NCBI GenBank assembly: GCA_950106755.1
Contig: OX467084.1
Location: forward strand, 26,787,213-26,851,212
DNA length: 64,000 nucleotides
Direction of reading: 5' to 3'
DNA from: Climacium dendroides
Lineage: Eukaryota; Streptophyta; Bryopsida; Hypnales; Climaciaceae
Below are positions 1 through 64,000 of the stretch, one piece after another. Within the stretch, counting starts at the first letter, position 1; the number at the start of each line of letters is the position of its first letter. A model generated the notes under the pieces. The model saw only the letters and a list, made by a program, of their open reading frames with translations. It did not search any database and was not told the DNA's origin. The position numbers and the translations under genes were made by a program.

Positions 1-1739
1 AAAAAAGGACAAGCAAATGGTTTGTCAAATCAAGCAAAGATAATCTTTTTGAAAGAATGATGTAGTTATATGACCAACATAATGATAAAAAAAAGGAATC
101 TCAAGGGTCAAAATGAGATTTTCATAGAAAGAAATGAACTTAGTGTTTTAATTGATTGTTACCTTTGAAGCGTATCAAATGTGATTTTCTAATGAGATTT
201 TGTGCAATACATTTTCAAATTATAATGACTGATCTTAGGTTAGTGTCACTCTTCTTTTGCATTTTCAATGGATGAATGATGTCTCCTTAGGCGATGAGGG
301 GTTAATTTATCCTGTTAATTGCAAAATAAGTAAACAAAGCTATTAATTGCAATCAAGGATGTATAAGAAAGAGGAAGTTGCAATAAATATAAAATGCCAC
401 ATATAAGCAAAGATATACTTTATAGAAAAAAAAGATTTCCTATGCAACTACTTTATCCTCTGCAAGTGTTCAAATTTGTATGAAATGGCTTCAAATTCAA
501 TAAAAATTTAAATGGTTTTTAGTCTTTGACTTTGTCAACTTCAAATTGCTATTGAAAAATTTGATTAATTAATTTTTAATCTATAAATAATAAATAAACT
601 AGACTTTTTATGCTCCATTTCATTAATTGATGATAAAAACATAAAAATCACAATCACATTTGAAGTAAATTGTATAAGTAATTTGGGAGAGATGGAAAAA
701 ACTAAAAGAACTAGTAAAATGGGATGGAGGGAGTAAAAGTGAAATGAAATGATGTAGATTTATACCATCATCAATGAAGAGTCTTTTGGAATTATACTTC
801 AAGAGCATGGGCAATGGATGTTGTTGTAAATAATAAATAATTTTCATCTCACTTCACAAAATAGAATGGTTAAATTTTTTCTAGGTAGGTATCAACCTAT
901 TTAATTAAATATAATTATTTGAATATGATAGAAAAATCTAAATTTCTAAATTTTGCAATATTTATATGGTAGTTTTGAATATTTTAAATAAATCTAATAT
1001 GATATGCTCCACACTATTTTCATATAATCTCAATTATTATGAAGTCCATCCAACTTTATCCAACCTTCATTTCAATTTCATCAATGGTTCACTCAAACTC
1101 AATCACACTCATCCAAAATTATCTAAATTAATGTAAAGGATCTAACATTATTCGGCGCGGTCTTAATATAGGGGGCCCCAATGATCCCAATTTGGGATCT
1201 CTTGAACCACTTGCTATTCAGGAAGTTGAGGTAGTCTTTTGGAGTTTTCTTGGAACATTGCGGAAATCTTGTAGTAGACTTCCCAAGCTTTCTTGGAGCT
1301 CACTTGGGTTGATTTTCTTTGGAAAACCAAATTTCTTTCAAGTCTCTTCCAAAGTCTCTCCATGTTGGTAGTTTCACTAATTACATTTTAGCACCTTACT
1401 ATCCCTACTTGTCTTTTTGTGAAGGGTCCATGATTTGGATCACTAGGGGCCCCTATACTAGAACCGTGCCTACTATTCAAGCTCATGAACTAATTGAATT
1501 AACTTATATTATATAAAAGAGGAGCACTAAGCTATAATACCAAAGCTCGGTACCAAACCTCATTTTTAAAAATTTAGCCAATATATTGCTCTTATCATGC
1601 CATTTCAACCTATGTATTTGACTCCCTCCAAATATTCCCCGATAATGAGAGGACATGAAGTCTCCCCTATTCCAAATAAGAATCACTAGTACCAAAGCTT
1701 TAGAGATCCACAATCCCTTCTAGATACCAACTCGTGTCC
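1..1739. other. AT-rich intergenic DNA, no gene recognised
   Basis: No open frame here resembles a protein family. At 287-304 a GAGGGGTTAA sequence looks like the outer end of a TTAA-flanked element that continues off the left edge of the window. At 718-736 the plus strand carries GGGATGGAGGGAGTA, the reverse complement of the ACTCCCTCC(A/G)TCCC terminus familiar from plant Stowaway-like MITEs; no matching partner end was found. A short palindrome (GATCCCAATTTGGGATC) lies near 1184-1200. Confidence 0.5.
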
Positions 1740-1964
1740 ATAAGGTAGGAGCACCCAATAGCATGAGTGTACCCTATGGCGTGACTTTCTACGCATGACA
1801 ATCATTTCAAAACTTAAATGCAGATAAACTGTAGATAACTTAATTTTATTGACTGAAGTAATAAGTAATCTGTAGTCTACCTACATTTGCATTCTAAAAT
1901 CATTACCTTACTTAGAAAGTCACACTATTGGGTACACTCACGCCATTGGGTGCTCCTACCTTAT
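1740..1964. mobile_element. foldback/MITE with ~50 bp inverted ends
   Basis: The left end (ATAAGGTAGGAGCACCCAAT, from 1740) is repeated in reverse complement at the right end (ATTGGGTGCTCCTACCTTAT, to 1964). The match continues inward for about 50 bp with a handful of mismatches, through a GTGACTTTCTA block on both sides. The interior is about 120 bp of AT-rich DNA with no coding capacity. This is a non-autonomous inverted-repeat element. The right arm is also the first part of the adjacent 160-bp tandem array. Confidence 0.75.
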
Positions 1965-2420
1965 ACACATACCATATAAAATCACATATTGCACTAGTTT
2001 GGTGCCCCAAAACCTCCTTTGACAATTACAAGAATGATTTCATATGGTATATGATTTCAAAACAAGAAGCGTCTTTGGCGAGGCTTCTCATTATTATGAA
2101 CGCCATTGGGTGCTTCTACCTTATACACATACCATATAAAATCACATATTGCATTAGTTTGGTGCCCCAAAACCTCCTTTGACAAGTACGAGAATGATTT
2201 CATATGTTATGTGATTTCAAAACAAGAAGCGTCTTTGGCGAGGCTTCTCGTTATTATGAACGCCATTGGGTGCTTCTACCTTATACACATATCATATAAA
2301 ATCACATTTTGCACTAGTTTGGTGCCCCAAAACCTCCTTTGACAAGTACGAGAATGATTTCATATGGTATGTGATTTCAAAACAAGAAGCGTCTTGGGCG
2401 AGGCTTTTCATTATTATGAG
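1941..2420 (+). repeat. three-copy 160-bp tandem repeat
   Basis: Units start at 1941, 2101 and 2261, each with CGCCATTGGGTGCT(T/C)CTACC, giving an exact 160-bp period. Units differ by scattered substitutions only, so the array is fairly young. Open frames of 84, 78 and 89 codons run across the units because 160 is not a multiple of three; they are repetitive shadows, not genes. The first unit begins inside the right arm of the foldback element at 1740-1964. Confidence 0.9.
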
Positions 2421-3523
2421 GAATAAATCGCTCATACCAAGCACTTCCCCTCCACAACATGACATGACTTCGGCGGGCCTCACGAAGTTCACAAAGTCCA
2501 TTTCTTCTAGAACTTCACGTGGTAGAGCCCTCTAGAACACAATGAACACCGGATGAAAAAACTCAACGACGACGGACGGAATGACTCGCACGTTTGAAAA
2601 ACGGATGAATGAATCTCCATCCAACGTTCCTCACCGACGAGTCCAGAGTCCAGAGTCTCCAGACTCCAGACAGAAAGATTGCTTGGTACTTGTGATTGAC
2701 TCCTTTCCACAACAGGCTGTGTACGAAAAAAACTCCACGAATTTTGAGTACTGTTGTGTCTGCCTGTACTGTACAGATTGTTGTACATGCAGACAGTCAA
2801 AGATCATGGGATCGTGTACTCGAATTTGCAGCGATGGTTGATCATGGAATCGTGTACTCGAATTTGCAGCTATGGTTGCTTTCGTTTTCTACCGAAAAGG
2901 GTTTCAGGGTTTAAGAAATGGTGTTTGGAGATGGAGTTTCCAGTTGTTTGATTCCAAGCATCGGAGTGAGGAGCACTGGGAGTTTGCAAATAAGGGTACT
3001 GAAAATTAGGTTACCGGAGTTCAATAGGAGGCGTCAGAGTTTGTGGTTTTCACCCACGAGCCTCTGGTTTGCGTCTACACTCTGACCCGCACAATGCTGT
3101 GCCCTGAATGGATCTAGACTAGGCTTCTGGTGGAAGTTGCATGGACATTCTTGGGAAGAGAGCACAACAACTTGCAATTCACACCTTGGTCCCATCTCTC
3201 AATAGAAAAAAGAATCACGGCTTTGATCCTCTTACATGTCGAATCAAGGGTTTTGGCATCAATCACTTCAATAAATTCTTGGCCAGATTGAAACGAGTGA
3301 GTAGAATTAGCATGGTGTTACACACCATTCTTTGGCATGTTGATAGAATACAAATCATATCCAGCGTGTTTGTATATGAACAGCAAGATAGGTGCACTCA
3401 AAGAACAACGTGAAGAGTATAACATGAACCTGCTTGTTCTCGGGCAGATTAGGTCATGAGTATTCAAACCCCCGGTTCACGTCACTTCTGCAGAGTACTC
3501 TGCCGCGTGAATTCGGTTGCTAG
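2421..3523. other. moderately GC-rich patch, possible degraded gene remnant
   Basis: This stretch has higher GC and less low-complexity sequence than the surrounding DNA, but no frame matches a family I recognise. At 2918-3085 (+) a 55-codon frame starts with ATG and is rich in Ser/Arg, loosely like an organelle-targeting leader. At 3141-3413 (+) a 90-codon frame begins with an internal MDILGKRAQQ peptide. Neither has visible homology or convincing splice partners. It could be the remnant of a gene next to the DUF427 locus. Confidence 0.3.
2802..2879 (+). repeat. 39-bp direct duplication
   Basis: The sequence GATCATGGGATCGTGTACTC and the bases after it, up to GCGATGGTT, occur at 2802 and again at 2841 with a few changes, giving a 39-bp period. 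Confidence 0.85.
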
Positions 3524-3795
3524 AAACCCTAGAATCTCCACAACGAAAGCCCAGCTTGAGTTCGAATTAAGCATGTTAAAAGTACATACAGCCTTGTGCA
3601 AATTGCTGGACGGCTGTCGAAAGATTACCATCCCCGAGAGCCCGGGCCGCGATAAACCCTAGATTCTCAACAATGAAAACCTCGCTTGAGCTCGAACTAA
3701 AAGTGTTGGAAGTACATAAATCATTGTGCCAATTGCTGGAAAGTTTACAGCAAATTTGTCGACAGATTACCATCCCCAAGAGCCTGGGCCACCTT
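3524..3795. repeat. tandem duplication of the DUF427 gene 3' end
   Basis: Copy A (3524-3653) and copy B (3654-3795) both begin AAACCCTAGA(A)TTCTC and run through GATTACCATCCCC(G/A)AGAGCC. The period is 130 bp at the start and 142 bp at the end, because copy B has about 12 extra bases near 3741-3755. Copy B contains the last six codons and stop of the DUF427 gene read on the minus strand. Copy A carries a decayed duplicate of those codons (Gly-Pro-Gly-Ser-Arg-Gly-Trp-stop) in what should be downstream DNA. Confidence 0.85.
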
Positions 3796-5069
3796 TGAAA
3801 GGTCCGACCACCTTCTCCGTCACCCAGCCTCCATAAAACCCACCAGGTTGCGGTTGCGCTCGCTCCTCCCCGACATAGCACGCGTCCATAGGACCAGCGT
3901 AGAAGGCAATAAATGACTTGATAGGTAGGAACGTGGCCGTGGGACTCTCGTAGCTCCATCCCACTTTCTCAGCACTCCGGTCATCCACCTGCACAGTCCA
4001 GTACGTCGCGTTGCCTTTCCACTCGCAGAAGGAGCTTCCCGATGCTTTCCTCACGAATTCCATCTTGATGTCCTCCTGAGGAATGTAGTACACTGCAGTA
4101 TGTTGACCACGGTAGTATCAGAGCCTTCTAAAGGATCGAAATTGGGTGTGTGAGTCTGGAATAATTTAAGGTCTCCATTCACCATACAGTAAGGGAGAGC
4201 TTCCATCCACTTAGAACCTTCCTCTACAACAACCTAGAAACTCGCACCATCTACAGCTCCGCACATATATTTTTTGGTAAGCTACAAAACGATTGCAAAA
4301 AACAAGAAATAGCGATAGATCAAGTATTTTCACAATTTGCTAGCACAATTCAAAAGTCACTTGCATAGTCAATGGAGCCTCCAATGTACTCTATAGTTAA
4401 TAGAGCCCCCACCTTATGTAATTGAAATTCAAAAATTAGGGTTACCCCCCCCCCCCCCTCTCGTCTCTCCCATCTCTCTCATTCACCACGCACACCCAAC
4501 ATCAGAGATTCCAGAGAGAGAGAGAGAGAACTTAAGAACTCAAAATTGGACAGCTAGTTAAATTGCAGCTGCCCCTAGACACCGCGACTGCCGTTCTTCA
4601 TAACAACGCTAACAAAGCAACGATCAACACTCCCTATCGAAATCCCCCCATTAGGTTTACACACCCCCCCCTCGCCTCTCTCATCTCTCTCATTAGAGAT
4701 TCCACAGAGAGAGAGTCCAACATTCAAATTAAAACCTAACTAACCTGGCGGATGACTCGTCTCCAGCACGCGGTACGCTCCCGTCGAGTCCACAATTGTT
4801 TTGGAATTAAACTCGATGCGGATCCTGTCCGGTACGGGCTCCAAGGCGGGAGGCCGCGGGTAGTCCCACACGGATTCCTGGCCGGGTCCCGGCTTCACTC
4901 TCTCCTGCCTGCCGCTGCCCATGACGGCGCCAATTGCAGGCCTTGAGCTGAAATTGCGAGAATCGGCGGTAGGGATGCGCAAGAGCGGGAGACGAGGAGG
5001 CAGAGATTTTCGAGGGAATGAAGAGCGCAAGGTGAAGGCGGTGAATGGGGATGCAGCTGCTGTGGCCAT
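3767..5069 (-). CDS. DUF427 domain protein, plastid-like leader, 2 exons
   Basis: Exon 1 is 5069-4745 and exon 2 is 4092-3767. Splicing CCAG|GTTAGT to CTGCAG|TG keeps frame and gives 216 aa. Residues 1-50 are rich in Ala, Ser, Arg and Pro with almost no acidic residues, like a chloroplast transit peptide. From about residue 65 the protein matches the DUF427 family (PF04248): ESVWDYPRPPALEPVPDRI, then YRVLETSHPP, SFCEWKGNATYW, W-Y-sSP, PIKSFIAFYAGPMDAC, and the C-terminal PQPGGFYGGW and GPFKGGPGSWGW blocks. The family's biochemical role is not established. The start is the first ATG of the leader frame, and the TAA stop follows the conserved Gly-Trp end, so the gene appears full length. The 652-bp intron holds a poly-C run near 4447 and GA/CT-rich repeats. 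The 3' end is tandemly duplicated just downstream. Confidence 0.88.
4447..4715. repeat. duplicated poly-C / CTCTC block inside the DUF427 intron
   Basis: A C-run followed by CTCTCCCATCTCTCTCATT and AGAGATTCCAGAGAGAGAG occurs at about 4447-4528. It is repeated, shorter and with changes, at about 4664-4715. Both lie inside the intron. Confidence 0.65.
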
Positions 5070-6045
5070 CGCTGCTTAGATTGGAGCCATGGCGGTGGGG
5101 GGTGTTATCGAATTCGTGAAGACGACACTCAAAGTAGGATGAGGAAGGAGCAGGCTGACATGCCAAGTGGAGCACCACTGAGTGCGGATCCTTTGGCCCC
5201 CCAAAGGAGTAAGGTAAAGGTAGAACTACCCATTAGCATACAGATTTGCAATCTAGGTACTTTGGAGAAGCTATTTATGAGCTTTCATATTTTTCAGAGA
5301 TTGAATTGTTTGAGAGAAGTCAATTGCAAAAAGAATGAAGACATTCCGACAAGAATTGAATTTTTTGTGATTTTTCAAAGCTGAACTGTAAAACTGTGAG
5401 TAGATCCTTGTTGAAGCATGATCAGACCAATGTTGAAGCGTGATTAGACCATTGTTGAAGCGTGGGCTGATGTGTTCGCTCCCCAGTGCATTGCCATCAT
5501 GATCATGGATTTGTAAGATTGTGCTAATGAGATGGGCCAGTGACGGAAATGGGAGGAACCTGTAGGTGGCAGAATTGGGTAAATGGTGGTATTAGGTAGT
5601 TCTACCTTAGTCTGTTCTTATTAACAAATTTGTTTTTTTTTTCATTTTCTATGAAGTGTCATAGTGGCGATATTAAATGTAATAGTGGTGCTCCAAATTT
5701 CAACATTCATCTACATAATGAATAGAAAACATCACATTAGCACATATCACATATCCATGATTCTATTTTCATCTATGATTTGGTGATTTCATCCAAGATT
5801 TTTTTTTTTAATTTGAAATTTTCTGACAATTTATAGGGGGGGTTTGTATTTCTTTCTATAGGCATGGTGCCAAGCCGTGCAATTTTGCACCAAATTGCAA
5901 GGAAAAAACTCCCTGGTTCTTAACCTATAAACAACACTGAGGACATTTTTTGGCAAATGAATGACAAAGAATGTGCAACTATTTATCATCCAAATTTTTT
6001 CCCACATAAAGACAAGTGTAAGAAACAATGAGAACAATAGCAATT
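5070..6045. other. upstream flank of DUF427 gene; small repeats
   Basis: The first 150 bp upstream of the DUF427 start are GC-rich and probably hold its leader and promoter, but no TATA box is obvious. At 5410-5475 a 22-bp unit (GTTGAAGCGTGATTAGACCA) occurs about three times. At 5640-5800 lies one copy of a dispersed repeat found inverted at 57800-57966; shared blocks include TTTCTATGAAGTG and GGTGCTCCAAATTTCAACATT. No further gene is seen. Confidence 0.5.
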
Positions 6046-6507
6046 AAGGTAAAATAGCCCATTGTGGTCAGAATTTGACCTCATGTTGCTGAAATTTTTC
6101 AATTTCTTTTCCACATTATTACAAGTGTGAGAAATAGTGAGAACAATTGAAGTTATGTTTTTTTTGACAAAATATGAATTTGTTGTAATTTTTGAAGTGT
6201 TCAATGCATCATGGCCCAAAAGAGTTTGTAGACTAACTTAGTACCAACAAAATCTGAATCCATCATGCTCATTTTGTTAACCTAAAGCAATCATTGTATT
6301 TTCTAACATAAAAAGTCTAAAAAGTTCATTCTTACAAAGAATTCACACTGAAAAGTTAAAAGTTCCTAATGATGTTCTCAATCACTCCATTACTGTTACG
6401 TAAGACATGCATTGTAGTCAAATTTTCACATATTGAAATAAACCATGATGGGATCATTCCTTAGGTGTCCACTATGGTCATCTGATCACAATGGGCTGTT
6501 CTACCTT
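6046..6507. mobile_element. MITE, AAGGTAnAACAnCCCATTG-terminus family, copy 1
   Basis: The left end AAGGTAAAATAGCCCATTGT pairs with the right end ACAATGGGCTGTTCTACCTT, and the match extends inward through TGGTCAGA. The flanks are consistent with a TA (or TTA) target duplication. Most of the 462-bp interior is shared with the copy at 54208-54685, and in reverse orientation with 41601-42372, for example CAATGCATCATGGCCC and CCAACAAAATCTGAATCCAT. It encodes no protein. Confidence 0.8.
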
Positions 6508-7556
6508 ACTCCCTCCGTCCCATAATGATCTTCGTACTGGCTTTAAATTTTTTTTATCCCAAATTGATCTTCCTGTTGCACTTTATGACATTGGAATAGG
6601 TCAAATTTGGCTTTCAATTGCTTTAGGGGACTAGCATACAACTCTAAATAATAATTCCTCTTCCATCCATGCAATCATCAATTGAAAAACAAATGAAACG
6701 ATTGGAAGGATCAATGAACATTGTTTGTTATTATTTTTTGCATATCTTTGAGTATTTCCCAATTGAAGGAGATGAAGTTTTGGGAGGCAAAATAAAGGTT
6801 CAAACAAAGTCTTGGGTACATACTTAATGCCCATAAAATGAAAACTTCACACTCAATTATGGGCATTTTTAACATATTGCAATTACAACATTTTTTAACA
6901 TGAAAGGGCAAAAAAAATTACTTCCTAAAACGAATTTACATTGAAAAGTTGGAAGTTCCTAATGAGGTCACTAATCATTCCTTTAAAGTTAGTTAAGAGA
7001 TTGATTGTTGTCTAAATTTTATTTATTGAAAACCCCTATAATAGAATCATTTTTTAGATGTCTACTATGGATCTTCTCATTGCAATGGGTTGTTCCACCC
7101 TTATGAAATGAGGCTTATCAAGTTTAATTTCTATTCCAATTAGAAATTTTGAAAAATTCAAATTTTGAAAATATTTTATAGCAATATGAACTTTTGACCT
7201 ATAACAATGATTGACTGATTTTTTAATTTTAGAATTACATGGTGATTTTAATATATACCATAATGTTACATACTATACTATACATCTATGGCAAAAATTT
7301 CAGATTTTTGAGTATAGTTTGTATTTGATATGAATTTTATATATTTTTTTCTTACAAAGTACACAGTAATTTCAAATTTTTCACAGAAAATTTTGAAATT
7401 TCATGACTTGTAGTAGACATATGATGTAGTATAAATATAAATTTTTTCATTCATATCTAATTGCAAAATGACAACAAACAAAGTGATGGACAATGAGGCT
7501 TGAAATTTGTATTATTGACTCGTCCTTCTTGGATTAAGTGTATTACACATATTTAA
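6508..7556. other. AT-rich DNA with Stowaway-like end and a decayed MITE copy
   Basis: Immediately after the MITE, 6508-6530 reads ACTCCCTCCGTCCCATAATG, a Stowaway-type terminus. At about 6945-7110 a decayed second copy of the 6046 element's right half is visible (AAGTTCCTAATGAGGTCACT to CAATGGGTTGTTCCACCCTT). At 7519-7537 and 7553-7571 two outward-facing inverted motifs sit head to head: CTCGTCCTTCTTGGATTAA and TTAACCCTAGAAGGATGAG. Confidence 0.5.
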
Positions 7557-7566
7557 CCCTAGAAGG

Positions 7567-7938
7567 ATGAGGCCCTCCATGCTCAAGGTAGTCACTAAAA
7601 TGCTTTTATTATTAAGTCAATATGTATATTCTTTGTTCTACAATGAATTAATGAAGTCATTCATCATATATTTTGGGTCCTCAACATCCTTCAAGGATAT
7701 GGTTAATCCGAAAAGGACAAGAAGTGTCACCAAGGTATTTTGCCAAAAATGATTGATTCATGGACTAATAGGGTACATTCTTCATTTCTACAAAGATGAT
7801 ATGAAAAGTCATTTATCATACATTTCTTGTCTGGAGTGTCCTAATAGTATTAATGTAATTGTGTTTAATTGTGACCCTTTTCTAAAACCAACACTTATAT
7901 ATTCCTACCAAAAATGTATAGTCCTATCTAGAAAATAA
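7567..7938 (+). pseudogene. unidentified near-open frame with one stop
   Basis: A single frame runs 124 codons in AT-rich DNA, interrupted only by a TGA at 7750-7752. The peptide has non-random composition (FKDMVNPKRTRSVTKVFCQK, then IHGLIGYILHFYKDDMKSHL). I do not recognise a family. It starts about 10 bp inside a TTAACCCTAGAAGG motif, so it may be a decayed gene of a mobile element. Chance remains possible. Confidence 0.3.
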
Positions 7939-9621
7939 GCTAACTTCTATAAAATTTCTAGACAAACATTAAACTACTAAACTCCATGAGTTTATTGAAT
8001 ATAGTTGATAATTTTTTAGTAAGAGAATCATTGTTACATTCCTCAAAATATCAACTTTCCAAATCGAAAAAAAATCTTCTTCAAATTAGCTTGCTAATTT
8101 GAGCTTGGAAGAAGAATGTAAAAAGATTACTACACAATATAATCACATGGGTTACCATACTTTCTAGAGGGCATTGTACACCTATTTATGAGAGTGTAGG
8201 ACCAGTTTTAGAAAACCTGATTTCAAGACTTTGAAAATTCATAGTTATTCATGTGGTGTCTAACGAATACATAAGAGAGAATCTACAATAGTACTCTTTC
8301 AAATTCAAATTTGATCATTCCAAAAAATTAAGAAATTTTATAATAAGAATAAGGCTCAATTATTTACTTGGGCACATTTAGATGTAGTCATCTCAAACAC
8401 ATTGTATTCATAGTTTATATTTTTGGCAAAGAAGGAAATCAAGACATGGTGCTAAACCAAAGTAAAGGAGGCTTTGCATTGACAAAAGTTTAAGCAACTA
8501 AGGTAGTTTACTCTTAAACCAACCATTTAAGAATTGATTGCCTTTTCAAAGAAGCTAAAATCCTTGGAACATTTTTCAATAAATTTTTGTAGGAAAAAAA
8601 TGGAATTGGCATCTAATATAAGTTGATTTACAATTTTTGGACCTTCATGGAATTAGATACGAATTTTTGAAGATGGTCACTGAAATCAACCACCTCCTAA
8701 AATGTACACTATTGGTACATTGAAGACAACAAAATGTACCTTTGTGTCATGATCACTTTTAGAACATGGGCACTTTAAGAGCAAGAAACTATTGTACATT
8801 ATTCAAAAAGCAAGCAAGTGGAACAACTGCATGGCTGTGTTCATTGAATTCATAAGATCATCACTAAGTTATTTCAACCCAACCCTCTTTCCAATTTCAA
8901 ACTATGTTATCATAATGTGAGCTTGAGTACAGTCACTACATTAATTGAAACACAACCAAATTGGGTACAGGAGTAAAGGTGGCAATTGGAGCGGGATCAC
9001 AATTTGTTCCACCCTTCACGACCGTTTCGCAATTAGGGATTGATTGACAACATAATCAACTGAAATATTTGGAAAGAAACCATCTTTCATCTACGTACTT
9101 AACACCTTTTCATTCCATTCCAACAAAATCAACAGAAATTCTTCAGTCAGTTCGATGCCCTGCACGCTAAAGGGCGATCTCTTGGACAGAATAGTACCAA
9201 TGAAATAGACAAACAAGTGACAATCCAGACCTTATAACATTTTTCCTATGTCGATCAAATACAAAGCGCAGCAATCAGAACTTTTCCTTGACTAAGCCCG
9301 AAGACGGAGATGCCGTTCAAAAGTATACAAACACCTGAAAAAAGCTAACAACTGCACCATCCACTCCAATCAAGTCAAGTAAGTGAAGTCCTCCCCATAT
9401 TTGTTGATAATAACAAGCCCTTTGACTTATTCCTTAACCCTAAGCCCAGAACCAGAACAACTTGGCAACTGTAGGCACGAGGAATCAGAGCAATTCATGA
9501 ATGCCGAAAATGGGGGTACGAAGTTTGGGAGCAGTGAGGAGGGGAGTTCTACCAATGCCCCGGAATGGTTCTCTACTCGATCAAATTGAAAATAAATACA
9601 TGGGCACGAGGGTGGTCAGCT
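7939..9621. other. AT-rich intergenic DNA with a dispersed repeat
   Basis: At about 8505-8690 is a copy of a dispersed sequence also present at 29455-29640 in the same orientation. Shared blocks include TTTTCAATAAATTTTT, AAAATGGAATTGGCAT and TGGACCTT-n-TGGAATTAG. From about 9000 the base composition rises toward the UPF0301 gene, and the last 200 bp are probably its 3' untranslated region. No other coding sequence is recognised. Confidence 0.5.
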
Positions 9622-12289
9622 TCATTTGGCACGTTTTGCAATGTCAGAGTAAGGAGGGCCCATATGCTCCATGACTTCGTTCCACAGGGGCTTCGGCAGT
9701 TGTATGCACTGCTTTAGAACGAATTTCTTGCTGCAAGAAGCCAGGTACCACACTCCAGCTGCCACTTCCTGCTCTAACTGTCCTGGTCCCCATCCTGCAC
9801 CAACAGAGAAACAAACTGTCAGAACTAGACACAAACATCAGCCCCGGAGAAGAAAAAGCTGACAGCTTTTCTAGCAGTGGCAATGGTAAGCATGCCTATA
9901 AAGAAAAGCTTGACCACACTACAGGAGAGGCATGCAACAGCACTTCCATTGGGTGACTGGACCCAATCCACATGGCATGAACAATAAGATTCCCTGACTT
10001 TCAAGCAATAATGCCCACTACGACAACTACTTCGTCAATTGAAAAATCGTCTTCCATGTGCCTCATACAGCAAGCCTGATTGAGAGAAAAAGATGGTGGT
10101 GGTGGAGGACCGGCAGCACCTAAACCGTTCTAATAGCCCAATAACATGCTCCTACTGAGTTTTCCTCCAAGTTTTCCTCCATAGTGGTAAGCCTCCAACG
10201 TAGAATAAGTAGCCAACAACACAACTAATGAAGTTGAAATATCTACAGGTGCATCAAATCCGAAAGTATTAACTAGACAGTGTCAATCATAAGACTCAGC
10301 CATCTTAGACACCACCAATACTCCGATGTTAAAACTGTGCCGGTTCTAAGTGGTTACTACTGTCTATTCCGTGTCTAACATGTTCCTACACTACACTTAC
10401 AAAGCTACCGTTCTCAAGAAACTCCGAAAGGGTTAACGAAGGTTGGCAATAGAGTGGTGGCAGTAACCTATGACAGAATCAACCCTACCACAAAAGGTGC
10501 CAGAAAACAATCAAGGAGGCCACCCACAGTGGGTGCTTTGGGTCATTAGGGGGTGTTTCTGTTCGATTGCGAGTCTTCTGTTCTGCAAGAAGAGGCAATT
10601 CTCAAAAACGACCTGAAATCTCTACAAAGAGAAACGCTTAATCTGCTACCAACTTACGGATAGGAGGAGCAGAAGCCATCACCTGCAAAGCGAAGAAACC
10701 AGCGAAAGTCGTTAGGAGTGCTCTTGCCGCTTCGGACGCTCTCCTGGATCCTGGCTGTGCCGCCCATGAACACTCCGTTCATGATTTCGCGACTGTCCTC
10801 GAAGCCTGCCACGCCGTGGATGACTTGAGTGCACTCCGGACCCACGTCGCCTCCGAAGTACAGCGGACAATCTGTCATCTCCGGCATTAAGTCTTTGAAC
10901 TCTTCCAATTGTCCTAGTGAATACTGAGTTGGCCTGTTGTCATGCCAACAATATCATGAGCACCTCCTTCATTAAAATCCTTGACGGCCATGTAATGGCA
11001 ATCAAGGACAAGGTTATCAGAAATACATAGCAACCGGAGGATCTCGAAAATAATGTAGGGACTGTCCCTCAAATTTTCAGATAGTAATTCGATACATGCT
11101 AAAGGATCAGAACAGTCAAAGTTTCGAAATCTAGCACTGCCAAAGAAGTGCAGAGTTGGCTATGATTAATTATTCTAATCTTCGCAACCATTGCGATTGG
11201 TCACATTGACTTCCAAATCCTGCATTGGCATTATGTCAATGAAGCCCCTCGCAAACTGTCGCTCAAATCTCAAGAAGAAAATTTGACAGGAATTTGGTAG
11301 AGAAATATACCTGTTGAGAATTACGCCAGCACTGCCACCCGCACTGATAATATCACACAAGAATCCCCGTTTAGAATTTTCATTCTAGTTTGAACAGCAG
11401 TTCACAAACTAGGATAGCAAAGATTCGGGAGAAATCAGGTCACAGTCGTTTAGAAAAGAAGGAAGAAAGTCATGTCCAAGCCAAAACAGGCACACAGAAT
11501 CGAGCACTGGTTCAAATTCACTAGTAGAAAATCCACACCTCACAGGTCTTCTACAAAACGTAGCCGTTTGCAATCGGCAGGGTTTACTAAATAACCAGTC
11601 TGAAATGAAATTACGATTTACAAGGTTTATTTTTTGCCACTAGGTTTCATTGAGAAGACTGTTTCGATTAGGGTTGCAAAGATATTGATTAGTGGAGAAT
11701 AAGGCCATGGACATACTCGTGGGCGAATATGAAGATGACGACGCGGTGAAAGTACTGCTGGCTGTTGGTGAAGGCATTGGGATGCGCGATGAGCAAACAC
11801 CCAGCCTCCGGTTTGACGATAGGGTGAGCCCAAAGCTCCTGCTCCTGGTCTTGAACCGAGTCCAGCCCTCCAGTGCCAAGGCCCGAGCGCACAAGACGAG
11901 CTCGGAATGCTCGCCAATCCGCTTGCTCTACTTGTTTCAAAATCCTGGAATCATCAGCGTCATCGTCACCACTCGAAGACGATCCACCCCCTTCTCCGGA
12001 CGCGCGCACACTGAAACTTCTTCTTCCTCCGAAGCTCACTTGCAATGAACTGCAATGCCCTCGATGACAGTTCAATTAGGTCAAGCGTGAAAACAATTTC
12101 ACCGACAGTTGCATTGTGATCATAAACTTGAGACTCGGATCAGTACCTGCCATGCCGTGTGAGGGTTTGAGCGAACATGTGCGATGACGCGGAAGTCGAA
12201 ACCTGAGACTGGAGTGACAACCCTGCCGCCGTGCGAAAATTGCAAGTGCACGAGGGCGCCACCGCGGCGGTCACCATAGCCGCATTCAT
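9622..12289 (-). CDS. UPF0301/DUF179 (AlgH-like) protein, plastid-like leader, 5 exons
   Basis: Exons are 12289-12147, 12049-11717, 11343-11311 (33 nt), 10933-10683 and 9794-9622. All introns are GT-AG, and the exons sum to 933 nt, giving 310 aa and a TGA stop. Residues 1 to about 70 are Ser/Ala/Thr-rich, like a chloroplast transit peptide, followed by a Gly/Ser/Asp-rich linker. ADWRAFRARLV lies at about 91-101. The DUF179 domain runs from about 122 to the end: WAHPIVKPEAGCLLIAHP, YFHRVVIFIFAHDAGGSAG, VILNRPTQYSL, DCPLYFGGDVGPE, NGVFMGGT, PNDFRWFLRFAGWGPGQLE, GVWYLASCSKKFVLKQC, LPKPLWNEVMEHMG. The 33-nt exon supplies Ala-Gly-Gly-Ser-Ala-Gly-Val-Ile-Leu-Asn-Arg across a junction that completes the conserved VILNRPT block, which strongly supports the model. 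Length matches plant DUF179 proteins from memory (about 310-330 aa). The biochemical role is unknown. An upstream in-frame ATG at 12364 is possible but gives a less leader-like start. Confidence 0.92.
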
Positions 12290-13000
12290 CAATCGAATCT
12301 CTACAAACTGAAATTCGCTCAATTTGGAATTCAAACCCCAGAAACCTAATCTCCACCTCTGCAACGCCTCCTCTGCACAGACTATAAACTTAGTTCAATC
12401 CTTACAATCTGCATTTCTTCCAGCTCGCATTCGCTTAACAACTCCAACAAAAATCCTCAAACAACATGGAAATACCCTAGAGTAGCCAGTAGTGAAAACA
12501 GCTCCAATCGCCTCCACAACTTTCCACGAAATCTCGTAGGATTTCAGAAAAGAATATGTGCGATTGCCGAAGCTCCTCAGAGTACTCACTTTTGATGCTC
12601 AATCTGTTCAATCTGTTCAATCTACTAAATCTTGTCCATCTACTAAATCTTTTCAAGCGATGCTTGAATTCTCACCAATCGAATGGCCAATTAATTTTCT
12701 CGAAATTTCTGGAAAGTGAAAAATTTGTGAGCCACTCGCTTATGAGCCAGAGGCGTAGGAGTCACAAAAGTGAAGGTGGTGCGCTGCGCAGATTGGACGT
12801 GTGGTGGGAGCATGGACATGACCCAAAGCGGCTCCTGCTTCAACGAGAACAGTGAAAGAGCTTCGCCTCATCCAAAGCAAGGAGCGGAAAATTGGTTTTA
12901 GGGGAGTCCGCGGGTTTAGGGTAAGGTAGGGACCCCATGTCCGTGGTTTTGAATCCGGCAAAATTAATGCCTTGGGAGTCATTTCAAAAGTAGAGTCACT
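12290..13000 (-). promoter_or_regulatory. putative 5' leader/promoter of the UPF0301 gene
   Basis: Composition stays relatively GC-rich from the start codon to about 12990, then drops sharply to AT-rich DNA, so the promoter and leader probably lie here. A short direct repeat (AATCTGTTCAATCTGTTCAATCTACT) occurs near 12600-12650. No clear TATA box was identified, and the frames seen here match no protein family. Confidence 0.35.
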
Positions 13001-16000
13001 GCAAATTTAGTAAATTTATTTGTGGAGATTAGTGTTTCAAATATTGGACTAATTTAACAATCTTACATCTAGTGTGTAATTTAAAAATATTAAAACTAAT
13101 ATCATAAATTATAATCATATATATTAAATAAGATAATTAAATATAGTTTATTATTAGAAAGATTCTTAATTTTTTTTTTTTGCCTCTCTTGTTTTCAATG
13201 TTCAAAGGATTTTCTATGCATCAAAATATGAATCACTTAGATAACAAGTACGAATAAATTATGAATTATTGAAATTTGATATAACTTATTTTGGGGTCAA
13301 ATTTGACATATATTCATTTCTTGTTGTCGAACAATGGTTGCAAATTCTTGAATTATAAAAGGAAAATAGGATTTTGACAACAATGAGTTGAAATTGATCC
13401 AAAAGGTTTGTAGTATGGTTAAAAGTATTATAGACTTTTGTTGAACTAAAGTATTGACTCTACAAAGCATTAAATCAAAAATATTTTTAATTTTGATAAA
13501 TTATATTAGAAATATCTCTTTAATGGCCATAGTTTCAATTATATTTATAGCCTTGATCTTGGGACAAATCAAACTTTTCTAAATATTTTTTTCCAAGAAA
13601 ACATTTTTGAAATTTTCTTTGAAAGATAGAGACAATCTAATATTTGGTGATTTTTGCTTCATGCTCATTTTAGTTAAAATTGTTCATTTTTGCAAATTCT
13701 AAGAAGGTAATGAGACTAGAAAGTATTGGCATTGTAGTTTAGCTCTAAATAACATTTGAAATCAATATCTTTACAAAAATAGATTTTTTGAATTTAGACA
13801 ACCCAAGACTTTACATTAGATATTTTAGGGCTAAATTGATGAAAATTTATCCAAATGAATGAAAATTTAAAAACTCCAAAAAATTACTTTTTTTAATAAT
13901 CAAAAGATAATAATAAGACTTCATAAAATAATATAAATGATTACAATTCTTCAAAAACATTTGTACCAATGATTAATAAATAAAGTTTTTCCTTCATTTT
14001 TTTAATATGTGTAGACAAATAATTCAATTTGGAAATTTTGGTTGAATAAAAAAAATACAACTAGTATATATGTAAACACAAATGAAGTGAGTTTTTATAC
14101 TTATAATACCTAGAACATAAAACAACTAGATTAGACTATAGTTGAATTTGGATTTCAACTATGTTCCATATACAAGGCTTTATTATGAAATCCTAATAAG
14201 CAAATGGGCCTAAGTAAACACACTTTGAATACTCTTAAGTCCTATTTCAGATTGTTTATATTATACGACTTTTCTTGAAGTTGTTCTATGACTATTAATG
14301 GGATAAAATATATTTTTAAAAACATTTGTAATCTACACACTACATGGTTGAGCATTGAGATGTTTGATTGGAGTGTTGAAACCTAATGTGACTTCAAAAT
14401 GGCAAGCAATTACTCTACAAATAAGGTTATATTGACCATATATTATTGACTTACTTTCAAGTAAAGTAGCTACTCAAATATCTTCAAGGTAGCTTTTTTC
14501 GATGCAAAATTCCTTTTCAATTCAAAACTTATAATTACTCATTGACAAAGCTTTAAAACCAAATACAGAGTTGAGTAGATTTTTTCCATTTTCAAATAAG
14601 CACACATGTAATTGACACTATTAGCATCTATGTATACTTATTAATATATAATATAAATTATTTTGATTGGTTTTAATTGGCAAGTGACAGTTTGATAAAA
14701 GATTCCAATACAATTTAAAATACATTATTTGGACAATTTATGAATAAGTTATTCAAATTCAAATTAATTATTTGAAAAGGTACTCAAAATTGATACTAAT
14801 CTCTTTTAGACTTCCATAATTTGCTTGTATAACTATATCTTGTGTCATCAATATCTAGATTTTGTATTGTTTTTAAAATCAAATATAGGTGTCGCATTTT
14901 GGGTAATGATGATATTGATGAATAGGAAGCCCAAATTTGCCTTTTGTATTTGGCGAGAGGCCATTGTAAAGTCCATTTTTAATTTTTTTAATGATTTTAA
15001 TAGATTGTTTGTCATGTTATTAGCTTTTTAGCACACTAATCTATACCAAGTTTGAATAACTATTGTTGAATTATGAGGTGAAATGTATTTTTGGTCTCAA
15101 AATGGGTAACTAAAAAATAATTTATTTTGATGAATTCTTTTAATCCAACCATAACATCATGTACCTAATTCTCTAAAGTTTATTGTATAAAAAATTTAGA
15201 CTCACAAACTTCCCTAATTGTAAAATATTTACCTTATAACTTTGAAGGAAAATATTTTACCCAAGATTTTTACATCTCTAGGGACTTGGATAGTTCATCT
15301 TTCAAATTTTTTCTAGAGAATTTATGTGTCTCAAAACTTCTAAAAGTCAATGACTTGCTTTGAAAATCCATGAAAAATAATTTAAGTATAGAAAGTTGTT
15401 GACTTGTTCATATTGAGGATAAAGAGACTAAATTGGACTTGATATTTTAGCCACTAATCCAATTTTATGAAATTTTTCTTGCATTTAGAACAATCCTTGT
15501 GTGCATTTATGTGCAAAATTCTAGACATAAGATTAAAAAATTGAAAACACAATTGTCTTGCCCTAAATTGATGAAAGCTTCTAAAACACCCTTCAATCAC
15601 TGAAAGGAGTAACTTTAAAATAATGATTTTAATTGAGAGAATGTTGCCAAAAATGGTATTTCTTAATTTTTACCAAATTAAACATACAACAAAAGTTCAA
15701 CAAGTCTAAATCTTGAAAGACACCAACAGCGTAGAGGATTTTTTTTTTCAAAACTTGTTTTTTTGTTCCTAAATTAAAAGATTTTTATAAATAATAATTG
15801 TTATAATATAGGCAAAGTTGTTGATGTTGACTAGATAAAATACAAATATGTAGATGAAAAATGATTTTTATACCAAATGGCTCCATGATGGTTTTAATTG
15901 TGGATTTTGGAATTTTAATATGGTTAGAAATGGCTCTACCATTAATGCAAAAGTGCACACCATTGAATCCACGACAATCAATTTTAGGGTGGGGTTTGTT

Positions 16001-17961
16001 GGTAGAGTAACTAGTATCCTACAATGCATGCAAGTGAAAAAAAATGAATAGAATCATCCATTTGCCCACAAAATTATCTATCAGTAGCAATTTTCACTCA
16101 AATATTGGTGAATTAATGTTTTTATAGAAGAAATTGGGTGATTTTATCCATTTTTTCACCCATTTAAAAAATAAATAAAGTAGTTGCATTCTTAATTTTT
16201 TTGGATCTTTCTTCTCAAATAGTGTTACTTCTACAAACATTGGGCTACAATAAATTAGAACTTTTATTGTCAATTATTGTCAATTGTACTTCATTCCAAG
16301 TTTGTAGTGGAACAAGTGAATGGTGTTGTACTTTGGAGGTTGTCACTTTGATTATTAGGTTGTCACTTTGATTGATGGTTTGCCACTCTGTATGCAATTG
16401 AAGTTATTGCATAGCCCAACACTATAGTATATTCTATACATTATAATACTATTCAAAGTAAAAAGAACTTTGATCACTGAGTAGTGTGGATTCCTTAAAT
16501 CATAGAAACAATACTAAACAAAGTTAACTCAAATATAATTTAATTTAGAATAGTATCTATATACTATGGACCATACTAAATAGAATGAAAAGTGTACCCT
16601 ATGTGAAGGTCAGATTTGGTATAAATTAAGTCACTTTTGTATTAAAAAAGTTGCCACCTGTCATCTTGTTATTGGTGTGAGGTGACATGGATCCTTGAAA
16701 ATATGACATGGAACTTCAATCTCCACACATCTTTGTTGAATCAAACCTTCACATCTAATAGCTTTAAATAGAAGTACAATATAGTAGCCTCCCATTCCTC
16801 CCCTCCATTTCCAATCATTAGGCTGCTTTCTTCTTGTAAAGTTGTGGTGCAATTCAAGGAGAAATTGTGGTGCATTATGATTGATTGAAATTGTAGTGCA
16901 TTATGATTGATAGCGTTATCAATATTGCAATCAACCTTTGGTCAATTTTACAATCAACCTATGGTGAGAAATAGAAAGGCCTATATCACCATTATAGGTG
17001 GAAGAGAATCTTCCACTAAAAAATTCATAGTAATTACGTTTTTGTAATAAAATTCCAAAAAAAAAATGCAATCCTTCCACATTCTATTTCTATACGTGGG
17101 AAAGATTATACACTCACAAAACTTGCGCTCCAAACCTGTGTAATTGCTTAAGTGGTTGGAAATGGGTCACAACTACCTTAGTGGTGAAAATTTACCAATA
17201 GCAAAATTTGTCTTCTCTCGTATACAACAACGTTCACAAAACTAACTAAAATCCACACCATTGTTACTCGAAGTTTCTAGTAGCTAAATGTACATTGGAG
17301 AAATTTTTTGGAAAAAATTAGATTTTAGCCAAAACTGCAACAAGTAATGGAATTTTGATAGCCTATTTGCAACTTCCTCCACATCAGAATTAGCATCAAT
17401 TTAGTCCGTTTTGTGTTATAGTACTCCCAATAATCCTCTACAACTCGCAAAATCCATTCTTCTTCTTTTTCTATTCTTTTTAGTACCACTCACTCTCAAG
17501 GCAGATTGCTTGTTGGTCCGAGATGACCCTAAACTACCAGATGATGGTGGAAAGATACCCAAACCAAATGGCATGGTTGCGGATTCAATACTTGATAGAT
17601 AGTGACAGGTGGTTTATCTAGCATGAAATCAACCTATCTACTTGATGGAAACGCAATGTGTTGTTCAATACACTTGTAAAGCAAAAATATAAAAATAAAA
17701 ATAAAATTCTATTAAGATAAGATGTTTGTTTTGTTTTGTTTGTTTGTTTGTCATGTTGAGATCTCCTGGACCATGCATCCCCCAGTCACATGCTTGGTAC
17801 TGTCTGAAAGTCCTCAGCGAGGAGGGGTGCACCAACTCAATTTCGTGGCCTTCAGACGTACGGTGTGAAAGTTGTGCATTTTCGAGTTATTTTTGGTTCT
17901 AAAAAATTAGAAAATTATTTTTACTTTTGTTTTGACTATGACAATGGCACAGGGCACACTA
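13001..17961. other. ~5 kb AT-rich intergenic DNA, no gene
   Basis: No recognisable protein, RNA gene or clear element was found. At about 16598-16760 lies a copy of a dispersed repeat starting CCCTATGTGAAGGTCAGATT and containing a GGTGACATGGATCCTTG-like block. Relatives occur at 54050-54190, about 57570-57670, and inverted around 58265-58440 and 58720. A 63-codon frame at 17411-17602 has a hydrophobic N-terminal stretch but starts with TTG and resembles nothing known. Confidence 0.5.
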
Positions 17962-18292
17962 CACTAATGATGATAAATAGTGTTATGCTGTGATTAGTAT
18001 TACCTGCACTTTTACCCCCGGTCACTCTAAACTTCAATTAGTTGGCATTTAGTGTTGTGTTCATTTTTCTGAGTAGTAACTTTTTTGAGCATGTCATAGG
18101 TTTCTTAGGTTCATACGTTTTTTTTTGCATTTTGATGAAATAGTTAGATAACACTAAATGTAAACTTGACACCCAATAGTTGACAAATAGTGTCTATGTT
18201 GACATTTAGTGTTGGTAACATTAACCAGATTGTTCACAATTAGTGTTATGCTTCGTGATAAGTGTTGCCAACACTATTTATCATCATTAGTG
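17962..18292. mobile_element. TA-flanked CACTAA-terminus MITE (copy A) upstream of PSBX
   Basis: The left end CACTAATGATGATAAATAGT is mirrored exactly by ACTATTTATCATCATTAGTG at the right end, giving at least 23 bp of perfect inverted repeat. TA lies on both sides. The 331-bp element ends about 530 bp upstream of the PSBX start. The interior has several AGTGTT / AACACTA sub-repeats and no coding capacity. TA flanks favour a Tc1/mariner-type origin over the CACTA superfamily, which makes 3-bp duplications. Confidence 0.88.
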
Positions 18293-18820
18293 TAGTTAAG
18301 GTTGAAGGTTGCACTAAATTTCATAAACTACTGTAGTTTTGGGATCACTGGTGCCACGGGTCCCATGGCGGGGACGAGGATAACACCCGACGCTCCCATC
18401 CGCAATCCCCCTTCCCAACTGGCTGAGACCACCCGCCAACACGCTCGTGGTCCCGCATGAGCCAATCGTCGGCCTCCCTCCCCTGCACCGGATATTACGC
18501 TCCCCGCCCGTCAATCATCCCCCCCGCCTGGCTCCCTTCCCCCAGATGAGAAACTCCCCGCCTGGCTTCTTTTGATCCCCTCATCCATCTCGCGGTTGGC
18601 TGGTCCGTAGATTTTCGAGCTCCGTTTCTTAAATTCTTCTCGGAATTGTCCTCTGTGGCTATCCTATGTCGTGAGCTTCTTTGCAGGGAGCGCGCACGCC
18701 AGGTTCTTTATTATCATCACAGACGAAGCAGCTAACTTACACATCCTTCTTCACTCTTGTTCGGGATTACTTGCGGTGTGTGAGGATTTGTTTTTGTTTG
18801 TTGGAAAGGAGTCTGTAGCG
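18293..18820 (+). promoter_or_regulatory. PSBX upstream region and leader
   Basis: GC-rich, C-run-containing DNA rises abruptly after the MITE. A CCAAT-type motif (GAGCCAATCG) lies near 18459. No strong TATA box is evident, so I cannot place the transcription start. The last 100-150 bp, ending GTCTGTAGCGATGG, are probably the 5' leader. The short open frames on both strands in this region are incidental. Confidence 0.45.
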
Positions 18821-20018
18821 ATGGCGTGCGCAGCTATGACGTCGACCACTGCTGTGGCCGCTTTGGCCTCCCGCGGAGTCGCTGCCAAGGCGCCCGGCGG
18901 TAAGGGAGTTCGGCTGATGTCGAGGAAGCAGGTGGCGCTCGCGGTGTCCAACGGCAGTCGCGTCTCCATGAGGTGATTTGTGATTTGTGATTCTCTCTGG
19001 TTTTTTTTTCGGTTGCTGAGTTTTTGGAGGTAGATGATAGGATCGAGGGAGTGATCGGTTTGTGGTGGAGGTAGGAAATGTGGATGGCTTGGCTTTCACA
19101 ATTTCGTAGTTGTTTCTTTTGAGGGAGGATGAGTTCGGTTTGATGTGGTGTTGAGAAATGCGCGTGGTTTGGCTTCATGATTTCTTAGTTGTTTTCTTGG
19201 AGAGAGGATGTGTTTGGTTGTGGTAATCGGTTTGGAGTGGAGTTGAGAAATGCGGTGTGTGGCTTCGTCAATGCAGAAGTGTGAAATGCGAGTGAGGATT
19301 TGGCTGTTTTAGGATGTGCTCGGGTGCGTGGTTCGCCGTCGCTATTTTGGATGCGGTTTCGTCTCTTTGGTCAATTTCATGCGTATGTGAACCGCCGGAT
19401 ACTGATCATTTGACATTTTAGCTCCTTCGAGGAATAGTAGAGTAATTTTAGTTGCAGCCGTGAACAGTGCATTCGTTCGCATGCAAGCTCTTGCTGTAGA
19501 TGCTTATTTTTTTTTTAGCTATGGCGACAAACTTGATCTCAATTTTCGACTTCGAACTTGCTGTAGGAGATATCGCGCGTGATCTTGTAGCGCCATTTAA
19601 GCTTTTGAGCTCTCTTCGTGTGCGTGCCTGTCGTTCGTCTATGGCCACAACCTTGATGTCAAATTTCGGCTTCGTATTTGCTCTCGGAATTCTCTCTAGC
19701 GACCTTGCAAATTTCATAAGTTTTGGAGTTCTGTTCTTGTTTTAAGCGATAGTGGAATCGTAAGATATAAATTTACCTCTGACAGCAGTATTGTGGCATT
19801 CTGACAGTGCTACTAAGGAACACAACATCGTCGGCCTCACCGGTCTGGCACTTGTCGCCGCGTCCGTGGTGCCCGAGATCGCCGAAGCAGCGCAACCCGG
19901 CGTGTCCGACTCGCTCCGCAATCTGCTTCTGAGCGTCGTCGCCGGAGGAGTGGTGGTGACCGTTTTGGGAGTGGCCGTGGCCGGAGTTTCCACCTTCGAC
20001 CCCGTCTCCAGGCGGTGA
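18821..20018 (+). CDS. PSBX: photosystem II subunit X (PsbX), nuclear-encoded, 2 exons
   Basis: Exon 1 is 18821-18972 and exon 2 is 19808-20018. Splicing ATGAG|GTGATT to CTGACAG|TGC restores an AGT codon and gives 120 aa; plant PsbX precursors are about 115-120 aa. Residues 1-55 form a stromal transit peptide rich in Ala, Ser and Arg. Residues 58-79 ([20 protein letters not shown] plus Ala-Ala) are a thylakoid-transfer segment ending in an Ala-x-Ala cleavage motif. The mature protein, from about residue 79-80, is about 41 aa: [11 protein letters not shown], one membrane span at about 90-111 ([20 protein letters not shown]), and the conserved [10 protein letters not shown] stromal tail. PsbX is a small thylakoid subunit of photosystem II near cytochrome b559. 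The 835-bp intron separates the transit peptide from the mature part and contains two tandem duplications. Confidence 0.95.
19060..19254 (+). repeat. ~90-bp tandem duplication in the PSBX intron
   Basis: Two diverged copies share GGTTTG-TGGAGT-GA-GAAATG, TGG(A/T)TTGGCTTCA and TTT(C/G)TTAGTTGTTT-CTT-GAG-GAGGATG blocks. Copy 2 occupies about 19163-19254. Confidence 0.65.
19518..19750 (+). repeat. 120-bp tandem duplication in the PSBX intron, in-frame
   Basis: The block CTATGGCGACAAACTTGATC at 19519 recurs as CTATGGCCACAACCTTGATG at 19639, a 120-bp period that keeps reading frame. The plus frame from 19519 reads [16 protein letters not shown] and then [16 protein letters not shown]. Copy 1 follows a T-run ending in AG, so it resembles an acceptor plus ATG. 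There is no evidence that it is translated, because the PSBX splice that matches the family skips it. Confidence 0.7.
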
Positions 20019-21240
20019 AAGCATCACATCCCATGAAGGTGTGATCAGAGTAAAATTATTGTCAGTATGTGAAGCATAGTAATCTGTATAGTGCGCTTCG
20101 ATTGGAATCATCTCAAAGTGTTCGGTGTATGATCATCCTCAGTGATAAGATTATTCTCATCGCGAGCTTCTCTTGATCGTCCTTGCAGTTGTTTTTTTCA
20201 TTGTTTGCGACATCCTTCCCTGGTTTTCTTGCAACCCTCGCATGTGCTTTTGCAACAGCGTGTGGATTTTCTATCCGTCGTTGCAGTGGTGTGATCAATT
20301 GCGATCTGCGCGTATTAGTGTGCGTATCAGGGGGATATGATATCAGTTAACGGTTTGCAGATATCATGCTTTTTCTGTAACTGATAATTTTGAAAGTATT
20401 ATCAATTAGATGATAAATTTACTGAAAAGTGTAGAGATCTTTAACCCTTGCTGTGATCTGAGGACATTTCTCAGGACAATTGAGAGGGAAAGTGAGATTT
20501 GGACAGTCGTCATTTCAATGATCATGGTAGGGTATGCTGTCTAATTGTATACATGAATTGCATACCCTGGTTTGTCACCATTGCCCGGGGAATCTACATT
20601 TCCGTGAGTCCCCTCATATATCCTGCGCGTCTAAATGCGCAAGCATTTTACTCAAATTGCAAGTACTTAGGGTACGACCAATTGATGCGGTGTTTCGAGC
20701 TCCTTGAAATTCGCCGATGTAGAGTTTGTTTTGTGACTTTGTCCCAACGATACAGCCTAGCCGACTTCTAGCGGCCGTGGAGACCGTCATACGCTGTTAT
20801 GTGGACAGGTGCTTCGAACAGAAATCAATTCGGATTGGTGACTGTGGCAGTCCATGAGAGAAGCAAGGCCCATCTGTAAACTGGAAGGTGGTAAAGGTCT
20901 GAGACAGGCTGATTAGTTCACAAAGGTTTTTTCATGGTCTTAGGAAGAATCAATGGTAGTGTTAGCACGAACGCAGTCCCGATCACACTCTGCTGTCCAA
21001 ACTAATCTATTTCCTCATTGCAAAAGGTGAGGGAGACTCATCAATGACAATCCAATCTGGTGCTCGGTTGGCCCTGTTTGTATAAAGTAGCATAATGATA
21101 GAGTTGGGAAGTTCTGTACCTTAGTGCACTGTGAGCGCAACTACAGAGGTGTCGCTAGGTCAAGTAATTGCAGTTTGAACAATTTTTTTGCTAAGCATTC
21201 AGGTTATAATGCATCTTCAATGACTATAACTTGTTATTAA
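20019..21240. other. PSBX 3' flank, no further gene
   Basis: The first few hundred bases, of mixed composition, are probably the PSBX 3' untranslated region. The rest holds no recognisable gene. A 90-codon frame at 20499-20771 has no family resemblance. Confidence 0.5.
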
Positions 21241-22211
21241 CCCCTCAAGGCCCATGGACATTTTGGGTCTAAAGACATCATTGTTTTTCAAGCCTTATAA
21301 GTTTACTTGTCACTAAGGTATGAAAATCTCAACCGTACAATCTTGTAGTGTACATATTGTAGATGACGTGGATCAAATTTTGAGCCATTTGACCTTATAG
21401 ATTGTAAGATTATAATGTTTTAGTGTTGAAAAAAGATGCTGAAATTTTCCTAAAAACACATTTGGAGGTGAAATTTGATTTCTAAACCTACTCAAATGAA
21501 AAAACTTTGAACTAAAAAGTGTTTTGAAATCAACATAAAAACATATTGGTGAAAAAAAAATTCATAAAATTGACTCATTGTGTTTGCAAAGTAACTTTGA
21601 AATGTCAAAAAAATAGCAAAAAAGGGTGAAAAAAACACATTTAAGGCTGAACCTACTTCTATTAAAATACTTCTCAGTCACTTGTTACTTCTTTGATTGA
21701 CACAAAATTTTAGCCACACCAACTAGACAAGTATGCACAACTTTTGCCTCCAAAATTTTTGAAAACGGATACAAGATGAAGAAGTTACAAGCCGCCGAAG
21801 TTCACAATAACCAAAAACCGTTAGGGTTTTGAACTTCGAATTGCTACCAAACATTCAAAACAATTTGGATTTCCATGAAAATTTTACCACACAAACTAGA
21901 TTTCTAGAGGATCAAAACCCAACAAATTTTATTAAAAACGGACTCAAGATGAAGAAGTTACAAGCCCCCGAAGTTGCAGCCATGACAATACAGTGTGCTG
22001 AACTCAAATTGAACTGTGAACTTCGAATGGCTGCCACAAACTCAGTTCATCTTGAATTGCTCTGAAAATTTTACCACACAAACTAGACTAGTATGCGCAA
22101 ATTCTCCAACAAGTTTTATCAAATTCAGACATTAGATGCAAAAGTTACAACACTTTGTATTGTATTCCAAACTATGAGGGGCGGCTTTTGAGCCCCTTGG
22201 GCGTTGAGGGG
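21241..22211 (+). mobile_element. TTAA-flanked piggyBac-like non-autonomous element (copy 1)
   Basis: TTAA at 21237-21240 precedes CCCCTCAAGGCCCATGG, and the right end CCATGGGC-like GCCCCTTGGGCGTTGAGGGG is followed by TTAA at 22212-22215. The end sequences are inverted (CCCCTCAAGGCCCA versus CCCCTCAACGCCCA). The 971-bp interior aligns in reverse orientation with 39924-40889 along its whole length, with shared blocks such as GGAGGTGAAATTTGATTTC and CTCATTGTGTTTGCAAA. Inside, GAAGAAGTTACAAGCC and neighbouring text is repeated about every 180 bp. No transposase is encoded. Confidence 0.82.
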
Positions 22212-23647
22212 TTAATGTGTGTCTGCTATGAGTATCAAAATTGGTGTATATGGTACTAAAATAACCTGTTGGACAAAAATGTTCTGAATTATGGCTGAAA
22301 TAGCATTTTAAAAACAAATTTTGCACTGTAAGTAGAGTTTAAAGCCCTTTTCAGAAAGCTTTTTTATGTTGTCTCTAACATGCAATTGTTCTAGTGATAA
22401 TTCAATGGCAATTTAAATCATAATTTTTTTTTATCTTAGATAGAATTGAGTAAGAATTTTCAAAGTGAAAGGTGCGTAGGTAACTATTGATGCTCATAGA
22501 TTGGACTAGTCATCAATCTAAATCAACCTTTGAATAGAGCACGTTAGTCCAAAAAGTGATGAATACAAACTTAGTATGTGCATCTAAATTTGGCTCTCAA
22601 AGAATGGTCCACATCATGTTTTCATTTATTTTAGCCTTTATGTGAATGTATATTTTACTCAAGGGAATTGAGAACACAATTATGAGCAAGAAGCACATTG
22701 AACAGATTGTGATCCATTTCTAAAACTCTTAGCATTATTCCTAACAGATTTGTAGGGGCAATTCAAATCGCACATGCAAAATTCAAGCCTCCTATCGTAT
22801 CAACAATTGTTGGGACTATTGTGGATCAGAGTTTTTTTTGTTTTTATTCAAACCCTGAAATTTTGGCTACTTTCATTAATTTGGTGACTAAATAACAATG
22901 GCTATAACAAAAAAATATTGAAGTTACCATACAATACAACCTTAGGAAACAAATGAGGGATTGCTTCGTAGAGATAGTTCCCTTCAATGGAACTGACAAC
23001 CCCTTTGAGGGACAATGGCCATTGTTCATTATGAATGATGAATAGTATCAATATTAAAAAATAATTACCAAAAAAATTTATTAATAATTTAATAATAAAT
23101 AAATAATAATAAATAATAATAATAATAATAACTCAAAACTAGAAGCTTGATGTGGTCACACTAATGCTACATTGGATTCAAAATTTATGTAATTTTGTAT
23201 TTATTTTATTATTAAAATCTTCAATATTTTTTTTAGTATTTTAAAAATTATTTAAGTGAACCATCCTGCACTGATCGAGCCCTCTAGTTCACTGGCCCCT
23301 CAAAAAATCTTTTTTTTCTTTTTTTTCTTCTGGCCAACATCCCCTGTTATTTCTGCTATTCGTAGAATTATGGCTCCTTTGAAGGCTCATTTTTTTTCAA
23401 ATGAAAATTTAGTGTAATGATCCATGTGGTGAAATCCTCAACAACAAAGTGGCTACAACATTTACAAACGCAAGCAGATTCAAAGGCTCGTGACCAAAAT
23501 CAAAATCAAATAGATTTCTTTGCAACCAAGCATTTTATGCAAATCAACAAAAATTGGTTGTAATTAAAACAAAATATACAGTCACGAGAAAATAGTTTGA
23601 AAAATATATCCACAAGTTATAATCAAGTTCAAGTTAAGGCCAACAAT
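22212..23647. other. AT-rich intergenic DNA
   Basis: No gene or complete element is recognised. AAT/AATA low-complexity sequence lies at about 23060-23131. Confidence 0.5.
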
Positions 23648-23965
23648 GGGGAATTTTGTTAAAATGACAATCTAGCTGTAATTGTGGCACTTCTTATATT
23701 TGAGACTGTGCAGTATGAAATCTACACCATTCCTAGAGGTCCAAAATTTGTACCATGCCTCTATTTTTGAAATCTATAATTTTCCTAAATGGCACTTCTG
23801 TAGTTTAGACCATAAGGTCTACAATCTAAATCTATTCTAGATATTTGCCATCTATAGCAGTTCTAGATGTTTGAAATCAATATTAGCCCTCAATGCCATT
23901 TTTGTAATTTAGACAAGGTGGTCTAAAAATGACACATGGAATATTGCCATTTTAATGAAATTCCC
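23648..23965. mobile_element. GGGAATTTT-terminus MITE, copy 1
   Basis: The left end GGGGAATTTTGTTAAAATGA and right end GCCATTTTAATGAAATTCCC are inverted repeats of about 22 bp with one or two mismatches. The 318-bp interior has alternating blocks resembling GAAATCTA and CCTAGA, and encodes nothing. Confidence 0.8.
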
Positions 23966-24139
23966 TATAACATTACTTATGAAAGTTCAATTAGCCAGAT
24001 ATACGCACTTCAAATCCATGCACTAGTAATCGATCATCTATACTAGCTAAATGATATCACTGATTCTACACTAGTAACTGATCACATACACTAACTGTTC
24101 GCCGCATAGTCCTACACATTGAGCATCACCTACATATAT

Positions 24140-24561
24140 GGGAAATTTTGTTAAAATGTCAGCATTTCATGTGCCATCTTTGGACAACCTAGTCTAAACG
24201 GTAAAAGTGCCATTTAAGACAAGTATAGATTTCATGAATCTTGAACTTTTATAGATTTCAAAAATTTAGAATTGGTATAGATTTGAAACCACCAAATTTG
24301 AACTATAAAAGTAAAATCTAAAACAAAATTAGATTTCAAACCACCTAATTTGAAATGTAAAAGTAACATCTAAAACAAAATTAGATTTCAGACCACCCAA
24401 TTTGAACTGTTAAAATAACATGTAAAATAAATATAGATTTCAAACATTTAGGAAAGTTATAAATTTCAAACATCTAGGACTAATGTACATTTTAGACCAC
24501 CCAATCTGAACCATAAAAACTACCAAAGTTGCGGAATGACAACATTTTAATAAAATTCCCC
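24140..24561. mobile_element. GGGAATTTT-terminus MITE, copy 2, with 52-bp internal array
   Basis: The left end GGGAAATTTTGTTAAAATGT is mirrored at the right end by ACATTTTAATAAAATTCCCC. It is the second member of the local cluster. Its middle (24280-24487) is a 52-bp tandem array. Confidence 0.82.
24280..24487 (+). repeat. 52-bp tandem repeat, about 4 units
   Basis: Units begin GATTT(G/C)AAACCACC at 24280, 24332, 24384 and (degenerate) 24436, each followed by AATTTGAA-TGTAAAAGTAA-ATCTAAAA. The period is exactly 52 bp. Confidence 0.8.
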
Positions 24562-24717
24562 ATATGTACACTAGCTATTCAGTGCCTAGTCATGCACATC
24601 GAGCATCACTACATATGGTGACTGGAATCCCCAGAATTGTTCCAAACAAACCATCTGCTCATCCAATGATCTTTATAATGGACAATCTGCCTACCCACTC
24701 TGCCTAGACACACAAAT

Positions 24718-25334
24718 GGGCAATTTTGTTAAAATTGCAAAATTCCTCTACTTTGGCAGTTTTGATGGTTCAGAGTAGTTGGTCTGAAGTGTACAAACGT
24801 CCTAGATGTCTAAAATCTATACCATTTTTAGATGTGGTAAATCTACATCTGTGCTAGATATCTCTTTTACAATTCAAGAATGACATGCACATTATACATT
24901 GACTTTTAGTTAGACTCATCATCTTTGAGCTTGAATGCATCATCTCCCATCTTCATAATCAAGGTTTTGAAATCATCAATCCATCACCCTTTGGATTGAA
25001 TTCAATATCGAGATCCAATGAGTCTTAATGTTCTAATGAATCTCATTATGGGCATAAAGTGGCAAAAGTCCTCTACTTTGGCAGTTTTTACACTTCAAAG
25101 CAGGCAGTTTGAAGTGTACAAATGTCATAGATGTTTGAAATCTATACTTGTGTTAGATGTCACTTTTACAATTCAGATCATGTGGTCTAAAATCTACAAA
25201 AGTCATAGATTTTTTAAATCTATAAAAGTCCAAGATTCTTGAAAACTATACCTATCCTAGATGTCACTTTTACAATTCAGAGCAGGCGGTTTGAAAATGG
25301 CACATGGAATGCCGCCAATTTAATGGAATTCTCC
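24718..25334. mobile_element. GGGAATTTT-terminus MITE, copy 3, internally duplicated
   Basis: The left end GGGCAATTTTGTTAAAATTG and the right end GCCAATTTAATGGAATTCTCC match the terminal consensus of the two preceding elements with more mismatches. Internally the block CCTCTACTTTGGCAGTTTT occurs twice (about 24752 and 25071), and TAGATGTCACTTTTACAATTCAGA occurs twice in the right half. That suggests a duplicated or nested element. Confidence 0.65.
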
Positions 25335-27836
25335 ATCATTGCCTTTAGTTTTCATCAATTGATGTTGCAATTTTGGCAAAATCAACATGTTTTTTTGGAG
25401 AATGGCTAAAATACTCATACAAATTAGACAAAAAGAGACTCAATTACACATGCAACAAGAAGTCCCTCAAGTGAGAAACAATTTAGTTGGTGTAGTGAGC
25501 TATACAATGAAACCCTTTTCAAAAAGAAGTAGACTCTAGGATTTTTTTTCTTGACCCCATTCTTTAATCCCAAAATACCAAAGCTACATTTGGCCCAAAT
25601 GATATCAAAATTCTTGAATATGAGGCATGTCACTCTTTGTTCACCTTTTCTATTTCTTTTGGCGATGAAGCCAAGTTAGATAGGCCCCTAGAACAAAACA
25701 ACTTTATAGCCACATTTTATACTTCATGGTGAAGCCAACAACAACTTAATCGTTGAATTGCTACGTGATGAACTTGCAACTAATGATACTAGGATCAACA
25801 CCTTTGAGGAAGTTGTGCTTGTCTATTTGGCATCCACAATGTGCTACTAGGATTGTTTGCATTATAGTTGTTAGAAAATACCTCTTTAGAGAAGTACTTG
25901 GAACAGACTTTGGTTTCTTTCTAGGTATCTTTTCTTTCAAGTCTGCGAACACTTCCACAAGCAAGACTTCCAACAACTTAGATAGTAAATCAAGTCCAAA
26001 CTCTATTTGTGTTACAACAAGATTTGCATGACTTAAGATCCTCCTCTAGCTCCACCCCAAAACTATGGATAAATTTCTAACTTCTTTCATTCCATCCTAG
26101 GTAGAACCTATTTCTCCTGAAACATAGAGGTAGTTAAAGATGAAATAAAATAATCAAATAGAAGCATACTAGCAATCAATGAACATACTTTAAAGTTAAA
26201 GCACATGGGTTTAGAAAATCAAGAAACCCTAGTTAAAATAATGCACAAGGAGCAAATACAAAAGTGAACAAACCTTGTATTTCATAAATCCTACACAAAT
26301 TTTTAAAATGAATGCAATCAACCAAATGCTACTAAGTTCCACTTCCTATACTTGAACAAAATTCCTCAAGTACTTACTAATATAGAAAATATTCACAAAA
26401 AAGTGTAATTGTTGTTGGCAATGGATACCTTAGAATAAAAAGTTGTAATTGGCTACAATCCAAACTTGACACCCTATCAATGGCAAGAACGGATTTAAAA
26501 TATGTGGAAATTTGGCTCAAATTTGGAATTGTAAGCTATGTTTGATACAAAGCTTAACAATGATTGCAAATATAAGATAATAGGAATAAGCTATACATGC
26601 ATGGCAGACATGCACTATTAGTGATGATATTTAGGAAAGGTGTAGATCCTTGGCAAACAAATTTATTACCTTCCTTGTATTTTCTTAGAACTTGTCGTTG
26701 CTTCATACATTGTGTTGAATAATGATAAAATATTGCATGTAGAAAATAAACTACTATGGATTCTATAAAGGCCAAGGCTTATATGTACCAAGTACATGTT
26801 GGATAATTAAACTTTAATTGCATATTCAAAAAGTTTTTTGTCAGCAATGAAGCATAATATTAAAGTAGTGTATAGGTTTTGAAAACTACTACTTTTATGT
26901 TTGGAATTAGGTATGGTTTCAAAAATAAGTATAAGGAGAAATACAATGACAAATATGAGACAATCAAAGCAAGGGGAGGTCACTCTATGCATTTACACAA
27001 CTCACATGAGGCGAAGATTTTGGACCCTTTACTTACTTCGTAAAATTTAATTTAAAGAAAATTTTAAAATTTATAATAGGTTTTTCTACTTTGAAAGTTT
27101 GTATTTTGAATTATTGATATTTTTAAATCGATAATAATTAGTTACAAATTTTTGAAGAAAAAAGATACACTGTAGAGTAGAAAATAATTTTGGACCTCTT
27201 ACTTACTTCATAAAAAATTGTCTAAAAAATGAACAAAAAAAATCCTAAAAATAACTCTCTATTGAAAGTTTATTTTTCTCGAATATTGATGCAATGGTCA
27301 TCCAAATTTATTCTCTATAAATGTTTGAGTTGAAAAACATGCCATTTCAGTTCATTTTTCAACCTATAATAATTGTCATTTTAAATGTCATTTAAGTTGG
27401 GAATTTTTGGCAATAGAAATCTATAATCATTATTAATCAAAGTTCAAAATTATAAGTTGAAATTATAGTATATTCCAAAGTATTTAGGGGGTCAAAAAAT
27501 CACTTCGCCACGCGTGGTAAACAAAATCCCCATAGAGTGCCCTCCCCTCGAATCAAAGAGTTTAGCATACTAATCAATATCTCAAAGAAGCTTTAGCAAA
27601 AAAAGTAGCAAAAAATATAAATATCTAATTTTTTGGAAATAATTACTCTAGTCTATCTTATAAGGCAAAACAAGAAATTGTCATCTTTTGAATTGTTGAA
27701 TATATATAAGTTGAACAAATTTAGAATAAAGTGGCAAATGAAATAAATTTTCACATGTATTTTGGTTAACTAATTATTGAAAAAAATTATAGTTGGTTAA
27801 AACAAAATTATATAGCTTCCTATTTTGGGACAATAT
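25335..27836. other. AT-rich intergenic DNA, no gene recognised
   Basis: No family is recognised in either strand. At 25420-25980 the minus strand contains successive medium-length frames (69 and 71 codons) separated by stops, which may be a decayed coding remnant; I cannot identify it. Confidence 0.4.
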
Positions 27837-28828
27837 ATGCCCCAAAAGTCGCAGAAGTGGGGTTTGAAGGTTTGGTGTTTACTAGATTCAAAATCAAAAT
27901 TTGTTTTGAATTTTGAAGTGTATTGTGAAAAAAGTCATGTGGTTGAGGAAGAAATGCAATGACTGGGGGGGCATGGCAAAGCACAATTAGTGCATAACAT
28001 TGTATTGTGCTTGCTTGCACCAATTGAGGGTAAAGGGCAAGTAATTGTCATGGATAATTTTTTCTCTAGCGTTGCCTTATTCATAGATCTACTAGAAAAC
28101 CCCCCGTATACAATCAGTACAATGACGTCAAATTAGGTGGGTCTTCCTCAATCTCTCAAGAACACAAAAGATTTCAATAGAAATGAGCAAGGCACACTAG
28201 ATTGGCGCATATATGATTCGAGGCAAATGAGTAGCATTATATGGGAAGATAAGAAAGCGGTTCTTATCATTTCGACGCATGCACTTCCAATTCAATTTCC
28301 ATGGGAATTTCCACTTGCAACTATTCCACATCAAAATGATTTTGAACGGGAGAACATTTAGACATCACCAATGCATTTTTAGTATACAACTCACATGCGT
28401 GGTGTAGATGTGGCTGATCAATTACAAGCATCATATACATGTTAGACGTGATTCTACAAGTAGTGGCACCGTGTTTTTTTTTCTCCTTGATACAAGCATT
28501 GTGAATATGTATATACTTTATATGGACAAATGCAAGGCGAAAGATCTTCTAAAGCATCTAATGAAGCATTTGCAGTTTCGCATTCAATTGTGTGACTCTA
28601 ACTGCAAGATGACATGGGAAGAGACGTCAAGAATGTGAGGAACCACCCCGTCATAGGCAAGTGTGCTATCCTACATTTACGAAGGACCATAATCCTTGCG
28701 TGGTTTGCAACAATGGCTCATCTCCATTGACATGACCAAAGACATATTGCTGGCCTACTTGTGGAAATAAATTCATGTGTTGGCACAAGGGGTGTTTCCA
28801 AATTTTTCATGAATGTTTGAATGGCTAA
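27837..28828 (+). pseudogene. decayed piggyBac-type (DDE_Tnp_1_7) transposase
   Basis: From 27837 to about 28470 one frame carries piggyBac-family landmarks in the expected order: MPQKSQKWGLKVWCLLDSKS, then FVLNFEVYCEK, EGKGQVIVMDNFFSSVALF (with the Asp of the DNxFTS-like motif), GLPQSLK, WEDKKAVLIIST, and MRGVDVADQLQASYTC (with the Asp of the GGVDxxDQ motif). After a shift at a T-run near 28470 it continues FFFLLDTSIVNMYILY, the hydrophobic block that follows in the family. After another shift near 28620, a C-terminal Cys/His finger follows: CVVC, CWPTCG, MCWHKGCFQIFHEC, then TAA at 28826-28828. At least six internal stops (first TGA near 27960) and two frameshifts make it non-functional. 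The N-terminal third is not recognisable, and I saw no terminal repeats directly flanking it. From general knowledge, piggyBac transposases cut and paste at TTAA. Confidence 0.82.
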
Positions 28829-29647
28829 GCCATTTGCAATGTGAGTGCAATTTTCATGCACCAATCCAACAAATATTTCGGGAATTGCTTTAGAATTTGT
28901 TTTCTATAACTTTATCCAAAGACCTCTAAGTGTCATTGGATATATAGATATATCTTCACTAAATGAAAGAATAAATTCTAAAATAGGGCTTTTTTTTTTT
29001 TGGAGGGGATACACAATTATCTAAAAAAAATTAGGAGCACTCAGAGGTGTAACTATGAATTAATTTTTTTTAATTGTAGTATTGCAGATATTGTGATTGG
29101 AGAATGAATTTTCTTATAGTTTCATTTGTTGTACTCCTCTAGGATACCTTATGAATAAATAATGATATTCTAAAGTATTCTAATTTTCTGGACCTTCTAT
29201 GGTGAACTAGGAATTTCCAAAGTCTTTACAAGTGGTGAAAAGTTATATACCCATGAAAACCATTGATATTATTTTTGGAGCAGGCACATTCAATTGGCCA
29301 AGATGTCCTAAGAAGAATGCATTTTTGCAGTTCATATTTTGAGAAGTTTGCATGCCATCTATTGCAGATGTACATGGCACATGGAGAAGAACAATCCAAT
29401 TTTGATAGGAGCCAACCAACGAAAAAAATCAAAGAATGAACACCATGTGGATGGAGATAATGTAGTATGTAGTTTTCAGGAGTTGATTGGCTTTCTAGAG
29501 AAATCTGAACTCCTTGAATAAATTTTCAATAAATTTTTAGAGAAAGAAAAATGGAATTGGCATTCAATCCAAGTCGTTTCATATTTTTTGGACCTTTGTG
29601 GAATTAGTTACAAAATTTTGAAGTTGATAGAGAAGTACATTAGGAAA
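28829..29647. other. AT-rich DNA with unidentified dispersed repeat
   Basis: A plus frame from 29339 to about 29650 is interrupted by one TAA at 29519 and includes FQELIGFLEKSELLE and then EKEKWNWHSIQVVSYFLDLC. Its second half (about 29455-29640) is related to 8505-8690, so it is a dispersed sequence that may once have coded. The family is unknown. Confidence 0.4.
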
Positions 29648-29855
29648 AAGCCCCCCACTGCAACACTATTGTTGCAATATTGTTGCAATGCTTGAACAAT
29701 AGAGTAAAAAAAACATATTGTTATAGTATTACAACAATACAATTTTAATGGAGGAGTGTACTCTATCCATTGAAAGTATACTATCGTAGTATTGCAACAA
29801 TATATTTTTAGTACTTTATTGTTCAAGCATTGAAACAATATTATTGCAATGGGAG
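29648..29855. mobile_element. foldback element with ~75-bp arms
   Basis: The left arm (CACTGCAACACTATTGTTGC, with ATTGTTGCAATGCTTGAACA further in) and the right arm (TGTTCAAGCATTGAAACAAT, ending ATTGCAATGGGAGG) are reverse complements with scattered mismatches over about 75 bp. The centre is about 55 bp. There is no coding capacity. Confidence 0.75.
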
Positions 29856-30299
29856 GTACCTTCTTAATGTAGGTGGATAGAAATACTTGATGATGCATTG
29901 TAGGTGAATGATGTGGTGAGGTGGAGGTCCTATGCAGTGGAACACAGTAGGAAACATATTGGGAACACAAGGAAACATATTGGGTCCTTTTTTTCTATTG
30001 CCTATGAGACTTTGGCTCACCACGGGCTTCTAAATTCAATAGAAATTAGAGATTTTAGATTTTTAAAAATATTTTGGGGGAAGTTTGTCAAACATAAATA
30101 AATGTTCTAATCTACCGTTGGGATTTTGGAATTTTGAAATTATGAGGTAGAAAACTTGTTAGTAAAAAAAAGATAGTGTATTGTCAATTCTTAGGACATT
30201 GTCTCATTGCAAGATTTTTTGGGATGTGTTTCACAAAAAAAAATTCAGTGAAATTTGGTGTACATATATGTAGAATTACCTTCATTATGATCTATTGTT

Positions 30300-30588
30300 A
30301 ATTTCAAAGTCCTTAGTGCAAAAATTTTCCACAAATGACGGTCAAAGGCAGCTGAAATTGTAAGGCAGAGTTCAAAAAAAACTTTTCTTCTAACTTTGAA
30401 TGCTCATATCTTCCAATCCGTACGGTCAAATTTGATGAAATTTTTACCACATATTCTCAAACAAGTTAGGTACAAGATCCTATGGTTAGATTTTCTTGAA
30501 AAGTATTTTTTTGGTTTCTTAGGTGAGCACAACAGAAGTGGCAATTTTGAGTGATTTTTGATAGAAAACACCCTTGGGGCTTTAGGGG
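30300..30588 (-). mobile_element. partial TTAA-flanked piggyBac-like element (right end only)
   Basis: The right end GGGCTTTAGGGG is followed by TTAA at 30589-30592. The preceding approximately 190 bp (CTCATATCTTCCAATCCG, CAAACAAGTTAGGTACAAGA, then ATAGAAAACACCC) match the same family at 55930-56130 and, inverted, at 50458-50700. I could not place the left end. Confidence 0.55.
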
Positions 30589-30592
30589 TTAA

Positions 30593-31900
30593 GCTATCTT
30601 TTATTGTGACTTTTTCATTTTCCAATATCTAAATTTGAGTTTTCTTTTACCTATTCAAAGTACTTTTGAATGTGCTTCCAGTGATAAATTTGAAGTTATA
30701 ATTAAAAAATAGTAAAAAATCAAAATGAAGGTGAGGTATCTATTTATGATAGTCCTTCCATAATGGCTTCATACCTATTGTTGACAACCATTGCATTAGA
30801 AGTTTTCTAGAAGACTACAAATTCCTAAACTATTGGGAATTTGGGAACGTTGCCACATTAGCAATTTAACATAGTCATGCAACTGCCATGTCAGATATTA
30901 TTATTTAATTACTTTTCAAATTAAAATTGATTTCTTTAAAAAAATTAAAATTGTTTATTATTTTATATTCAGAATTGATTCACAACAAGGAGAACAACTC
31001 TAAAACAATTTTCTAGAGGCCTCAAATCCCCTCTAATGGAAGCACTATTCATTGAAAAAGATTCTCTATTTGTATCTTCTTGTCCACTATTTGTATTTTC
31101 TTTTCCATCCTTGTTTATAGGAAGAAGTGCCATAGCTAATTGTAATAGGTGAGTCTACGAGACTAGAATGGGGTCCAAATGAAAAATACACATTTATATT
31201 GAAAAAAAATTCATTCTTTGAGAAAAATATTCTTTTTTTCTACATTCTTCTTCATCCTTCTATTTGCACATGTTGTGTTCATTTTCTCAATAAATTTTCT
31301 ATATCCTACAAGCTAAAATGCTTAAGTTATTATAAATAGGTACTTCTACCATATATTTGTTGGGGTAGTATACCAATCTTATTGAGGGACGTCCTTAACA
31401 ATAACCCACACTTCCATAGCCCTTGTAAATATTAGATAATCACTAAGCCACACTAGTGGTCAATAGGTTATATATTAGATAACCAATTTGCCATTGGCGC
31501 AGCTCATTGGTTATCATACATAACTGGTTGTACATTATTCAATCACAACCTTTGATCTTCATGATCCAAGGGTGTAGGAAGCAAGTTGAAAGGAAAAAGG
31601 TTATGAGTTGCAACTTGTAATGGCAATGGTGATGGATTGCCAATGGAAGAGTGCCACATTAGTGTTGAAAAAGTCAACAACCAATTATGATCCACAATAA
31701 TTGCACATAGCCTCAATAATTGTACTTTTGAGTATATAATAGTGTGGCCAGATCATATAGTGTGGTCTGTTTTCTTCTCCCTGGAAGATTGTTTGCTCTA
31801 AAGCGACCATGTTCTAAATGCGACCAATATCTAGGAGAGGATGACATGTTGCTTGAAATATGTATTACAGTCAATGATGAGTTGGGTAGGCTTAAATGGT
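30593..31900. other. AT-rich intergenic DNA
   Basis: No gene, RNA or complete element is recognised. Confidence 0.5.
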
Positions 31901-34060
31901 CGCTTTGAGAGAAACCTTCAAATTCTAGGTCTTCACCGTCGTTTTAGGGTTTAGGGTGCCTCCGTTAACAGGAGCGTCTTTGCCTTACAGCGGCTTCTTG
32001 TTTGGGAGGTCCCCGCTTGGACGATGGCAAGCTGCCGTGTTGTTCTTTTGCATTTGTGTGACCTGCATTTTCTTGCGAATAGTCTACTTTTTTGTTTCAT
32101 TTTTTTATTATTAGAAGAGAAGACGATGACGAGAAAGTGTTGCAAGTTGTAGTTGTTCACGCAGCAATGGCCGTTAACAACGCTTTCCTGAACCACTAAG
32201 GCGCCGGACGGTGAAAGATGTGAAGCTTGCTGTTCAGGAAGACGTCGTAATCGTGGCCGATGGCTGTGATTTGGGAAAAGAGGCGGGGCGGACACCTCGA
32301 GGTTGCGCTTCGCCTCTTAGGGTAAGCTTGTTTTTGAAGTTTTGATGGAAGGAAACTGTAACGTGTATGGTATATATCTAGCTAACTCAAATTTGCCTTC
32401 GAGTTTTAGTGCTCCATCCTCGAGTTTTTATGGTTCTCTCACTGCTTCGGTTAATTTGGAGGTTCGTGAAGGTCTAAGTTGTTCTGTTCGCGACTGAAGC
32501 AGGGTTTTTTTGGCGTGCTTTCTTTCTCAAACTAGATGATTTTGACTCCAATGAATTTTTATGAAGCTAAATATTATATGTATATGCAGAGAATTTGTAG
32601 TAACGGTCCATGCAAGTATTTCATTCTCTTGATTTTTTAATTCGTTACTTAGCAATTTCTTCTTTCATCACTCGTCGATATGTGTTTTGGTGGATTTCAC
32701 CTATTTGGCCTCTCCTTGTCCGAACTGATCTCTGAATTCTCATATTCTAAAGTGTATTTCACTTCTGATTTTGAATGCTGGGTGACAGTTGATGAATTTA
32801 GCTTTGGGGAGCAGGAGGTATACTTCAACACTTGAAGGAAAGATTTCTCATGATAGTTTACATGGGAATTGGATGTGTATAGCAATGGTATGACGTGTTA
32901 CGAGATTTTAACTAGACGTTCTTCATATGATGACCGTGATAATCTCGCAACATGTCATACCATAGCTATTCACGTAATTTTCGATGTTCAAAAAGGGAAA
33001 CTACCAGAATTACCACCGTCTTCTTCTGTTTGTAAGAGACGTTGTCATTCTGATACGTTGTGGAGACCTAATTTTGAGATATATGCAAGGAGTTAAGGAA
33101 AGAAAAATCGTCGATGTCATCTCTGAACTCAAACTCACGAAGAGGCGACAATTTCCGAGGTACGCTATCATCCCTGCTTGTCTGAGTTTACTTGTGATTA
33201 CTTGGTTTGTTTCTGCCACATACATTGTTTGACCGACTTACTTCAAAATTGAAGATGTTGAAGTGCTTCATTAGTTCAGGAAATTATAGCCGGTCTAGGG
33301 TGAACTTTTTGTTTGATTAGGTTTTTGTGTTGTGCACATTTTTTACCCACGAAATTCACGGCATTTGAAGAATCGATCCTCTCTGGGAACAAGGATATTT
33401 ACGGAACAAGAGATTTCTAAGTGGACTGGTACTAGAATCCCAGCTTGAAAATACAATGTAGAGACTATATTGTCATTGAATATGGAATCTTCCTTTGCAG
33501 TTACTTATCCATTGTTTGCCTTCAGGAACAATATACTTTTTTGTGCTCTTCTCTGCGTTGCTGCTCGTGTCTTTTGGGTTGACAGGTTTGTTGTGAATCA
33601 TCTGCTTATTAAGGGCATACTACGGTATCCTGAAACATACCTACCTGGAAGGCTAGCTTGGGGTACTGAGTACTCCGTATTAAAAATCAGCGCGGGTCCA
33701 CCTGGGCTTATAACTCAAAATATTATACGCCGTTGGATCCTGGAGTTTGGATTTGTGCAGGGTTTCAGTGAACTAGGGTTTCGTCGTCTCTTCCGATTTG
33801 ATTCACTCCACAAGGATTCTGTACCGAACCTGCACAGCCGCTCTTCTCGCGCTCCTTTCGGTTTCCTAGTCAGTGCTTCTAGAGAATGTCTCTGCCACCT
33901 TCTAGTAGTCCCTGCGTTGTTTCTAGTGAGTATTACATGAGCTTGTTGCATCAATTTGTGCTGAACTGAGTAGCACAAGATTAATTGGAAGAGTTGCTCT
34001 TCATGGACAAACCTATCCTCACTTTGTCTACATCATCCTTGAAGGATGACTTGTTCACCA
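31901..34060. other. mixed-composition region containing a kinase remnant
   Basis: Base composition is higher than in the flanks, with many CpGs at 31900-32330 and 33640-33930, typical of the gene-bearing parts of this window. Apart from the kinase fragment at 32866-33096 no coding sequence is recognised. A 156-codon plus frame at 33470-33940 has no family resemblance. The region may be a decayed kinase gene and its flanks. Confidence 0.45.
32866..33096 (+). pseudogene. protein kinase C-lobe fragment
   Basis: The frame ELDVYSNGMTCYEILTRRSS matches kinase subdomain IX (the DVYSxGMxxYEILTG block of plant Ser/Thr and TKL-type kinases). After an expanded spacer come KGKLPELPPS and CHSDTLWRPNFEI, corresponding to the CWxxDPxxRPxFxEI block of subdomain XI. 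The frame ends with TAA at 33094-33096. Part of subdomain X is missing, and the first Cys/Trp context of the last block is altered. No N-lobe, catalytic HRD loop or DFG motif was found upstream, so this is a fragment or an exon of a decayed gene. A functional single-exon piece of a larger, badly diverged gene cannot be fully excluded. Confidence 0.7.
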
Positions 34061-35295
34061 ATGCGGTGGCAGAATTGGTAGGCTTGGTATTTTATCTTCT
34101 AAGCATACCATAATTGCACAATGAACACTTGTAATTTGAGGAAGGTTTTGGAACTGTATTGCATCTTTTTGTTTCACACCGCTTTTGTTATTCTGAATCA
34201 CAAACTTTTCTTCCAAGTCAAAGGCCGTAGCAACTCCATCCGTCCCAAAATTAATCCGGGGTTTACAAATATACTTGTCCCAAATTTTGAGCACCTTGAA
34301 GCAAAAGAATACACAAATTTCATGCTTGAGAGACTATATAGCAGTTCAATCCCTTGAAAGGGAATTGAAATGCAATCTCTAACCAACCAAAGGTGAAGAA
34401 TTCAACCCACAACTATACAAAAATTAGAACTAACAAATCTCTAATTGAGAATTTCTTGAATTGGAATTACAAGACATTGTTGGAATTGAATATAGAGGAC
34501 ATCAATGGATATCATTACACCAATGCCTCAAAGTATGATCAAAATTAATACCAATTAGAGCAATTTCAAAAAGGGTAAACATTTGTCAATTTCACTATCT
34601 GTTTTCAACATGCGTCACTTCACTTTTGAGTTCCATTCTTTCATGCCTAGTGAGTTTAGTAGAAGTTACAATAACTATGCAATCCTTTGAAAATAGGAGC
34701 TATTCACTTAGGAACAATAGCAAGTGAGTAGCTCCTAGGAATTCTGTGTGGTTATAGTTACTAAATGTCAGCCCTACAGCAGTCCATTAAATTCTTTATC
34801 AATACTCTGCAGACTTCAATTCTTCATGTATCGGAAAAGCAAAGAAGCATCAAGTAATACTATTTAAGAGTATTTCTGTTACTACATAGGTAGATCCTTA
34901 GGAACAACACTCTTTAAGGTAGCAACACCTATAACCGTCACCTATAGAATATTGGAAAATCCTTAGGAATACCACTCTTTAAGGTAGCAACACCTATAAC
35001 CGTCACCTGTAGAATATTGGAAAATCCTGGGAAGTGAATAGACATGAATATCAAACCCTAGTGTTGGTATTAGGTGTATTGCTAGTCGATTCTTTAAAAA
35101 TTCATAACTTATATTCACAATGTCCAAATAGTACATTTGAAAGTGCACATGAATTATTTTCTCTTGCTGGTAGGGTCCAATAATTTGTTGGATGTATATT
35201 AGTAGACATCATGTCCAAAACCCTTAAACTAATAGTTGTGGGTGCTACTACCTTAACACCAAGTGAGAACATACCTTTATCCCTTAAAAACACTA
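34061..35295. other. intergenic DNA with a Stowaway-like end and a local duplication
   Basis: At 34224-34250 CTCCATCCGTCCCAAAATTA resembles a Stowaway-type terminus. A 65-bp tandem duplication lies at 34893-35031. No gene is recognised. Confidence 0.5.
34893..35031 (+). repeat. 65-bp tandem duplication
   Basis: ACTCTTTAAGGTAGCAACAC starts at 34909 and again at 34974. The repeated unit includes CTATAACCGTCACCT and AGAATATTGGAAAATCCT. Two nearly identical copies imply a recent event. Confidence 0.9.
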
Positions 35296-35526
35296 CACTA
35301 AATAGTGAAATTAGGTCAACATTCCACACTATATAAATATGTACAGTTAGTGTAGATGGATGCAACAATGTAGGAACCATGTGTGTTGCATGGGTTGGTG
35401 CATTGGTTCATGGCTCGGGTTTCGAGAATTGCTTGTGCCTCCATCTCGACAAGTGGTGAGTCACGTGGCAACTCTCCTGAGTAAGGCAACCTAATTGTTC
35501 AGGCAACCTAATTTCACTATTTAGTG
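35296..35526. mobile_element. TA-flanked CACTAA-terminus MITE (copy B)
   Basis: The left end CACTAAATAGTGAAATTAGG and right end CCTAATTTCACTATTTAGTG form a perfect 20-bp inverted repeat, with TA immediately outside both ends. The 231-bp interior (GGAACCATGTGTGTTGCAT, GGTGCATTGGTTCATGGCTC) is shared with 57033-57285. Confidence 0.9.
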
Positions 35527-35832
35527 TACATAGCAATCTATCAAGTGGAAAATGCTGACTTTGTTTAGTGAACTGCAACCTCACAGATGAAGCCAACTTG
35601 TATCAACTTGTATCAACTTGACCCAATGTAAGTAACGTACTGTTCGAAGAAGCAAAAATTGTGAAGATTGGGTGTTCATAACTTCGCTCGCATCCTTTCA
35701 GTGGCTTTGAAAGGATTAATTTCATCGCCGTCCATGATGCAAATTGTTAGATGGCTGCATGAACGCCGATGGACTTGTGCTGCGGCGTTGGAGCTTCTTC
35801 AACAGGACATGAGGAAGGGTCTGACATCCAGA

Positions 35833-36460
35833 GATTCTTCCAATCTAGATTTATTTGCATTCAAAGGATTCGCTACAGATTTAGATGTAATTTGTAGTCG
35901 AGGATTATTCTAGTCTAGATTTATTTGTATTCAAGGATTCTCTACAAATCTAGATTTATTTGCATTCAAAGGATTCTTCTAATCTAGATTTATTTGTTTT
36001 CAAAGATTCTCTACAATTCTCTCCGTTCAAGGATTCTTCCAATCTAAATTTATTTGTGTTTGAGGATTCTCTACAAATCTAGATTTATTTGTGTTCAAGG
36101 ATTCTCTACAAATCTAAATTTATTTGAATACAAGGATTTTTCTAATCTAAATTTATTTGTATTCAAGGATTCTTCCAATCTAGATTTATTTGTATTCAAG
36201 GATTCTTCCAATCTAGATTTAAGGATTCTCCCAATCTAGATTTATTTGCATAGAAGGATTCTTCCGATCTAAATTGATTTGTATTTAAAAATTCTTCTAA
36301 TCTAGATTTATTTGTATTAAAGGTTTCTTAAAATCTAGATTTATTTCCGTGCAAGGATTCTCCCAATCTAGATTTATTTGCATTCAAGTATTCTTCAAAT
36401 CTAGATTTGTTTGCTTTAATTTAGGGATTCTTCAAATCTAGATTATTTGTATTCAAGGTT
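35833..36460 (+). repeat. 33-bp minisatellite, about 19 units
   Basis: The unit is close to GATTCTTCCAATCTAGATTT followed by ATTTGTATTCAAG. Most units are 31-34 bp. Where the period is exactly 33 bp, open frames show an 11-residue periodic peptide (SNLDLFVFKDS), for example in 36054-36239. That is a consequence of the period and not evidence of a gene. Units vary at the CTTCC/CTACA position, suggesting two interspersed unit types. Confidence 0.9.
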
Positions 36461-36569
36461 TTTTGAAGCCCTTGTAAATAGATTTAAGATGTGATTGAAT
36501 TGTATCTATTATTAAAATCTAAGTTTATTTACATTTTTGTAATAGATTGAAGATGTATGGAATCCTAGT

Positions 36570-36686
36570 GTACATTTGACAAATGATTGGTTCATTAAGA
36601 CTCAATGAATACATTTACTGTATGTAAGTACATTTGACAAATGATTGATTCATTAAGACTCAATGAATACATTTACTGTATGTAAG
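36570..36686 (+). repeat. 58-bp tandem duplication
   Basis: GTACATTTGACAAATGATTG begins at 36570 and 36628. The two copies differ by about one base, so the event is recent. Confidence 0.9.
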
Positions 36687-37048
36687 TAGAAAAGTTGAAG
36701 TATTTTCAAGTATAGATTGAAATTGAAGCTCAAGTGTAGAAATGCTCTTAAATGCATAGCAATATTACAACTAAGGTATGTATACCTACAATTAGCATTA
36801 TTCTTAATACAACAACTATATTAGGACCAAAAACCACCGTCACTAAAAATTAAATTATGATGATATACATGCAAGATGTGTATATGCAACCAAAACATGA
36901 ATTCCAAGTGTTGTTTTTGGGTACAATTAGAGACATTATTTTCAAAAGTCATAACTTAGTCATACGGTGTCTATATAGTAGAAACTAAAGCCTGCCAAAA
37001 TCCTATTTCAATTGCCTATAAGATCCAATCAAAATAATGTGTGTTTAA

Positions 37049-37969
37049 CCCATAAAGGAAGAATGTTTTAGAAGAGGAAAAGTTCTAAACTACCAATTTT
37101 TGATGCATTCTTCAAAATATTTAATAAATAAAAATTGAATTCCAACCGTACAAAAGTTTATTAAACAAGGAAGGCTTACTTTCAGCCCATTTGTCCGTGT
37201 GGGTTGAAAGATCATAATGTTCATTCAAGTGAAAAGAATTTTTTTTTTCATTGCAGAAAACAAAGTCAACAGACTTTGAGCACCCATAGTTGAATATTTT
37301 TGCTTTACACAAAAATGAGGATTTTCATCATTCATAAGTATATGATATTAGATTTGTTCATGCAAAATTTCAAATGCAACTAAGATGCCTAACTTACTCT
37401 AAATCACCCTACTAAGCAAGGTCAAGAAAACTAGCAATAGTCTAGTCATTTTTTGATGATTTCTAGTACAATGAAGAATTTTTTTACTTGAAATCAAATG
37501 GTGAAAAATTGAAGACAAACATTTGGAATATGTGGGAGAAATTTCAAAAACTTTGACTTCATAGACTGCAAGATAATAGGGCTTGAAGTTAGAAGAAAAT
37601 GTTTTTTTCTCATAACCACCCCAACATAGCTAACAAAGTTTTGACTCCTTTTAGAATGTGATTTGAGAACTAAAGTTTTTTTTAATAACTATATACTTAT
37701 TAGTTGTATACATGCCAAATTTCAAAAATCAACAAGGTTTTTAGCAAAAGATGCCACAAAGATGCCCAAATTGTCCAAATTGAAAAAAAGGTCAAGGCAA
37801 CATTAACTTTTGACATAGGCACCCAATCAAAAAAATTATACTCCCACCAAGGAAGTACATATTTACAATTTGTGTCAAAATTTTGTAAACACTTGATCAA
37901 AATTGACTTTTGTAGGAGCTTAGATGGATTTTCAATTGTCCATTCAATGAACAATTGGCTTTTGAGGGG
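37049..37969 (+). mobile_element. TTAA-flanked piggyBac-like element (copy 2)
   Basis: TTAA at 37045-37048 precedes CCCATAAAGGAAG, and the right end GGCTTTTGAGGGG is followed by TTAA at 37970-37973. The 921-bp length is close to the 971 and 966 bp of the two other long copies. An internal block (CATAGACTGCAAGATAATAG) is related to the family blocks at 50620 and 30400. The left end is more diverged, so this call is weaker than copies 1 and 3. Confidence 0.6.
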
Positions 37970-37973
37970 TTAA

Positions 37974-39003
37974 ATATAATAGCTATGCTTTGGTACCTTG
38001 AAAGTTCATTTATTTTTTTACAACCCTCTCTAAATGTTTTGTTTTTTTCTAAAGAATAATTCAATCATGGCTTGTGGTATTATGAGATACACTCTCTTCC
38101 ATATATTGTTGGAAATAGGTACTTTTATCTAAAATACCAACAATAGTTGGCATCAAAAAACCATTTCAAAGGAATCTTAATTACTTTTGAACAAGATGAA
38201 CATTAAACTACAAATGGTTCTATACAAAGATCAAAATTGTTTAGTATAAGGTGGATGAGCCTATTATAGGTAGAGAGGTTGTCTTGGACCCTTCGAATGG
38301 TTGCTAAAGAATTTTTTTAATTGATTATAAATTGTAAGAGAAAGCAATAGCAATATAAGTTTTTGAAAAAATATGGAATTTTTATGAATTTTGAAGTGTA
38401 TTGCTCAAATGGTCCAATTAAGTTTTCAGATTGTTGCAAAATCATTACAAAAAATTTGAGCCCTGTAGAAGGCTTGTTAAAAAAATTTGTTGATCATCAT
38501 TGGTGATTTTCAGAAGTGCACTATTCCCCTGTACCCGCTCAATTTGAAAGATGGGCAGTGCACGATCAGGCTCAAGAATGGACCATCTAGATGAAATCAC
38601 AAATCCTACTGGCCCCAGAAGTCCAAAATTCCTAAACCACACTGACAACAGTTAATTCACTTCTACACATCACATTCAATAACAATAAGAACTACCTTCC
38701 CTTACATAGAATGATGTGGAATATTTCTACACTCATTAAAACTAATGCTTTAATTTCCTCATTGTAATTTGAACAACTTTCATGATTTGTTCAAGAGTGA
38801 GAAGACAAATCTTTATATACATTTTGGGTGGTAGGAGGCAAAGTAAACAATGTGGGATAAATAAATTAAAGTTAGTAGGAGCTCAACCGCTCATAGGAAA
38901 GTCAAATTAAAGCAAGAATTCTATTTAAAGTAAAATTTCAGGCCTCATTTAGTCATAGTAAAATAGAAAATTTCAAAAAACTTTGGACTAAAAAAAGTTA
39001 GAA
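37974..39003. other. AT-rich intergenic DNA
   Basis: No gene or complete element is recognised. Confidence 0.5.
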
Positions 39004-39195
39004 AATCTATTTAAACTTCATCTCCAAAAATCCGTTTTATATTTTAAGACTCCAACCAAAAGTTATGGACATTTCAAAGAGGCATTGGAAGGGAGATTTT
39101 ACATCTTGAAACATCCTCTTTAAATTTTGTCCATAACTTTTGATTGAAGGTTTGAAATATGAAACGGATTTTTGGAGATGAAATTTAAATAGATT
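39004..39195. mobile_element. foldback element with ~65-bp arms
   Basis: The left arm 39004-39070 (AATCTATTTAAACTTCATCT, CCAAAAATCCGTTT) is the reverse complement of 39129-39195 (AGATGAAATTTAAATAGATT), with few mismatches. The loop is about 58 bp. Confidence 0.8.
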
Positions 39196-39923
39196 TAGAT
39201 AAAAAAAAAATGTAAACCATATGTCTATTGCCATTGACAATCCTGGCACGCAGGGAATTAAAGAACCATAGGTTTTTGAACTTTCCAAAGTTGTGCTGGC
39301 ATTGTAAATCATTCCAATGCAAACACCATGAGAATCCTTTGAGTCCCTGATGATTTACAATGCCAACCCGTGTATGTTCATTTATTGAATAAGTTATGTT
39401 ATAGGTTGAATGCAAAATTATAATAGAGCCATTTCTTAAGTGAAAACATAGTGGTTGGTATAGGATGATTCAACTTAGTTTCTTTAAAATATTTAGAAAC
39501 TTGCAAGATTGTTTATATTAAACTACACTATGATAAGTGGAAAAAAAGACCTTACAAAACCTAAGGAAAAACCTGTCAACTCATAACAAACTTTTTTCAC
39601 ATAAATGAGATTTGAGCTACATTAGGCTTAATCATTGGTCACAATCATGTTTTAGGTGATGATAATGGAGTGATTAGTGACCACAATAGAAACTTGCACC
39701 TTTTGAGTGTAAATCCATTACATGAAATGACATTTTTAGACCTTTGTGTTGTGGCTCACTTCAAAAATTCACTACAAATTCTTACTTTGTTGAAAAATTA
39801 TAATTATAATTGCTCTTACATATTCTCCCATTTATCATTTTGTAGAATATATTTAAAATTAAAAATTCCAACTATAGTGTGAGGATAAACTAATATATTT
39901 TTTTGTAAGATAATTTACTTTAA
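39196..39923. other. intergenic DNA with a short stem-loop
   Basis: At about 39293-39367 TGGCATTGTAAATCAT pairs with ATGATTTACAATGCCA around a loop of about 37 nt, giving an imperfect hairpin of about 18-20 bp. No gene is recognised. Confidence 0.5.
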
Positions 39924-40889
39924 CCCCTAAACACCTTAGGGGACCAAAAGTGTCCCCACATAGTTTTAAGTCCAATTTAAAGAACTGTAGCTTTTGCATC
40001 CAATGTCCAAATTCAATCAAACTTGTTGAAAAATTTTCACTCTCTTTTTCCATTATTGTGGCAAATTTTCTAGATCAAATCAAGATGTATTGATTTCTTG
40101 GAAGCTAATCAAAGTTCATAGGTTCAATTTGAGTTCACCAAACTACATTTGAAAGCTGCACCTTCTAAGGCTTGTATTTCCTTCATCTAATTTTAGTTTT
40201 CAATAAAATTTGTTGGATTCTATTTCCTTTGAAGTTTAGTTATTATGGTCAAATTTTAATATCAATTTAAATTGTTTTGAATGTTTGGGAGCAATTCAAA
40301 GTTCAAAATCCCAACATTTTTGGATTACATTGAACTTTGATGGCTTGTTTTTTCTTCATATAGTGTCTTTTTCCAATAACTTTTTGGAGAAAAGTTACAC
40401 ATACTATTCTAGTCTATGTGACTAAACTTTCATATCAATTGAAGACATTATGAGTGACTGAGAAGCATTTTAGTAGAAGGAGGTTCAACCTTAGGTGTGT
40501 TTTTTATAACTTTTTTTTGCTATTTTTTGACATTTCAAAGCCATTTTGCAAACACAATGAGTTGGTTGAATGATATTTTCTTTCACCAATATGTTTGTAT
40601 ACTAGATTTGAATCACTTTATAGTATAATTTTTTTCCATTTGAGTAGGTTTGGAAATCAAATTTCACCTCCAAACGTGTTGTTAGGAAGATTTCAATATC
40701 CTTTTTCAACACTAAAACATTATAATCTTGCAATTGATGTGGCCAAATGATCCAAATTTAATTCACATCATCAAAAACATATACACTACAAGATCATAGG
40801 GTTGAAATTTCTATATTTAGATTTAGATTTATAACACTTTAAAAGCAATGATGTTTTTGAACCCCAAAAGGACCTTGGGCTATTAAGGG
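39924..40889 (-). mobile_element. TTAA-flanked piggyBac-like element (copy 3, inverted)
   Basis: TTAA at 39920-39923 precedes CCCCTAAACACCTTAGGGG, and the right end GGGCTATTAAGGG is followed by TTAA at 40890-40893. The 966-bp body is the reverse complement of copy 1 at 21241-22211 over its full length, diverged by perhaps a fifth of positions (visual estimate). It has no transposase. Confidence 0.82.
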
Positions 40890-41600
40890 TTAATTTCTTT
40901 GTAGTTGCCAATTCTAAGATTTGTTCTAAACCTCATTGGTGTAAATACATTCAAAGATATTCAGTTTGACCATCCCAATCACCAACTTTTTGACTCCACC
41001 ACTTTAATCCATAAACAACACTGCAGCCATTTTCTCGTCAATGAATCATATAAAATCCTTATGTGTAAGACAAAAGTACAACTATTCATCTTTGAAATTT
41101 TTGCATGAAAAAGGGAGGTTTTGTATAATAGTTTGATTTTTAATGAGTGCTTTAGGATTTTTTTTTAAACCTACTATTCAAATAATGCCAAAAGGGATGA
41201 TTTCCATGGTCATAGGCTTATCCTTTAAGAGTTAATTAGTTGTCCTATCACATAAGATGAATGGCCAAGCCCCATTGCAAATAATGAGCCACAAGTAGAG
41301 ATCCTAGAGCTAGCTTATGGAATTTAGTACAATATGCTACCTTCAAGACAAACATGCATCAATTTTGGCTACCTTGAGAGTGAGTAGTATTAAAAAAAAT
41401 ATAAAAAAGAAAGGATTTTGCAAGTTGTAAAGGATTATTGAGAGTACTATAAAACAAAACTGACTAAATAGATACTAATTCCAATGTAGAGGAAGTCGCA
41501 AATTGGCTATCAAATTCTACTATTTGTTGCTATCTTGGCTAAAATCTAATTTTTTCAAGGATTTTTTCCTATGTACATTTAGCTACTGAAAATTTTAAGT

Positions 41601-42372
41601 AAGGTAAAAGAGTCCATTGTGGTCAAATGACATATAGTGGTGGTCACCTAGGAAAGGTCACCATTGTGGATTTTTTTTCAATATGTGAGATTTGGGCGAC
41701 AATCAATGTCTTACTTGACAATAACAAAGTGAATAGTGACCTCATGCAAAATACTAAATCTTGCCTACAAAGTGGGCCCAACAAGGTAATTTAGAATTCT
41801 CCAAGGGGTAAAATTAAAAAACATGTCTCCTATTTTGAGCCGTGTCTAAGATATGTTTTAGACCTCTCCTAGCTAATTTGGGGTCTATGATTGCATATAG
41901 GAATTCAAAATTTGCAAAAAAAATTTATGTGAAAAAAAATAAATTCTTGCGTTTTTTCCCAAGGTAAATCCAGCCTATTGGGCCCATTTCAAAGGCAGGA
42001 TTTATAAGGTCATGGGGTAAATCCAACCTATTGGGCCCATTTCGAAGGCAAGATTTATAAGGTCATGGGGTAAATCTAACCTATTGGGCCCATTTTGAAG
42101 TTCCTAATGAGGTCATGGGGACCCATTCGGTAGTAAGATGAGCATTATGGATTCTGATTTTGTTGGTTATGGGGTGGTCTACAAACTCTTTTGGGCCATG
42201 ATGCACTGAACACTTCAAAAATTCTTAGAAAATTCATACTTTGTTGAAAAAATATAATTTCAATTGCACTTGCTATTTTTCACACTTGCCTTCAAGTGGG
42301 AAAACAATTGAAAAATTTCAACAGTAGCATGAGGTCAAACTCCAAATTCTGACCACAATGGGCTTGGATACC
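41601..42372 (-). mobile_element. MITE, AAGGTA-terminus family, inverted copy with insertion
   Basis: The end AAGGTAAAAGAGTCCATTGT (from 41601) and the other end ACCACAATGGGCTTGGATACC (to 42372) match the family termini. The body aligns in reverse with 6046-6507 and 54208-54685, for example GGGCCATGATGCACTGAACA. It is about 300 bp longer because sequence between about 41770 and 42085, including a 53-bp tandem array, interrupts it. Confidence 0.7.
41963..42118 (+). repeat. 53-bp tandem repeat, about 3 units
   Basis: GGTAAATC-AGCCTATTGGGCCC-like units start at 41963, 42016 and 42069. The array lies inside the inverted AAGGTA-terminus element. Confidence 0.88.
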
Positions 42373-45300
42373 AATTTGAATGAGTCATGAAAACCACAAT
42401 TTCAACTGCCCTTTAAAAGTCTGTATTGGGGTAAGGTAAGCCACCCTACCCTATTCTTGTCATGTGACTATTTGTGAGCTATTTTACGGCTACTATGAAT
42501 TAGAAAATGGATACATTTTCACATTCGAAATGTACATTATTTGTACATAATAGCACACAAATGGAATAGCAACTACATTGTGACATAAATAATATAATTT
42601 ATCTTAATTTTACTAACTTTGTCGTAACTACGACACATACTAGAGAGGTGTGTGAAGGGATCAACCACTTTCAAATTAAAAAATAATTCACTTTTCGAGG
42701 TTTTTGTGTATGAAGTGGTAGTGAGAACTCATAAATTGAAAGTGACATTTCATGAACTCAACTATAATCAATTGAGTTTTTAATTATAGAATGATACTAA
42801 AATTTGGTTTGCATGATGATGTTCTATGTACACCACAATCGAGACCACAATCTACATCTATGGTTATTATTTTGAGATTGTCCACATTGCTTTAACATAT
42901 ATAATTTTTACAATAAGTTCAATATTTTACAAAAAAATCTGAACTTCTATTACTTATTCACAATGTATGATTTTTTTTCTCCTTGATTAAGTTGCAATAT
43001 AGACTATAGAATTTGAACAATTTTGAAGTTTGATCACATGGTCATAGGCTCCGTCCTTTGTAGATGAATCCCATAAATAAGAGTTAGTTGAGTTACGGGC
43101 TAACAAATCTATAGTCTCCCTAAATATCTCAAAAAATATTGATGAAAATTGTCTTTACATAATCTTAGCCAAGCATTCAAAAAGCTCTAGGGGATCCTAT
43201 TGTCTACTACGGATTAAGGTATTAATATTGGTGTTAGCAACACTCTTAAAAATGAATTTAAATACACCTATACACTAAATTTGGTTTGCTAATACCACTC
43301 TTAACACCAAATATTTATATTATCCTATTTGTTTATTGGATAATTTTAGAAGGCATGCATTTCTTTGGGTGAACAATAAATCCCTTCATTTTATGTTAAC
43401 TATGTATAATGCCTCTGTCTATGAAGGACATGGGTGGAAGGAGCATGCATCAATGTACAATGTTCTAATTTCTAAAAGTTGAAGGGTAAGGGCACCCTTG
43501 GATTAGAAAGCAATTAACAAAGATTAAATTTATTTTGTTTCATACATTAATTTAACTATCTAAATAGTGCATTCTTTCTATTTCCAAATCTGAATGCATC
43601 GACCTATAGGATCCTTGATTTTTAGTCAAATTAAGGCAACCTACATGAATAGTTGTAAAATTCAAATATAGGTCTAAATCCCTAAAGGACTAATGCACAT
43701 TTTGGCAAAAATTGTCAAAAACTACCACTTTTATACCATCGTTACAAACATTGTGAACCATGAAAAAAATGGATTGGACAATATCATCAGTAAAACTAAT
43801 AAAGTGACAATATATGTTGTGATACAAAATATAGTTTTTAGTATATTGTAATCCTTCCCCCTAAATTAGAAGATATAGAAGACGAGTTTTGTTATGAGAA
43901 ATAACAAGCTAAGCTACGGAAGTGGTAAGGAATGTTATCCAATCATAATCAAGGCCGGTTTATACTTGGGGCCAGATTGAAGGTTGGCTAGAACTCTCCA
44001 AGTTTTTTACCAATAGGATCATTCAATTTCTCCAAATCCGGCCCAAGGGCTTTATACTAGGGTCGGATTGAAACCACCACTCATTCTACATGTCGCCTTA
44101 GGTGGTATGGTTTTGGCACCAAACCATCTAGCCCCCAAAGAGCAATCAAGACAAGGTTTTGCATGGCCCAATTTTCCATCTAGGGCTAGATTAGGGCCGG
44201 ATTGGGCTCTTCCATTGGATCGTACAAATCTCCACCGTCTACTATTGTGAGGTCTTTTGTTTTCTTTTTGGGCGTGTGCATACTAATTGTAAGCTCAAGA
44301 AACTTCCTCCCATTTGCGTCACTGAATTTTTAGGGCACTAGTATTTTTTTAGTTTGGGAGTACTAGAGTGAGTTTGCGAGCATTGGGACTGTATGTATAT
44401 ACATTAAGTACTATCCGTGAAGGTCCTTGAAGGAAATCTCCCCAATTACCAAGCATAACAAACCAATTATGGCTTCTAGAATTGGTAATAGTGCTTGGTA
44501 CTATAACTAGTGCCAAGCACTATAATTGACACACTTAACAAAATGAGAAGGCCCTCATATGCAAGCCTCTTGTCGTGAAAGTACCCTGACCTTAGATGTG
44601 GGCTCCCGCCCTTGCCTTTGAAGTAGGGCCTCACATAATGGAAAGCCCTCGTGTGAGGGCCTCCTACTATACAATAAATATACAATAAAACAATAAACAT
44701 TCTTTTTTTATCAAATGTTTTGTAATTGAATTGTTCTTAACTAAACATGACTGATGTTTATTTGGTATAATTGTTCTTGTCTAACTAAACATGAGATGTT
44801 GATTTTTATTTAGTATTTGGTATATTTTATTTGGTAGAATTGTTACCAAGTGAATATAAAAATGTTGATTTTTAATTGGTATTTGGTACATTTTTATTAA
44901 GTAGAATTGTTATCAAGTGAATATGAGATGTTGATTTTTTGGTGCAAACACAAATTACATGCTATGGTACAAATACAAATTTTGGTAAATTACATGCTTA
45001 ATAATTAATTTTTTTGTATAGACACAAATTTATAAATAGAAGTCATTATGGAAGTTATATTAGACTCTAACGTTTGTAAAATGATGTGTATTTTTACAAA
45101 TTTTCATGGCAAATATTTGAAAAAATATATGATAAAGAAAGATTGCAATACTAGAAAATAACATGTATGATAAAATTTGATTTATATTTATCATTAAATT
45201 CAATTAAGTTCTCATAGTAAAAAATTCCATACTTTTCTTTAAAATAAAACTAAAAATATAAATTTAAGAATGAAAATTTTTAAAAATACTTTTGTAAATT

Positions 45301-47369
45301 ATGTGTTTAGTTGTGTGATTATTTTCAAATCCCTATAGTAATGAGACCAAAATTACTTATTGCTTGAAATTTTTTAAATTCTCATGAAAATAAATGACAA
45401 CTATATGAAGCTACAACTCTAGTTTCAATGTAAAAAGACAGGAAAAGGTTGAAAAGAAGTGAAAGAGCTCCATCTTTTTTTTCCAATAGATTAAAAAGGA
45501 AGAAAAAGGAAGAGGTTCAAAAAAAGTATAAAACTCTCTTTTTTATATTTGAAATAGAATAAATAGGAAAAAACTCTCTTTTGTTTTATTGAAATAGAAA
45601 AAAGAAGATAAATGAAAAGATGTATGTTTTATATTTTTCAAATTGAGCCTTAAGAAAATCCAAGAGCACAGTAATTGGAAATCCGGCCTCAAAATCTAGC
45701 CTCACCACTTCATATTATTTAGGGCCGGAGTGATGAATTGGCAATTTGGCCCTAAAATCCGGTCTCACCTCTTTACATTATCTAAGACCATAGAGGTGAA
45801 TTAGAACTTGATTGACGTCCAAATTGAAGGCAAATCAGGCCACCCTTCCATCTGGCCTTAGAGCGTATATAAATCAGCCCTCAAACTCTTCTTTCACAAC
45901 ACATGACATATTTTCCATGTTGGATGGTTTTTAACATGAAAGAACTCTAGAGATTAAGTTTTTTGATGTATAGAGGCCCAAAATTGCTTCAAAGTACTTA
46001 TCCTCAAAGCAAAGCTAAAACTTTTATCCATATTTAGTCACTATACTAGTAGAAAACAATGTCCAAATCATCATATTTTTAGTACTTTAGGCAACTTGAT
46101 TTGGACCTCAATTAATATAATTGTAATGATTTGGACATCTTGTGTGTTGATTCAAGCATATTTTGTATTGATTTAGACATGTTTTGTTGCTTTGGACATT
46201 TTTTTCTTCTTTAGTTAACAAATTCAACCACAAGGTCCTTTAGTTAACTTGTTCAAGTATCCTCCCATTCCAAAATTTTAGAGTAAATATCTCTACCGAT
46301 TGTAGGATCAATGTGCCTCTATTTCAAAATGTAGTTTTTTTAGTCCTTCCAAAAGGTGAAGTTTTGTCTTTCAAATTTTTTAGAAAATGGGTTGATAATA
46401 TATATAAAAATTTAATAAAAAAAATTCCTATTCCTATTTATTAGAAAATTTTCAAAATTGAGTTAAAAAAATGACTTTATATGTTTTTTCTACAGGTATT
46501 TTTTGCAAAATAAAACTCATAATTTTCACCTCAATAGTTCAAATGTATTTGAGTAGGTATTAATCTATTCAAACCAATAAAATAAATTAATATTTTCTAT
46601 GAACATATATTTAGTTATCTATTTGATATTGAAATTTTTTTAAAAACGTATAACTTTTGCAATATAAATTGAAATGACCTCAAACAAAGCTTCACACGTA
46701 GATTAGAATGATTAGCATCCATCTTGAAAATTCTATGCAAAAATTCCAAATTATGAAGTCAAAAGACTGTGCCCAATTTTTCCAAAACTCCAAAGTGGGT
46801 TCTTGAGTCCATTAGGTGTTAATTAGAGTTTAGAAGAAAGGCATCAAAACACTAAACCATTCCCATGTTATAGAAAAGAACATGCCTCCCATCATGCAAT
46901 GAGACATACTTCGTAGCATTTTTGAATGGGAAGGGAGGGGGGCCCTTGAATGGGAGGGAGATACAAGAATACTACTATATTTGTCCCATAATACACGGAC
47001 AAGTTTGCATTCAAGATATTCTACAATGAAAATAGTCATGATTCATAAAAAACAATAGGGCCCTTGCCTTGAAGTTTAAGAATATTATGTTAAATTTGTC
47101 CTAAAATGGGCTCTATTGAGATTATATATATACATACATATATTTTTGCAACAATTGCCCAGAAACATCTTATATGATTTCCAAGTTGACTTTCTTTGCA
47201 CTAGAAAAAAAAGAAAGAAGAAAGTAGCAGAAATCATCAAAATCATCTCTACAAAATACAAAATCCACCAATATTTGGTTGAAGTTAACCATTTTTAGGT
47301 AATATTGTAGATGAGTGATGGATGAATGATCAAAATTGGATGATTTTTTCCCCTCCCTCAATGGTTCCT
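42373..47369. other. ~5 kb AT-rich intergenic DNA, no gene
   Basis: No protein family, RNA gene or complete element is recognised. At 46819-46822 a TTAA follows CCATTAGGTG and may be another decayed end of the TTAA family. Confidence 0.5.
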
Positions 47370-47809
47370 AGGATGCGCCAAGGAAGGGCAGGGAAAAAAA
47401 AGGCATTGGATTTTAGAGTTCATTGTAAAGGGTGCACAATGCGGGACCACTTTAGCCCGAGTTTGGGAAAACCAGGGAGTCTCCAACTCCCTGACGGAGC
47501 ACCAAAATTGAGGTGCGATGGAGTTGGCTGCCCTGTTTCTTTTGTACTATTCTTAGTTAAACCTTCCTCTGACAACTTTACTAGTAACTCTATTATTTTG
47601 AACTGGTCCGGTGCTCCGGTGGCTGGCCCAATTTCTTCAGAGGTGGGCCAAAATCAAATTGAAATAAATTGTGATTCCCCACTTGGGAGAGTCCAAATTA
47701 AAACCAAGTGCTTCCTAAAAGAACCGGCCACGTGGCTCTTAAATTAGAACACTGGCCCTGTCTGTCTGTTTGTCTGAGGGTCCACCTCAATTTTAATGCA
47801 GGACGTTAA
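47370..47809. other. GC-richer patch resembling a MITE end
   Basis: The text around 47455-47500 (GAGTTTGGGAAAACCAGGGA, CCAACTCCCTGACGGAGC) resembles the GTTTGGG-AACTCC termini common in plant hAT-type MITEs. A 141-codon plus frame (47322-47747) crosses it but has no family resemblance. I did not find the partner end. Confidence 0.35.
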
Positions 47810-48782
47810 CCCCTAATTGTCCGAGGCACCAAATTTTTGCGTTTCAAATACTGTCTATCTATTTTCAGTACTTTATATTTTTTCAAAACTCTATTTGAAG
47901 TTTAGTTTTAGCCAATGTTTGGAAAAAACTGGCGGCTAGTTCAAAGTCAGCCGGAGGAATTGGGAAAAAAACCAGTTGCAATTTGAAAACATCAGCAAAA
48001 AATCAGTGCAAAAATCTATAAATTTTTTATTTTGAGTAAAAAATAGAGAAAATAACCGGACTCAGTTCTGGAAAAACCGGTTCAATATGAGAATTGAAGG
48101 AAATTAGCCGGTAAAACTCAAAAAGTTTCCCAAACTATGGTTTTAGCATCAAAAATCCGATTTAAAAAATGGATCATTGTGATTTTTCTATTCAAGATTT
48201 TGCGCAAAGATACCCATTGCAATCTTGACTTTCTATAATATTGAGGGCTCTTGGAAATGAGCCTCAAATACACTAAATTGTGGAAGAAAAATCACATAAG
48301 AAATTCTTTATAGAAAACTGTAGAGTAGATTTTGAAAAGCCATAAATTGATTGGGGTTGTGCATGATGGGCCTTATAACCTCATATATTTGGGAGATGAC
48401 TAACTTTTTAGATTTCACATGTGAAAAGAAGTTTGAAAGATTTTTGAACATATTGACTTTTCCAACATTATATTGACTACATGGACAAGTTATAGGACAT
48501 ACATATTTATTTTCTAAAAACGTTGAAATACAAAAGCCTTCACCTTTTAGAAAGCCTACGTCTAAAGTTAAATTTTGGCACATTGAATTTGCAATTGGTG
48601 GTAAAAGTCATTTTATACTCTTAGAACAATGTACTTGAACAAGTTAACCAAAGAATCCTACGGTTGGATTTGTTTAAAAAAAAATATTGATGAAGATTGT
48701 GACCATGCTTTTGGAATGAATGGTACTTAAGAAGTATTTGAAATGAAATTTTAAGATAAACATTTGATGCCAAAGAAAACAT
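47810..48782. mobile_element. possible decayed TTAA-family element
   Basis: TTAA at 47806-47809 precedes CCCCTAATTGTCCGAGG, a typical left end. A second TTAA lies at 48783-48786, which would give 973 bp, the family's usual length. Internal text near 48640-48680 (GAACAAGTTAACCAAAGAAT, CCTACGGTTGGATTTG) resembles 30465-30500. However, the right terminus is not a clean inverted repeat, and the TTAA at 48783 is itself followed by CCCCTAAATG. Confidence 0.4.
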
Positions 48783-48786
48783 TTAA

Positions 48787-50457
48787 CCCCTAAATGCTTA
48801 AGGCTTGTGTTCAGCTTCTCAAAATTTGCTCTAAATTGAACAAAGGCCAACATTTTGATAGGGGTTAAAGGCAAGGACACAAAGTTGAGGTTGAAAGAAC
48901 ATGTGGCCAAAGGAGAAGAGTCCAGGAAGGGAAGAAAAGAACAAGAGAGGGAGGGAGAAGGAGAGGGGCCAAGGTAGAAAATTAAAGCAAAGGTAGGGAG
49001 GAAGGGAATGGACAAAGGGGGAAATAGAGGCCCTACTGCACTTGATAAACCCCCCCTTTTACTCGAGTGTGTGTGTTTAACGTCCTGCAATTTTAATGGC
49101 ACTGAGATTTTCTCCCAAGTGGTCATGTGCTGTCCTATCAAGTCTTGAAAAGGAGTAAAGGTAGGAGGCCCATAAATCACTCATTTAAACCTACCTACCT
49201 CATCAATGACAGTAATAGATATTTCAAGGAGCATGTCACTCACTCCTAGATAAAGGACGCATTTAGAACCTGGTCGAATTAAAGACCTTCTGCCTTACTC
49301 TAAAGTAGGATCATCCATTCCTGACCAAAGACCCATCCCCAACGGTTGAGTCTATAGTAGTGTAACGAGATTCTCATAGAGACTCGTGTTTTATCCTTGA
49401 AAAGAGTGCAAAAACCTTTTATTTGCTATGCAATTATTTTCTTTTTCCAAATTTTGCAATCAGAGACCCCAAGTTAGCTACAGAAAGTGTTTACAATGAA
49501 AGTAAAACGACACAAAGTAGATTTTTGTTTTTTGTTTTTTGTTTTTCCAGATTCACCCTTGGTTGGACCTTCACAAGAAGCTTGTTGTACTTTTCCAGAC
49601 TTGACCATATCCAACTTGTAGGGTGTAGTTTGTCTTTAACATTCATCCTTGGCAGAACCTTCACAAGAGGCTCATTGCACTACTATAGACTCAACCATAC
49701 CCAACTTGTAGGGTGTAGTTATTTTCAACCAAGGCCATTGGAACAAATTTTTAACCAAAGTTTGGAATGCATTTTTTCTCCTTTTCTAGATTGAGACTAG
49801 TAAGGTCATGACACATGTATCAAAGTAGTGAGCAAGAAAGTAGGAAGTAATGAGCGGGAAAGTAATTCTTGAAAGATTGCAATTGGAAGAGTCTATACAT
49901 TGGACATGGGTCTAAACCAACTTTTGCCTTTCAAAATTCACAACAATTTCAGTCCAAACAATAAAATTACCAATTTTTTTGCAATCTCCATCATTTCTAT
50001 CTTTGCACCTCCAGAAATATTCACTTTGCCTTGCACTACCTTAGATCATGTCTACAATTGCTTAAATGATCAATTATGGGTGGCTTCACCTTGAACTTAC
50101 TTTAGCAGTGTTTGGAAAAATTGGTGGTTGGGATCAAAGTTCATTGGTGGAAATGCAAATGGTACATTGAAGGAAAAAAAAAAGAGTGGTTGCAATTTGA
50201 AAATATCAGAAAAAAAGAAAAAAAACGGTGAATTTTTTAATAAAATTTCTATTTAGGATAAGAGAATGGAGAAAAAGACTAAAGTACTTGAAAAAAATGG
50301 TTCAACATAGGAATTAAAGAAAAAATAGCTATTAAATCTCAAAAAATCTTGAACATTGATGAGTGGGGAAAAGAAAAAAAAGTATGCATGGCCAATTTTA
50401 TAATCCCATCTTTGTCTTTAGATAGAGCTCCAAACCTCTTCGGTATCCTTTCTTTAA
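48787..50457. other. intergenic DNA, no gene recognised
   Basis: A purine-rich tract on the plus strand at 48900-49025 creates a long low-complexity minus frame. A direct duplication in 49550-49730 repeats ATTCACCCTTGG / ATTCATCCTTGG, ACCTTCACAAGA-GC and CCAACTTGTAGGGTGTAGTT with a period near 99 bp. Confidence 0.45.
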
Positions 50458-50850
50458 CGCCTAAAGGTTTTTTCACTACGTTTTCATCCAAAATGCTTCG
50501 AGAACTACCATTTGTAGTACAATTATCAAATTTTAGACAGAAAATATTTTTGGACACATGTAAATTTAGGATCTTGTAGTATATTAGTTTGAAAAGATTT
50601 ACAAAAAATTTCAAAAATTTCCACCTTGTAGATTGCAAGATATTAGCATTTGAAGTGACAATAATCCTTTTTCTAGGCCTACAAAAATCGTGCAATTGCA
50701 CTTCACAAGGTTGCATTTGTATAAAAAAATGTCCATGTTGGTGGTGCTTCTTCAAATTCATTCTTCAATGCAAGTTCACTACATGCTTGAAAGTTTTCAA
50801 ATCATTTGGAATTGTACAACATATAGGAAAAAAAAGTGTGTAGCAAGAAG
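50458..50850 (+). mobile_element. partial TTAA-family element (left end)
   Basis: TTAA at 50454-50457 precedes CGCCTAAAGGTTTTTTC. The following 250 bp (GATCTTGTAGTATATTAG, TTGTAGATTGCAAGATATTA) are the reverse complement of 30400-30588. The right end was not found. Confidence 0.55.
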
Positions 50851-53080
50851 TAGAGAATAATTAAAATTACTAAATTGTTGAGAATTTTGTTCTTGGAATT
50901 GAAAAATGTCAATCCCAATGGTTGAAATGTTGTAATAAACAATCTGCATCTTGAAATTTTTTTCTATTCAATAATATTGAAAATTGAATTAAATAAAGGA
51001 CTTTGCAGTTTATTTTAGAGTAGAGATTCTACAACTACCCGCAAACAAAGAGTCTTCATAACTTTCATCTCCTTCTCACACACACACATATATCTATAGA
51101 TATAGATATAGATATACAAATATATATACATACATAGCTAATCTAAATTTGTCATTCATAATATTTGAACATCTTCAATTTCACATTGTAAAATATTCTA
51201 ACACTTAGTAAAAGTGGATTAGAATAATTTTAAAATAGTTGAACTTACACTAAGCTCTACATTTGAAACCTATCACATTTGAAGAGTGTGTCTAGACCCT
51301 CAAATCATCCTCTAAGACTAAGTTTGAATGGACTCTTCTACTTGATTGCAAGTTGTGATGAAATATTGTGTTTAAAGTTTTAAACAAGACAATTGTGATA
51401 TGTCCACTATCTATTTATCAAATTTATATGTAAAGTGTGAATAGGTATCTTGAATTTGAAGGTGGAATAAACCTATATTTTGAAGGGTGAATACAAAGGC
51501 TTAGACTAAGAGCATTCCCAACAATATAGTGGGGAAATATCATTTGGATACAATATAGGGATGCTGTTTAGTTACAAGAATTTCTTATTTGTCCCACTAG
51601 TGCAACTTGTCATTTCATCTTCCAACCAACTATAAGGCTCTTGGTGGCCTAAAACAAAAAGAATTTCCATCATTGCTAATTCAACAAACTATTTATAGAA
51701 AAAAAAGTAGTTTTGGTGGGGTTGTTGTCTCTTGACGAAATTGCAATTAATTATATTTGTTATGTTGAAGAATAAGTTTTTTTAAGTCAGAATTTTATTA
51801 TTCACTTTTTGTCCAAAAATAACCAAGGTGAGTATGTTTGGGGTATAGTTAGAGTTGCTTCAAAAATTCTCTTAGAACACTACCAATCAACTACAAGATC
51901 ACACACAACCATAACAAATTTCCAGGTTGAGATTGTGCAACAAAAAATCCACCAAAACTTTAAAAATTATTATTAAATTTTTTTCCCTCATGTATTATGT
52001 TTGGGTCTACGCAAAAATCTTTGATTCATTCCATTTGGACTAGTAGCATGAAATTCATAGGGCTTCTTATTTTACGGGCAATCATAGAAATTTCTTGTGA
52101 AATTAATGTAGTGGATTAGTTTCTCGACTCAAGTTTTACTATTTAAAAAAAATCCACAAGGTTAGTTACCCATATTAGAACAATCTTACCATTAGGATTA
52201 GCCTATCTTTCAATTCCAAATTAGAGCTACTATAATGATTTAATATTTCCTCCAATACCAACTTCTACCAACACTTTTTTAAAGAATGAAAACCAAGCAT
52301 TTAAAAAGAATAAAATTCCCCTCAACTTCAACTCAAATCTTCAACATAAAAATAATTTAAAAATCAAAATGTTTAGCTCAAATTTTTTTAAGTTTCAGAA
52401 GATTCAAAGTCAAATAATCTAGTTGAGGAACGTGCTCAAAACCTTGCTTCTCTTCACTTTCAACACACTTATCTCACAATCTACGAGGTGAAAGTTTTTG
52501 AAATTCCTTCCATATATTATTATACTCGTCTTAGTGCAAGATCTTACAATTCAATATGAAAGAAAAAAAAAGCAACTAGAAAAGTTTTTGGAATTTTATT
52601 TGCAAACTTGAAATTCATGTGCATTTCAAGAGGCAAGAAGTGTTCCAAACCTCTACAGTCCTACCAATTCCGCTTATACGGAGGAGAATACTCCTTACTC
52701 ATAAGTACGTACGTATTTCATACATACTCATACATACGAATTTCATACATACTCATACGTACAAACCTCCCCAAACAGGAGGTTTCACCTTCCAAGTTCT
52801 GCTTGTCTGGAAACAGCGGTACCTTACAAATCAGGGAACATTCCTGGTTGCTAAATGCGTGGTCCGACTCTAGATTTCTCATTCCAATGACTTTGTGGTG
52901 AGGTGACTTTCCGCAGCCAAGCTGCCATTGATCGATTGCCAACACCGTAAAGTTGTGGGTGCCGTATCGATCGATTTTCGATTGTGCTGATGCCGTATTA
53001 TAATTTCGTTGCAGGCCGTGAGCTTCGTATCAGAGACGTTGGTCTCCTCGTTTCAGCGCACCGGCTATTCTCTTTTCAGT
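50851..53080. other. AT-rich intergenic DNA, microsatellite, GC rise at the end
   Basis: A CA/TA/GATATA microsatellite lies at about 51078-51135. At 52400-52560 is another decayed fragment related to the TTAA family (TCACAATCTACGAGGTGAAA). A 25-bp duplication (ATTTCATACATACTCATAC) lies at 52714-52762. From about 52790 the DNA becomes GC-richer and leads into the satellite at 53081. The text at 52980-53100 is related to 56830-56935. Confidence 0.45.
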
Positions 53081-53915
53081 CAGTATTGTTCAAATCCGGG
53101 GTGCCGCTGTGTCTTTCAGTTACCGCCAACAATCGGAGTTGGGGGGGGGCCGAGTTGGCAGCTGCCCTTTTCACAGAGCCCAACACCGAGGTAGGAGGTC
53201 CATAAATCGCCCACCTAAGAGCTGCAACTGGATTTGGGAGATGGATTTGGGAGAGGCGAAGCTTCTTCAAATGTTTTCCCGGTAAATTTTACTTGAAAGA
53301 CAAGTGGAATTGTCATCTAGTTTCCTATTTTTTTCAGTATTGTTCAAATCCGGGGTGCCGCTGTGGCCTTCAGTTACCGCCAACGATCGAGGGGGGAGGA
53401 CCGAGTTGGCAGCTGCCCTTTTCACAGAGCCCAACACCGAGGTAGGAGGTCCATAAATCGCCCACCTAAGAGCTGCAACTGGATTTGGGAGAGGCGAAGC
53501 TTCTCGAAATGTTTTCCCGGTAAATTTTACTTGAAAGACAAGTGGAATTGGCATCTAGTTTCCTATTTTTTTCAATCCGGGGTGCCGCTGTGGCTTTCAG
53601 TTACCGCCAACGATCGAGGGGGGGGGGGGGGACCGAGTTGGCAGCTGCCCTTTTCACAGAGCCCAACACCGAGGTAGGAGGTCTACAGATCGCCCACCTA
53701 AGAGCTGCAACTGGATTTTGGGGAGGCGATCGAAGCTTCTCGAAACGCTTTTCCAAGTAAAAATCACTTGAAAGACAAGTGGAATTGGCATCTAGTTTCC
53801 TATTTTTTTCAGTATTGTTCAAATCCGGAGTGCCGATGTGGCCTTCAGTTACCGCCAACGCGTGAGAGGATTGAGTTTGCAGCTGCCCTTCTCAGTTTTC
53901 AAAGAGCCCAACATT
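53081..53915 (+). repeat. ~250-bp tandem repeat, 3 units plus partial
   Basis: Units start at CAGTATTGTTCAAATCCGGG (53081), 53335, about 53571 (missing about 17 bp at its start) and 53811 (partial). Spacings are about 254, 227-236 and 248 bp. Each contains GGTGCCGCTGTG, TTACCGCCAACGATCGAGG, a G-run of variable length (up to about 14 G at 53617-53631), GAGTTGGCAGCTGCCCTTTT, CAACACCGAGGTAGGAGGT and GCAACTGGATTTGGG. Open frames on both strands repeat peptides such as PVAALRWAI, a product of periodicity. A single diverged relative of the unit's start occurs at 56920-56975. Confidence 0.92.
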
Positions 53916-54207
53916 AGTTGGAGCTTTAGCGGCCTTGAAGCTTGTGCCATCCACGAAATCTACGAGCCGCAACACCACCGATGCACGGTACCCATGATTT
54001 GTTGATCCATTTAATCGTTGTTAAGATTGACAATCATGCTGTTTTTATGACTACCCTATGTGAAGGTCAAATTGGGCATAAATTAAATCATTTTTGAAAA
54101 AAAGTGCCACATGTCATGTTGTGAATGCTCTGGGGTGACATGGACCTTAGGAATTTGATGGGGGGGGGGTTCAATTTGGACAGGCAAGTGTCAAATTAGA
54201 CTTTTAT

Positions 54208-54685
54208 AAGGTATAACAACCCATTGTGGTCAAAGTTTGGAGTTTGGCCTCACGTTAAATTGTTGAAATTTTTTCAATTTTTTTCCCACTTAAAGACAAG
54301 TGTGAAAAATAGCAAGTGCAATTGAAAGTTATGTTTTTTCAACAAAAGTATGAATTTGCTAGGAATTTTTGAAGTGTTGAGTGCATCATGGCCCCAAAGA
54401 GTAAGTAGACTACCCCATAACCAACAAAATCTCAATCCATAATGCTCATCTTTCTACCTGATGCAATCACAATATTTTCTAACATGGAACGCCTAAAAAG
54501 TCAATTCTTACAATGGATTTCACATTGAAAAGTTGGAAGTTCTTGATGAGGTCACTATTCACTCCATTACTATCATGTAAGACATTGATTGTGGCCCAAA
54601 TCTCACATACTGAAAAAATCCACAATGGGGGCATTTCCCAAGTGACCACTATGAGTTATTTGACTGCAATGGGTTGTTTTACCTT
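54208..54685. mobile_element. MITE, AAGGTA-terminus family, copy 2
   Basis: The left end AAGGTATAACAACCCATTGT and right end ACTGCAATGGGTTGTTTTACCTT are inverted, with TA on both sides. The 478-bp body is collinear with 6046-6507 (for example TTTTTGAAGTGTTGAGTGCA and CTCACATACTGAAA). A copy of the CCCTATGTGAAGGTCAAATT repeat sits just upstream at 54052-54190. Confidence 0.85.
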
Positions 54686-55484
54686 ATATGGTATGTACAA
54701 GGCAAGGTTTAGGAAGTTTTTAAAGCTACCCTAGTAATTTGCCTCCTCTTTGTAGAAGGAGACAAGTTGTTTTTTTCCCACGAGCATGAGCTGCATACTC
54801 TCCTTATCTAAATCTCTTGGTTCATTTTCTCTATATAATATCAAATTCTTGCCAACCACTTTCCAACTCCAAATTTGCAAAGGCAACAATCCTCTTCTTT
54901 CAAAGACAAGCTCCAAATTTCATATCATTGAGTAGACATGGACAATAGAGCAAGGGTTGGTTGCCACGACCAACCCTAAAGTAACTCATGTCCTTGCCTT
55001 GTCAAAACACTTGGAGCCCTTCAACAACCAACTCTAAAGTGATACCTACCTTGTCCAAGTATCACCAACAAACTATCTGTCCTATGGTTGCAAGTTTTTG
55101 GTATTGTTGGAAAGCTCTCGATGAAGAGGGTGTAAGGACTTAGTTTTGTGGTGTTCCAACTCATAGTGTGAAAGTTATTGATTTATGAATATTTTAGGAA
55201 TTAGAAAATTAGAGAATTACATTTACTTTTATTGAACTATGGAAATGACATAGCACACTAGTGAGTAAGGTAGTGTGCTATAAGACAAATTTTTTCCTTC
55301 AGATGGATCCTATTATTAGAAAGAGAATGGAGATGAGGTGATCCTTGAATGGACCACTTTAGCAATTGAATGCAACCAAGAAAAATTATTTTATTGCAAG
55401 AACCAATCGTAGTCTTTAATTTATGCACATCTCTTTACAAGTTGCAAGTAGACAGATTATGGAAGATCTATGATTCACTACTAG
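54686..55484. other. intergenic DNA
   Basis: No gene or complete element is recognised. Confidence 0.5.
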
Positions 55485-55616
55485 AAAATTTAATTTTTCT
55501 GTTGTTTTGGTCGCATTGATCCGGTCAAAATTTGACATAAATCTGTTAAAATCAACAAATTTCTGTCAGATTTTGACCGGATCAACATGACCAAAACAAC
55601 ATAAAAACTAAATTTT
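55485..55616. mobile_element. near-perfect foldback, ~65-bp arms, almost no loop
   Basis: AAAATTTAATTTTTCTGTTG at the left is mirrored by the right end ACAACATAAAAACTAAATTTT. Internally GATCCGGTCAAAATTTGACA pairs with TGTCAGATTTTGACCGGATC. The centre is near 55550. The sequence just before it, CACTACTAGAAAA (55477-55489), resembles the CACTACAAGAAAA terminus of En/Spm-type elements, but no matching opposite end is present. Confidence 0.8.
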
Positions 55617-55790
55617 AAACAAACAGGTGCCTATGCCTCTAAGTCTTTGGAAATTTGTAAGTAATTCAAAAATCTTGGAAAAATACAAAACCACTTGTTT
55701 TAGATTCCATGTCTATTTTTTTTCTCTGAAAAATGATATAAAAATATTTTTGTCCATAGAAACCTATGAAAAAGGCAGACCAGCCCTTAA

Positions 55791-56401
55791 CCCCTAAAGG
55801 ACCATTTGTCCCTTCATGGGACAAGTGGGATTTTGGGCAGGTACCTATGAATTTTTTTTTTGAAGATATTAATTTTTTTAAAGAAGAAGGTTCAAAGTTA
55901 AAGAATCTAGTCTCGCAATGTGCTAATTTATTTATTTTTTTCACTTTAAACACAAATATCTTGCAATTTGTGCAATCAAAATTTCTGAAATTTTTTCCAC
56001 ACATTCTCATACTAGTTAGGTGTAAAATTCTACAATGAGATGTGCCAAAAAAAATTCAAATTGTTTTAATCTTTGTTATAGAAATGACAGTTTTGAGTGT
56101 TTGTTGGTAGAGAAAAGGTCTTCATCACAAAGTTTAACCCTTATAGTTTGTCAACGGTTATCATGTGGTTATTGTTATTTCATGGGTTCACACGTTAATT
56201 ACAATTTGTTGCATCATTACAATGCGTTACTTCACATTATTATCGCATCGTTACAATGCAGCATCGTAACAATGTGAAGTAATGCATCGTAATGATGCGA
56301 TAAATTGTAATGAACGTGCAAACCCATGAAATAACAATAACCACATGATAACCGTTGACAAACCGTAGGGTTTAAATTTTGTGATGTTGGTCCTTTAGGG
56401 A
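55791..56401. mobile_element. TTAA-flanked element with nested foldback
   Basis: TTAA at 55787-55790 precedes CCCCTAAAGGACCATTTGTCC, and the right end TTGGTCCTTTAGGGA is followed by TTAA at 56402-56405. The terminal CCCTAAAGGACCA is inverted at both ends. Its body matches 30400-30588. A foldback at about 56118-56393 interrupts it; without it the element would be about 335 bp. Confidence 0.75.
56118..56393. mobile_element. long foldback hairpin, arms >100 bp
   Basis: GTTTGTCAACGGTTATCATG and GGTTATTGTTATTTCATGGG (left) are exact reverse complements of CATGATAACCGTTGACAAAC and CCCATGAAATAACAATAACC (right). Pairing continues into CGTTAATTACAATTT / AAATTGTAATGAACG and towards a centre near 56250. 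The inner arms are bounded by TTTAA on each side (56133 and 56371). Pairing continues outside that (CATCACAAAG / TTTTGTGATG) to 56118 and 56393. Confidence 0.85.
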
Positions 56402-56464
56402 TTAAATAGTCGCTTTTAGAGCAGCTGCACTACCTTTTTTTAGTTACTAAAGAAAAAGCTGTCT

Positions 56465-56575
56465 TTACACTTGATGTTAGAGGTGTTGTTTGAAATGTGA
56501 ATCTAGTCTGAACGGAGGTCTGAATTCGTTCCTAAGACCCTCAGTAACAACACCTTTTAACACCAAATGTGAACA
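56465..56575. mobile_element. short (~110 bp) inverted-repeat element
   Basis: TTACACTTGATGTTAGAGGT is mirrored by ACCTTTTAACACCAAATGTGAA, with GTGTTGTT / AACAACAC at the inner edges. Single related ends (TTAACACCAAGTGAGAACATA near 35255, TTGGTGTTAGCAACACTC near 43228) suggest a small dispersed family. Confidence 0.6.
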
Positions 56576-56689
56576 TACCTTTTCTTCTCCAAACTGAATT
56601 TTTTTTCTTCTTAAAAATCACTGGTACAGTGCTGCATTGTCAGTACCCAGAAAAAAGATTGCTACACTTTCTGCAGATTTCTCATTTGT

Positions 56690-57032
56690 GCGGTGAGCTA
56701 CCCTCCCTCGACGCTGGTTGTCAACGCCGTTCTGACTGCCATGATTTAGTTGTGCTGTTGGCAACAACTAAAGACCTGAGTTTCGTTGTGCCGCCGCAAC
56801 ACTGCTTCATTTTGAATGTTAGTTGAGCGGATCATTGATAAGACTGAGAAGCGTTGGACTCTTGGCTTCACAGCAAGAATGCTTGAGTTTCAGTGCTGAT
56901 CAGTCTTTGCAATTCAGTGTTCAAATCCGGAGTGCCGCTGGACTCAGGTTACTGCCAAGGCGAAGAGGATTGAAAGTATCAGCAGCCTCAACATCACCCT
57001 GCCTGAACGCAGTCAGATTCAGCAGAAACTTA
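56690..57032. other. GC-richer patch related to the 53-kb satellite
   Basis: The block at 56920-56975 (TTCAAATCCGGAGTGCCGCT, TTACTGCCAAGGCGAAGAGG) matches the start of the 250-bp satellite unit, and the preceding 100 bp resembles 52985-53080. It is a dispersed single copy. A 71-codon frame here has no family resemblance. Confidence 0.55.
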
Positions 57033-57285
57033 CACTGAATAGAGAAATTAGGTTGCCCCTACACTAATTTCTTGACATTCTATACTATATAAATATGCAC
57101 TATTACTACTATAAATATGCATCCTTCTCTAGGAACCATGTGTGTTGCATTGGTTGGTGCATTGGTTCATGGCTCAGGTTTAGAGAATTGTTTGTGCCTC
57201 CATCTAGACGAGTGGTGTGTCATGAGGTGACTTTCGTGAGTGAGGCAACCTAATTGTTAAGGCAACTTGATTTCACTATTTTGTG
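57033..57285. mobile_element. TA-flanked CACTAA-terminus MITE (copy D, decayed)
   Basis: The left end CACTGAATAGAGAAATTAGG and right end TTGATTTCACTATTTTGTG are decayed versions of copy B's termini with TA outside each. The interior (GGAACCATGTGTGTTGCATT, GGTGCATTGGTTCATGGCTC) is nearly identical to 35380-35420. Confidence 0.82.
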
Positions 57286-57295
57286 TAAGTCACTA

Positions 57296-57559
57296 CACTA
57301 AAATTGGTAAATAGTGTTGGCTACACTAATTGTCAACAATAACACTAATTGTGATTTGCAAGGTTAGTGTTAGAACATTGTTTATCCATTCTAACACTAT
57401 TTTAGCTCTATAGTAAAATTTGGTCATTTCTACGAGAGTGCATTTAGAATTTGATGGCGGGAGTTAACTATTTACACATAAGTTGGAAAATAGTGTTGGG
57501 GGTAAAAAAACAAGGAACAACACTAATTATCACCCAACACTATTTTACCAATTTTAGTG
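57296..57559. mobile_element. TA-flanked CACTAA-terminus MITE (copy C)
   Basis: The left end CACTAAAATTGGTAAATAGT and right end ACTATTTTACCAATTTTAGTG form an inverted repeat of about 25 bp with one mismatch, and TA lies on both sides. It starts 10 bp after copy D, so two related elements sit back to back. The interior contains several (A/T)ACACTAATTGT-like sub-repeats and no coding sequence. Confidence 0.88.
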
Positions 57560-58390
57560 TATTGGAAGGGGGAAAAAACGTGACACGTGTCACCTTGTGA
57601 GTGGTTTGAGGTGATGTAGACCCTTGGGAATGTGATGTGGAAACTCAATTTTGGCAATCGGGTGTTGAATCAAACTTGGGTTTGTGTTTTTTGGGCTTTA
57701 TCGTGCTAGATTGCACTAGGGAAATGAAAAAAAAACAATTTGGTTAGAAAATGGGAGAAAATCATGAAGATTTTTGCCAGAAAAACCTTCAAATTAAAAT
57801 AATAGATGGGATGAAATCGCTAGGTTGTGGATGAAAACATAATTATAGACATGTGATATGTGCTAACGTGATATTTTTCTATCCAATATGTGGATGAATG
57901 TTGAAATTTGGAGCACCACTGTAACATTTCATATTGCCGTTCTGGCACTTCATAGAAAATGGAAAAAGAAAAAACACCCTTAATTAGACCTTCATGTACA
58001 ATAGTAGGAGAATGGAGGCCTAGAACTTATCTCATCTATGAAAGCTATGAGTTGCAACATTACCGATGTAGCCATGATTTGTTTGTTGATCCATTTAATT
58101 GTTGTTGAGGTGGAAAACTATTGAGTAGACTTTAATTGCTCTTAGAGTGAGATTTTTGCACTGCTCGTGGTTAAGTTCTCGGATATTTTGCATCATGTAT
58201 CCAATTAGTTACATACTTGTCCCAAATTTGAGAAGCAGAAGACAAGTTTTGCACGTGCTACTGTACATGAAGGTGTGATTTGGCACTCATGTAAAAAAAA
58301 TTGAACCTCCACATTACATTCTCAAGGATTCATGTCACCTCGCACCAATCACAAGATGACACGAGACATTTAAAAAAAATACAACAAAAA
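57560..58390. other. dispersed-repeat mosaic
   Basis: 57570-57670 and (inverted) 58265-58360 are copies of the repeat carrying GAGGTGA(T/C)(G/A)T(A/G)GACCCTTG. 57800-57966 is the inverted relative of 5640-5800. 58000-58110 (ATGATTTGTTTGTTGATCCA, TTTAATTGTTGTTGAG) is related to 53985-54030. No gene is seen. Confidence 0.55.
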
Positions 58391-58960
58391 ATGACTTGAT
58401 TTATGTTGAATTTGACCTTTACATGAGGTACCCAAAGTTCAAACTATGGCTCCTTAAAAATTCCAAGGCATGCACTATAACTTTTGATTATTAGGGCACC
58501 TCATCAATAAAGAATAAAAATGTTTTTTTTTTGAAGCAAAGGGTGTACATGCATAACTTTTGATTAGGGCATCCAATCTGAAGGAAAAAAAAATGATATC
58601 CCTACCAAGGAAGTTCATACATGTTCAAATTTTCGTGTGAACACATGACATTTTTTTAAAGAATTTTACTACAAAAATGACTTGATTTATGTTGAATTTG
58701 ACCTTCACACAAGGTACCCAAAGTTCAAACTTGTTGTTCCTTGAAAATTCCAAGGCATGTACTATAACTTCGGATTACCAAGTCACCAAAAAAAATAAGT
58801 TTTTTTTTTAAAGCAAATGAAGTACATGCATAACATAACTTTTGATTAGGGCACCCAATCCAAAGGAAAAAAAAAAGTAATATATTCCTACCGAGGATGT
58901 TCATGTGTCCAAAAATTTTCTCGTGAACATCCTACCAAAATTGACTTTTGTGCACAACTA
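58391..58960 (-). repeat. 287-bp tandem duplication
   Basis: ATGACTTGATTTATGTTGAA starts at 58391 and again at 58678. Both copies continue through CCAAGGCATG-ACTATAACTT, GCATAACTTTTGATTAGGGC and CCTACC-AGGA-GTTCAT. Divergence is moderate. Confidence 0.9.
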
Positions 58961-60269
58961 CCCAAGATTTCTTGTCTTGTGCACATGGAACGGTGCACTT
59001 GGTGGTGCTTTTAGGGAGTTCAGGTGACGTGGCCCCCTCCCATTTTTGAAGTGGCCGTCACTATTGGTGGCTGGGGAAACTTCTGAGCCAGTAACCTTAC
59101 GCCAAGTACATGCATGGCCGCCGCTTGGCCCTTCAAAAATTCCAAATAAAGTTGCAGCCATTCCGTAATATCACCTAATCCCGCCAACTAATCAGTTGGA
59201 GGAGCCTTGGTGGTTCCCCAAATTGTCGGAAACACTTTAAAAAAAACACTAAATTTAGCTGCACTTGTGGCGGTATATATATCTATTGTTGGAGGTATTG
59301 ATTGGTGGAAAAAAATAATATATTCTTAGCATCTATCACACCTTATTTTTCAGCAAAAAAAAATTAATAATTTTGCAATATGGGGCCCATTTTTTTCAAT
59401 GTTTACGGTGTTAAAGGCCTCCTCATAACTGGATATAAAAATATGAATTCATACTTAGAATTCTTTGAAGTATGACCAGGACTTCTATTTTGGTGGATGA
59501 TTCTAAGGTAGAAACATCCAATTCTATCCCTGTACCTAATCCTTATTCCATAGAGTGTCCTTAAAGTGTCCCTAGAGTTCCATTAATGTGTCTTAGACAT
59601 GTTTAACTTTGATTTGTTGACGCACTTGAAGGACACATACTGAACTCTGATTTGTGCAGTTCAATTTTGGGTGCACGTATGGGACAGTTCCAATGGCCTA
59701 GGTAGCCGACATCATAAAAATTACATACAATGTTTGAAAAATCTATTTTTTTTAATATTCATGATTTTCACTTGCATATACTACAAAAATATTGTTTTTA
59801 GAAAAAATATGCCTCCAACTATGTTGAATTGCTTAAAGTAACAGTCTTGGGTGTTTTTACTTTAGATAGAATTCAGAATAGAAAGTAAAAATAGAAAAAG
59901 AAATGCTCCTTCTATTATATAAGACAAAGCTTGGAATGAGGAGACTTTTTCTTCTTGGAGATTTATCACTTTCTACGGTTAGGTGGTTTGAACTTCTTGT
60001 ATGAAATTATATTCTATTAGCAATATTTTGAATATGAATTCATACCTTATCCAAATCTTGATATTCCACTTGAAGTTCTCTAATTCCAAATTCTAGTACC
60101 CTACTCTTCAAACAAACCAAGAGAAAACCCAAAATTATGACCTTTGATGGGTTTTTTTCCCTCTAGATTTCAATTTTATAACCAAGCTATTTTAAAAAAT
60201 TATATCAAATAAACAATTTACTTTTAACATCTGAAAATTTCTTCACAAGTCTACATTATCCCAAAATTT
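58961..60269. other. intergenic DNA, no gene recognised
   Basis: A GC-richer patch lies at 58970-59220 with no family resemblance. The segment 59755-59870 is one copy of a duplication whose partner is 60270-60545. Confidence 0.5.
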
Positions 60270-60325
60270 TTGTTTTAAATTTTTTTTCAAATACATGATT
60301 TTCAATTGCTAATACTACAAATATG

Positions 60326-60474
60326 TCTCTCTCACTCTTTTTTCTTTCCTTTTTTCCTTTTCCTTTTCCTTTTCCTTTTCCTTTTTCTTTTTCTCTTTCT
60401 CTTTCTCTTTCTCTTTCTCTTTCTCTTTCTCTTTTTCTTTCTCTTTTCTTTTTCTCTTTTCTCTTTCTTTCTTG
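60326..60474 (+). repeat. CTTTTC / TTTCTC pyrimidine microsatellite
   Basis: An uninterrupted pyrimidine tract consists mainly of CCTTTT units and then TTTCTC units. It produces Ser/Leu/Phe-rich frames on plus and Arg/Glu/Lys-rich frames on minus. The flanks (ATGATTTTCAATTGCTAATA before, GCCTCAAACTGTGTTGAATT after) are contiguous in the related copy at 59755-59870. Confidence 0.93.
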
Positions 60475-60545
60475 GGTTAGTTTGAAAGCATGCGCCTCAA
60501 ACTGTGTTGAATTGGTGATGGTTTTGACGGTTATGGGTGTTAGAT

Positions 60546-62482
60546 CCTCAAATCCAGGAGCTGACTCTTCCCAGGACAACCATTTGTAAAGAAAAGCCTC
60601 GTTGCTCACAAAGTGGGCTTGCCTGCATTGGACCAACCAGGCCGTCACCTTCGTCGCGAGGACTGAGCAACTCTCCGCGCCCACAAACGCGCTGCGCCGT
60701 TGGATCACCGCTATCCAACGCACAACTTCAACCCACACGCAGTCTCAAGGAAAATCCGAGGTAAGTTAAGTTACGTGGAAGAGCATGAATTCCCACCTGC
60801 AAATTTAACTACTTTTCTTGAGGTTTGGACCCCCAAAAGAAAAGTCTCCAATGCTTGAGATATTGCGTGGTATTTTCACAAGATGCAGAAAATCAAAACA
60901 TGAGAGTCTGTGAGAGTGTACTGCTGATTTTGGAAGTCCATGAGTAGTGTTGATTTTGGATACATTCAGAGGTGTTGTTTTGGAAAATTCGTAATTGTTT
61001 TGCATGCAGTGTCAGATTGGATAATGCATGCTACAGTGCGTTGGAATCCTGTTATTAGGACCTCCTTACATGCTCGCCTGGTGAGCAAAGTGCAATATGG
61101 GGTGCTAGAGCAGTTTTATAAAAAAAAATTCTAGGCAGTACAGAGCAGTTTTAGTCTAGGCAGTACAGTAAGCGATAATCACTGGAAGGATGAAGCTATT
61201 TGTATCCCAGGCAATTGCTTGTATTAAGGGAGAGCTGCCCATCGCGCCACAGCATGTAAGCCCACCGGTCCTTACAGTTGCCAACGAGATGTTCAGTTGA
61301 TTTTTCTTGTTAGTTTGGTAATAGTAACAATGCGCCGTTATAATTCGTGACGCGCGCAACTTACCTTCAACCCTTCCGGAAAGAGGGAGTGCGCCATTCC
61401 TCCCCGCCTCCAAAGAATCACAAGAATCCAAATAGTTTAATGGAACTATTCCATTCCTGGACATTCTGTCTCCCTTTGATTCCCAGGCAGCTGATGAATC
61501 ATTCCTGACTCCGCCGCAACCGACGTTTCCGCTCCACCAGCACATGCTTGATCGATATATAGCTGCGCACTTGTGCTAAAGGTTCATCACAAACTTAACA
61601 ACCAGACGTTGTGGGTCAGGTGCAAATTGAAGCTGCTAAGCTAGTGCGCGCGCACCACGGTTTTTCTGAGATCGATCTCCCACATCGAGATGATCTGTAA
61701 CATTAGCAGGAGCGTTGTGAGGAGGAGCTAACTTAGCGCACTCTTCTGGCGTTTCGAGGTAGGTCTTTGTCTGAGCTAGCTCTGAATTGGAAACCGTTTT
61801 CTGTTTCGTTAACAATGTCGTAAGCAGAAGGGTCCGTCGCGGTTGTTGCGAATCTGACCGGTAACATCCAATCTTCCTGAAATTCTTCCGTTCGTTTCTT
61901 CCAGTGATTGTACCGGAGTCGGTAGCCTTCCTTTGTGTATGTCAAGGTTTTGCTCAAGGTAAATGTTGCAGTAGTATGGTAGCTCGGAGTGTTTTTTTAA
62001 AAAGTATCGAAGTTGTTTACCTCCGCCTTTGCGTCCCTTCCACCAGTTTTTGCCCTGATTGAGATTGAAAATTCTAGTGGAAACTTTCGTGGTGTCTCGA
62101 CGTCCTTCGTGGCTTCCATGACGCCATTGATCTTCACTCGAGTATGTACACGAAGCTCCCGAGTGATCATCATCTAGAGGGGTGTACGTGGTCTCTCTCT
62201 GCTTGCTTCGTTGATCGAGCATTCTGGGACTCCGAATGTGGCACTTGCTGCTTCTAGGTCGTATCTGTACGTGCTCTCGAAAGATTCTGGAGGTCATTGA
62301 TTCTCTCTCATCTGATCCTCGTCCGTGATGAGTCCAGCAGGCAAAGCTGGAGCGACGATTTCCTCGACTAATCAAGGGAGCTTCGTTCGCCCACGTTTGC
62401 TTGATTGGCTACCTCCCTTGGTTGGCTCTTCAGCGGCAGCTCACTCTTCTGTCAAGGTCGGTTCTCTCGGTTGGTTGTCAGA
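60546..62482 (+). promoter_or_regulatory. upstream region of the methylesterase gene
   Basis: GC content rises from 60546 and several CpG-rich stretches follow, but no coding family is recognised. TATATA at 61556-61561 (context ATCGATATATAGC) is a plausible TATA box. If it is used, the leader would be about 890 nt and may contain an intron; a donor-like CGAG|GTAGGT lies at about 61759. Frames of 129 codons (61156-61545, minus) and 188 codons (61809-62375, minus) show no family resemblance. Confidence 0.35.
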
Positions 62483-63790
62483 ATGGGAAGGAAGCATTTT
62501 GTGTTGGTGCACGGGTATCAGCATGGAGCCTGGTGCTGGTTCAAGACCAAGCACTTCATGGAAAGTGCTGGCCATCGTGTGACGGCGGTGGATTTGACAA
62601 GCGCGGGAATCAGCACTGTGAGGGCCGATGACGTGAAGTCCTTCGACCATTACAACCAGCCTCTCTACACCGTCCTTGAATCTCTGGAAGAATCTGAAAA
62701 GGTAATTCGCTTCAATTCTGTACCTCCTCGAAGTCAGTTCTTCCAGTTCCATTCTTAACCATTCTGGTTTCTAAAACTTCGGGTTTGTGTGCAGGTCATT
62801 CTAGTGGGTCACAGTTACGGAGGGCAGTCGGTAGCGCGAGCTTCAGAGAGGTACCCTGGCAAGGTTCACGTTGTAGTGTACATTGCGGCGCCCATGCTGT
62901 GCAGCAATCAGGCCCTTGGCGATGTCCATGAGGAGGTCAGCTGAATCATTCTAGGAATCAAAACTCTCTTTACTTTGCGAGTGAATTCTAAGAACGACTG
63001 GATACTACAGTACTGTGCTATGCTTGACATCTAATTGGGCTCTATTTGCTCTTTGTACTTTGGTTTAATGTGAAATAGTTACTTCACTGTTCAATTTGAA
63101 ATGGGGGTGTTCCCATCTATGATTCAAATTTCTCGTCAACCAAAACATACTATCGAAAGAAGATGAGACTGGTATCGCGCATGGTACTCAAGCAACCGAT
63201 CATTCTTGGAATCGCCTTGCGCCATGATCAAGTTTAGGATTCACTCCCGAAAGTTTATATACATCGAGTCAAGCTTTTTTCGTCTGTCCAGGTGTTCAGC
63301 GAGTCCAAAAAGGATGTGAGATACAATTTTGCGAATGGAGCTGGAACAATGCCTACCTCTGGTTGGGTGGAAGTAGAAGCTGCAAAACGGGCTTATTTTA
63401 GCTCCTGTTCACCGAAGGTGAGCCCCTTGTCTTTTTTGTCACTTGCAGCTGTCTTGCTCCAAGCGCTTCGAACGGCCAATTCAGTTCTGCGTTGTAACCG
63501 AAATGCTGTGTCCACAGGATGTGCAGTTGGGCGTGATGCTGTTGAAGCCCATGCCAATGGTCAGTGACGATGCCACAACGTTCACAACTAAAGGCTATTA
63601 CTCCGTGCCGCGCGTATACATTAAAACCTTGCAGGATAAGTGCCTGCAACCCAAGTTCCAAGACCTGTTCATTTCGCGCAACCGTCCCCAGGAAGTCCGA
63701 GCAATTGACTCTGACCATTCTCCCTTTCTTTCTGTTCCCAAGGTGCTTCACCAACATCTATTGCAAATTGCAGGGACTTACGCAAGTTGA
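62483..63790 (+). CDS. methylesterase/HNL-type alpha/beta hydrolase, 4 exons
   Basis: Exons are 62483-62701, 62795-62935, 63292-63417 and 63518-63790. All introns are phase 0 GT-AG, and the product is 252 aa; plant MES proteins are about 255-275 aa. KHFVLVHGYQHGAWCWFKTK forms the first strand and oxyanion-hole HG. VTAVDLTSAGIS, SFDHYNQPLYTVLESL and VILVGHSYGGQSVA follow, with the nucleophile Ser80 in GHSYGG. The triad is completed by Asp202 (YIKTLQDKCL) and His229 (DSDHSPFLS). Family members hydrolyse methyl esters of salicylate, jasmonate, auxin or related compounds, and some are hydroxynitrile lyases. The substrate here cannot be read from sequence. No signal or transit peptide is visible, so it is probably cytosolic. 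The start is the first ATG in frame. The gene appears intact. Confidence 0.94.
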
Positions 63791-64000
63791 TCGGTCAATC
63801 GCAACTGCCAAGGAGATACCAATTTGAAAGCAGTGTCTCCTTTAGTGCAATTGCAAGAAAGGAAGATTGATAACCTGGACTCTGGTTGAATCGGAGGGTG
63901 AGAAACAGCGGTCGTCCTCACCTGCGCTCTCCTTGTGACGGAAGCTTGCAACCCAGGGTAGGGAGCGTTTTCTGGCATTCGTAGAAGAGCAAGCTTTTCC
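63791..64000. other. 3' flank of methylesterase gene
   Basis: Non-coding sequence after the TGA, probably the 3' untranslated region, continues to the window edge. No other feature is seen. Confidence 0.5.

What the first reader, a model, noticed from the sequence alone, without database searches (positions are those of the whole stretch)
21237..40893. Family of ~970-bp TTAA-flanked elements with CCCCTnAA termini: candidate plant piggyBac MITEs
Two elements (21241-22211 and 39924-40889) are full-length inverted copies of each other. Each is bounded exactly by TTAA and has inverted CCCCT(C/A)AA...GCCCA ends. TTAA duplication plus a terminus starting CCC is the established signature of piggyBac superfamily transposition. 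A third element (37049-37969) has the same plan and size. None encodes a transposase, so they would be non-autonomous passengers.
Basis: partly seen in the sequence, partly recalled or inferred. Interest (0 to 1): 0.9.

Follow-up and report, generated by a model that had tools for sequence, protein, structure and literature searches.

The report
Young piggyBac passengers in a plant
These are short, non-coding jumping genes of the piggyBac kind, recently multiplied in a plant (probably a moss-like one) whose genome also carries piggyBac enzyme genes, and close relatives of the short elements wear ends like those of different enzyme lineages.

Summary
Element A (21237-22215) has 22 genome copies at 97-100% identity that match its whole length, TTAA to TTAA, and 18 at 85-87% (40 of 2787 candidates scored). 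Two insertions have related unoccupied sites with a single TTAA. The genome is a plant's, probably a bryophyte's, and gives 119 piggyBac-transposase (PF13843) matches, all over cut-off. At 6 of 7 transposase loci where I read both sides, the gene lies between TTAA-CCC ends 5.0-5.8 kb apart. The 3' ends of one transposase clade, CCCCTCAACGC, equal A's 3' end.

Corrections: B (39920-40893) is a 76%-identical relative. C (37045-37973) is a different repeat with loosely similar ends. A shares only ~17-29 terminal bp with the elements compared, and every copy seen of the best-matching transposase clade has in-frame stops.

Less expected: MITE subfamilies 81-88% identical carry ends like those of transposase clades only 48-58% identical in protein. 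The A2 consensus matches one autonomous 5' end at 34 of 36 bases, then at 12 of 36. This suggests end exchange; direction is unresolved. piggyBac-like elements in plants are already in print.

The parts
21237..22215 (+). Element A (subfamily A1), 979 bp including both TTAA; non-coding MITE with CCCCTCAA(G/C)GCCCA ends
   Evidence: Sequence; 22 copies at 97-100% over 1-979; unoccupied relatives of the sites of two sister copies, L003 and L008
21237..21240 (.). Left TTAA target-site copy of element A
   Evidence: Sequence
22212..22215 (.). Right TTAA target-site copy of element A
   Evidence: Sequence
39920..40893 (-). Element B, 974 bp, inverted relative of A (76% identical), TTAA at both ends
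   Evidence: Sequence; alignment
37045..37973 (.). Element C, 929 bp, TTAA at both ends, CCC-starting ends; not homologous to A or B along its length; partial repeat relatives exist
   Evidence: Sequence; partial match 74.5% over 349 bp in L077. The genome-wide search with C did not complete
55787..56405 (.). Probable further TTAA element D, 619 bp, ends CCCCTAAAGGACCA / TCCCTAAAGGACCA
   Evidence: not searched in the genome
305..305 (-). Single element end TTAACCCCTCATCGCCTAAGG; the element would run off the window's left edge
30592..30592 (-). Orphan element end TTAACCCCTAAAGCCCCAAGG; best TTAA partner within 2.5 kb matches only 6 of 17

Best explanation
A and B are non-autonomous piggyBac-superfamily elements (MITEs) of a plant nuclear genome, probably a bryophyte's. 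A transposase of this superfamily, made elsewhere in the genome, binds the ~17-20 bp CCC-starting ends, cuts the element out and joins it into a TTAA, which ends up once on each side. Shown here: TTAA boundaries, single-TTAA unoccupied sites, many near-identical copies of subfamily A1, piggyBac transposase genes in the same genome, and 5.0-5.8-kb elements with this domain between the same kind of ends. Inferred: that the burst was recent, that these transposases move A1, and which one does. A1 best matches clade c1 (3' end CCCCTCAACGC); a one-mismatch alternative is clade c2 (CCCCTCACCGC), which has uninterrupted frames.
For: 22 copies at 97-100%, all matching query bases 1-979. The 8 fetched copies are 99.2-99.9% identical pairwise, TTAA-bounded, with different flanks. 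Joined flanks of L003 match 2 unoccupied places and those of L008 match 38; I fetched 10 of these 40 (2 + 8), and all 10 span the junction with one TTAA. PF13843: 119 matches, all over cut-off; none in 14 control genomes. Uninterrupted frames of 1055 aa (L027/L028) and 1115 aa (L017/L019); the 976- and 975-aa parts inside L027 and L017 hit piggyBat (9c0f, E 1.1e-36 and 8.1e-33) and the transposase 6x67 (E 1.8e-24 and 3.9e-23), and three acidic positions align in the alignments shown (that these are the catalytic triad is recalled). TTAA-bounded transposase elements: 5832, 5105 and 5101 bp, 5378 and 5371 bp, 4999 bp. The 5105/5101-bp pair is 91.4% identical over its whole length, and its flanks differ. 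14 of the 20 nearest c1-like transposase loci, and 10 of the 30 best PF13843 loci, show an outward TTAACC(C/T)-type end 3' of the gene; the end class follows the transposase tree.
Against: All six loci of the c1 clade (the four with a readable 3' end, L069-L072, and L073 and L083) have in-frame stops in the transposase domain (introns were not considered, and only 126 of 672 candidates were scored), so the enzyme behind the A1 burst was not identified. A1 shares only ~17-29 terminal bp with those elements. At the seventh locus read on both sides (L017) no 5' end was found. Of the 51 proteins found with the L027 transposase, those with an organism name are all animals; none bears a plant name. 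No movement was observed; the unoccupied sites are at related repeats, not at the same locus in another individual.
Confidence: 0.93

Rival explanations
1. Subfamily A1 is moved by a clade c2 transposase (or another clade) rather than c1, i.e. by cross-mobilisation.
For: c2 ends differ from A1's 3' end at one of 13 positions; c2 holds uninterrupted frames (L074 503 aa, L076 431 aa) while the c1 copies seen all have stops.
Against: A1's 3' end matches c1 at 13 of 13 and c2 at 12 of 13; its 5' end matches c1 at 12 and c2 at 11. The margin is one position.
Confidence: 0.35
2. The matching ends of the MITE subfamilies and transposase clades come from plain common descent or drift, not from end exchange: for example, the MITE lineage descends from a clade-4-like element and the other subfamilies changed.
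For: Direction is not resolved: A1, A2 and (L004_old + B) form three groups on an unrooted tree. A2's 5' end favours c4 over c5 by only 11 to 10 of 13, B's ends favour no clade clearly, and the c2-type MITE is one copy. A weak shared stretch near 44-52 bp links MITE 3' ends to autonomous 5' ends (by eye).
Against: MITE sequences differ by 12-24% while the transposase clades whose ends they resemble are 48-58% identical in protein. The A2 consensus matches E035 at 34 of 36 and then 12 of 36; A1 matches at 23, the older copy at 26 and B at 24 of 36. A1 and A2 differ at the same three end positions (4-6) on both ends.
Confidence: 0.35
3. The elements belong to another superfamily that happens to duplicate TTAA, or are ordinary segmental duplicates.
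For: TTAA is short and common in AT-rich DNA.
Against: TTAA boundaries and differing flanks in all 8 fetched young copies, single-TTAA unoccupied sites, and piggyBac transposase genes within elements with the same kind of ends.
Confidence: 0.03

Closest known systems
piggyBac superfamily DNA transposons (piggyBac of Trichoplusia ni, piggyBat)
   Same: TTAA target duplication, ends starting CCC (recalled as family traits), DDE_Tnp_1_7 transposase in the related large elements; single-TTAA unoccupied sites
   Different: A and B carry no transposase; the plant transposases are remote from the two solved ones (phmmer E 1.1e-36 and 1.8e-24 for L027) and sit in longer open frames (1055 and 1115 codons, against chains of 578 and 594 residues)
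piggyBac MITEs reported for angiosperms (named as one of seven MITE superfamilies in PMC10004981; passage seen)
   Same: Non-coding, piggyBac-type, plant host
   Different: Here the host is probably a bryophyte, and transposase-bearing elements with like ends are found in the same genome; I did not see the primary angiosperm data
Tourist/Stowaway MITEs of plants
   Same: Non-autonomous elements using ends recognised by a transposase made elsewhere
   Different: Those duplicate TAA/TTA or TA/AT and belong to PIF/Harbinger or Tc1/Mariner (PMC10004981, passage seen)

Membership tests
piggyBac superfamily | TTAA duplicated at insertion | tested here: met
   TTAA on both sides of 8 of 8 fetched young copies; unoccupied relatives of two insertion sites with one TTAA, 10 of 10 fetched out of 40 found
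piggyBac superfamily | Terminal inverted repeats starting CCC | tested here: met
   A: 15 of 17 matching terminal bases starting CCCC; A2 copies start CCCT at both ends in 11 of 12 fetched; the 12th (L090) had no readable end in the fetched piece
piggyBac superfamily | Element or its autonomous partner encodes a DDE_Tnp_1_7 transposase | tested here: met
   A and B encode none; PF13843 matches lie between like ends in E012, E025, E032, E018, E027 and E035, 6 of 7 loci read on both sides. That one of these is A1's partner is inferred
piggyBac superfamily | Seamless excision restoring TTAA | not testable with these tools
   Unoccupied paralogous sites show the state before insertion, not excision
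MITE | Short, non-coding, with inverted ends, many uniform copies | tested here: met
   979 bp, no ORF of 130 aa or more, 22 copies at 97-100%
MITE formed by internal deletion of a found autonomous element | Interior shared with that element | tested here: not met
   Convincing matches only at the ends, ~17-36 bp, with the six elements compared (one search's printed table was cut at 4000 characters)
Mobilised by clade c1 transposase | Enzyme acts on A1 ends | not testable with these tools
   End match only

The most novel reading that the evidence does not exclude
One MITE lineage has persisted by exchanging its ends: relatives with 81-88% identical sequences now carry terminal sequences like those of transposase lineages that are only about half identical in protein. 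In subfamily A2 about 36 bp of a clade-4 autonomous 5' end appears grafted onto a shared MITE body, and the first positions of the other end fit the same clade. Passenger elements could thus follow successive transposases, a re-tooling of ends rather than co-divergence.
Probability: 0.45. Interest if true: 0.7.

Novelty: new member of a known kind. Interest (0 to 1): 0.55.

Why it matters
It adds what is probably a bryophyte to the hosts of recently active piggyBac passengers, together with uninterrupted transposase frames from which plant-native piggyBac systems could be studied. The end-class pattern makes a general question testable: how do MITEs outlive their transposases? The candidate answer, changing ends to suit another enzyme, predicts which enzyme moves which subfamily.

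Tried and rejected
Rejected: C as a third copy of the same family (no match to A or B). Rejected: A1 as an internal deletion of E012, E025, E032, E018 or E027; of E035 too only end sequences match convincingly. Considered: contamination of the assembly. Four chromosomal stretches, covering 5 of the 9 chromosomal PsaA/PsaB rows, were fetched. Against plastid contig C123 they are 98.9% (C34), 96.0% (C3), 91.1% (C2) and 87.3% (C39) identical; against C88 the first two are 82.3% and 79.1%, the C2 stretch gave no match (its C88 counterpart was held only in part) and the C39 counterpart was not held. So two clean comparisons tie the nuclear genome to C123. psaB of C123 scores best against 8htu, 6l35 and 7ksq (that these are moss Physcomitrium is recalled); psaB of C88 has the same three on top at lower scores, and the window's PsbX is closest to 8c29 (recalled as spruce), so the bryophyte label rests mainly on psaB. 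Telomere repeat CCCTAAA at the starts of C1 and C3, not at C2.

Not achieved: a genome-wide search with C, one with B, and a count of the pattern TTAACCCCTCAANGCCCANG (the machine did not complete). Paper searches on piggyBac in plants. They listed the fern Ceratopteris, whose repeat table lists PiggyBac (passage); in the one moss paper whose passages I read, both hits are 'piggybacking' in another sense. On end exchange: listings only, nothing read, so I claim no absence from print. The library is partial.
Full report
What is there. Element A (21237-22215) is 979 bp with TTAA at each edge and ends CCCCTCAAGGCCCATGG / CCCCTCAACGCCCAAGG. Element B (39920-40893) is its full-length inverted relative at 76% identity. 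Element C (37045-37973) also lies between TTAA and has CCC-starting ends, but it gave no match to A or B; it is a different repeat with at least a partial relative in locus L077. None of the three holds an ORF of 130 aa or more. The end motif TTAACCCCTNAA occurs 7 times in the window against 0.09 expected.

Genome copies. A search of the window's own genome with A scored 40 of 2787 first-look candidates and gave 43 matches: 22 at 97-100% identity, 18 at 85-87% and 3 at 71-81%, so counts are lower bounds. All 22 young copies match from base 1 to base 979 of the query. The eight best were fetched; they are 99.2-99.9% identical pairwise and all bounded by TTAA with different flanks. Two young copies (C34, C37) abut an older relative with a 4-bp overlap, and a third (C1) overlaps a partial relative by 4 bp. 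In the C34 case, seen in L004, the shared 4 bp is TTAA; the other two were not read.

Empty sites. I joined the flanks of fetched copies at a single TTAA and searched the genome (40 of 4015 candidates scored). The flanks of L003 matched two unoccupied places at 92-94%. The flanks of L008 matched 38 copies of a repeat at 91-97%. I fetched 10 of these 40 places: in all 10 the alignment runs through the junction with one TTAA; most of the L008 relatives differ in the length of a T/G run a few bases before it. L001, L002, L006 and L007 gave no junction-spanning row, which says little given the cap, and L004 and L005 were not properly tested.

Transposases. PF13843 gave 119 matches in the genome, all over the curated cut-off, while 14 control genomes gave none. 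Frames of 1055 and 1115 aa without stops exist, each in two places that are nearly identical. Their sequences match piggyBat (9c0f) and the transposase 6x67 in the Protein Data Bank, with three acidic positions aligned (that these are the triad is recalled). I read both sides of seven transposase loci. Six lie between TTAA-CCC ends: E012 5832 bp (C40:3006365-3012196), E025 5105 bp (C1:12930019-12935123), E032 5101 bp (C38:21084293-21089393), E018 5378 bp, E027 5371 bp and E035 4999 bp (C1:2628627-2633625). At the seventh, L017, only a 3' end was found. E025 and E032 are 91.4% identical from TTAA to TTAA and their flanks differ, which fixes the element boundary independently.

Relatives of the L027 transposase. 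A search of public proteins gave 51 matches; the three best (39-46% identical) are unnamed, and the rows with an organism name are animals at 29-36% identity. No row bears a plant name.

End classes. Of the 20 best loci found with a clade c1 transposase fragment, 14 show a recognisable end 3' of the gene: CCCCTCAACGC in c1 (4 loci), CCCCTCACCGC in c2 (5), CC(C/T)CTGAGC in c3 (3), CCCTA(A/G)ACCGCCCA in c4 (2); 6 showed none that I could class. On the transposase tree each class falls in its own clade, together with loci whose ends were not read; the four clades have bootstrap 91-100, while the branches between them are weak. Protein identity between labelled loci of different classes is 46-58%, and 48-58% among c1, c2 and c4.

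MITE subfamilies. A1, the young subfamily, has CCCCTCAA(G/C)GCCCA, nearest to c1. The one older copy beside L004 has CCCCTCACCGCC at both ends, nearest to c2. A2, fetched as 12 copies of which 11 could be read, has CCCTAGA(A/C)(G/C)GCCCA at 16 of 22 ends and 1-3 changes at the rest, nearest to c4. Over 13 positions the 3' ends match the named clade at 13; the margin between c1 and c2 is one position, that of A2 for c4 is three at the 3' end but only one at the 5' end (11 against 10 for c5), and B's ends favour no clade clearly. Yet the sequences of A1 and A2 are 87.6% identical, and A1 and the older copy 81.3%. The A2 consensus matches the 5' end of E035 at 34 of 36 bases (single copies 29-34) and then at 12 of 36; A1 matches that end at 23, the older copy at 26 and B at 24 of 36. 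This looks like end exchange. The direction is not settled, because the three MITE groups form an unrooted triple, and common descent with change in the other groups remains possible.

Host. The starts of C1 and C3 are arrays of CCCTAAA, a plant telomere repeat (recalled). Plastid fragments in two chromosomes match plastid contig C123 clearly better than the second plastid contig C88; two more match C123 without a full comparison. psaB of C123 scores best against 8htu, 6l35 and 7ksq, which I recall as moss Physcomitrium. A PsbX-coding stretch lies at 19911-20012, about 1.2 kb before A. I therefore call the host a plant and probably a bryophyte; the species is unknown.

Literature. One review passage names PiggyBac among seven angiosperm MITE superfamilies (PMC10004981, passage seen), another lists it among plant DNA-transposon superfamilies (PMC10794571, passages seen), and a third paper states that piggyBac-like elements are found in plants (PMC8086355, passages seen). 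The kind is therefore known. What is added is a young burst with single-TTAA unoccupied sites and transposase-bearing elements in one probably bryophyte genome, and the mismatch between MITE relatedness and end class.

Verdict. Real, piggyBac-type, recently active (inferred from identity), a new member of a known kind, with an unexpected end pattern worth a dedicated study.

Noticed in passing
L004 (C34:33567148-33569103); C37:20457526-20459469; C1:1370675-1372348: Three of 22 young A1 copies overlap an older family member by exactly 4 bp; the C34 case is a shared TTAA with the 3' ends facing. This may be more than chance; not tested formally.
   Followed up: partly
G000 contigs C88 and C50 (L052, L058): A second plastid sequence: GC 0.44 in L052 against 0.34 in L051 of C123; the C50 piece is 96% identical to C88 and 78% to C123. 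psaB of C88 has many residues that would suit C-to-U RNA editing (by eye). Probably another plant's.
   Followed up: partly
window 19911-20012: PsbX-coding stretch (PF06596, 37.8 bits) on the + strand in an open frame 19764-20018, upstream of element A.
   Followed up: partly
window 55787-56405: Probable 619-bp TTAA element with an internal inverted repeat of 120-bp arms (56123-56242 / 56267-56386).
   Followed up: no
window 21704-22150: Degenerate internal repeats about 174-187 bp apart within element A (70-80% identical), also seen in its older relative.
   Followed up: no
L017 and L019 (C40, 76 kb apart); L027 and L028 (C3, C35): Pairs of nearly identical loci (4111 of 4131 and 4105 of 4119 identical bases) with uninterrupted transposase frames.
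   Followed up: partly
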